Part shown: in pieces, positions 1 through 32,033 of the stretch | Numbering within the stretch: the first letter of the stretch is position 1 | How the letters are laid out: each line of letters begins with the position of its first letter | Virus record (IMG/VR): IMGVR_UViG_3300023198_001368 | Span: 122 to 32,154 of that record | Reading direction: 5' to 3' (one strand) | Origin: a virus | Length of the DNA: 32,033 nt | Notes under the pieces: model-generated | Database searches by the model: none | Seen by the model: the letters and a program-made list of their open reading frames with translations, nothing else | What the model was told of the DNA's origin: nothing | Position numbers and translations under genes: made by a program

Positions 1-528
<528 letters not shown>

Positions 529-560
529 TGTCTGTGTCTCCGGTTGCGGGTTGGGTTGGG
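529..560 (-). promoter_or_regulatory. Leader with Shine-Dalgarno, copy B
   Basis: On the minus strand this leader has CAACC repeats, then AACCGGAGACACAGACA directly before the ATG at 528. It closely matches the leader of the upstream gene (1506-1534), including the first coding words ATGACCAAC. GGAGA is the likely ribosome binding site. Confidence 0.6.
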
Positions 561-572
561 TTGCGGTGCGGC

Positions 573-1505
573 CTACTCGCCGTCGTCGGGGTCGGCCAGC
601 AGCAGGGCGGCGGTGATGTCGGTGTCCAGCTCGTCCATCTGCTCCTGCAGCTCGGGAAGCGCCTGGCTGCAGAGCGCCTCGTAGTAACGCACCTTGTCAC
701 GCAGCTTGCTGCTCTTGCTCTCCCTGGTGCGCAGCGCGCTGGCGCCGAGCGCCTTGTCGCCGGTGCGCTCCAGCTCCTCTGCCCACTCCTTCACCGCCTT
801 CTGCGCCTCGCGGGTGATACCGTCCAGCACGGCCTCGACCACGCCCTCCGACTGCAACGCGTCGATGCCGTAGACCTTGCACTGGCTGACGGTGTGGATG
901 ACGTCGCGGTAGATGTTCCACTGCTCAACGTTCTCCGGGGGGATGTAACAGAAGCCACCGTCTTCACGCAGACGCACGGCGCCGAGGCTGCGCGCCAAGA
1001 CGTGCCAGACCCAGTTCCCGGTATTCGGGCTGATGAGGTAGTTCAGCGTCTCGTCGAACTGGGCACGCACGCTGTCGGCGTGCTTCCAACTCTCCGGGCT
1101 GAACTTGACGGTGGGCTTGGCTTCGGTGGGATCGGAGATGTCGTACACGATGCGGGCGACGACCATGTTGTCCACGTCGTAGCCGAGCGGCTGCGTGTCA
1201 TCGCCAGTAGCGTGCTCGTCCACCAGCGCCCAGCCACGACCGGCGTCGTCAGACTTCTTCAGCGGGCGCAGCATGTCGCTCGGCGCCTTGTGGTTGAACA
1301 TGGCCTTCCTGAGCGCCGCCTCCTCGGTCGTCTTGCGGGGGAGCAGTTTGGGGTCGAGCCCGCGCGCAGCCCACTCCTCCTCCAGCTGGCGGTTGTCGAT
1401 GGGGCCGTGCACCGAGAGGAACGACAGCTCGCCGGCTGACGTGCCCTCGGGAAGGTTGGCGATGGCGACGATGTTGGTGAGGTTGCCGTTGGTCGGGTTG
1501 GTCAT
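573..1505 (-). CDS. Phage protein of unknown function, 310 aa (resembles DUF6744-type proteins)
   Basis: The ATG at 1505 is chosen because GGAGA lies about 8 bases upstream; the frame is open further, but that extension covers the promoter-like and CCWGG-rich region. The protein is soluble with no signal or membrane segment. The N-terminal half holds PLGYDVDNMVVARIVYDIS and a segment with NWVWHVLARSLGAVRLREDGG followed by CYIPPENVEQW. The C-terminal 100 residues are strongly helical and charged (QKAVKEWAEELERTG), likely a coiled coil, and end in an acidic tail. From memory the pattern 'xGGxYFVPxE...EAVLDxITREAxxA' is that of phage DUF6744 proteins, but I could not check this. It sits directly upstream of the metallopeptidase and shares its leader sequence, so the two are probably co-expressed. 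Function unknown. Confidence 0.8.
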   Translation of the reverse strand: MTNPTNGNLTNIVAIANLPEGTSAGELSFLSVHGPIDNRQLEEEWAARGLDPKLLPRKTTEEAALRKAMFNHKAPSDMLRPLKKSDDAGRGWALVDEHATGDDTQPLGYDVDNMVVARIVYDISDPTEAKPTVKFSPESWKHADSVRAQFDETLNYLISPNTGNWVWHVLARSLGAVRLREDGGFCYIPPENVEQWNIYRDVIHTVSQCKVYGIDALQSEGVVEAVLDGITREAQKAVKEWAEELERTGDKALGASALRTRESKSSKLRDKVRYYEALCSQALPELQEQMDELDTDITAALLLADPDDGE

Positions 1506-1534
1506 GGTCTCTGTCTCCGTTTCGGTTGGGTTGC
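1506..1534 (-). promoter_or_regulatory. Leader with Shine-Dalgarno, copy A
   Basis: On the minus strand this reads GCAACCCAACCGAAAC, then GGAGACAGAGACC, then the ATG at 1505. It is nearly the same sequence as copy B at 529-560. GGAGA is the likely ribosome binding site and fixes the start codon of the 310-aa gene. Confidence 0.6.
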
Positions 1535-1563
1535 TGCTGCCTGCTACCGTTGCAGGCTTCCAC

Positions 1564-1593
1564 ATATTATGCGCCTGGCCACATGCTTCGCAA
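1564..1593 (-). promoter_or_regulatory. Candidate sigma70-type promoter for the leftward unit
   Basis: On the minus strand TTGCGA (1593-1588) is followed, after 18 bases, by TAATAT (1569-1564). The expected start of transcription is about 1557, giving a leader of roughly 50 bases before the ATG at 1505. TAATAT is in one of the few AT-rich patches of this GC-rich window, which supports the call. It would drive the 310-aa gene and the metallopeptidase. Confidence 0.5.
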
Positions 1594-1599
1594 GCTAAT

Positions 1600-1745
1600 C
1601 GCTCGCCCTGGCTGGGGCCCCTGGAAACCAGCCGACCCGGCCAGCCTGGCCCGGGGGCCAGGCGCCAGGCGGTCGGGCTGTCCCCCGCCCTGGCGGCCCC
1701 TGCCAGCTGATGCCAGGGAGGCCCCTGGCGACGTCCCTGGTGACG
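1600..1745. repeat. CCWGG-rich non-coding island A with hairpins
   Basis: This divergent spacer (1506-1797 in full) has no credible gene. Between about 1606 and 1740 I count nine CCAGG or CCTGG words. It contains a perfect hairpin at 1645-1662 (CCTGGCCC, two-base loop, GGGCCAGG) and a GGGGCCCC palindrome near 1613-1620. The 11-mer GCCAGGGGCCC of the island at 16761-16989 has a close match here on the minus strand (CCAGGGGCCCC). Candidate roles are a protein-binding or replication/recombination region. No function is proven. Confidence 0.6.
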
Positions 1746-1749
1746 TCCC
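1730..1749. promoter_or_regulatory. Tandem GACGTCCC direct repeat (possible operator)
   Basis: GACGTCCC occurs at 1730-1737 and again at 1742-1749. The 12-base offset is about one helical turn, and each copy contains the palindrome GACGTC. The pair sits just upstream of the candidate rightward promoter at 1761-1789, where a regulator could bind one face of the DNA. No regulator is identified in the window. Confidence 0.35.
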
Positions 1750-1760
1750 GAACAGACGGT

Positions 1761-1789
1761 TTCGACACGCTGCGCTGACGCCGCATAAC
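1761..1789 (+). promoter_or_regulatory. Weak candidate promoter for the rightward operon
   Basis: TTCGAC (1761-1766), a 17-base spacer and CATAAC (1784-1789) sit immediately before the ATG at 1798. Transcription would start within a few bases of that ATG, making the first gene nearly leaderless; indeed no Shine-Dalgarno is visible (ACCTGGCAGC precedes ATG). Both boxes match the consensus poorly. Confidence 0.3.
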
Positions 1790-1797
1790 CTGGCAGC

Positions 1798-1998
1798 ATG
1801 ACCGACAACCAAGACGCAGCCGTGGCGAACGCGCTGCTCGATGTCACCGCCGCCAAGACGCGCACCGCCGACGAGGCGTTGCGTGCTCTCGCCTTCGCCA
1901 TGGCCCACGTCTGTCGGTCGATGGGCATGCCGATAGCGACCGCGGTGCAGCGAGTGCGCGACGCAGGACAACGGCTCCCGAAACCACTGACAGACTGA
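1798..1998 (+). CDS. Small hypothetical protein, 66 aa
   Basis: First gene of a four-gene rightward operon. The protein (MTDNQDAAVANALLDVTAAK...) is helical with no Cys, no signal and no membrane segment. The middle (DEALRALAFAMAHVCRSMG) could form an amphipathic helix, and the second half (PIATAVQRVRDAGQRLP) another, so a small helix-turn-helix-like or adaptor fold is possible, but I recognise no motif. Its TGA overlaps the next ATG by one base (TGATG), which supports both starts. No ribosome site precedes the ATG; see the candidate promoter. Function unknown. Confidence 0.6.
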   Translation: MTDNQDAAVANALLDVTAAKTRTADEALRALAFAMAHVCRSMGMPIATAVQRVRDAGQRLPKPLTD

Positions 1999-2306
1999 TG
2001 CCTCGACGCGGCTACGGACCGAGACAGCGCGCCGTCTGCTGGGCCGCGGGCTACGCCGAAGACGTGGACCGATGGTGGGACCAGTACATCAACGTCAACC
2101 TGTCACTCGTACCGTTGTCGGCGGCCCGTGAGCATGGCCGACAGCTGCGCATCCAAGGCCAGTCACGACAGCGCCAACTGCAGGGGCTCACCAACATCAC
2201 GTCGATCTGGAACTTGGTCTCAGCTAAGATGCGTCAGGTGGACGAAGGGTGCGCGGTGCTGACTGCCGCGGCCAGACTAATGAACGACGGGGAAGACGAT
2301 GCCTAA
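1998..2306 (+). CDS. Hypothetical protein, 102 aa
   Basis: It starts at the ATG overlapping the previous stop (TGATG), indicating translational coupling. The protein is basic at the N-terminus (MPRRGYGPRQRAVCWAAGY) and continues EDVDRWWDQYINVNLSLVP, then a Gln/Arg-rich helix (GRQLRIQGQSRQRQLQGL), ending in an acidic tail MNDGEDDA. No membrane segment or catalytic motif is seen. It overlaps the nuclease gene by 8 bases. The operon position and basic composition would fit a small nucleic-acid-associated protein, but this is a guess. Not recognised as a known family. Confidence 0.6.
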   Translation: MPRRGYGPRQRAVCWAAGYAEDVDRWWDQYINVNLSLVPLSAAREHGRQLRIQGQSRQRQLQGLTNITSIWNLVSAKMRQVDEGCAVLTAAARLMNDGEDDA

Positions 2307-2745
2307 GAAAGACCCGAAGCGAGTGGCCGCGGGCAAGCGCTCGCGCAACAAAGGGAAGACGTGGGAGCGCGCCATCGTGCGTCTGCTCAAGCCAGTGTGG
2401 GACGCGTTCCGCGGACACCAAGACAGCCGCGGTGGGTTCGGCGGTGGCGAGGGGTGCGACGTGGAGGGCACGCCATTCTACATCGAGGCACGCCACGAGC
2501 AGCAGTACGACTGGCGCAAGCATCTGCGCGAGGCACTGACCATGAAGACGGCGCGCGGTGACGCACGCCCCGTCGTGCTCATCGCCAAGGAGGACAAGAA
2601 GCCTCCCGGGTGGAGCGTCGGCAAGCCGGGCACACCGCCTGTCGCCATCATGTTGATGGACGACTGGTACGAGCTAGCGCGCCAGGTGGTGTCGCTGCAA
2701 CGCAAGCTGGAAGCGCAGGCCCGAGCAAGGAGTAAGGCACCATGA
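2299..2745 (+). CDS. PD-(D/E)XK-type nuclease (Holliday-junction-resolvase-like), 148 aa
   Basis: The protein opens with a basic segment and NKGKTWERAIVRLL, which matches the first helix of phage and archaeal resolvase-like nucleases (conserved Glu23). The core is GCDVEGTPFYIEARHEQQ: Asp54 and Glu63 take the place of the D and E of the PD-(D/E)XK motif, with Arg65 where lysine is usual. A helix with Arg and Leu follows (KHLREAL), then RPVVLIAKEDKKPP and the AIMLMDDWYELARQVV ending typical of this fold. Expected role: metal-dependent cleavage of branched or damaged DNA in replication, recombination or packaging. The ATG overlaps the previous gene, and the TGA overlaps the next start (ATGA). 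The EAR variant could lower or alter activity. A restriction-like or inactive nuclease is the alternative. Confidence 0.65.
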   Translation: MPKKDPKRVAAGKRSRNKGKTWERAIVRLLKPVWDAFRGHQDSRGGFGGGEGCDVEGTPFYIEARHEQQYDWRKHLREALTMKTARGDARPVVLIAKEDKKPPGWSVGKPGTPPVAIMLMDDWYELARQVVSLQRKLEAQARARSKAP

Positions 2746-3095
2746 CGACCGAAGACTGGCAAGCCCGCGCCATCGTAGCCGAGGGCAGGGCGGACGGGTT
2801 GCAGATGGAGAACGAGCACCTGAAACGCGCAGTCGACCAGCTAGCCAAGCCGGCGCCACCGACACAGCAGTCCCGCACCGAGCGCGCCGTCTACGGCGAG
2901 GCTGGTACAGGTGGAGAGGCGAAGGCGGTGCGCGCGGAGGAACACCTCTGCAGCGACTGTCTGCACGCGCACACCTGCGAGGTCGCCGCTGTGCTGGAGC
3001 GCCGCGACGAATGGCTGACTGCGCTGGCTCGGTGTGCCGCCTACTGCAGCATGACCGAGCAGTGCGTTCTGCCTTCCGCTGATCCGTCTGAGTGA
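2742..3095 (+). CDS. Hypothetical cysteine-rich protein, 117 aa
   Basis: Last gene of the rightward operon, coupled to the nuclease gene by an ATGA overlap. Residues about 1-35 form a likely coiled coil (AEGRADGLQMENEHLKRAVD). A Pro/Thr/Gln linker follows, and then a Cys/His cluster (HLCSDCLHAHTCEVA...CAAYC...EQC) that could bind zinc. The combination of coiled coil and zinc cluster suggests a small oligomeric binding protein, but I do not recognise the family. It ends 14 bases before the compound hairpin at 3109-3162, which probably terminates the operon. Confidence 0.6.
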   Translation: MTTEDWQARAIVAEGRADGLQMENEHLKRAVDQLAKPAPPTQQSRTERAVYGEAGTGGEAKAVRAEEHLCSDCLHAHTCEVAAVLERRDEWLTALARCAAYCSMTEQCVLPSADPSE

Positions 3096-3108
3096 TACAC
3101 TGGCAGAG

Positions 3109-3162
3109 GCGTTGCGGGTGATGCGGTCTGGTCTTCCCCCCAGACCCTTCTGCCCGCAACGC
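3109..3162. terminator. Compound nested hairpin between convergent operons
   Basis: An outer perfect 10-bp inverted repeat (GCGTTGCGGG at 3109-3118 and CCCGCAACGC at 3153-3162) encloses an inner 7-bp hairpin (GGTCTGG at 3125-3131 and CCAGACC at 3140-3146). A competing pair, GGCAGA (3102-3107) with TCTGCC (3150-3155), is also possible. It lies between the rightward stop (3095) and the leftward stop (3162), so it can serve both strands. There is no clear U-tract, so a Rho-dependent or structure-only mechanism is possible. Confidence 0.6.
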
Positions 3163-3689
3163 TACTCAACCTCGCGAGCGCTGTCGCGTAGCTCCTCCCA
3201 TGTCTTGCCCAGCGCGCGAGGCAGGTCAGTCTGCGCGTAGGCGCTGCGCTCATGCTCTGCGTCTCGGTAGCCGTTGGTGATGCCGTGGCGAACGACGGCG
3301 GTGATGTTGTGCACGAACAGCCAGAGGCCGCCACTGCACCAGATGCACACGGCGAGCAGCCAGTGACCGGTGACTAGCCAGGCAGCCACGGCGACCAGCG
3401 CCGCCTTCGCGTTCTCGTCTTCTGCCTGGCGCACATGAACGGCCTCGTGCCGCTCGGTGCGGTTGTCAGCAGCAGCGGTGTCGTCGTAGGCGAGCGGCGT
3501 GTAGACCACCGCCCGGCCCAGCGTGACGCTGAAGCGGGTGGCGACCCAGGGCCGCCAGGCGGCGGTGAGCACCAGGCCGGGGGCGACGCGGTAGCGGTGG
3601 GCGAAGCCCAGCCCCAGCAGCAGCAGCGCCAGCCAGGAGCCGAGAGCGGTAGGTAGGGAGACCAGGAGTAGCAGCCAGCGCATCACCAT
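3162..3689 (-). CDS. Membrane protein with HExxH metallopeptidase motif, 175 aa
   Basis: The ATG at 3689 overlaps the previous TGA (TGATG); a second ATG at 3683 is nearly as good, preceded by GAGGTG. Residues about 4-28 form a Leu-rich membrane segment, and about 96-133 contain one or two more. Between them lies RHEAVHVRQAEDENA, with an HExxH zinc motif at 81-85. Downstream, DAEHERSAYAQ offers a candidate third ligand (Glu147), so the layout is gluzincin-like. It is the last gene of the lysis cassette, after a holin-like and two spanin-like genes, where an endolysin might be expected; no other murein hydrolase is visible. A role in cutting peptidoglycan cross-links or envelope protein is conceivable but unproven. 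The metallopeptidase motif is what I see; the lytic role is inference. Confidence 0.65.
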   Translation of the reverse strand: MVMRWLLLLVSLPTALGSWLALLLLGLGFAHRYRVAPGLVLTAAWRPWVATRFSVTLGRAVVYTPLAYDDTAAADNRTERHEAVHVRQAEDENAKAALVAVAAWLVTGHWLLAVCIWCSGGLWLFVHNITAVVRHGITNGYRDAEHERSAYAQTDLPRALGKTWEELRDSAREVE

Positions 3690-4126
3690 CACCTCGCGTA
3701 GCCAATGACCAGGCCAGTGGCGACCACGCCAATGACCACGCCGACCGGGCCCCAGACCCAAGGCTTGCCGGCGAACCACCCGTCTCGGTCGCGCTCGGCC
3801 TGCTCCCGACCGCGCACAGCGACATCGACCACCGTCTGGCTGGCAGCAGCGCTCTTCTTCGCGGCGTCCAACGCCTTCGTCAGCGCCTTCACCCGTGCCA
3901 CCTGCACCTCATCCCGCTTGTGACACAGCTCCAGTTCGGCCCGCCGCACCCGCAACTCCTCCACGTCGGCTAGCACCTGGCGCGAGATGGCCTCGGGCAG
4001 CCACACGCCAGGCACGCCCTCATGCTCCAGTGGCACGGCAGCAGCAGGCGGGTCAGCCAACGCGGTCGCGCTGCAGAGCAGGACGGCGCTAGCGATACAG
4101 CTTGTTGAAACGGTCAGCAATCTCAT
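3689..4126 (-). CDS. Spanin-like envelope protein with N-terminal signal and C-terminal membrane segment, 145 aa
   Basis: The start at ATG 4126 gives a clear signal peptide (MRLLTVSTSCIASAVLLCS then ATALA-DPP) with a signal-peptidase I-like site after ALA. A Cys at 18 (VLLC) is only a poor lipobox. Residues about 45-115 are a charged coiled coil (VEELRVRRAELELCHKRDE...). Residues 123-143 form a C-terminal membrane helix ending VIGYAR. An exported N-terminus, periplasmic coil and C-terminal inner-membrane anchor is the plan of unimolecular spanins (T1 gp11 type), which join outer to inner membrane for the last step of lysis. The start overlaps the i-spanin-like gene by 38 bases, as spanin pairs often do. 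The weak lipobox is the main argument against it. Confidence 0.6.
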   Translation of the reverse strand: MRLLTVSTSCIASAVLLCSATALADPPAAAVPLEHEGVPGVWLPEAISRQVLADVEELRVRRAELELCHKRDEVQVARVKALTKALDAAKKSAAASQTVVDVAVRGREQAERDRDGWFAGKPWVWGPVGVVIGVVATGLVIGYAR

Positions 4127-4433
4127 CGCGTGTCTTCCCCTGGACGTCTTCACGTACCGCAACGGCTTCACGCTGGGCCGCCGCAATGGCGGTGCTCAGC
4201 TTCACTTCCTCGTGGGCCAGTTCGTCGGCGCGCTCCTCGGCGCTGGCCCGCTTCGACTCCAGTGCGGCCACCTGCACCCGTGCCTTCTCCACCTTCACCG
4301 CGTCCTGCAGGCGGTCGACCTTGCGCGAGTAGGCGCCCCACGCAATGAAGCCCAGCAGCAGCGCAATGAGCGCCACCGAAACGGCCTCGATGTGCTCGCG
4401 CACCCATCGCCACGCAGTCAGCAACCAGAGCAC
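4089..4433 (-). CDS. i-spanin-like (Rz-like) protein, 114 aa
   Basis: The GTG at 4433 is preferred because AAGGAG lies 7-8 bases upstream, within the end of the previous gene; longer upstream starts would overlap that gene deeply. Residues about 15-34 form one membrane helix (EAVSVALIALLLGFIAWGAY). The rest is a long charged coiled coil (KVDRLQDAVKVEKARVQVAAL...) ending EIADRFNKLYR. N-terminal anchor plus periplasmic coil is the Rz/i-spanin plan, which spans the periplasm and fuses membranes after cell-wall breakdown. It follows the holin-like gene and overlaps the second spanin-like gene. No sequence-level family match is claimed. Confidence 0.6.
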   Translation of the reverse strand: MLWLLTAWRWVREHIEAVSVALIALLLGFIAWGAYSRKVDRLQDAVKVEKARVQVAALESKRASAEERADELAHEEVKLSTAIAAAQREAVAVREDVQGKTRDEIADRFNKLYR

Positions 4434-4437
4434 CGCG

Positions 4438-4848
4438 TCACTCCTTGCTGTCGGGCGGTGGCTTGCTGGTGCCAGGGAGCTTGAGGTCGATGCCCTTCTT
4501 CTTGGCCCAGCCCTTCGCGATGGCGAAGGCCCACGTAGACATGATACCGGCGAAGGCAAAGTAGAGGACTGCAGCCGCGCGTGTGTCGACCTTGTCCGCT
4601 ACCGGTAGCGACCACAGCACACCGACCAGCGCACCGACCGCGACCGGGTGGAGGGGCATGGTTTTCCGCCCCCACCAGAAGAAGCGCCAGAGCACCGCGT
4701 TCGGCGTCTCCGTACGCCACCGAAGGAAGTTGCGCTCCGTCCACACCGTGCCCTTCAACACCTGCCCGATCGTGGCAAAGATGAGCATGGCCGCGACGAA
4801 CGGCCAATGGTCACCAACGGCCTCGCCTAGTTGTGCAAACAGATCCAT
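4438..4848 (-). CDS. Putative holin, 136 aa
   Basis: Three membrane segments are visible at about residues 16-34 (PFVAAMLIFATIGQVLKG), 65-82 (PLHPVAVGALVGVLWSLPV) and 90-110 (AAAVLYFAFAGIMSTWAFAI). They are followed by a short basic and Pro-rich cytoplasmic tail (KGWAKKKG...KPPPDSKE). Size, three-segment topology and charged C-terminus fit class I holins, which form inner-membrane holes and time lysis. Context is strong: two spanin-like genes and an HExxH membrane protein follow. No dual-start motif is evident (MDLFAQLGEAVGDHW). A non-lytic small membrane protein remains possible. Confidence 0.6.
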   Translation of the reverse strand: MDLFAQLGEAVGDHWPFVAAMLIFATIGQVLKGTVWTERNFLRWRTETPNAVLWRFFWWGRKTMPLHPVAVGALVGVLWSLPVADKVDTRAAAVLYFAFAGIMSTWAFAIAKGWAKKKGIDLKLPGTSKPPPDSKE

Positions 4849-4851
4849 CGG

Positions 4852-5208
4852 TCATTCCCCTTCCGACTGGTACACGATCACAGTTCCGTTCAGCGCCAGC
4901 ATATCCGGCGGCACGTCACGCTCCGCCGCGTGTGCGCTCGCGTGCGCCGGGTGACTCTGCCCCTGCTCGATCAACCGCTGCGCCAATGCGTTGACCACGC
5001 ACCGGTGATGGTTCGGCGGCGCGTCGGGCAGCGTGTCCCAAGTGCGCTGCAGAAACTCCATCGCGCCGCAGTCGCACGCGGGCACCGCAATCACACCCGG
5101 CGCGCTGTCGGTGCCGAGACACAGTGCGGCGACCGCGTGCCGCACAGTCGCACCGCAGTGCGCGCAGCGCGTCACCACGCGCTCAACCGTTAGCTCTACT
5201 ATCGCCAT
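4852..5208 (-). CDS. Small zinc-ribbon protein of unknown function, 118 aa
   Basis: The ATG at 5208 is used; a longer frame would run into the fibre gene. The N-terminus has a Cys pair CAHCGATVRH and a second cluster ACDCG about 30 residues later, consistent with a zinc ribbon. The middle has His-rich PPNHHRCVVNALAQRL and the end is acidic. No membrane segment. It lies between the last tail fibre gene and the holin-like gene, 8 bases from the former and 3 from the latter. Similar small zinc proteins occur between tail and lysis modules of phages, but I cannot name this family. Confidence 0.65.
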   Translation of the reverse strand: MAIVELTVERVVTRCAHCGATVRHAVAALCLGTDSAPGVIAVPACDCGAMEFLQRTWDTLPDAPPNHHRCVVNALAQRLIEQGQSHPAHASAHAAERDVPPDMLALNGTVIVYQSEGE

Positions 5209-5216
5209 CCGGGCAC

Positions 5217-7043
5217 CTACAGCGACACGGTGAGCGTGCCTGCCATGCGCGCCGCGCCGGCACCGCTCGAAGTCCCGCGCACGAGACAACCGCCGACAGA
5301 GACATCCATCACGTCGAGGAACGCTGCGTTGAGGTTTGAGGCGCTAGGCGAGTAAGTCAGCGTGCTCGGGACGCTGTTGAACTTACTGATGAACGTGACG
5401 CCCTGCACCATCTCCTCGCCCGAGCCAGCCGCTAGCTGCGCGGCGCCGACCTTGTGCGACATGTTCACGGCGTCGGTGATGCGGTTGCCGTTCGGGTTGA
5501 TCTCGAACAGTGCGGCGGCAACCGTGTTCTGGATGCGCACCTGGCGGTCACCGCCCTGCGTTCCAGTGTGCACCGAGTCGAGCCGCCCGATGCTGGTGCC
5601 ACCCGTCTGAATGTTCCAATACTTCATGATGAGCGCGTTGTCGCTAGCGTCGCCCGTACCGGGGAACACCACGGCGCGCGCGGCTCCAGTGGCGGCAAAC
5701 TCAAAAGTCTCCCCGCCCTGGATCTGCAAATTCTGCCCAATGACGAGAGCACCATCAACAACGTGCGCAAAGATGCCGACGCGCTGCGCGCCACCGCCCG
5801 CGGTGAACAACTCGTACAAGTATGGCGCAGGACCAGCCGCGCCAGCATCGACCAGCGGCCCCTGGAAGCCGCCGAGGAACGCATCGTTGGAGGCGAGCCG
5901 CCGCATGGCCCCCGCCTGCAACTCGTTCAGCTGACTGCCCACGTCCCCTTGCGTGAGCCACCCCTGCACGTCGGCACCCACACGCGACGCACCATCGGCA
6001 CCCGCGCCGGCTTGATCGTTCAGCAACGTGAGCAGATCGGAGATCGCGCTGCGTACCGAGCCCTGCGAGAGTGAGAACCCGCCGACCGAAAGCACATCCA
6101 TCCCGATCCGATTCGCGCCGTCGTCGCCTGCGATGGCTTGGTCGGCAAGCGCTTGAACCACCGCACTGATCTGAGAGCGCACGGTGCCTGCCGGCAGGTC
6201 CAGGGCACCGGACCCACCCGCAGCAATCGACGCGCCACCAATAGCGCTCGCACCATCGCTGCCCGTGTCGGCATCCAAGCGCCCGAGCAGATCCACCAGC
6301 ATCGCCTTCAGCGTGCCCTGCGGTGACGAGTAGTTCGTGCCTGTGATGGCGTCGATGCCGACCAGGGTGGCACCATCGTCCGGCGCAGTATCGTCGGACA
6401 GGTCAGCCACTCCGGTGTTCACCGCGTCCAGCATGGCCTGAAGCACGTCGTGCAGACTGCGCTCGTTAATCTCGGTCGGGCTGCCAGTGAGCTGGTAGAT
6501 GTACTCGGTACGGTCCACCTTGATGTCGGCGTTCAGGATGGTGAGCTGGCCGAAGGTGATGAGCACGTCGGCCAGCAGAATATCGGTGGCGTCCAGCGGC
6601 GGGCGGGCAGGCGACACCGCCTCGGCACCCTGCACCACGCGCAGCGAGAAGCTCTCGGTGCGGTCGTAGTAGATGGTGTCGCCAAAGCCGTCTGTCCGCG
6701 GGTCGGTCAGCAGCCGCTCGAAGTGCGCGAAGATGGAGAGGTACTTCGAGTTCGCCGCGCCGACCACCGCGGTTGCTGCACCGTGCTCGTCCAGCGCGCA
6801 GTCCACGTTCTGCGTAGCGGCGAACGAGATGTGCTGCGCTTGCTTGTCGAATATGACGGCTGGCCCCTGCACCTGGACGGTGAAGTTGGGCGCCGCCTGT
6901 TCTGTCACCTGGCCGTTGGTCGCGACACCGGTGAACTCGAACGCAGCAATGAACGCCTGGATGCCGGCTTCCACGGCGTCGAACGCCTGGTCCAGCTCTT
7001 GCTCAGTGGCCTTCTGACGGAAGAAGAAATCGTAGCGGTCCAT
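5217..7043 (-). CDS. Repeat-containing tail fibre or baseplate-associated protein, 608 aa
   Basis: The N-terminus (MDRYDFFFRQKATEQELDQAF) looks like a tail-attachment segment. Residues about 222-375 hold four degenerate repeats of roughly 42-45 residues, each beginning with [SDA]DGA...[VI]G and containing QG[ST][VL][RK] followed by an amphipathic helix (for example DDGANRIGMDVL ... SLSQGSVRSAISDLLTLLND). The C-terminal third is Gly/Ala/Ser/Asn-rich beta structure ending in GTLTVSL. This plan (anchor, repeated shaft, beta tip) is typical of trimeric phage fibres. It is the last structural gene before the zinc-ribbon and lysis genes, next to the gpI-like gene, which is where receptor-binding fibres usually sit in P2- and Mu-like orders. 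No autoproteolysis motif or enzyme domain is recognised. Confidence 0.7.
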   Translation of the reverse strand: MDRYDFFFRQKATEQELDQAFDAVEAGIQAFIAAFEFTGVATNGQVTEQAAPNFTVQVQGPAVIFDKQAQHISFAATQNVDCALDEHGAATAVVGAANSKYLSIFAHFERLLTDPRTDGFGDTIYYDRTESFSLRVVQGAEAVSPARPPLDATDILLADVLITFGQLTILNADIKVDRTEYIYQLTGSPTEINERSLHDVLQAMLDAVNTGVADLSDDTAPDDGATLVGIDAITGTNYSSPQGTLKAMLVDLLGRLDADTGSDGASAIGGASIAAGGSGALDLPAGTVRSQISAVVQALADQAIAGDDGANRIGMDVLSVGGFSLSQGSVRSAISDLLTLLNDQAGAGADGASRVGADVQGWLTQGDVGSQLNELQAGAMRRLASNDAFLGGFQGPLVDAGAAGPAPYLYELFTAGGGAQRVGIFAHVVDGALVIGQNLQIQGGETFEFAATGAARAVVFPGTGDASDNALIMKYWNIQTGGTSIGRLDSVHTGTQGGDRQVRIQNTVAAALFEINPNGNRITDAVNMSHKVGAAQLAAGSGEEMVQGVTFISKFNSVPSTLTYSPSASNLNAAFLDVMDVSVGGCLVRGTSSGAGAARMAGTLTVSL

Positions 7044-7070
7044 CGGTGTCTCCCTACTGTATCACGTCGG

Positions 7071-8846
7071 CTAGTGCAGGATGAAGGTTCCGGGTGCGCC
7101 CCCTGGTGCGCTGCTTCCTAGTTCAGACAAGCCCAGTTCGAGGTGGTCTATCGTCGCCGGCGGGGTGTCATCCAGCACGCCGAGCAGATGGGTGTGGGCC
7201 GGCTTCATGTACTCAGCAATCGAGGTGATGCGCTCGCGCTGCTCGTCCGTCAGGATGCCAGGGGCCAGCACGCGGAAGGAGTACAGACCGTCGCGAGACG
7301 GGCCCAGCGAGACGGGGGACACCGGCGCCTCGACACCTGGCGCGCTCAGCTCGTCGCCCACGAGCCCCGGATGCACCGGGCCCAGTGCGTCCAGGTCTGG
7401 CGTGTCCGGGTTGCCCAGTTCCCAGCCCTCGCCGTTGAACACTTCGATGGTGACCTCGATGCCTACGAAGAATCGCACGACGTCGATAATCCCGACGCCG
7501 GTTCCCTTGAGCTTGTAGATGTCCACCAGCACACGGACCAGGCGGCGCTTGTCCGTCTCGTTCAAAACGAACTCGACAAAGGGGTTGCCCAACCCGACCA
7601 GCATGGCATCGACAAACTGTTCGGGCGCCGTGTCCACGTCGAGTATGTAGCCCCACTCGTCCACGCTGCAGAGCAGGAGGTTGGTGACCTCCTGCACGAT
7701 GCCCAGTGTGGCGCGAAGCTCGCCACTGGCATCTTCGGACTTGTTCATGTTGGGGATGAAGTCAGCCACGCGGAAGCGCCGGCCTGCCGGGTAGGGTGGA
7801 GTGAACGCATCGAACGTGGAGTCGTTGGCGGGCGCGACGAAGGCGTTGCCCGCTTCATCCACCACGTTCGCCACGACCAGCAGGTACGGTGCACCAAAGG
7901 TCAGCTCGATGTCGGTGGTCACGTCCACCGTCACGGCGTTCACCTGCACCACGCTCACCGCTACCACCTCCACCGCTGGGCGCGACTGCCGCTCGAACAA
8001 ATAGTTCGCGGGGTTCAACGCATCGCTGGTGTCGGCAGCGTTCGCCATGCGCACCGGTTCCGAGTACGTGATGCGCAGCAGCTTCTTCCCGCGGGCGAGC
8101 ACGCTGTCGATCAACGGCGGTGTCAGGTCCAGTGCACGGAAGGTCCACGTCTCGTCCGTGCTGAGCGACGCCGACTGGAAGTTGGCGGTCACCGTAGCGC
8201 TGTCGGTGTAGGCCGCCGGTGGAGTGGCGGTGAACTGCTTGACGTAGGTGCTCGCGTTCACCACCGCGCCAGTCCACCCGTTCTGCCAACCGCCACCGCT
8301 AGACCAAGCGAGCACGGTGTCGACGCGTAGCTCCATGTCGGTGGGCCAGAGTGCGGGGCCCTGGTGGAAGACCTCGAAGTAGACGTCCTGCGTGTAGAGC
8401 ACACCGCGCTCAGTCGGCGTCGGGTTGCGGTTGAACACTTCAAGCTGTTCGGTGGCAGCCACCCCGACGAGGGTGGCGTAGCTCCAACCGAAGATGGTGT
8501 TCGCATCCGGTGGCCCAGAAACCGGAACGCACTTCACGGTAGACGTTGCGCCAAACGAGTCAGACTGGATGCGCACCGTGCCACTCACTGCCGTCGCAGT
8601 GCCGTCTGGCCACTGCGAGTTGATGGCGGCGGCTACCTCGACCGCGGTCGCTTGGGACAGGTCCGCAAACTGCGGGTCGGTCAGGTTGATGGTGGTCGGA
8701 CCACCGTCTGCCTCTAGCTGCATCGACACCGATGGCGTCAGGTCAAACGGCTCAGACTCCGTACCGTCAATCGTGCCGTGCGTGGCGTCGAACACCTGTT
8801 CGACAATGCCGTCAAGCTGCACACTGGGCAGACCCAGTTCAGTCAC
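7071..8846 (-). CDS. gpI-like baseplate wedge protein with N-terminal beta module and Ig-like insertion, 591 aa
   Basis: Residues about 33-125 form a beta module (ADGGPTTINLTDPQF, ATAVEVAAAINSQW, GTVRIQSDSFG) also present in the sheath of this phage. The middle carries an Ig-like SbsA/Big_5-style domain (GKKLLRITYSEPVRMANA...NPANYLFER). The C-terminal part has VDIYKLKGTGVGIIDVVRFF and LTDEQRERITSIAEYMKPAHTH, which match the remembered P2 gpI/TIGR01634 tail protein pattern (KGT followed by a C-terminal PAHT motif). gpI proteins build the baseplate wedge with gpJ and link to tail fibres. Its start overlaps the preceding gene (ATGA). It is much longer than classical gpI (about 180 aa) because of the added beta domains. 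Confidence 0.75.
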   Translation of the reverse strand: MTELGLPSVQLDGIVEQVFDATHGTIDGTESEPFDLTPSVSMQLEADGGPTTINLTDPQFADLSQATAVEVAAAINSQWPDGTATAVSGTVRIQSDSFGATSTVKCVPVSGPPDANTIFGWSYATLVGVAATEQLEVFNRNPTPTERGVLYTQDVYFEVFHQGPALWPTDMELRVDTVLAWSSGGGWQNGWTGAVVNASTYVKQFTATPPAAYTDSATVTANFQSASLSTDETWTFRALDLTPPLIDSVLARGKKLLRITYSEPVRMANAADTSDALNPANYLFERQSRPAVEVVAVSVVQVNAVTVDVTTDIELTFGAPYLLVVANVVDEAGNAFVAPANDSTFDAFTPPYPAGRRFRVADFIPNMNKSEDASGELRATLGIVQEVTNLLLCSVDEWGYILDVDTAPEQFVDAMLVGLGNPFVEFVLNETDKRRLVRVLVDIYKLKGTGVGIIDVVRFFVGIEVTIEVFNGEGWELGNPDTPDLDALGPVHPGLVGDELSAPGVEAPVSPVSLGPSRDGLYSFRVLAPGILTDEQRERITSIAEYMKPAHTHLLGVLDDTPPATIDHLELGLSELGSSAPGGAPGTFILH

Positions 8847-9238
8847 GACGTCACCTCCAACCGGTACGCAATCACATCAGTCCCCGGCGGCCCGCTGGCG
8901 CCGTCGAGTGGGATGGCCAGGTCTTCTATCTCAATCGTGCGCGCCCCCCTCTTGATCTCGCGGCTGGCGAACACCGCCCCGTTCAACCGCATGGTGAACA
9001 GCCAGCCGTGACCCGCGGGGATGACAGGTGGCGCAGCGAAGCGAACACTGGCGCGCATGAGCCGTGCCGCACCATCCAGCGTCACCGTCTGCTGCACCTC
9101 GTGGTAGTCACCCACCGCCAGGTTCCGCTTCGCGTGCAAGGCATGGCCCAGCTCGAACACGTACGCCCCCTCGGGCGCGTCAGCCGTAGCGATGCGTCCT
9201 TGGTGCGTGCCGAGATCTTGTTCCCACGGGCTCGCCAT
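8843..9238 (-). CDS. Small beta-rich tail-associated protein, 131 aa
   Basis: The protein has alternating hydrophobic strands (EVQQTVTLDGAARLMRASVRF, GHGWLFTMRLNGAVFASREI, RTIEIEDLAIPL) and ends VIAYRLEVTS, consistent with a jelly-roll or beta-sandwich. There is no signal, helix bundle or catalytic motif. It overlaps the gpI-like gene by four bases (ATGA) and follows the LamG-like gene by 8 bases, so it is translated with baseplate genes. The strand pattern (damage- or ligand-free 'x-W-x-F-x-x-x-x-N-G') resembles carbohydrate-binding sandwiches, but this is only suggestive. Likely a baseplate decoration or fibre-attachment protein. Confidence 0.65.
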   Translation of the reverse strand: MASPWEQDLGTHQGRIATADAPEGAYVFELGHALHAKRNLAVGDYHEVQQTVTLDGAARLMRASVRFAAPPVIPAGHGWLFTMRLNGAVFASREIKRGARTIEIEDLAIPLDGASGPPGTDVIAYRLEVTS

Positions 9239-9246
9239 CGTTCATC

Positions 9247-9978
9247 CTACAGCTGTCGCGCGATCTCCAGGTGGTCAAAAAACGCACGTCGCGTCACGTC
9301 CTGCACCAGCGCGCCGAAGCCTCCACGTCCACTGGTGAACGGGGCGCTGCCAGTGTTGACGCCCAAGACGTCATCCACAAAGCCCGACACCAAAGGACTA
9401 CTCGGTCCCTCCATCCCTGGCACGACCACCCATACCGGGGCCGACACCGGGTTGACCGTCAGGTCGTTCTGGAAACACTGCAGGATGACGTCACCCGTGC
9501 CTTGCACGATCATGTCGAGCCGCAGATGCAGCCAGGTGTCTGGCTCGTACGTGTCGCTGGACCGCATGAGAATGTTCGGGCTGATGGCAGGGTCCACCAC
9601 GCTATCCGGCAAGCCACCGGTGAGCGCACCCTTGCGAAGCGCGATGCGGTGCGGGTCGCCATCGGACAGCCCGAGGATGTAGCCGCTGTCAGCGGTAGCC
9701 GTACCGCCGAGGCCGGCAAAGAGGAACGGTGCGAAGCCGGTAGGCGAACCGGAGATGCCACGCTTCACCGCACCGCGCACGCTGCCTCCCTTCGCCATCG
9801 GTGCGAAGTCCACCTGATTGTTCGACAGCGCAACGACGGCGTCGACAATCTCCACGGAGTTGACACCGTAGGTGAACACCTCCCCACCGTTGGGCGGGGT
9901 GATGCCAGCAGTCGCGCCACGCTTGACCTCACTCACAGCGGGTGCGCCAGTCAGCTCTGTCCAGTCTGCTTCAGCCAT
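9247..9978 (-). CDS. Concanavalin/LamG-like tail-associated protein, 243 aa
   Basis: After an N-terminal WTELTGAPAVSEVKRGATAGI segment, the body shows the strand order of a lectin-like sandwich: GGEVFTYGVNSVEIVDAVVAL, then SGYILGLSDGDPHRIALRKG, then DTYEPDTWLHLRLDMIVQG, then GDVILQCFQND, ending FFDHLEIARQL. The 'WLHLRLDMI...G...I.....ND' stretch is characteristic of LamG/ConA-like folds that bind glycans. It sits among baseplate genes, between two other beta-rich genes. Expected role: a virion surface or baseplate component that touches host polysaccharide. The fold is a judgement by eye; ligand unknown. Confidence 0.65.
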   Translation of the reverse strand: MAEADWTELTGAPAVSEVKRGATAGITPPNGGEVFTYGVNSVEIVDAVVALSNNQVDFAPMAKGGSVRGAVKRGISGSPTGFAPFLFAGLGGTATADSGYILGLSDGDPHRIALRKGALTGGLPDSVVDPAISPNILMRSSDTYEPDTWLHLRLDMIVQGTGDVILQCFQNDLTVNPVSAPVWVVVPGMEGPSSPLVSGFVDDVLGVNTGSAPFTSGRGGFGALVQDVTRRAFFDHLEIARQL

Positions 9979-9987
9979 CTCGATCTC

Positions 9988-10962
9988 CTACAGGTCCGAC
10001 AGGCTCACCCAATGGGTCAGCCGTGAGCGTGCGATGTAAAACTCTCCGCCACCCTTCGCGGTGAGCGGGATGTCTGTTCCGCCAGGGCCAACAGCGACGC
10101 CGCCGATGTAGGTGGCGCTGATGGTCCCGGTCACGTAGTACGTCTGGTCGTAACGGAGCGGAGTGGGGAGACGCGGAAGCTCCGCGCTACGGTCATCCGT
10201 GGACGGCACGCCAGCCGCGGTCAGGAACTCCACGTCGTTGTCCACCTGCAACGGCGCCGCACTGTAGTCCGCGAAGATTTGGTAGGTGGACAGGTTCACG
10301 TCAGTAATGCGGAAGCGGGTGGCAACGAGCTTGATGTTCTCGTACTCGAACGTTCCGCCGCCAACCGTACCGACGAACACCGCCTTGTCCACGCCCGGAC
10401 CGGCGACAACCTCGCCCCACGACCAGAACCATGTGTCGTCGAGAGGGTCGTTGCGCCAGCCGAACTCGAAAGTCTCGTACGGATACTCGTCGCCGGGTGG
10501 CGCAGCGGGCCAGAAGTTTGCACCCTCCAGGTCAGCGGCCTCGAAGTCGAGCGGCGCGGTGCTCCACCAGAAGCGTTCGTACGTGAAGCCGCCGAACGTC
10601 GCCGCCTCCTGGTAGACCAGCACGGGGATGCTCTGCGCCGTGCCCAGTGGCGGGCCGCCCTCGCTAGGCGGGCGCTCCCACTGGCGCGCGAAGTTCTCGA
10701 ACAGCTGGGGTGTCGAGCCCGCGTTGAACACTGCCCCGTTCGCCAACGTCTCGTCTGGCAGTGCCGTGACCAGCTGGTCCTCGTCGGGCCAACCGTACTC
10801 GAACATCTCCCGGCCGAAGCCCTCGAACCCCGTAGGCACGTCGACCGCGAACTGCGCCCAGTCGTACAGACTGGTCTGTACGCTGGTGCTCCAGTCGGCG
10901 GGCAGACCAGGGCCAGCCGGGTCGGCTGCCTTGGTCTCGAAGCCGGGGTTCAGTACGCTCAT
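9988..10962 (-). CDS. Baseplate-associated protein with NPGFE-type start and FE-GW motifs, 324 aa
   Basis: It begins MSVLNPGFETKAADPAGPGLPADW, a start typical of carbohydrate-binding beta-sandwich modules ('NPGFE...P..W'). Acidic aromatic motifs recur: FEGFGREMFEYGWPDED (about 46-61), QLFENFARQWERPP (about 87-99) and YETFEFGWRNDP (about 162-173). The last 100 residues are beta-rich (LRYDQTYYVTGTISATYIGG) and end THWVSLSDL. The gene overlaps gpJ by four bases (ATGA) and precedes the LamG-like gene. The repeated FE-GW units may be short docking motifs or a scaffold for baseplate partners. I cannot assign a family; structural role is inferred from position. Confidence 0.7.
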   Translation of the reverse strand: MSVLNPGFETKAADPAGPGLPADWSTSVQTSLYDWAQFAVDVPTGFEGFGREMFEYGWPDEDQLVTALPDETLANGAVFNAGSTPQLFENFARQWERPPSEGGPPLGTAQSIPVLVYQEAATFGGFTYERFWWSTAPLDFEAADLEGANFWPAAPPGDEYPYETFEFGWRNDPLDDTWFWSWGEVVAGPGVDKAVFVGTVGGGTFEYENIKLVATRFRITDVNLSTYQIFADYSAAPLQVDNDVEFLTAAGVPSTDDRSAELPRLPTPLRYDQTYYVTGTISATYIGGVAVGPGGTDIPLTAKGGGEFYIARSRLTHWVSLSDL

Positions 10963-12464
10963 CCGGTGTAGTTCACGAGCACGAGACCCGTGTCCCCATT
11001 GTAGATAGTGACGTACCGCAAGACCGGGAAGTTATGCGGCGGCACGACGAGGTCGTTGGCCTCGTTGTTGACCTGCACCGCGCCAGGCGTGTCCGCCATC
11101 TTGCGCACACCGGTCGTGTCGCGAATGACATTGTAGATGTCGCTAAACGCCACCTCGTTGTCGATCTGGTAGCCGAACCCGATGTCGGGGTTGGGTGCAC
11201 CCTCGGGCGTGTTCAGCGCGAAGAAGTAGAGCAGGTTGGTCCGTATCTCGTTGTCGACGTCCTCCGGCACAGCACCGTCTGCCAGGAAGACCATGCACAC
11301 CACGTCCACGTAGAGCAGGATGGGGTCGAGCACCTGCACCAGGAAGGTGAGGGTGTTCGGGTACGTCACCGTGACCATGGTGAACACGGCATCCTTCAAC
11401 GCTTGCGTTGGCACACCGCCACCGGTGGGCACGATGTAGAGTTCGCCCTGGTTCTCCAGCACGCCCTCCTTCTCGTTCGACGTGGCCATGAACGCACGCT
11501 CCACACCAGGGACGCGCAGCGCGTTCGTCTCGTAGTCTTCGCGCGCGACCGTGCGGTTGAGAGTGCGCAGGCTGCGCGGCGCGAGTACGCGGATAGCCTC
11601 CACGCTCTCGCGGTCATCGCCGCCACTGGCCTTCGTACTGTTCGTCACCGTCACCGTCTGCGGGTTGCCGAAGGAGTCGGTGTAGGCGCGGTCGGCCCTG
11701 GCGATAGTGCCAGGGAGCACGTTCCCCAACGTCCCTCCGCCGACCTTATAGATGGCGCTGATGGTGCCACTGGGGATGGCGCCGTTCACACCGTTGCCGA
11801 ACCGAATGGTGGCGCGGTTGTTCTCGTCCACGGTCACGGTGTAGTGGCGGTCGGTGGCGGTGCTATCGAGAAAGTCGTCCACCACGGAGTAGGCGCCATT
11901 GCTCGCCACCACGTCGCTCGACCCACTGAGAAACGGGTCGTGAAGGAGCTGGTACTCCTGGTTCGGCGTGTCGTCGCTCTGCAACACCTCGTCCCGCCGC
12001 TCGCTGTGCTCCACCGTGAAGATCACGCTGGGCGGAGTGGCGCCCGCCGCAATCACCACGTCGGCCAACGCCTGGAACACCAGCGGGTCGGTCACCTCCA
12101 GTGTGCGGAACGCGTCCTGCGCCTGGATGGTGACGGTGCCCACCGGAGGCGCAGCCAGCGTGAAAGTCAACTCGGCCGTGGCCGCGACGTTGCCTGATGG
12201 GACGTAGCCGAGGAGCTTGGCGAGCGCGAGCATGCTGCGCCGAAGCTGCGCGTTACCGATGAACGCCTCACGCGCCTGATTGTCTTGGTAGTAGAGCAGC
12301 ACGTCGCCCACGAAGGCGAACAGCTCCATCATAATGTTGCCGAAGTTGGCAACGTTGAAGTCCGTCCATTCTGGGAAGGCACCGCGGATGAGGTTGATCA
12401 GCCGCGCGCGCAGACTGTCGAAGTCCTTGTCGGTGTAGTCTAGGTTCTCGCCCAGCAGTGCCAT
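10959..12464 (-). CDS. Baseplate J / gp6-like wedge protein, 501 aa
   Basis: The N-terminus LDYTDKDFDSLRARLINLI, followed by FNVANFGNIMMELFAFVGDVLLYYQDNQAREAF, is the classic start of baseplate J/gp6/gp47 proteins. The centre contains RATIRFGNGVNGAIPSGT, the conserved 'FGDGxxGxxPxxG' segment, and RTLNRTVAREDYETNALRVPGV. The C-terminal half is beta/alpha with repeated strands. Together with gp25 and gpI this forms the wedge ring that surrounds the hub and triggers sheath contraction. Its stop-start overlaps with neighbours (TGATG before, ATGA after) fit a baseplate operon. Length is in the normal range for this family. Confidence 0.88.
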   Translation of the reverse strand: MALLGENLDYTDKDFDSLRARLINLIRGAFPEWTDFNVANFGNIMMELFAFVGDVLLYYQDNQAREAFIGNAQLRRSMLALAKLLGYVPSGNVAATAELTFTLAAPPVGTVTIQAQDAFRTLEVTDPLVFQALADVVIAAGATPPSVIFTVEHSERRDEVLQSDDTPNQEYQLLHDPFLSGSSDVVASNGAYSVVDDFLDSTATDRHYTVTVDENNRATIRFGNGVNGAIPSGTISAIYKVGGGTLGNVLPGTIARADRAYTDSFGNPQTVTVTNSTKASGGDDRESVEAIRVLAPRSLRTLNRTVAREDYETNALRVPGVERAFMATSNEKEGVLENQGELYIVPTGGGVPTQALKDAVFTMVTVTYPNTLTFLVQVLDPILLYVDVVCMVFLADGAVPEDVDNEIRTNLLYFFALNTPEGAPNPDIGFGYQIDNEVAFSDIYNVIRDTTGVRKMADTPGAVQVNNEANDLVVPPHNFPVLRYVTIYNGDTGLVLVNYTG

Positions 12465-12997
12465 CAGCTAGTGCCTCCGAGGTTGACGACCGTCTCCAGG
12501 TCGCCCGCGAGCACGGTGTTGTCGCCGCTGTTCTCGTCAACCAGTTCGTACTTCACGCGGATGCCCAGGACGTTCAGCTTGCCACCGGTCGGCGCGCTGG
12601 TGCGGAAGAGACTGACGGCGTTGATACGGATGCGCGGCTCCCACCGGCGCAGCGCGTCGGCCACGAAGCGCCGTGCCTGCTCGACCAGCGCTTGCGAGTT
12701 GAGACGCTGGCGCAGAAGGTAGAGCTTGCTGCCGAACGCGGTGCGCCAGGGTAGCTCGCCGGAAGCGAACTCGCTGTCGCTGGAGGTGCCGAGCACCTGG
12801 CCGACGCATGCCGCGACCAGTCGGGCGCCCGAGGCGTTGGCGAAGTCCACCTTCTGGTCCCTGGTGAACGGACGCAGGATGCCACGGCCCGTGAACGACA
12901 GGCTGGTAGCTTGCGCGATACCCGGGTCGGCGGGCGCCGAGACAGGTATGCTCGGCGTCCACGGGTCCGTCAGCAGGGGCCAGTCGGCAGTTCCCAT
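12464..12997 (-). CDS. gp25-like baseplate wedge protein, 177 aa
   Basis: The ATG at 12997 overlaps the previous TGA by one base. Residues about 80-120 (LPWRTAFGSKLYLLRQRLNSQALVEQARRFVADALRRWEPRIRI) match the GPW/gp25 family pattern, in which 'TxxGxx...' is followed by a long helix and '..WEPRI.I...' . The end VKYELVDENSGDNTVL is also typical. An N-terminal extension of about 60 residues (TDPWTPSIPV, GRGILRPFTRDQKVDFA) precedes the core; the last part resembles the usual 'G.G...P......D' start. gp25 starts sheath polymerisation at the baseplate. It sits between gpJ and an Ig-like gene, as in other contractile tails. Confidence 0.85.
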   Translation of the reverse strand: MGTADWPLLTDPWTPSIPVSAPADPGIAQATSLSFTGRGILRPFTRDQKVDFANASGARLVAACVGQVLGTSSDSEFASGELPWRTAFGSKLYLLRQRLNSQALVEQARRFVADALRRWEPRIRINAVSLFRTSAPTGGKLNVLGIRVKYELVDENSGDNTVLAGDLETVVNLGGTS

Positions 12998-13380
12998 CAG
13001 TACCCAATCTCCTTCCGGGTCGTGTTCCCTGCCGCGTCGGTGGCGATGATGACCACCTGGATGGGCGTGGCGAGCCAGCCGCCAGTGCGACGCACGGTGA
13101 AGCGGTGGCCGTTGGCGATGGGCACCCGAGATGAGCCGGCTGCGTAGCGCGACTCGTAGCTGATGCCGTTGAACGCCACCTCGGCAACGCCCTCGGCCTG
13201 GAACCGGACGTGCACCGTGACCACGGCGAACTCGCCGGAGTTGTCCTTCACGTCGAACGCGACCGGGTCGGTGCGGCTCACCAGCACGCCCTCGGCCGGG
13301 TCGAAGTTGTCGATCACTGGCGGGATGGGGTCCACGCCTGCACCGCCGACACCTGCCCACGCAACGGCACCCCAAGTCAT
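12997..13380 (-). CDS. Ig-like beta-sandwich protein, 127 aa
   Basis: The ATG at 13380 is chosen because it overlaps the glycosyltransferase stop (ATGA); a longer frame exists. After a Gly-rich start (MTWGAVAWAGVGGAGV), the segment PPVIDNFDPAEGVLVSRTDP begins an Ig/fibronectin-like fold: strands AFDVKDNSGEF, VVTVHVRFQAE, GHRFTVRRTGGW, IQVVIIATDAAGNTTRKEIGY. The final 'ATDAAGNxT' motif is a hallmark of bacterial Ig-like domains. Such domains decorate phage baseplates and fibres and may make weak contacts with cell-surface glycans. It is cotranslated with gp25. Confidence 0.7.
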   Translation of the reverse strand: MTWGAVAWAGVGGAGVDPIPPVIDNFDPAEGVLVSRTDPVAFDVKDNSGEFAVVTVHVRFQAEGVAEVAFNGISYESRYAAGSSRVPIANGHRFTVRRTGGWLATPIQVVIIATDAAGNTTRKEIGY

Positions 13381-14048
13381 GCGGCCACCTCCAGTCCTTG
13401 CCACGCTGCCGACAACGCGGACGCTTCGCGCTCCCGCTTCTGCGGGTGGAAGCACAACGACTCACGCGAGAACGCCGCGTCGAAGTTGACTGGCGGCCAC
13501 CGATGCCGACGCGCACCGCGCACGACCCGCATCGCGTAGCCAGCCCGCCGGAACACTGCACCGAGGTACACGTCGTCGGTGTCGCGGGTGCGCGGGTCAC
13601 GCCCCCACCGCAACACCTCGTCCGCGTCCAGCCACTCCGCACGGTACGCCCACGCGCACAGCCCACCGAGGTAGTCGGCCGGCCCCTCGTCCACCGTACC
13701 GCCGTCGCGCGTGTGTCCCTGGAAGCCGCAGACACAACCCGTGCGCTCCACTTGGTCGACCAGCGCGCGAGCGTGGTCTGGTGCGTAGCAGTAGTCGTCG
13801 TCCACCGTGACAACCACATCTCCCGGGCTGCACAGCGCTGAGGCGAGGTGCTTCTTACCGGGGCCGATGTCTTCCACCACGCACAGCTCGGCGCGCGTGC
13901 CAGCTACCGCGTCGACTGCCGCTGAGCGCACCTGTGGAGCAACGAACACCAGCACGCGTCCCACGCCAGACAGCGCGCACGCTGCCTCCACCGCCGGTCG
14001 GGCGAGGGCGACGCGGGGCTCCCACGTTGTCAGGCTAGCTACGATCAC
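13377..14048 (-). CDS. GT-A-type glycosyltransferase, 223 aa
   Basis: The GTG at 14048 overlaps the previous TGA (GTGA) and gives a sensible N-terminus, MIVASLTTWEPRVALARPAV; longer starts overlap the neighbour. The fold signature is clear: VIVASLT first strand, CVVEDIGPGKKHLASAL, then GDVVVTVDDDYCY with the DxD-type metal/nucleotide-sugar site at 83-85. Later RDTDDVYLGAVFRRAGY (about 155-170) supplies the expected acidic catalytic region. It should transfer a sugar from a nucleotide-sugar donor. Its location, tightly coupled inside the baseplate module between an Ig-like gene and a small beta gene, is unusual for host-modifying enzymes and hints at glycosylation of a virion or fibre protein. 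The acceptor cannot be read from sequence. No membrane segment is present. Confidence 0.8.
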   Translation of the reverse strand: MIVASLTTWEPRVALARPAVEAACALSGVGRVLVFVAPQVRSAAVDAVAGTRAELCVVEDIGPGKKHLASALCSPGDVVVTVDDDYCYAPDHARALVDQVERTGCVCGFQGHTRDGGTVDEGPADYLGGLCAWAYRAEWLDADEVLRWGRDPRTRDTDDVYLGAVFRRAGYAMRVVRGARRHRWPPVNFDAAFSRESLCFHPQKREREASALSAAWQGLEVAA

Positions 14049-14446
14049 GGGCCAGGGTTCCTGACGACTTCGCAGCGTGCGATGAAACGCACGTTGTCCG
14101 TTCCCGTTCCAGTCCAGCGCACCTGCAACCGAAGCACGCCGTCCTCGGTGTAGACGATCTGCGCTTGATTGCCCCACGCCAGGTTCTGCAACACTTCGTC
14201 AAACGCAGAGTAGGCGTCGAGCAGGAAGGTGTTCGGTCCAGCGGAGTCCGCAATGAGGAACGAGTGCGCCGTGCCTGCCCCGTTCTTGTTCGCGGCCCCG
14301 GTGTTGCCGGCCGTGAACAGCAGTCGCGTGACAACGTAGACCGCCTCACCATACGGGACGGTGATGGTGAGCAAGTCCTGAAACGCGGTGTCGGACGGCG
14401 TGAGAATGTCGTCGGCGTCGTACAGCTCGAATCTTCGGTCTGCCAT
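14045..14446 (-). CDS. Small beta-rich tail-associated protein, 133 aa
   Basis: The protein reads MADRRFELYDADDILTPSDTAFQDLLTITVPYGEAVYVVTRLLFTAG..., with alternating strands and a core AHSFLIADSAGPNTFLLDAY, and finishes VLRLQVRWTGTGTDNVRFIARCEVVRNPGP. The regular beta pattern and the ending suggest a compact sandwich, like small head-fibre or tail-tip proteins. It lies 10 bases downstream of the large fibre gene and overlaps the glycosyltransferase start. It may cap, chaperone or attach the fibre; or it could be the substrate of the enzyme next door. Not assigned to a family. Confidence 0.65.
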   Translation of the reverse strand: MADRRFELYDADDILTPSDTAFQDLLTITVPYGEAVYVVTRLLFTAGNTGAANKNGAGTAHSFLIADSAGPNTFLLDAYSAFDEVLQNLAWGNQAQIVYTEDGVLRLQVRWTGTGTDNVRFIARCEVVRNPGP

Positions 14447-14456
14447 CGTCTACTCC

Positions 14457-16760
14457 TTACGAGGTCAAGTCGAAGGTGACGCCATCGTCACGGCGCAAGT
14501 GCACACGGTTGGTCGTGCTGTCTGCCCAGAGGTAGAAGAACCCACTGGCCGGCGTGCCTGGGTCAGCCACTTCGGGAATGCTCAGCGGCCAGAACTCAGC
14601 AGCGCTCAGCGTGATGGCATGCTTGTGGTCGTGGCGCGAGACGCTACTGGACGAGCCTGGCGTTGCGCCTGACCCACCCACGTTCACCGGCGCCGTGCCC
14701 AGTGCCGAGACTTCGTGGCGGTGATCCTGCCGTGCCACGTTGTCGGACGCGCCAGGTTGCCCAGTAGTCGTGAGGCTCACGGTGGGCGTGGCGCCGTCGA
14801 GCTGGTGCGGTGTCGCCCCGGACTGATACCACCATCCCATCCACGCCGAGCCAGTGAAGTACAGCCGGATGAGAGTCCACTGCCCGCTATTCGTAACCGG
14901 GGTTCCGTTCATCCATGTGATCGTGCCAACGGCAGCCGACCACGCTGGAGAGTTGGCGGCAGCAGTCGGCGCGATGCGGATTTGGTGCATGCCGATACGG
15001 CCAACTGAACCGGTGACGAGGTTGAGCGTGACTCCAGTAGACGAGATGCTGACGGTACGGATGTTGCCCAGCGTGAAGCGCACGTCCATCGACCCCGGCG
15101 AGCTACCGCCCGGGTCGCTCTCCTCGCCGTCGTAGCCAGTGGAGCCAGCGTTGATGAAGTTGTTGGTTCCGAATATGCTGTTCCCGTTGCGCTGCAGAAA
15201 CTCCAGATCGTCAACGCTCGCAATCGCAAGGCGCGTCGACCCCACACCGTTGCTCTGGATCGCGACAACCTCCGGGTTCGGGTAAGTCGCTGCGAGGTCA
15301 CCACCCGCCGCACCGTTGGGCGGGCGACTTCCCGTGTTAGCGTCCAGCGTGGCATCGGTAACCAATGCGTTCAGCTCGGCCAGCGTACCGCTCCCCAAAT
15401 TGCCGAGGTCGGTGGCGTGCGGGTTGGCGGTGTCAGAACCATGCGAGCCGAGAGTGTACGCCAGCCCAGTCGTGCCTAGCTCACTCCCCGCGGCAAGGTC
15501 GCCAATGAACAACCGCGTGGTTCCTGCAGTGCAGTTCCAGCGAGACGAGGCATCGAACCGTCCGACGACCACGCTCAAGTCACTGGCGGTGGTGTGTGAG
15601 ATACCGTTGCCCGCTACCGAACGCAAAGTCCCGAGCACGAAGTGGCTGTAGCAACCGGCGCCCGCACCGTCGGCAATACAGCCGGAGCCGCTGAGCGAAC
15701 GCAGGTCGCGGCAGAATACCGTGACCACGGACGCACCGGTGCAGCTGAGCGAGAAGTTCGACCCGTAGCCGCTCGACGCTGCGTAGTCGCAATCAACCTG
15801 TGCGATTACGTCGGCCCCGGTAACCTGGACGCCTATGCCAGCGCCGCCGCTGTCCGTGATCCGGCGGGCTTGGACATGCGCTTCACCAGGACCAGTGATG
15901 CGAACTGCTGCCGTGCTGTTCCCGTAGAACTCGTGAGCGTGTGCGCTGGCAACCGCGCCCGAACCAGGAGCAACAATCGTCAGTCCTTCAATCTTGGCAT
16001 CCGGTGCGTGAAGGCTCACCCACCCTGGGATGGTCACGCTCTCGGTGTAGAGACCTGCGTCAGTGCACACCAGCGTGAACCGGTTGCTACTGCTCGGCGT
16101 CTGCGCCACAGCGAGCGCGAGCGCCTGACCGATGGTGAGCACCGCGGTGTCGGGGCGCAGCCCGTCGTCGCTGTCATTGCCATGCTTGCCGAAGTAGTAG
16201 ACCTGCTCGCCCGTCCACGCTGCGCCGCCGGCCGCGTCAACCAGTGCGGCGAGCAACGGGTTGATGAGGCGCACACCGCCGCTGTCCCCAGGCGTGTCGC
16301 CTGACCAGTGGAACAGCTGGCCGCCGAAGTTCAACTCGTTCGGCTTGGAGGTGAGCGGGGCGGGGTCAATCTGGTTGGGCGGGAAGATGGCGTTGAGGGC
16401 GCCACGCGGAACGCCGACGCAGCGAATGTCCTCGTCCATCGTGCCCGTGTAGTTCGGGCCGTCCCACACGCGCAGACGGATGCGGTAGCACTCGCCATCG
16501 ACCCCGGTGGCGCTGGTGAAGCTGTACGAGGGCGTCGCGTCGCCAGGGTTCTGCGCCCACACCAGCGGGTCGCCGGGGTCGCGCTCGAACCCGCTGCCAG
16601 GCGGGCCGTAGAGCAGCTCGATGCGCCAGCTCGCGACCGAATCGTTGTTGTCAATGCCTACGACGACCTGATCCGGTCCGCCGGCCGCGATGGCGAGCGC
16701 CTGGCCGCCTGGCGGTGTGCTGAGCCCCTGGCTGAACTTGATGAGTGCTACGAGCGCCAT
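14457..16760 (-). CDS. Tail fibre/tailspike with beta-helix domain, 767 aa
   Basis: The N-terminal 150 residues look like a beta domain for attachment (about 30-115, RIELLYGPPGSGF and YRIRLRVWDGPNY). About 185-430 form a probable right-handed beta-helix starting with the typical YYFGKHGNDSDDGLRPDTAV entry motif. AAGGDLAATYPNPEVVAI (about 485-501) is a hinge motif common in phage fibres. The C-terminus has two related segments with RQDHRHEV (about 677-684) and SRHDHKHAI (about 708-716), the 'A[RS]xDHxH' motif of many fibres, where HxH can bind metal as in T4 gp37. Probable receptor-binding protein; lyase or hydrolase activity on host polysaccharide is possible but no catalytic residues were identified. 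SD GGAG precedes ATG 16760. Confidence 0.75.
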   Translation of the reverse strand: MALVALIKFSQGLSTPPGGQALAIAAGGPDQVVVGIDNNDSVASWRIELLYGPPGSGFERDPGDPLVWAQNPGDATPSYSFTSATGVDGECYRIRLRVWDGPNYTGTMDEDIRCVGVPRGALNAIFPPNQIDPAPLTSKPNELNFGGQLFHWSGDTPGDSGGVRLINPLLAALVDAAGGAAWTGEQVYYFGKHGNDSDDGLRPDTAVLTIGQALALAVAQTPSSSNRFTLVCTDAGLYTESVTIPGWVSLHAPDAKIEGLTIVAPGSGAVASAHAHEFYGNSTAAVRITGPGEAHVQARRITDSGGAGIGVQVTGADVIAQVDCDYAASSGYGSNFSLSCTGASVVTVFCRDLRSLSGSGCIADGAGAGCYSHFVLGTLRSVAGNGISHTTASDLSVVVGRFDASSRWNCTAGTTRLFIGDLAAGSELGTTGLAYTLGSHGSDTANPHATDLGNLGSGTLAELNALVTDATLDANTGSRPPNGAAGGDLAATYPNPEVVAIQSNGVGSTRLAIASVDDLEFLQRNGNSIFGTNNFINAGSTGYDGEESDPGGSSPGSMDVRFTLGNIRTVSISSTGVTLNLVTGSVGRIGMHQIRIAPTAAANSPAWSAAVGTITWMNGTPVTNSGQWTLIRLYFTGSAWMGWWYQSGATPHQLDGATPTVSLTTTGQPGASDNVARQDHRHEVSALGTAPVNVGGSGATPGSSSSVSRHDHKHAITLSAAEFWPLSIPEVADPGTPASGFFYLWADSTTNRVHLRRDDGVTFDLTS

Positions 16761-16989
16761 GACGTCTCCTATCCTACATCACCCCGGCCTGCTTGAGCAG
16801 GTGCGCCGAGCTGGCTGCCAGGGGCCCGCCAGGTGCGTCGCAGCCGCCAGGGCTGCCCGGTGGCACCCTGGCCAGGGCCGACGCAGCAGGGGGCGGCCTG
16901 GCAGGCCCCAGCCAGGGGCCCGGCTGGGGAGCATTTCGTTGTCGCAACTCTTGACACGCGCCGCATCTCCATCACCGCCACCGCCCCTC
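16761..16989. repeat. CCWGG-rich non-coding island B with hairpins
   Basis: This 229-base gap interrupts an otherwise gapless structural operon and holds no credible gene. I count seven CCAGG or CCTGG words between about 16808 and 16920, and GCCAGGGGCCC occurs twice. A perfect hairpin lies at 16906-16929 (CCCCAGCC, 8-base loop, GGCTGGGG). A near-perfect palindrome lies at 16788-16801 (CCTGCT, two bases, AGCAGG), close to the fibre start. A plus-strand TTGACA (near 16952) has no matching -10 box. A minus-strand TTGCGA is seen too, again without a clear -10. It resembles island A at 1600-1745 in composition and words. Confidence 0.6.
16906..16929. repeat. Perfect 8-bp hairpin in island B
   Basis: CCCCAGCC (16906-16913), loop AGGGGCCC (16914-16921) and GGCTGGGG (16922-16929) form a very stable stem. 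The loop contains GGGGCCC and may pair further. There is no T-run on either side, so a classical Rho-independent terminator is not supported. It could pause transcription or reduce read-through between the hub and fibre parts of the block. Confidence 0.6.
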
Positions 16990-17706
16990 TCACTCGACCG
17001 GGATGCTGTCGCGCAGCGCGCGGAGCTGGTCGAGAGCCTTCTCCAACTCTTCTATCGCCTTCTCGGGGTCGTCGCCAAGCCCGCCCTCGAAGCTGGGGAT
17101 GTCGAGGTCCAGGCCAGCGGCCTCGCTCAGCTTATTCAGCAGCTCGACCATCGAGTTGATGGAGTTGAACAGCCGCTCCAGGTTGGACAGGCCCGACGAA
17201 GCGCTGCCCTCGGCGCAGTCGATAATCCCTTGGAGGAGACTGTTGCCGATGCCCTTGGTTGACGCGATGCGGTTGAGCAAGTCGATAATCGCGCGCAGCT
17301 CTCGAATGACGCCGTCGATCATCTGGATGATGACGTCAATCAGGCCGACGATGAGAAGCGGGAGCGAGACTTGTGGCAGCAGCGCAAGGAGCTTCTGCAT
17401 CTTGGCGAGCAGATTGGGGATGCACGCAGCCAACGCGTCCGGGTCAGGGGGCGGTCCGATGGTGTCGGGTATCGCCTCGATGCAGTTCACAATCGCAATG
17501 ATGGTCTCGATGATGTCGAAGATTGGCTGCAGCGGCGCGAGGCCAGCGCTGGCCTGACCGAGCAGCGAACGCGCCAGCGCGAGCAGGCTGGGCGGGAACG
17601 TCTCGAAGAACGTGCACATCTGCGCGCCACCTGGAAAGACCAGGCAGAGGTCTTGCCCCATCAGGTCGAGCAGGTCGCAAAGCTCGTCAATTTCTGGAAG
17701 TCCCAT
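16990..17706 (-). CDS. Hydrophobic helical protein of unknown function in the baseplate module, 238 aa
   Basis: The start overlaps the spike stop (TAATG). The protein is almost wholly helical. Hydrophobic helices include PIFDIIETIIAIVNCIEAIP (about 61-80) and SLPLLIVGLIDVIIQMIDGVI (about 114-134). The C-terminal 60 residues are an acidic amphipathic helix (PEKAIEELEKALDQLRALRDS). Five or more Cys are scattered through the first 165 residues (CDLL, CLVF, MCTF, NCIE, ACIP, DCAE). It lacks a signal peptide, and the hydrophobic helices carry Asp and Gln, so a helical bundle or a lipid-active protein rather than a normal membrane protein is likely. It is the last gene before island B, directly behind the gpV-like spike. 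A spike-delivered or spike-assembly factor is conceivable. Not recognised. Confidence 0.7.
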   Translation of the reverse strand: MGLPEIDELCDLLDLMGQDLCLVFPGGAQMCTFFETFPPSLLALARSLLGQASAGLAPLQPIFDIIETIIAIVNCIEAIPDTIGPPPDPDALAACIPNLLAKMQKLLALLPQVSLPLLIVGLIDVIIQMIDGVIRELRAIIDLLNRIASTKGIGNSLLQGIIDCAEGSASSGLSNLERLFNSINSMVELLNKLSEAAGLDLDIPSFEGGLGDDPEKAIEELEKALDQLRALRDSIPVE

Positions 17707-18302
17707 TAGATCGGGTCCGCCGTGTCTCGAACGATGCGCTTGTTGATGCGCACCTGGAGACCTTCGATGTTCACTGCACCAGCGCTCTGGATGTAGATGG
17801 CAACCGTGCCACGGATAACGACGCCGCGCTTCACGCCGTCGAACTCGATAATGTCCTGGTCGGCGTCGGCGCCCTCCTGCGGGCGCTTGTCGCGAATGCG
17901 GAACGACTCGTGGCCCTCCCTCTCGTCGACCACGATTTCGTAGTGCTTGAAGTCCAGCACCTTGACCTCGGGCGTCTCCTCTTCCGACAGACCGCGCGCT
18001 GCCTCAGGTATCTCCTGCTCGCCCTCGGGAATGCCCCACGGCCCTCCCATGTAACGCGGTCGGTCGGGGTCGCCCTGCTTGAACATGACGGCCACGTCCG
18101 CACCCACCTCGGGCACGAAGAAGAAGCCGCGACCACTGCTGCCAGCGCCCGGCGACCCGATGGGCCAGGCCCACACCCCGTCGCCCTCGATGTAGCCAGG
18201 TAACGCAACGCGCACCCGACCGCACCTGAACGGGTCGGCGCGGCTCGTTACGATGCCGTCGTACACTGCCCAGAGGGGCGCAATCTCGTCGTCTTCGGAC
18301 AT
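17706..18302 (-). CDS. Baseplate spike protein, gpV/gp5-like, 198 aa
   Basis: Residues about 12-92 show the gp5/VgrG OB-fold pattern: VYDGIVTSRADPFRCGRVRVALPGY, then WPIGSPGAG, then GFFFVPEVGADVAVMFKQGDPDRP and YMGGPWG. The rest is beta-rich (HESFRIRDKRPQEG, IIEFDGVKRGVVIRGTVAIYIQSAGAVNIEG), a plausible triple-stranded beta-helix needle, as in P2 gpV and Mu gp45. There is no lysozyme domain, unlike T4 gp5. Proteins of this type trimerise below the hub and puncture the outer membrane. The gene follows the hub gene by 3 bases and overlaps the helical protein. Confidence 0.85.
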   Translation of the reverse strand: MSEDDEIAPLWAVYDGIVTSRADPFRCGRVRVALPGYIEGDGVWAWPIGSPGAGSSGRGFFFVPEVGADVAVMFKQGDPDRPRYMGGPWGIPEGEQEIPEAARGLSEEETPEVKVLDFKHYEIVVDEREGHESFRIRDKRPQEGADADQDIIEFDGVKRGVVIRGTVAIYIQSAGAVNIEGLQVRINKRIVRDTADPI

Positions 18303-18305
18303 GCT

Positions 18306-20066
18306 CTAACCTGCGCCTCCACCACCGATCTGGCTCTCATCACCGCTGTCTCCGCCACCCGTGCCACCGACACCGCCACCGGATGACGTACCCTCCTCGG
18401 GCAAGTTCGGCGGTGGAGGTCCGCCTCCGCCAGTGCCGCCCGCACCAGCGTCCGGCATATGCTCGAACGGCGTCACGTCAGCGCGCTGGAACTGCCCGCC
18501 ATGAGGCTCGGTGTAGCTATGGCCAGGCACGGCGACGTAGACCTTGGACTTCTCGGTACGTCCCCACGTCACCGTCCGCTGCCCCGTCTCCGGGTCTTCG
18601 GTCGTGGTGCCATCGGGCGCGACCGGCACGTCTTCCTTCTCTTTCGGCTTCGGCTTTCGCGTCTTCTGTGCGCGCACGCTGATGGAGCGGAAACCGGGAG
18701 CGACCTTGCTCTTCGTCTTGCTGCCACCGGTGCCGTCGGCGGTCGCCTTGAGCGAACAGCGGAAGCCGCCGCTGTTCAGCGTGTGCTGAGCCATCCGAAC
18801 GTAGTAACGCTGCGACATCCGTTTGCCCACGTTCACCAACGTCACCATCGACTTCGCCACGAAGGTCGGGTCGCCAACAATCTTGATGGTCACCTTCATG
18901 GCCTTCTGCTTGACGCGGCGGTGTCGCTTCTTGGCGTCGCGCTTCGCGTCCTGCTCCGTCTCCGCCGAAGTAGGACCGTGGCCGTTGCTCGCCGCGTCGT
19001 TGTCCGGCTCGTTGCCGCGCAGCGGGCCGACCAGCTCAGGCGTACGCAGCGAGGGATGAGGCGCAGCAGCGGTCGGCAACTCCGCCGGCGACCCAGGCTC
19101 GCCAGGCCAGAACGGCATCGGCTGCCCTGGCTCCAGACCAGGGTCGGTCCCACCTGCGTCGAGCCCTTCCCCGCCGGCGCCCGAGCGGTTGCTGGGGTCG
19201 TCGGGGTTCTGGGGGTAGTAATTCTCCGTCGCGTAGGGAACGTGGATGGACTGGCCCAGAACCATCTGCCTGTTCCCGGCAGCGTCGACAATGAACTGCT
19301 CCGTCGCGGTGACCTCGTGGCGGTACGAGTCTGCCGTCTCCTCCCGGGTGAGCGTCTTCTTCGTCTTGGGGCTGCGCCCGCTGACCTTGGACCGGCCAGG
19401 CTTGGCGGTGATGTCGGCGTCAGTCTCGAAGCTGATGACCTCGCCCGGGTCGTTCGGCTCGATGTTGTAGTACCGCAGCTCCCTCACCTTCTGCTGACGC
19501 AAGTCGCGCGGGTGGAAGTGGAAGCCCTCCCAGTCGATGTAGAACAGGTAGTCTTCGATCTCCGCCATGCGCCGGATGAACTCGGCGTCGGTCAGGTTGG
19601 CTTGCACGATCTGCTCGTGCACCTCCTCGGTGTCCTGAATGAGCAGCACCTCGTCCGACACATAGCCGAGCGTCTTGGCGATGGCGCGCACCGTGTCGCT
19701 CCGCTTCATGTTGTCCCACACGCGGTGATGCTTCTCACGCTGCGCGATCACCTCCAGGCCGTCAGCCTGAATCTTCAACTTCTGGTAGCCGGTGACCTTG
19801 CGGACGATGACGGTGCGCGGCACCGACATGAGCCCGGGGTAGCCCCACGAGATGCGGAGCTTGCCACCGGTGCGCCACACCGGGTCGTCAAAGTGAGCCA
19901 GGTCGAAGTTGTCGACGGTCAGCTCCAGCTTGTCGGCCTTCTTCTCGTCGTCCTGGTAATCGAACGACAGCACGCGACCAGTGAGGTCGAGCCGGTGCCA
20001 GACATTGCGCGCTGCGCCCGCCGGCTGCAGCCGGACGTAGAAGACAGGCTCAGTGCGCTCGACCAC
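18306..20066 (-). CDS. Baseplate hub protein, gpD/gp27-like, 586 aa
   Basis: The GTG at 20066 with GAGGTG upstream is used. Residues 1-240 match late-control gpD/gp27 proteins: RVLSFDYQDDEKKADKLELTVDN, WGYPGLMSVPRTVIVRKVTG, then a domain with AIAKTLGYVSDEV...QANLTDAEFIRRMAEIEDYLFYIDWEGFHFHPR. The last is the well-kept 'xxxNxTDxxFLxxLAxxxGYxxxxxxGxLxFxPR' motif. A long Pro/Gly/Asp-rich low-complexity linker (about 290-370) and a Lys/Arg-rich helix follow, then a beta domain (TIKIVGDPTFVAKSMVTLVN) that resembles hub C-termini, and a Gly-rich tail. It forms the trimeric hub joining tube and spike. The disordered insertions are longer than usual for the family. Confidence 0.85.
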   Translation of the reverse strand: MVERTEPVFYVRLQPAGAARNVWHRLDLTGRVLSFDYQDDEKKADKLELTVDNFDLAHFDDPVWRTGGKLRISWGYPGLMSVPRTVIVRKVTGYQKLKIQADGLEVIAQREKHHRVWDNMKRSDTVRAIAKTLGYVSDEVLLIQDTEEVHEQIVQANLTDAEFIRRMAEIEDYLFYIDWEGFHFHPRDLRQQKVRELRYYNIEPNDPGEVISFETDADITAKPGRSKVSGRSPKTKKTLTREETADSYRHEVTATEQFIVDAAGNRQMVLGQSIHVPYATENYYPQNPDDPSNRSGAGGEGLDAGGTDPGLEPGQPMPFWPGEPGSPAELPTAAAPHPSLRTPELVGPLRGNEPDNDAASNGHGPTSAETEQDAKRDAKKRHRRVKQKAMKVTIKIVGDPTFVAKSMVTLVNVGKRMSQRYYVRMAQHTLNSGGFRCSLKATADGTGGSKTKSKVAPGFRSISVRAQKTRKPKPKEKEDVPVAPDGTTTEDPETGQRTVTWGRTEKSKVYVAVPGHSYTEPHGGQFQRADVTPFEHMPDAGAGGTGGGGPPPPNLPEEGTSSGGGVGGTGGGDSGDESQIGGGGAG

Positions 20067-20068
20067 GC

Positions 20069-20419
20069 CTACACCTCAGTCTCGTAGATGCGCTCGTCGT
20101 CAAACACTTCTTCCAGCACGGTGCGCAGCGACGGGATGATGATGGCGGTGCCAGCAGCCAGCTCGATGGTCGGGTCGTGAATGGGCTGGGGCTGGTAATC
20201 GGCAATGACCCACCAGAGGCCACACGCACGAGACAGCGGTGCGAAGAACTTGCCGGCCAGCGCCCAGAGCGTGTCGCCACCCTTCACGATGTGCACCCGG
20301 TTGTCCTGCCGTTGCCTGAACGGGAATGGGATACGAGCGCCCATGAACATGACGTCGCTGTCGTACAGACTCTGCCAGCCGGTCACGTAGCTGTGTCGCG
20401 AGTTCTCCCGAGGCGGCAT
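20069..20419 (-). CDS. LysM-domain baseplate protein (gp53-like), 116 aa
   Basis: Residues about 42-95 hold a LysM-type motif: VHIVKGGDTLWALAGKFF ... GLWWVIADYQPQPIHDPTIELAAGTAIIIPSLRTVLEEVF. This is the T4 gp53 type of LysM found in contractile-tail wedge and hub-adaptor proteins. The protein follows a CIS-tube-like gene by 2 bases and precedes the hub, so together the two genes may correspond to the single two-domain hub adaptor (Afp7-like, CIS tube plus LysM) of extracellular contractile injection systems. Its LysM is expected to bind protein partners in the baseplate, not peptidoglycan. Short basic start MPPRENSRHSYVTGWQS. Confidence 0.75.
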   Translation of the reverse strand: MPPRENSRHSYVTGWQSLYDSDVMFMGARIPFPFRQRQDNRVHIVKGGDTLWALAGKFFAPLSRACGLWWVIADYQPQPIHDPTIELAAGTAIIIPSLRTVLEEVFDDERIYETEV

Positions 20420-20421
20420 GC

Positions 20422-20979
20422 CTACACCTCCCCCAACAGCGACGGGTCGAGCAGTTCGGCAGGCTCGCCAAACCGCACGTCGTCGTCTTCGCGCACCTGA
20501 TCGAACGTGAGCTGCACGTCGCTAATCTCCTCCAGCGACAGGTTGGTCGTCATGTGCACCGACTGGCCAATGCGGTTGAACCGCTGGTGACTGTGCTCCA
20601 CGGTGCGAATGACAGCCTGCAACGACAGCATCGTAGGCCACGTCACCAGGATGCGCGGTGCGCCGCCGCCGACAATGTCGTTGGCAACGCGTCGCGGGTA
20701 GCACCAGGCCAGCAGCAACAGACGCGCACGCTGCAGCCCAGCCAACTCGGCCTTCGTCTGCGCCAGGAAGAACATCTCAAACCGGAGCTTCAGGTTGTCC
20801 GTGTTCGAGAACTGGAGCGGCTTGTAGCTAGCGCCCGGGATGGTGAGGCTGTTCCAGTTCGCGCCGAGCTGCTCGGTAAAGTTCGTCGGGTTGAACTGCG
20901 CCTCAAGCTCCGCGCCGTCCACCAGATTGGTGAAGACCAGCTTGCTAGGGACTTGGTTGATGGGGCCGCCTAGAGACAT
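20422..20979 (-). CDS. CIS-tube-like baseplate hub-adaptor protein, 185 aa
   Basis: The N-terminal part reads KLVFTNLVDGAELEAQFNPTN, followed by FTEQLGANWNSLTIPGASYKPLQFSNTDNLKLRFEMFFLAQ. The FNP tripeptide, 'Lx.F.xTxNLxLxFEMFF' and a following helix are the pattern I associate with the N-terminal domain of CIS-tube/LysM hub adaptors. The second half (PRILVTWPTMLSLQAVIRTVEHSHQRFN...VHMTTNLSLEEISDVQLTF) is a continued beta fold. The protein sits after the tape measure and before the LysM gene, as in eCIS and T4-like tails. Its job would be to connect the central hub with the tail tube. Confidence 0.75.
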   Translation of the reverse strand: MSLGGPINQVPSKLVFTNLVDGAELEAQFNPTNFTEQLGANWNSLTIPGASYKPLQFSNTDNLKLRFEMFFLAQTKAELAGLQRARLLLLAWCYPRRVANDIVGGGAPRILVTWPTMLSLQAVIRTVEHSHQRFNRIGQSVHMTTNLSLEEISDVQLTFDQVREDDDVRFGEPAELLDPSLLGEV

Positions 20980-20987
20980 CGCTCACC

Positions 20988-23345
20988 TCACTCGTCAAAA
21001 CCAGGCGGGGTCGGCAGGCCGCCCCGGTTGCGCTGGTTCTGCTGGATGTTGGAGAGCATGTTGAACATGGCCTCGCCGTTGGCGTCGCCTTCGAGCCGGA
21101 TGGGTGTGCCGGCCAATGCGCGCGACATGCCAGCAGCAGTCCCGTTCTCAATGTCAGAGCGCGTGATGGCGGCCACTCCACCAGCGCCGGTCGTGCCGCC
21201 GACGTACGACTCGGACGGATAGTATTGCGTTCCCGATACCGCGGGGCCGCCCATCCCAACCTTCCCAATCTCAGCACGCCGCTTCGCGATCTCGTTGGCG
21301 TCGGCGTCCAGCATGTCAGCCAGGCCAGGACCCCACTCGAAGTCGCCGCCGGCCTGGCCCATCGTCATCACCCACTGCAGCGCTTCGCCTACGTTCTTCA
21401 GCAGGTTCCAGAGCTGCTGCAAAGACCAGGAGACGCTGGTGACTGCAACGCCGAAGACTTCCTTAATCCACAACCCCGCCTTGATGAAGCCGCTGGCTAC
21501 CATCAGCGTCCAACGCAACGTCTCAGCAAGCCACCCGACGAGCGTGGCCAGCAGCCCGCCGAGACCAGCGCCGCGCGCCTTCATGCCATCCATCCCCGCG
21601 CCGCTCTCGGCAAACATGATGGTCACTTCGCCTATCACGGCCATGAACTCGTCAAATGCCGTGGTGAGCTGCTTGAAGGTTGGCGCCAACGCCTCGACGC
21701 CACGCTGCCAACCCATGACGAGACCGGCCCAGAACTGCTTCGCGACCTGCACGATGTGGCCGACCGCCTGCACGAAGCCGAGCAGACCCATGTTCCGCAG
21801 CATCACCTCGGTCGTAAACGACAGGCCCTCGCCGGACAGGACTTGCTGCAGCCCCTCCCATACCGTCGCCACCTTCTCCTTCAGGTTCTCGAACCAGTCG
21901 CCCATCCCTCCCCAATTGTTCTTGATGGCCATCCACGCCGCGACAGCGAGCGCGGCCACACCCACGAAGACCAGGCCCAGCGCGAGCATCGCACCAGCAG
22001 CAATGAGCGCCACCTTCGCCATGATGAGCAGGAAGGGAGCCAGCAGCATGAAGATCAGCGTGAGCGCGGTGGCCGAGCCAACCACGAACAGCAAGATGGA
22101 GCCGAAGAGCATGGCGGCCCCAATGGCTGTCTTCACACCAGCAGGCAACCGCGACCACACGCCGATGAGCGCGTTGACCAGGCCAATCACCACGGTCACA
22201 ATCGGCTTGAAGATCTTGGCGAAGGGCTGGCCCAACTCCACCGCGAGCGTTTCGAGGGAACCGCGCAGCAGCGTCTTCTGCCCCTCGAAGGTGTCGAGCA
22301 GCGCTTCCTTAAACTCCTCGGCCGCGCCTTTGGCTCCTGCCATTGCTTCGCGCAAGAAGTTGACGGCATCTGCACCCTTCAGCAGATTGCCCTCGGTGTC
22401 GCGAATACCCTTTCCGGTTTGCGACGAGATGGCGGAGAAGGCGGTGACGCCGAAGCGGCCAAACATAGCGACCGCCTTCTTGGCGCGCATCGCAGCGTTC
22501 GGGAACTTCTCCCCGAGAGCCTCCTTCGTCTCCAGAACGATGTCCATAAACGGCTTGAACTTGCCCGACGCGTCAGTCACCTCAACGCCGACGTCCTTAA
22601 ACCGCTTCGCGTTCTTGGCCATGAACATCAGCGCCGACGACACGGATGACGAGGCCACGCTGGCCTCGACGCCGCTGTTCCGCACCAGGCCGATGCTCGG
22701 CAGCATCTCGTCCATCGACTGCTTGGTCAGCCCCACGCCTCGGCCGAGGTTGCCGATGGCCAGTGTCATCTCGTTCGCCTGCAGAGCGGTGCGGTTGGTG
22801 ATGCGCAGGAGCTTGTCGGCAGCGAAGCCGGCCTGGTCCGCGTCCATCCCGAACACGCGCAAGCTGGACGCCATGGTCTGCGCCGCGTCCGACACCGGGA
22901 TGGCGCCACCGGCGGCCAGGTCGAGCGCACCGGTGAGCGCGGTGGCCGACTCGGCAGCGTTGAAGCCCTGGACCGCCAGGGAGCGCAGCCCCAGGACGGC
23001 CTCCTGGGGAGAGAACTGGGTCTCGATGCCGGCCTTGCGCGCAGTAGCGGCCAGCCTCTCCATGTCGTCGGCGCTGGCCTGGCTGATGGCGCCGACAGCG
23101 GCCAGCTCCTTCTCCAGTGTGCCGGCGATATTGGCGAGACTGATGGCGGTGCCGATGCCGGCAACACCGAGAGCGGCGACACCAGCAGCAGCGCCGATGC
23201 CGATGAGACCACCGGCGGCTCCCATGCCAGCCTTCTTCCCCGTGGCGGCCAGCCCCATCATGTTCCGGTTCAGGCCACCGACGACCGCACTGGCGCGGTC
23301 CTTCGCTGTGAAGACGAAGCCCATTCCCAAATTATTGAGCGCCAT
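20988..23345 (-). CDS. Tail tape measure protein, 785 aa
   Basis: The N-terminus is helical and Gly/Ala-rich, as in TIGR01760 tape measures (VFTAKDRASAVVGGLNRNM; LANIAGTLEKELAAVGAIS; QFSPQEAVLGLRSLAVQGFNA; AAQTMASSLRVFGMDA). Around residues 375-475 several very hydrophobic helices follow each other (LFGSILLFVVGSATALTLIF, ALIAAGAMLALGLVFVGVAA). These are commonly used to enter the host membrane during DNA delivery. The C-terminal 120 residues are Gly/Asn/Gln-rich, ending PTPPGFDE. Using the usual rule of about 0.15 nm per residue, the tail is about 115-120 nm long. It follows the chaperone frames by 3 bases. Confidence 0.88.
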   Translation of the reverse strand: MALNNLGMGFVFTAKDRASAVVGGLNRNMMGLAATGKKAGMGAAGGLIGIGAAAGVAALGVAGIGTAISLANIAGTLEKELAAVGAISQASADDMERLAATARKAGIETQFSPQEAVLGLRSLAVQGFNAAESATALTGALDLAAGGAIPVSDAAQTMASSLRVFGMDADQAGFAADKLLRITNRTALQANEMTLAIGNLGRGVGLTKQSMDEMLPSIGLVRNSGVEASVASSSVSSALMFMAKNAKRFKDVGVEVTDASGKFKPFMDIVLETKEALGEKFPNAAMRAKKAVAMFGRFGVTAFSAISSQTGKGIRDTEGNLLKGADAVNFLREAMAGAKGAAEEFKEALLDTFEGQKTLLRGSLETLAVELGQPFAKIFKPIVTVVIGLVNALIGVWSRLPAGVKTAIGAAMLFGSILLFVVGSATALTLIFMLLAPFLLIMAKVALIAAGAMLALGLVFVGVAALAVAAWMAIKNNWGGMGDWFENLKEKVATVWEGLQQVLSGEGLSFTTEVMLRNMGLLGFVQAVGHIVQVAKQFWAGLVMGWQRGVEALAPTFKQLTTAFDEFMAVIGEVTIMFAESGAGMDGMKARGAGLGGLLATLVGWLAETLRWTLMVASGFIKAGLWIKEVFGVAVTSVSWSLQQLWNLLKNVGEALQWVMTMGQAGGDFEWGPGLADMLDADANEIAKRRAEIGKVGMGGPAVSGTQYYPSESYVGGTTGAGGVAAITRSDIENGTAAGMSRALAGTPIRLEGDANGEAMFNMLSNIQQNQRNRGGLPTPPGFDE

Positions 23346-23348
23346 CGT

Positions 23349-23657
23349 CTACCTCTTCCGGTTCGCGCGCTCTATCTGCGCCGCCTCTTTCCGTCGTTGG
23401 TCCGTCAGTCTGTCAAGATACCACTGCAGTTCCCCAAGGTCGAGATTGTCCACGTCGCCCGGGGTCCAGTTCAACCCCGACCCGCCGTGCTGCTGATAAG
23501 TGAGGTGGAAGTAGATTTCCCGCACGTCCTCCAACTCCGGGCAGGGGAGGACGTTGTTGAAGAACAGCCACGGGTCTACTACTCCTTCTTCGCCCGCTGC
23601 ACCGGCATGAAGAAGGCTGGCCCGAAAGGGAGACTCTCCTTCTGGATGTTGCCACAC
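23349..23657 (-). CDS. Tail assembly chaperone, frameshift extension (GT-like second frame)
   Basis: This frame lies in the -1 register relative to the chaperone gene at 23579-24319 and overlaps its end by 79 bases. A GTG at 23657 exists but lacks a Shine-Dalgarno. The likely route of expression is a -1 slip at CCCTTTC (23630-23624), after which 91 residues are added (RASLL...DPWLFFNNVLPCPELEDV...LDRLTDQRRKEAAQIERANRKR), giving a fusion of 323 aa. The added domain is short, mixed helical and ends in a basic helix, which fits the T domain of G/GT chaperones that binds the tape measure. Its position directly before the tape measure is the classical one. Independent translation cannot be excluded. 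Confidence 0.7.
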   Translation of the reverse strand: MWQHPEGESPFRASLLHAGAAGEEGVVDPWLFFNNVLPCPELEDVREIYFHLTYQQHGGSGLNWTPGDVDNLDLGELQWYLDRLTDQRRKEAAQIERANRKR

Positions 23658-24319
23658 TCAGGGCACTGCACTTCGATGGCTGTCTCCACCCCGCAGTCAA
23701 CCGCGTCCATCGCTTGCAGCAGGTCACGGTGTTCGCTCAGCTCCCGGTCATCCAGCCAGGCGACCAGTTCCTTCTGATCCACGCCGTCGACCGAGACGAT
23801 GCGCTGGGCCAACACGCGCATGACGTCGGCGTTGTTCCCCTTGGCGAACTTGGCCCCCTTGCGTTCGTGCCGACCAATGCTCAGCTCGAACTTGACCAGC
23901 GTGTCGTCCATCGTCGCCTCGAAGGGGATGCCCTCCTTAAACCGACGCAGGCTGTCTTCGCTCAGCATGCGCACCGGCAACTCGTCCAGCGACACCTCCC
24001 ACTGGAACGGCTCACCGCAGGCTGGCGCGGTGCACTGGGTCGGGAACGAGTACAGCTCCTCCGGGTAGGTGGCCTGACGTAGCTGGATGAGGATGTGGAA
24101 GCGGTCTCCTGACAGCACATCCAGCCAGGTAGGCGAACCGCTCGCGTCCAGGCGGTACGGCCCGGGGTCGTCCACCTGGAGCCAGCAGGCGTGAAGCAGA
24201 TCATCGAACAGCTCGCCCGACCGTGCCTTGCGACGGTCGGACAGCAGCCGCATCTCCTTCCCCTTGAGACCGCGGATGGTGCCCGTCATTCCCGATGGGC
24301 ACGTTACTGATAGTTTCAT
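23579..24319 (-). CDS. Tail assembly chaperone (G-like first frame, T4 baseplate-protein-like), 246 aa
   Basis: The ATG at 24319 is used. Two Cys pairs flank the body: C96/C101 (CTAPACGEPFQWEVSLDELPVR) and C219/C222 (QCPECGNIQKESLPFGP), together a likely zinc ribbon. The layout (short N-terminal domain, zinc pair, 'LP.R' segment, helical body, second zinc pair, 'LPF') resembles T4 gp26/gp51-type baseplate proteins that sit after the tube gene in many myoviruses. It is inferred to help load or fold the tape measure. It ends with tandem stop codons (TAGTAG), and its last 15 codons hold the slippery site and stem-loop that join it to the second frame. Confidence 0.7.
   Translation of the reverse strand: MKLSVTCPSGMTGTIRGLKGKEMRLLSDRRKARSGELFDDLLHACWLQVDDPGPYRLDASGSPTWLDVLSGDRFHILIQLRQATYPEELYSFPTQCTAPACGEPFQWEVSLDELPVRMLSEDSLRRFKEGIPFEATMDDTLVKFELSIGRHERKGAKFAKGNNADVMRVLAQRIVSVDGVDQKELVAWLDDRELSEHRDLLQAMDAVDCGVETAIEVQCPECGNIQKESLPFGPAFFMPVQRAKKE
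23584..23630 (-). promoter_or_regulatory. Programmed -1 ribosomal frameshift signal
   Basis: On the minus strand the heptamer CCCTTTC (23630-23624) is in the correct register (C CCT TTC in the zero frame; CCC TTT after slipping). A 7-base spacer GGGCCAG leads to a perfect 8-bp stem, CCTTCTTC (23616-23609) and GAAGAAGG (23591-23584), with a 17-base loop. The stop follows 2 bases after the stem. Spacer length, register and the frame gained all agree with known tail-chaperone frameshifting. Confidence 0.75.
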
Positions 24320-24361
24320 AGCGTCTTCCCACGGCGGTCACCCGCCACGCACGCGTCCAAG

Positions 24362-24844
24362 CTAGCCGGCTTGAACGAGGTCGAACCAGTCGTAGGTGAG
24401 CGTGACAGACTCGATCACGTTCTCGTCGGCTTCGTTGTCCCAGTCGCCTGCGACGAACTTCGTGGGCCACGCACCGTGGAGGCGCCAACGCCGAAGCGTG
24501 GAGTTGTCCCGCTCCTGCTGCACGATGTCGAGCATGCGCTTGAAGTTGGGCTCGACCAGGCCGCTGTTCGCCGCCGCGTTGGCGACCTCCTTGCCCCAGA
24601 GATACAGCTCCTTGTCCTGCGTGGCACCGCGCTCCAGCGTGATGTCGGTAAAGGTCATGCGACCGGGGCTCTTGTTGGGGATGATGACCCCGCCCTCGCT
24701 GTACTCGACCTTCGCCACCTCATACGACAGCTCGCTGCAGGTGCGGAAGCCGGCGACGCCTTCCGAAATGCCGCGAAGCCCGACGCACTCAACCAGCCAC
24801 TTGAACTTCTTGTGGAAGATACGGGGTTGCCCTAGCACGGTCAT
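24362..24844 (-). CDS. Tail tube protein (T4 gp19-like), 160 aa
   Basis: It opens [36 protein letters not shown], with the 'F.V.i.g...  ..F..C' pattern of contractile tail tube proteins. Next are [42 protein letters not shown], with the 'EGG...P.K.PGR..F..ITLERG...D..LW.W' signature of the gp19/PF06841 family. It ends [15 protein letters not shown]. The tube is the inner cylinder through which DNA passes, polymerised in hexameric rings under control of the tape measure. The gene is 15 bases downstream of the sheath and 42 bases upstream of the chaperone pair. Confidence 0.93.
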
Positions 24845-24859
24845 CGGTCACTCCTCCTA

Positions 24860-27139
24860 TCAGGCACCGAGGCCGGCCGCCTGCAGTTCCTCGTCCAGCG
24901 CGCGGGTGTCCTGGCTGAAGTTGAGGATGATGAACTCCGCAATCTTCTGCGTCGCGAGCCCGATGCGCGCGTTCAGCTTGCCAGCGAACTGTTCGCTGGG
25001 CGGGTTCAGCGCATCCGTCACGTCGACAAAGAACGCCTTGTCGGGTTCCTTCGAGCGGAAGGCTCCCACCCGCATCTGCGTGAGCAGGAAGCTCTCGATG
25101 GTGCGGTCCACCCTGGCGCGCAGCGTCTCGTCGTTGTTGCTGTTCCGCGCGAACTGCACACCGTTCTTGACCGACTGCTCGATAAAGATGACGCCGCGCC
25201 GCTCGGACACGCTGGGGAAGTTGCCGCCACCCTTCAGGGTGCGCGCGCCGTCGACCACGATGCTGGCGGTAGGCGGCTTCTGGATGGGGTTGATGCGGTG
25301 CGGGAAGATGAGATCGCGCCGCGGCTCCTCCAGCACCTCGTTGGTCTCGAATCCGACCACGCCGAACAGGCGGCCACGCTCGACACCGGCGGGCGGGTCG
25401 TACACTCCGCCCACCCTGGCGCCATCAGTGCGCGCCATCATGCCGGCGATGTGGCCGCTGGGCGGGATGACGATCTTGGCGGCGGTGCCGAAGACGCTGG
25501 AGTTCGGGTTGATGACCTCGACCTGCGGCCAGTAGATGGCAGCGTGCTCGCTGAGACCTTCAAGCGCAGCGGTGGTCGTCACGTAGTCGACAATCCCTTG
25601 CGTGTCCAAGCCCAGCGGCGGGTCGAGCACCGCGAACATGGACAGGTCGCGCGTCACCTCGCAGTAGGCGACCATCGCGTTGTGGACCGCCGTGGTGGGG
25701 CGGTCTGGAATGATGAGCAGGCTGAGGTCCTGAATGCGGTCGAAGGCGCGGATGCCCGTCTTGCCGGTGTCGTCGCCAATGAAGTCGACGTCCACCAGGC
25801 CAATCAAGCCGTCGTCGCCGCCCGTCATGGGGCCGAACGGGACGGGTGGCGTACCAGGACTGTTCACCGGCCGCTGCTGGGTCGGCGTGCCTGCCACGTC
25901 CTGGTCCGTCACGGTGATGTAGGCGGAGCCCTCGTCCGCATCGTTCACGATGGTCTCGACGTAGCGCGCGGAGGCGTCATCCATTGAGACGTTGGGGAAG
26001 TTCTCGACGATGATGCCGTTGTCCTCCACAAAGAGGTTGAACTCGCTGGCCGCCCCGCTGGTCGCGGCGGTGATGAGCACGCGGATGTCGTTGGCGTAGG
26101 CGCCGTCGTACCGGCCATCCGCCTTCAGCGTGTTCAGTGCCGCACCGGTGGTCCCGCTGTGCGTGGCGTTGTCGAAGCCCATGGCGGTGTCCGCCGTGCT
26201 GGTCGCCTCCACCTGGACGCTAGATGCGGGGCCCGGCGCACTGGTGCTGGACGCGTTGATTGCGCCAGCCACGGCAGTGACGAGCACGCCCGTCACATCC
26301 GCCTCAACCACAGCCTTCACCTCAGCAGCAGTGACGTTCTCGATGTCCGCCACGTCGCCAGTCCCCGTGACCGCCACGAGGCTGAAGGCGAGACGGTTGA
26401 CGCCACCGCTGTTCGCGGTGCCACCCGTGACCTCCACACTGCTGTCTGTGCCGACGAGGTCGCTGGTGATGACCACGCCGCCAGCCGAGACGGAGGCGCT
26501 GCAGCCGGTCAGCTCTGCGTTGAGCACGGCCGCGACTTCGAGCGCGGTGGCTGCCGCGATGCTGACGAACTCGGCGGTGTTGAAGATGGCCGTCTGCACC
26601 GCACCGCCGTCGATCTTCACGGTCAGCGTGAGGGCGTCCGCCAGGTCGTATGTCTCGGTATTGCCCGAGGTGATGGCAGCAGCAGCCGCGTCGAACACTG
26701 CCTGGTCGGTGCCACCGCCGTCGATGCTGAAGTCCAGCGTGTCGCCAGGCGTCAGCAGGAAGGGCTCCGCCACCGTGCCCAGAACAGCGCCGTTGGTCGC
26801 CGCCGTCACGGCGGTGAGCAGCATGAGCGTCGCCGCGAGGCTGGTCTTGCTGGCCGGGATGGCGACGTCGGTGTAGTGCACCGTCCGCGTCTGGTAGAGC
26901 ACCTGGCCGCCGTTGTTGAAGAAGCCGCGCGCTGCGCTGGTCGCGACACCGTCCACCACGTCCGCGCCGAAGGTGCGCCGCCACTCGGCAAAGGAGGTGG
27001 TCATCACCGCCTCCCCTATGGGCCCCTTCTCGCAGATGCCGACACCCGCTGTATTCGCCGTGGAGACACCGAGGATGGTGTTGATCTCCGGCGGCTCCTC
27101 CTGAACGACTACCTTGGAAGCAAGGAGTTCAGCGGTCAT
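24860..27139 (-). CDS. Tail sheath protein, 759 aa
   Basis: The N-terminus (KVVVQEEPPEINTILGVSTANTAGVGICEKGP, then VMTTSFAEWRRTFGAD...ARGFFNNGGQVLYQTRTV) and the C-terminal half (YWPQVEVINPNSSVFGTAAKIVIPPSGHIAGMMARTD; GARTLKGGGNFPSVSERRGVIFIEQSVKNGVQFARNSNNDETLRARV) are those of PF04984 sheath proteins. Between residues about 125 and 330 lies a beta-rich insertion with repeated 'DGG...A..vAA.iNa.l.g' elements, exposed on the outer side of the sheath by analogy. One copy matches the N-terminal module of the gpI-like protein. The sheath contracts to drive the tube. Its length is above the 350-660 aa usual range because of the insertion. Confidence 0.93.
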   Translation of the reverse strand: MTAELLASKVVVQEEPPEINTILGVSTANTAGVGICEKGPIGEAVMTTSFAEWRRTFGADVVDGVATSAARGFFNNGGQVLYQTRTVHYTDVAIPASKTSLAATLMLLTAVTAATNGAVLGTVAEPFLLTPGDTLDFSIDGGGTDQAVFDAAAAAITSGNTETYDLADALTLTVKIDGGAVQTAIFNTAEFVSIAAATALEVAAVLNAELTGCSASVSAGGVVITSDLVGTDSSVEVTGGTANSGGVNRLAFSLVAVTGTGDVADIENVTAAEVKAVVEADVTGVLVTAVAGAINASSTSAPGPASSVQVEATSTADTAMGFDNATHSGTTGAALNTLKADGRYDGAYANDIRVLITAATSGAASEFNLFVEDNGIIVENFPNVSMDDASARYVETIVNDADEGSAYITVTDQDVAGTPTQQRPVNSPGTPPVPFGPMTGGDDGLIGLVDVDFIGDDTGKTGIRAFDRIQDLSLLIIPDRPTTAVHNAMVAYCEVTRDLSMFAVLDPPLGLDTQGIVDYVTTTAALEGLSEHAAIYWPQVEVINPNSSVFGTAAKIVIPPSGHIAGMMARTDGARVGGVYDPPAGVERGRLFGVVGFETNEVLEEPRRDLIFPHRINPIQKPPTASIVVDGARTLKGGGNFPSVSERRGVIFIEQSVKNGVQFARNSNNDETLRARVDRTIESFLLTQMRVGAFRSKEPDKAFFVDVTDALNPPSEQFAGKLNARIGLATQKIAEFIILNFSQDTRALDEELQAAGLGA

Positions 27140-27492
27140 CAGTCAGCTCCCTTCTCGGTCACCAGCCTGCGCGAGTGCTTCGGCGCGGGAGTGGTGACAG
27201 GTGCCGTCTTCGCGGCCTCGACAATGGTGACGGCCCCACGCGCGAGCAAGCCTCGCACCTGAGCACAGTTCTTGATGGCCGGGTGCAAGTCGTCCACCTG
27301 CCCACGGGCAGGCAGAGTGATCGAGCCCTGCTCCTCCCGTTGCAGGGTTCGCGTCGTGCGCGACCCGTTGCGTTCGTGGGTGACCGACACCTGAGCGCGG
27401 CGCCTGAACCCGGACTTGCGGTTGCGGAACGCGGGGTGGTCGAGCACGATGGGGATGGACCGCGCGGTGTTGTTCCTGAGAGTGACGTTCAT
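27139..27492 (-). CDS. Small hypothetical tail protein, 117 aa
   Basis: It is basic at the start (MNVTLRNNTARSIPIVLDHPAFRNRKSGFRRRAQ) with a strand-rich body, SITLPARGQVDDLHPAIKNCAQVRGLLARGAVTIVEA, and an unstructured basic tail. The 'LP.....DLHP.......+++L..G.i.I...' segment looks like a small beta fold seen in several phage proteins near the sheath. Its stop overlaps the sheath start (TGATG), so it is co-translated. It may help couple the tail terminator to the sheath, but this is a positional inference. Not assigned to a family. Confidence 0.65.
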   Translation of the reverse strand: MNVTLRNNTARSIPIVLDHPAFRNRKSGFRRRAQVSVTHERNGSRTTRTLQREEQGSITLPARGQVDDLHPAIKNCAQVRGLLARGAVTIVEAAKTAPVTTPAPKHSRRLVTEKGAD

Positions 27493-27510
27493 CGTTGCTT
27501 CCTCCCGACG

Positions 27511-28512
27511 TCAGCTGTCGGTCGACAGGGCTTCGCTTTGCAGACGTACGCCCTCGTCATCAGTGTACGCGGTCTTCGTACGAACCGCATCAGTGGGGAA
27601 CCCGGCGACGCCTTCAATGTCGAAGCCTCGGATTACGAACGTACCAGAGAACGACCGGATGTTCGACTCGTTCGGGACGCTAGTGTCGGCCAGGTCGCCG
27701 TCGTCGGTAAAGTCCATCTCGTACCTGACGCGTCCCAGCGTCGCATCTGTTGGGTCTCGTTGCAGGTAGAGAAAAGGATTGCGTTCAAAGTATTGCGTCG
27801 CAAGTGCCATCAAGCTGAGCAGCTCGTTTGGTTCATCCGACACGCCGACCAGGCTAAACACGGCGTCGACCGTGTAGGGGGAACGACGGACGTTGCGCTC
27901 CAGCGGTGCCAGCGGGTCGTCGGAGGGTTGAAGCTCGTTCGTACGGTAGAAACCGTTCTCGCTGAGAGCGGGCCCGATGAGCGCGATGCCGGGCACCTGA
28001 GCCAGCGCAGTCTTGTTCAGCAGGTCTGCGGGGTCGTCGTCCCAGTCGGTATGCGACACGAGTGCCACATTGCTGATGATCTGGCGGCGCAGGTCCCGAA
28101 TGAGCATGCGCACCATCCGGGCCAGGTCTGTCTCCGTGGCGAGCTGGGCGCGCTGGTAAGTCAGGGCATCCGCAGCCACCACCTCCTCGCCTGGGATGGG
28201 CACGCCGTCGTCATCCAGGTTGCGGATGGTCACGTCGACCAGGCCCTCTCCGTAGTCGTTGGCCTTGATGGCCTCGACGGGGCTGGGCGGGACGCGTACC
28301 AGGAGCCGGGTGGTCGACAGCACCAGCACCTCCTCGGCGGGCTCCCCATCCAGCCACACCCCGACGCCGGGCCCAGCAGGCACGCTCACGGCTCCCTGGT
28401 TCGGGGGCGGTAGCGATGGCACCCGGAAGCCGGTGCCTGCCACATCCACCACGCTGCGCCCGCCAGTGTGGACCAGGGCAGGGGCGACGCTGGTGAAGGT
28501 GGGGACGGCCAC
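27511..28512 (-). CDS. IPT/TIG-domain tail terminator fusion, 333 aa
   Basis: The GTG at 28512 overlaps the previous TAG (TAGTG). Residues 1-120 are an IPT/TIG-like domain: VPTFTSVAPALVHTGGRSVVDVAGTGFRVPS (typical 'P.I.si.P..g...GG..v.i.G.gF') and VLVLSTTRLLVRVPPSP. The remainder is a tail terminator/completion-like fold: MVRMLIRDLRRQIISNVALVSHTDW; PYTVDAVFSLVGVSDEPNELLSLMALATQYFERNPFLYLQRDP; and MDFTDDGDLA. The last part is similar to Mu gp37/terminator proteins that cap the tail tube. It is placed between the Mu G-like gene and the sheath, matching the terminator position. Fusion to an Ig-type domain suggests surface display. Confidence 0.6.
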   Translation of the reverse strand: MAVPTFTSVAPALVHTGGRSVVDVAGTGFRVPSLPPPNQGAVSVPAGPGVGVWLDGEPAEEVLVLSTTRLLVRVPPSPVEAIKANDYGEGLVDVTIRNLDDDGVPIPGEEVVAADALTYQRAQLATETDLARMVRMLIRDLRRQIISNVALVSHTDWDDDPADLLNKTALAQVPGIALIGPALSENGFYRTNELQPSDDPLAPLERNVRRSPYTVDAVFSLVGVSDEPNELLSLMALATQYFERNPFLYLQRDPTDATLGRVRYEMDFTDDGDLADTSVPNESNIRSFSGTFVIRGFDIEGVAGFPTDAVRTKTAYTDDEGVRLQSEALSTDS

Positions 28513-29183
28513 TAGATACCCCCACCAGAGGGCGCCTTGATGCCGCCCATGGCCACGCCTGCACCCATCAGCGCGCCGAGCTTGACGCCGACCCGCTTGT
28601 TGATGTCGCTGGGGCGGAAGTACGCGGTCCACACCGGGCCGAACAGCGGGCGCGCCGGAATGCGAACGATGATGATGCCGCGGCCCCCGCCGCCCTTCCC
28701 CGGTGACTGGTTCCCCTTCTTGCGGAACATCGCCATGAGGAAGCGTAGCATCTGCGGCGTGACCTTGATAGCGATGGTCTTGCCGCCCTCGTGCAGCTGC
28801 ATCAGGTTGACCAGGCTCTTGCCGGTCGCGTTGCGCGCGGTGCGCAGGATGCCGACGAAGGCGCCCTGACCACGCTGATGCTTGACGGTGATGGCGCGAC
28901 CCAGCGCGCCCGTCTTGTTCAACGGCTTACTGCCCTTCGCGCCACGGCCACCCCTCGCGCTGCGCACCATCATCGTAGTCTTAGCCAGGGGCGCGAAGCG
29001 CTTGCCACCCGGAGCGCCGCTGTGCAGACCCTTCACCAGCAGGACGCGTGCACGGTGCGCCTCGCTCAGCATGGCAGCGTCCAGCGCGCCCAGCACAACG
29101 ACCGGGTTGGACATGGCGCTGGTCATGGCGAGCGCCTTGCGCCACTTACCCACCATCCGCACGCTGAACGCACCGAAGGCCAC
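28512..29183 (-). CDS. Mu G-like virion morphogenesis / tail completion protein, 223 aa
   Basis: The GTG at 29183 overlaps the previous TAG (TAGTG). The body is basic and helical: SEAHRARVLLVKGLHSGAPGGKRFAPLAKTTMMVRSARGG. The second half has KTIAIKVTPQMLRFLMAMFRKKG and then IIIVRIPARPLFGPVWTAYF. The IPARP motif before the C-terminal helix, preceded by the 'L....G......K.fapL...T' segment, is the hallmark of the Phage virion morphogenesis family (PF05069; Mu gpG, P2 gpS). These act at the head-tail joint and in tail completion. It ends GAGVAMGGIKAPSGGGI. The gene is placed between the neck and terminator genes, as expected. Confidence 0.78.
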   Translation of the reverse strand: MAFGAFSVRMVGKWRKALAMTSAMSNPVVVLGALDAAMLSEAHRARVLLVKGLHSGAPGGKRFAPLAKTTMMVRSARGGRGAKGSKPLNKTGALGRAITVKHQRGQGAFVGILRTARNATGKSLVNLMQLHEGGKTIAIKVTPQMLRFLMAMFRKKGNQSPGKGGGGRGIIIVRIPARPLFGPVWTAYFRPSDINKRVGVKLGALMGAGVAMGGIKAPSGGGI

Positions 29184-29716
29184 TAGCCACCCACCCCACG
29201 GTCAGAGGTGGACCGCTGCTCGAAGGTCATCAGTAGCAGGTTCCGCTTCAAGCTGGAGAGCCCGAAGGAGCGCGACTGCACCTGCGTCGCGAACAGGCCG
29301 GGCGGGTTGGGCACCAGCTCGACCAGCGCGCCAGTTCGGTAGTCGCGTATCGCGTGAAGCCGGTCGTCTATGTGCAGCTTCGACCGATTCGTTCCGGCCT
29401 CGATCATGCCGGCCGCCTCCAGGTCGCGATAGTGGAACGTGAGCCGAAGCAGGCTGCCCGGGCTGTTCCCGGTGGTCATCATCTGTAGCTGCTCGAATAT
29501 CTCGGGCTCCACCTGCACGGGCAGCCTGACCAGCGTCTCCTTCCGCGCCGACGTGCCCCGCTCGGAGCCACTGGCAGGCGGAACGATGCGCACCGTGCGG
29601 AACTCGTCGTCGTAGCCAGACTCTAGCGGGCCCGCGCCGTCCGGGTCGCCAGCAGTCGCAGCCGTGTCGAGCTGTGCGATCTCAGCCAGCATCGGCCAGA
29701 TGAGGCGGCCCCGCAT
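29183..29716 (-). CDS. Putative neck / head-closure protein, 177 aa
   Basis: The ATG at 29716 starts 3 bases after the connector stop codon; the longer frame is rejected because it overlaps the connector gene. The protein begins MRGRLIWPMLAEIAQLDTAATAGDPDGAGPLESGYDDEFRTVRI, has beta strands LVRLPVQVEPEIFEQLQMM and GSLLRLTFHYRDLEAAGM, and then HIDDRLHAIRDYRTGALVELVPNPPGLFATQVQSRSFG. That small beta-barrel-like pattern and its place between connector and Mu G-like gene fit a stopper / head-closure protein (SPP1 gp16-like role). Family identity is inferred from order and fold only. Confidence 0.6.
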   Translation of the reverse strand: MRGRLIWPMLAEIAQLDTAATAGDPDGAGPLESGYDDEFRTVRIVPPASGSERGTSARKETLVRLPVQVEPEIFEQLQMMTTGNSPGSLLRLTFHYRDLEAAGMIEAGTNRSKLHIDDRLHAIRDYRTGALVELVPNPPGLFATQVQSRSFGLSSLKRNLLLMTFEQRSTSDRGVGG

Positions 29717-29718
29717 GG

Positions 29719-30795
29719 TCACACACTCCGCAGCCGTGGCGGCGCACGGAAGGACATGAGGATCTGGTCGATGCGCTGGTCGCCGGTGTACGGCCAGGAG
29801 CCTGGCAGGTAGGACTTCTCGGGGCTGGCCAGCTTGACGGTCTGGTCGCGCGTCTTCATCTCGACAACGCGATGGCCAACGAGCGCGTCGCTGGTGGGGT
29901 CGGCAGCGTACAGCGGCTCCAGCATGCGCATGACCATCATCTTGCATGCTTCTTCAATCAGCAGCGGCGTCGCGCCGTTGACCGAGCCGTCGTGGTCGGT
30001 GTAGCCGAAGACGCCGGTGACCTTCACGTTCTGCTGCCCGATGGGGAAGACCTTGAGACCCAGCGAGAAGCGCAGCTCGTCGCGAAGGTTCTGGTACACC
30101 TCCAGCAGCGGGTTCTGCCGGTCGTCGGGGAAGGTAAGGTTCTCGGTGATGTGGCGGTTGTAGACCTTGATGTCCGGCAGCAGCAGCACCGTCTCGTCGT
30201 CCAGCACAATCTCGCTGATGGAGATGATGGGCGCTTCCAGGTGGATGCTGCGCTTGCCCGTGCCATCCAGGTGGAAGACGAGGTTGCGCGGCTCGAACCA
30301 GCGCCCGGTCCACTTGTCAATCTGCTGGCTGGCCAGCGTGATGAGCGACTGCAGCCGCGCGTCCGTGGGCGGGTCGGGCACGCCCTCGTCGCGCATGGCC
30401 TGGACCGTGGTGTAGCCGAGACCGGTGTGCCCAGTGGCTTCCGGCAGCACCTCGAACTCTTCGCAAAAGTTCTGCTCGGGGCTGCTGACGGTGAGCTGGA
30501 AGAACCACTCGATGAGATGCGTGCCCAGCAGCGCCGCGAGCGGTGGCGTGTAGAGGGCGACGTAGCGGCCCGTCCCGAGCTTCTGCCCAGTGGGGCAGAG
30601 GTTCACAACGTCCACCGGCTCCTTGTCGCCTACCACCGCGGGGTAGACCTGCACCGGGTTGTTCGGGTCCGTCACCTTCTCGTAGATGCGGAAGGAGACC
30701 GCGTGCATGTCCGTCCGCACGCCGTTGACCGTGGTGAACAGGTCGAGAATCGGCTGCGTACAATCGCTGGTCTGTCCGCGCGCTAGTGCTGCCAT
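29719..30795 (-). CDS. Head-tail connector with N-terminal beta domain, 358 aa
   Basis: The ATG at 30795 is used, with GGGAGG about 7 bases upstream. Residues 1-120 form a beta domain (GRYVALYTPPLAALLGTHLIEWFFQLTVSSPEQNF) like the small protein at 30812-31153. The next segment TTVQAMRDEGVPDPPTDARLQSLITLASQQIDKWTGRWFEPRNLVFHLDG and KVTGVFGYTDHDG...PLLIEEACKMMVMRMLEPLY is the head-tail connector signature (HK97 gp6/SPP1 gp15-type adaptors: 'D..L...i..As..id..tgr.F'). It forms the ring under the portal. The extra N-terminal domain makes it about three times longer than usual connectors (about 100 aa). Confidence 0.78.
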   Translation of the reverse strand: MAALARGQTSDCTQPILDLFTTVNGVRTDMHAVSFRIYEKVTDPNNPVQVYPAVVGDKEPVDVVNLCPTGQKLGTGRYVALYTPPLAALLGTHLIEWFFQLTVSSPEQNFCEEFEVLPEATGHTGLGYTTVQAMRDEGVPDPPTDARLQSLITLASQQIDKWTGRWFEPRNLVFHLDGTGKRSIHLEAPIISISEIVLDDETVLLLPDIKVYNRHITENLTFPDDRQNPLLEVYQNLRDELRFSLGLKVFPIGQQNVKVTGVFGYTDHDGSVNGATPLLIEEACKMMVMRMLEPLYAADPTSDALVGHRVVEMKTRDQTVKLASPEKSYLPGSWPYTGDQRIDQILMSFRAPPRLRSV

Positions 30796-30811
30796 CGGTC
30801 GCCTCCCTATC

Positions 30812-31153
30812 TTACGGGCACTCCACCGTCCGGGCAATAACCGCTGGCATCGTCAGCGTCGTGGTGACGCCGGCCTGCACATAGCCGCCCCAGATGGCGT
30901 CCTCGGCGTAGCCCGGCGCGCTGACCTCGACGTACCATGTGCCCGGCTGGTCTGGAATGAACTCGATGGTGTAGGTGCCAGGCACCGCCGACTCGGTCAC
31001 CGTGATGGCGTTGGCCTGCACCGCCAGGCCACGCACCAGCTTCTTGGTCCAGTCCCCATCCACCAAGCCAACGAGCGGCGTCACGCCGTCCTCCTCAAAC
31101 ACTGAGAAGGGCAGCGCCACCGGGTCGCCAACGGGGACAGGGAAGTTCGCCAT
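30812..31153 (-). CDS. Ig-like small structural protein, 113 aa
   Basis: The ATG at 31153 (MANFPVPVGDPVALPFSVFEEDG) is preferred over a longer frame that extends into the upstream gene. The body reads LVDGDWTKKLVRGLAVQANAITVTESAVPGTYTIEFIPDQPGTWYVEVSAPGYAEDAIWGGYVQAG. The 'G.YtI.F.P...G.w.v.v' pattern is a clear Ig-like beta sandwich. It resembles the N-terminal domain of the connector that follows 16 bases downstream, so one may have arisen from duplication. Probably a head or neck decoration protein, judged by position. Confidence 0.65.
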   Translation of the reverse strand: MANFPVPVGDPVALPFSVFEEDGVTPLVGLVDGDWTKKLVRGLAVQANAITVTESAVPGTYTIEFIPDQPGTWYVEVSAPGYAEDAIWGGYVQAGVTTTLTMPAVIARTVECP

Positions 31154-31160
31154 CGCTGCC

Positions 31161-32033
31161 TCAGAAGTTGCACCCAAAGAACGGGGCGTTGTCGCCAGCA
31201 GCAGGAGGCGCAGCCGCGTCCTCGGCAAAGAGGGCCACGCACATGCTCGCCCGGTTCCAGGCGTTGCCGCTCCGCGTCTCGGTGTAGTCCTTGGTTCCGC
31301 TCGATGTGAACCGCTGGAAGCCAATCCCGTGGAGCGCACCGGACGGCGGGTTGGGGCCGGCCGTCCACCCACGGAGCCAGGTCCCCGTTCCACTTGGCGG
31401 CGAGTCCAAACAATTCCCTTCATCGCCCTGGCCCAGAATCCCGACCGCGATGGAGTTGCCCGAGGGCGCAGTGATGGACGCCGTGTCCGTAGCCACTGAC
31501 ACGCTTGTGGAGCTGTCGATAGCCGTGCCGGTCGGGATGGTTGCGTTGACGTTGTTCAACTCCACCACCAAGACCGAGATAGCCGCACTGCCTCCCGTGA
31601 ACGCGACGGTGTACGTTGTCCCGCCAGTAGGAAGGTCAGCCTCCGAGATACCCCAGATGGCAGAGGAGTTGCCGGCGCTGTCCGCGTTCTCGGCCTCCAC
31701 GATCAGAGTCATCGACTCGCCGTTATAGGTCACCGCCGTGATGTCGTGGGTGGTGGCTTCCGCGTCGAAGATGGCAAGCACCATGCGATTCGACTTCGTC
31801 GTCAAGTGGTGCGACACCGATGCAGCGGTGTCCGCGTACTCCACCCACCAAGACTCGAAGTTGGCCTCATTGGGCGCCGTCGCCCCGGACTCCCGGAGAG
31901 CGATGGAGACGGCGGCCCATTGCTCGGCCGTCCCAGCAGACGTGAACGTGCCGGGGTTGTCGACGCCCGCCGTGGTAACGAGCTTGTCGCACGTCATCAT
32001 GCTCCCGCCGTCGCCGCCACCGCCGTCGCTGGC
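31161..32033 (-). CDS. Beta-rich structural/surface protein, 5' truncated by the window
   Basis: The frame has no stop up to the right edge. An ATG at 32000 exists, but the open frame continues upstream through a Gly-rich linker (SDGGGGDGG), so the real start is likely outside. A complete beta domain of about 230 residues is visible (NRMVLAIFDAEATTHDITAVTYNGESMTLIVEAEN..., TYTVAFTGGSAAISVLVVELNNV, GNSIAVGILGQGD, ending WNRASMCVALFAED). The first 30 residues (PGTFTSAGTAEQWAAVSIALRES) resemble the end of the same domain, so at least two copies are probably present in tandem. This looks like a head- or tail-decoration protein. The end, APFFGCNF, is Cys-containing. Function unknown. Confidence 0.7.
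   Translation of the reverse strand, partial: ASDGGGGDGGSMMTCDKLVTTAGVDNPGTFTSAGTAEQWAAVSIALRESGATAPNEANFESWWVEYADTAASVSHHLTTKSNRMVLAIFDAEATTHDITAVTYNGESMTLIVEAENADSAGNSSAIWGISEADLPTGGTTYTVAFTGGSAAISVLVVELNNVNATIPTGTAIDSSTSVSVATDTASITAPSGNSIAVGILGQGDEGNCLDSPPSGTGTWLRGWTAGPNPPSGALHGIGFQRFTSSGTKDYTETRSGNAWNRASMCVALFAEDAAAPPAAGDNAPFFGCNF

Follow-up and report, generated by a model that had tools for sequence, protein, structure and literature searches.

Introduction

As described in the available portions of the reports on them, the stoperators of Cluster A mycobacteriophages are distributed across the phage genome and have a known repressor (PMC9283540, PMC6550527). The accessible text on halovirus HF2 reports intergenic repeats that carry promoters and are whose units measure 58 or 29 bp and contain AT-rich motifs (PMC8707807). 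The Dcm site is CCWGG, according to the part of the source consulted (PMC4924334).

Here we describe a word containing CCWGG that is clustered in two intergenic islands, A and B, of an uncultured phage. The window, i.e. the whole stretch of DNA analysed (32,033 nucleotides), covers positions 122-32154 of a virus record of 32,154 bp. In the parts available of the literature on phage CCWGG/CCAGG, intergenic or GC-rich divergent repeats, stoperators and DUF6744, no published report of such an array was found.

Results

Phage context of the window

A scan against PHROGs showed that the window encodes part of a contractile-tailed phage (myovirus), including sheath, tube, tape measure, hub and wedge proteins.

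24860-27139, tail sheath (phrog_15814 and tail sheath families)

Sheath relatives in IMG/VR contigs had best-segment identities of 42-66% (80 kept of 133). In genome records, 50 of 60 sheath loci were titled myxobacteria or deltaproteobacteria, with genus names grouped by hand. At the DNA level, positions 1-8000 of the window matched no phage record. The islands gave short matches only against 50,697 phage records, from which records very near the window may be left out: the best E value was 0.06 for island A among the listed 15 of 18 records, and 3 or more for island B among the listed 15 of 34. No tRNA was found.

Two places in the fragment concern its assembly. At the left end (window 1-57 together with positions 1-200 of L014), a CTG trinucleotide repeat is broken by a run of N; this looks like a scaffold gap within a repeat that would encode poly-glutamine in the leftward gene. 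The gp25-like wedge region at 12464-14446, where the wedge-family match spans only residues 354-430 of a 451-aa ORF, may be frame-disrupted or mis-assembled.

Anatomy of island A

Island A and its neighbours are arranged as follows.

573-1505, minus strand, DUF6744-like protein of 310 aa (its Pfam score, 20.3, falls short of the curated cut-off, 27)
1506-1797, island A, divergent intergenic region with 11 CCWGG and nine GCCAGG words
1566-1593, minus strand, promoter-like TTGCGA-16-CATAAT of the DUF6744-like gene, the sole site from the scan at A
1607-1740, core of array A, nine CCWGG words
1614-1621, palindrome GGGGCCCC, read directly from the sequence
1644-1663, perfect inverted repeat with 9-nt arms (1644-1652 and 1655-1663) and 2 nt between
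1762-1789, plus strand, tentative rightward promoter TCGACA-16-CATAAC, read by eye, absent from the scan output and weak
1798-1998, plus strand, small protein of 66 aa; G011 and L172 encode proteins of similar size at the corresponding position (24-25% identity)
2299-2745, plus strand, RusA-like Holliday junction resolvase

A preliminary description of this DNA had reported nine CCWGG words in about 140 bases, a hairpin at 1645-1662 with 8-bp arms and the palindrome GGGGCCCC. We located all nine words, which start at 1607, 1620, 1645, 1658, 1665, 1689, 1713, 1724 and 1736, and found two extra ones in the same gap, at 1574 and 1789. The hairpin was confirmed and extends a little beyond the arms described, the palindrome is present, and island A holds further inverted repeats. 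The GC content of 1600-1745 is 79.5%.

When the words of both islands were read as CCAGG, 16 of 18 had a preceding G, and GCCAGG/CCTGGC is the sharper unit. Outside this unit, the flanks carry at most about 0.5 bit per position in both islands. Word orientation is mixed and spacing irregular in A as in B. A periodic spacing was tested and was not significant (p 0.14 for A and 0.67 for B); a 12-bp period in A, plausible by eye, was rejected for the same reason.

Clustering of the words

The whole window holds 167 CCWGG, or 0.76 per 146 bp, and with 90 expected the word is not avoided. Dinucleotide shuffles of the GC-rich island A contained 2.48 CCWGG on average (sd 1.33), and only 0.05% of 2000 shuffles reached at least nine. 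The density claimed to be above random expectation therefore holds against both the window average and the island's own composition. The excess of GCCAGG over shuffles is stronger than that of CCWGG, though CCWGG is also enriched.

We then corrected for the choice of the word. In A (1561-1797, strands combined) the top 6-mer is CCTGGC with nine copies, and none of 2000 shuffles has any 6-mer as frequent. The top 6-mer of island B is also CCTGGC/GCCAGG, with seven copies, six of them non-overlapping; 0.2% of shuffles reach six. At the 7-mer level, island B is weakly significant (1.6% of shuffles), and at the 5-mer level with the same correction it is not significant (8.5% of shuffles; 11% for its core). 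In the rest of the window, the commonest 6-mer reaches at most five copies in any of 1532 windows of 237 bp, with the islands and the first 100 bases left out.

By an approximate, hand-made gene set, in which 12464-14446 and 29954-30763 were counted as coding, the only noncoding gaps longer than 70 bp are A (292 bp) and B (229 bp). GCCAGG is found in both of them and in no shorter gap, and its density is 18.1/kb in noncoding and 2.1/kb in coding DNA of this set. A similar density in coding regions, named beforehand as a sign against the array, was thus not found; coding DNA stays below island density. Across 2.53 Mb in 200 other, partly overlapping loci, no stretch of 150 bp holds more than four GCCAGG, as compared with seven in each island. 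The clustering of the words is non-random.

Genes and promoter-like sites flanking island A

The words of A begin within the spacer of the leftward promoter, where one CCTGG lies at 1574-1578, and continue almost to the rightward gene. There, the CCTGG at 1789 overlaps the last base of the tentative rightward promoter, and the start codon follows at 1798.

A looser form of the leftward promoter, the pattern TTGCNN-15/17-CAYAAT, was found upstream of the DUF6744-like gene in four of 25 sequences, i.e. the window, L171 (G011), L172 and L015 (G001). Shuffled upstream regions gave a mean of 0.03, and none of 1000 sets had four or more, for a pattern that was composed after these sequences had been read; in all other loci its frequency is about one per 300 kb of strand. 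All four carriers have a RusA-like neighbour. L170 has the RusA neighbour and lacks the pattern. A strict scan supported a promoter at the syntenic gap only in the window and G011, and none at that gap in L172, L015 or L170.

Single-sequence searches of viral contigs with the DUF6744-like or RusA-like protein returned nothing, whereas alignment queries gave matches. The AlphaFold model of the DUF6744-like protein is confident (pLDDT 86); its fold had no match in the PDB at E <= 0.001, and no hint of a regulator was gained.

The divergent gap in relatives

G011 keeps the gene order, with the DUF6744-like gene, a gap, a 68-aa protein and the RusA-like gene. Its promoter-like sites (two found, 0.9 expected from shuffles) have their first hexamers at 1037 (minus) and 1053 (plus), 15 bp apart. 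In the window, the leftward site starts from 1593 and the tentative rightward one from 1762, with about 168 bp of array between them. On this reading, which takes in the tentative rightward promoter, the array would amount to additional DNA separating two promoters that stand back to back. The syntenic divergent gap measures 139 bp in L015 (G001), 145 bp in G011 and 292 bp in the window.

The words were not conserved, and the array is absent from all four syntenic relatives checked, a result that the preliminary description had named as counting against its claim. The syntenic gaps of G011 and L015 have zero words, and L170, L171 and L172 have no CCWGG from the RusA-like to the DUF6744-like gene. 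In L015 the same region (366 bp) holds two CCWGG and one GCCAGG, all outside its 139-bp gap. Three of the four syntenic relatives have only 39-43% GC at that gap.

Other repeats were seen in related loci. As judged by eye and with no control, two of 23 loci (L188 and L180) show stretches of GC-rich repeats, made of different words, ahead of the homologous gene. Four blocks of degenerate 20-bp (and 40-bp) repeats lie in the first 4 kb of a G011 contig (L158:829-987, 1200-1358, 3440-3604 and 3727-3832), mostly outside ORFs of 60 aa; they carry TGAACG and ACCAACG words and have 47-69% self-identity at lag 20. The repeats of G011, L188 and L180 differ in kind from the aperiodic array of the window, and they suggest rather than show a common theme. 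Elsewhere, interrupted arrays of heptamer-like words (GTTAGCT... and CTCAAGA...) stand beside phage-like genes in two MAG contigs (L044:2400-2545 and L065:4710-4845). CCWGG is missing altogether from L167 (G020; 10,001 bases, 57% GC) and L168 (G025; 9,532 bases, 69% GC) but is frequent in other relatives, which looks like avoidance of the site.

A host-derived repeat was also considered and set aside. A blastn search with A covered 195 genomes from the phylum of G027, which may not be the host's; with up to four candidates scored per genome, it gave weak local matches in 54 of them (E <= 0.01, best 1.3e-5). Ten loci from this search have at most three GCCAGG per 150 bp, and two of them (L194 and L199) reach six CCWGG. 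The first five genomes searched with island A gave nothing at E <= 0.001. A host origin of the array remains compatible with the blastn result, which covers the phylum of G027.

Island B and its neighbours

Island B lies among the following features.

14457-16760, minus strand, 767-aa protein downstream of island B
16700-16731, three further CCWGG within the start of the downstream gene, adjoining island B
16761-16989, island B, intergenic, seven GCCAGG words including CCCTGGCCAGGG
16990-17706, minus strand, tail-region protein of 238 aa encoded upstream of island B; many loci have a relative of it

The 767-aa protein has no PHROGs or Pfam match and no relative was found for it; its C-terminus gives a mere impression of a tail fibre. 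The strict promoter scan found none in island B. Close upstream of the 767-aa gene, a perfect dyad, CCTGCTTGAGCAGG, can be read directly at 16788-16801, adjoining a minus-strand TAGGAT hexamer; it is a possible candidate operator at B.

We compared the place of B in 40 loci, some of them near-duplicates, in which the match to the 238-aa gene extended past residue 200 (matches ending earlier were dropped). As the next gene we took any forward ORF of 100 aa, starting from its first ATG/GTG/TTG, so gaps may be underestimated; this gene is unrelated to the 767-aa gene of the window. Two loci had no such ORF. The gap is at most 26 bp in 34 of the other 38, and 51, 51, 90 and 215 bp in the rest, and none of these gaps has more than two CCWGG.

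Discussion

Of the single readings, we tentatively favour an operator array that is specific to this lineage and serves a putative DNA-binding protein. One sequence-specific protein, of phage or host, would bind the GCCAGG sites of both islands as DNA and so control the flanking phage promoters. Array A would sit between two back-to-back promoters and reach into both, and the bound protein would therefore repress or co-ordinate the DUF6744-like gene and the genes for the 66-aa and RusA-like proteins; array B, within the tail cluster, would precede the 767-aa gene. The rightward promoter, the protein binding and the transcriptional control are inferred. The reading draws on one top 6-mer shared by the two islands after correction for word choice, on the concentration of GCCAGG in the two large noncoding gaps, and on the recurrence of the promoter pattern at the left edge of A. 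Mixed orientation and irregular spacing are seen in many operator arrays. When folded as RNA, 1600-1745 shows no unusual structure on its plus strand (z -1.2, 26 of 200 shuffles), which points to DNA rather than RNA. Against an operator, four syntenic relatives manage without the words, no period is significant and the flanks hold little information; the rightward promoter is weak, the strict scan gave none at B or at the gap of L172, L015 or L170, and L170 combines a RusA neighbour with lack of the pattern. No DNA-binding regulator or cognate repressor was recognised among the 30 window ORFs compared with PHROGs, the record being a fragment. The earlier proposal of a protein-binding array in a divergent promoter region is thus partly supported and stays the preferred one: the words span the promoter region, and the leftward pattern recurs in relatives.

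Neutral expansion is nearly as probable as the operator array, given that the words lack conservation and that the search for a protein binding them found none. GC-rich, low-complexity DNA of neutral or selfish kind could have multiplied inverted word copies by slippage, template switching or repair in weakly constrained noncoding DNA, and A and B may be fragments of one dispersed intergenic repeat. It fits that relatives have less DNA at both places and that L180 and L188 have, by eye, GC-rich repeats of other words upstream of the homologous gene. Over about 100 bp, A aligns with the reverse complement of B at a score of 41, which beats 500 of 500 shuffles (mean 22.9, sd 3.5), and the islands share 13 9-mers (at most 12 in 300 shuffles). 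Common ancestry of the islands is possible, but this likeness can stem from the shared word alone: the direct-strand alignment is not significant (p 0.12), and the three shared 12-mers are within shuffles (max 5). Simple slippage would give tandem copies, but the spacing is irregular and the orientation mixed; one word lies inside the spacer of the leftward promoter, and the 2.53 Mb of other loci nowhere exceed four GCCAGG per 150 bp.

The remaining readings are less probable. In RNA, GC-rich hairpins might terminate or attenuate transcription, chiefly at B, which lies in the tail operon. Folding covered A on its plus strand and B on its minus strand; the B core gives an extended imperfect hairpin (z -2.09, matched by 8 of 200 shuffles), and some 60 bp beyond the upstream gene there is an inverted repeat (16906-16929). 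We regard this as unlikely, with no U-tract terminator in either region, no Rfam match at gathering score and an unexceptional plus strand of A, most of which is upstream of both proposed promoters and would thus not be transcribed from them. Methylation-sensitive control by a Dcm-type enzyme had also been suggested, and every word does contain CCWGG, which the window does not avoid. It is weakened to a very improbable reading by the extra G constraint in 16 of 18 words and by the lack of any methyltransferase family among matches of the 30 window ORFs to PHROGs. A replication origin (iteron-like), recombination or packaging site, proposed in part by the preliminary description, would suit an intergenic array with a RusA-like resolvase gene nearby. 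We give it an equally slight chance: regularly spaced direct repeats are absent, the words run in both orientations with no significant period, the two islands are 15 kb apart, and the 30 ORFs, many without a family, matched no initiator or integrase family in PHROGs, nor is there a tRNA. The cumulative GC skew within 1-6000, a check that had been proposed, peaks near 3.5 kb, away from A.

If the operator array is functional, GCCAGG is a sequence-defined candidate operator in poorly studied uncultured myoviruses and offers a simple test of the turnover of phage regulatory words. A more speculative extension, which we consider improbable, is that phages of this group carry, between conserved promoters placed back to back, GC-rich arrays whose word is specific to each phage, the word changing while the promoter stays, as a fast-evolving operator code. 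GCCAGG would be the word of the window, and the GC-rich repeats of L180 and L188 would be its counterparts. Such a code, if true, would be expected where arrays are kept distinct between competing phages. If the islands are neutral, they are a warning that dense word clusters in GC-rich phage gaps can arise without conservation.

Comparison with known systems

Repeats of the REP/BIME type are dispersed and intergenic. Like them, the islands are noncoding, have inverted copies and can form hairpins, but they lack a unit of fixed length and occur in only two places of the fragment. Like Dcm sites, each word contains CCWGG, whereas the constraint in the window extends to GCCAGG. The intergenic repeats of HF2, as far as the accessible text describes them, are likewise viral and associated with promoters; they differ in having AT-rich units of 58 or 29 bp, while the islands are GC-rich and without a long repeat unit. 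The stoperators of Cluster A mycobacteriophages, in the available portions of their description, share with the words the multiple repetition of a short asymmetric site within a single phage genome and its recognition by one protein, the latter a feature of theirs and a proposal here. Stoperators are genome-wide and have a known repressor, whereas the 6-mer described here forms clusters in two gaps, and none of the 30 window ORFs compared with PHROGs was recognised as a repressor.

Follow-up and report, generated by a model that had tools for sequence, protein, structure and literature searches.

In a 32,033-nucleotide stretch of viral DNA (the window), part of a virus record with a length of 32,154 bases, two overlapping reading frames lie between the tail tube and tape measure genes. 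The locus raises the question of whether these frames are two separate genes or a single tail assembly chaperone (TAC) gene, from which a short and a long protein are made by programmed -1 frameshifting. Judged from sequence comparison, the locus is very probably the TAC gene of a contractile-tailed phage, in which both forms of the chaperone would arise through -1 slippage at the heptamer CCCTTTC.

Gene order and slippery heptamer in the window

The genes on the minus strand of the window were arranged in the order sheath, tube, frame 1, frame 2 and tape measure, which places the two frames in the position of a TAC gene (Table 1). The stop codon of the fusion, TAG (23351-23349), was followed closely by the tape measure ATG at 23345. 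Elsewhere in the window (7071-8846), a 591-aa protein had about 120 residues in common with the sheath family phrog_15814 (1.5e-11) and about 100 residues in common with the window's own sheath, indicating that one domain is common to the sheath and another gene.

Table 1. Features of the chaperone locus and its neighbours, in window coordinates.
Feature	Coordinates	Strand	Evidence
Frame 1 (ATG 24319, stop 23579), short tail assembly chaperone (TAC-N / 'G'), 246 aa, two zinc-ribbon-type cysteine pairs	23579..24319	-	PF12322, phrog_150, AlphaFold, located between the tube and tape measure genes
Slippery heptamer C_CCT_TTC (-1 shift)	23624..23630	-	direct reading; register; conservation in homologous loci
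Frame-2 part gained by the shift: 91-aa 'T' domain and stop	23349..23624	-	phrog_20255 match 8.9e-12; tblastn; hhalign; model
8-bp stem, 17-nt loop, 7 nt 3' of the heptamer; possible local stimulator	23584..23616	-	direct reading
Tape measure protein, 785 aa	20988..23345	-	phrog_1533 1.9e-44; PF10145 1e-25
Tail tube protein (gp19-like), 160 aa	24362..24844	-	PF06841 1.8e-25; phrog_4542 1.5e-38
Tail sheath protein, 759 aa	24860..27139	-	phrog_15814 5.9e-206; phrog_23 1.9e-31

Frame 2 was in the -1 register relative to frame 1, and the heptamer (23630-23624, minus strand) reads C CCT TTC, in the X_XXY_YYZ register. A -1 slip at this site yields a fusion of 323 aa, with 232 residues from frame 1 and 91 from frame 2. 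These coordinates and lengths, which had been put forward in the original prediction, were verified letter by letter. Moreover, CCCTTTC was the only in-register heptamer of the form XXX(AAA/TTT)Z in the 7,571 codon positions of the 19 window genes.

The following account of slippage at this site, of how often it happens and of what the two products do is inferred. Most ribosomes would terminate at 23579 and release the short chaperone of 246 aa (G-type, T4 gp26 family), and a minority would slip by -1 at C_CCT_TTC and produce the 323-aa long form, which would carry a C-terminal helical T-type domain. If the parallel with lambda holds, the tape measure protein would be coated by many short chains and tail tube subunits would be recruited by a few long ones, and both forms would depart before the tail is completed.

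A downstream stimulatory RNA structure is common, but not obligatory, in TAC -1 frameshifts. In the window, direct reading confirmed a perfect 8-bp stem behind the 7-nt spacer GGGCCAG, with the arms CCTTCTTC (23616-23609) and GAAGAAGG (23591-23584) enclosing a loop of 17 nt. The quality of this stem at spacers of 5-9 gave p = 0.02 against dinucleotide shuffles (uncorrected), and the minimum free energy around the signal was ordinary, being no more stable than that of shuffles (z-score about -0.3). The same stem was found in the nearest relative of the window (L003), where it contained two compensatory pairs and was lengthened to 10 bp with a loop still of 17 nt (p = 0.022). Other members of the clade had different stems or none, and the combined p over 18 loci was 0.11. 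The stem was therefore rejected as a conserved element of the signal, since only the window and its nearest relative possess it. It is possibly a local stimulator of the frameshift in the window.

Conservation of the signal and alternative explanations

Homologous loci were collected with the tube and sheath proteins and then read by tblastn. The conservation set consisted of 17 non-identical homologous loci containing the end of frame 1; L002, a weak match without the gene arrangement, was left out. In all 17 loci, a heptamer in the slippage register stood at the equivalent site or close to it, and the -1 frame was open (17/17 for each), so that no homologue lacking both was found. The heptamer was mostly CCCTTTC, and the variants were CCCTTTG (L004 and L025), TTTTTTC (L013), TTTTTTG (L014 and L035), TTTTTTT (L006) and GGGTTTT (L034). 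A homologue of frame 2 was detected by tblastn in 14/17 loci, in the -1 frame every time; among the remaining three, L014 ends at the contig end, and L034 and L035 have a T-like reading frame only. The comparison with homologues hence upheld the heptamer of the original prediction and confined its stem to two loci, and the core of that prediction, a -1 programmed frameshift for chaperones of the G / G-T type, was strongly supported by comparative genomics. Searches with the tape measure protein against viral contigs and with frame 2 against phage records (tblastn) gave no match. The deltaproteobacterial locus L016 differs from the others in having about 4 kb between its tube and chaperone genes (8699-12665).

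The codons at the slip site were informative. The residues encoded there varied (PF, PL, FF, FL and GF), and slipperiness was constant. At other places in these loci, slippery codons encoded the same dipeptides in only 3/444 cases (PF 1/83, FF 2/76, PL 0/285). Slippery codons are thus kept at this site though they are rare elsewhere for the same dipeptides, indicating that the nucleotides, and not the amino acids alone, are under selection.

Frame 2 might instead be a separate small gene with its own start, at GTG 23657 or at an internal GTG (23525-23523), translated by reinitiation or coupling, in which case the heptamer would be incidental. The internal GTG, at residue 34 of the 91-residue tail, is preceded by GGAG 9 nt upstream (window 23538-23523, minus strand); it was missed in the original prediction, and it might allow a protein of about 58 aa, consisting of the T part only, to be made in the window. 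The T domain of cyanophages likewise has its own ATG just past the gp26 stop. However, no start codon in frame 2 was conserved across the clade, and a GTG equivalent to 23525-23523 was not conserved among the homologues. In addition, no Shine-Dalgarno sequence precedes GTG 23657, in agreement with the original prediction, and every homologue maintains the in-register heptamer through codon choices that are rare elsewhere. A separate gene is accordingly considered unlikely. The heptamer as a mere by-product of a conserved Leu-Pro-Phe protein motif is highly improbable: LPF is indeed frequent at the slip site, but this explanation is already contradicted by the variable residues and the 3/444 count given above. 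A single gene split by a sequencing or assembly frameshift can also be dismissed as extremely improbable, for although an indel error can give two overlapping frames at one locus, independent assemblies, viral contigs and bacterial genomes all show the two-frame layout, and its overlap lengths and stops differ between loci. Frameshifting within one TAC gene was therefore retained as the reading of the locus.

Identity of the two protein parts

The frame-1 protein matched the Pfam family PF12322 'T4_baseplate' with 30.5 bits (cut-off 24.5) and phrog_150 with 3.4e-13. Its AlphaFold model had a pLDDT of 92, and the best fold matches of the model were T4-type 'baseplate hub' proteins, the top one being from Bacillus phage SP-15 (E 1.7e-13). 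The model had 66 matches in BFVD at E <= 0.001, many of which were labelled baseplate hub or hub assembly. Sequence and fold searches against the PDB gave no significant match to a solved structure, and the comparison with the HK97 TAC was at chance level (E 7.5), so no likeness to the solved lambda/HK97-type TACs was detectable. T4 gp26 and gp51 are members of PF12322, and they were entered as hub-assembly chaperones in a review (PMC3004832). The name 'T4_baseplate' is therefore misleading, and the frame-1 protein is a T4-type TAC. The resemblance to a T4 baseplate-type protein noticed in the original prediction stands as far as the PF12322 match goes; the family itself includes the hub-assembly chaperones gp26 and gp51. 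Consequently, no boundary between baseplate and chaperone families is blurred here, and the novelty that had been claimed on this point comes down to a problem of naming.

The frame-2 part was predicted to be a small helical domain (pLDDT 76), and most members contained the motif QHGGSGL followed by ERL..QR..EA. A search for structures similar to the T-domain model found none at a significant level. Profile comparison by hhalign, in which each percentage is a single comparison, related the T domain of the window to SP-15-type T domains (95.6%), the latter to the T domains of Rhizobium and jumbo phages (86.8%), and these to cyanophage gp51 (94.7%). Furthermore, the C-terminus of T4 gp51 matched the T domain of cyanophage gp51 (96.7%). 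The direct comparison of the window-clade T domain with T4 gp51 was insignificant (1.5%), and the link passes through the intermediates.

Comparison with known systems and the wider PF12322 family

The -1 frameshift of long-tailed phages was reportedly described as conserved by Xu et al. in 2004. Like lambda G / G-T, the window would have a short and a long product, with -1 slippage shortly before the end of the upstream frame and directly before the tape measure gene. The slippery heptamer of lambda is GGGAAAG, whereas that of the window is CCCTTTC, and frame 1 differs from lambda G in having no detectable likeness to the solved TACs. The G-T frameshift was described as widespread 'except T4' in a 2016 review (PMC5009743). 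Two papers (PMC10885494 and PMC12846349) credit Vladimirov, Gautam and Davidson 2022 (Virology 566:9) with identifying TAC genes in T4-like phages. The former states, citing the same work, that T4-like TACs comprise one short gene and, in some, one long fused gene; the latter reports poly-T slippery sequences in the TAC genes of T4-like phages and an invariant GTTTTT slippery sequence in the TAC of Vandenendeviridae / Andersonviridae. Like the window, these two families possess a myophage TAC whose conserved -1 frame usually appears in annotations as a hypothetical gene of its own; their slippery sequence differs, and the likeness is one of description, proteins aside. Since T4-like TAC genes have already been identified in the literature, the window joins a known kind as a new member, and the point about blurred families is not new.

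Frame 1 falls into one family with the T4-type proteins gp26 and gp51 (PF12322, phrog_150), whose long form likewise adds a C-terminal domain. In T4, the short gp26 and the long gp51 are two separate genes without a frameshift signal. In Aes508, gp26 and gp51 are also separate, and gp26 has no frameshift signal. By comparison, the window has one gene with a -1 signal. The cyanophage-type gp26 and small gp51 resembled the window in having a PF12322-type frame 1, at whose end a heptamer lies in register, and a T domain encoded in the -1 frame. In all 64 distinct cyanophage-type gp26 genes (L049, L059-L138), TTTTTTC lay in register exactly 10 nt upstream of the stop, and the small gp51 T domain followed in the -1 frame. 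The differences from the window were the heptamer TTTTTTC and the ATG of gp51 itself. In the cyanophage-type Sf-FS3, a lysozyme-domain gene, and not directly the tape measure gene, follows the gp26/gp51 pair. RL38J1, IC12, Atu_ph07, PA5oct and a 595-kb phage shared the cyanophage arrangement, with TTTTTTC or TTTTTTG.

In nine PF12322-type loci (L037, L038, L041-L044, L047, L054 and L055, namely SP-15, LIS04, GXN1, immuto, Mel-JY01, LR756508, BRock, LuckySocke and TM30), the downstream T-like frame was +1, not -1. In all nine, the overlap contained a 0-frame TTT codon with C or T as the next base (9/9, with 0.9 expected in total), a pattern that was chosen after the sequences had been viewed. 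By eye, the TTT-Y site matches in most of these loci the position of Phe at the -1 site. The +1 frames would be accounted for by tRNA-Phe slipping by +1 from UUU to UUY, and TTT-Y is a candidate site on the basis of sequence. The sequence xCC_CGA was also considered as the +1 shift site and rejected, because it fits only three phages and TTT-Y fits nine.

Tandem chaperone-family genes with an overlap of a few bases were observed in PaBG (L040:9918-11647) and NCTB (L045:11058-12772). One gene of each pair is short and the other has a C-terminal extension, which looks like the short and long gene solution of T4.

With slightly better than even confidence, the short/long pair of PF12322 may have been reached by three routes. 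One would be slippage by -1, as in the window clade, the cyanophages and several Rhizobium and jumbo phages. In the second, slippage would be +1 at a TTT-Y phenylalanine codon close to the end of frame 1 (the nine phages from SP-15 to TM30, including a 484-kb phage). The third would consist of a duplicated gene in a short and a long version, in T4 and probably in PaBG and NCTB.

The window is a further solid example of a well-known frameshift trick of phages rather than a system of a new kind. It leads to a re-annotation, in which two genes usually labelled 'baseplate hub' and 'hypothetical' become one frameshifted tail chaperone gene. The lineage concerned comprises contractile phages and prophage-like loci, of which several lie in assemblies from deltaproteobacteria and myxobacteria. 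The T4-type chaperone family, formerly a stated exception to the frameshift rule, is tied to relatives that use frameshifting, and a switch of frameshift direction within one family becomes testable. If the reading of three routes is true, the direction of the frameshift has switched during the evolution of one protein family.
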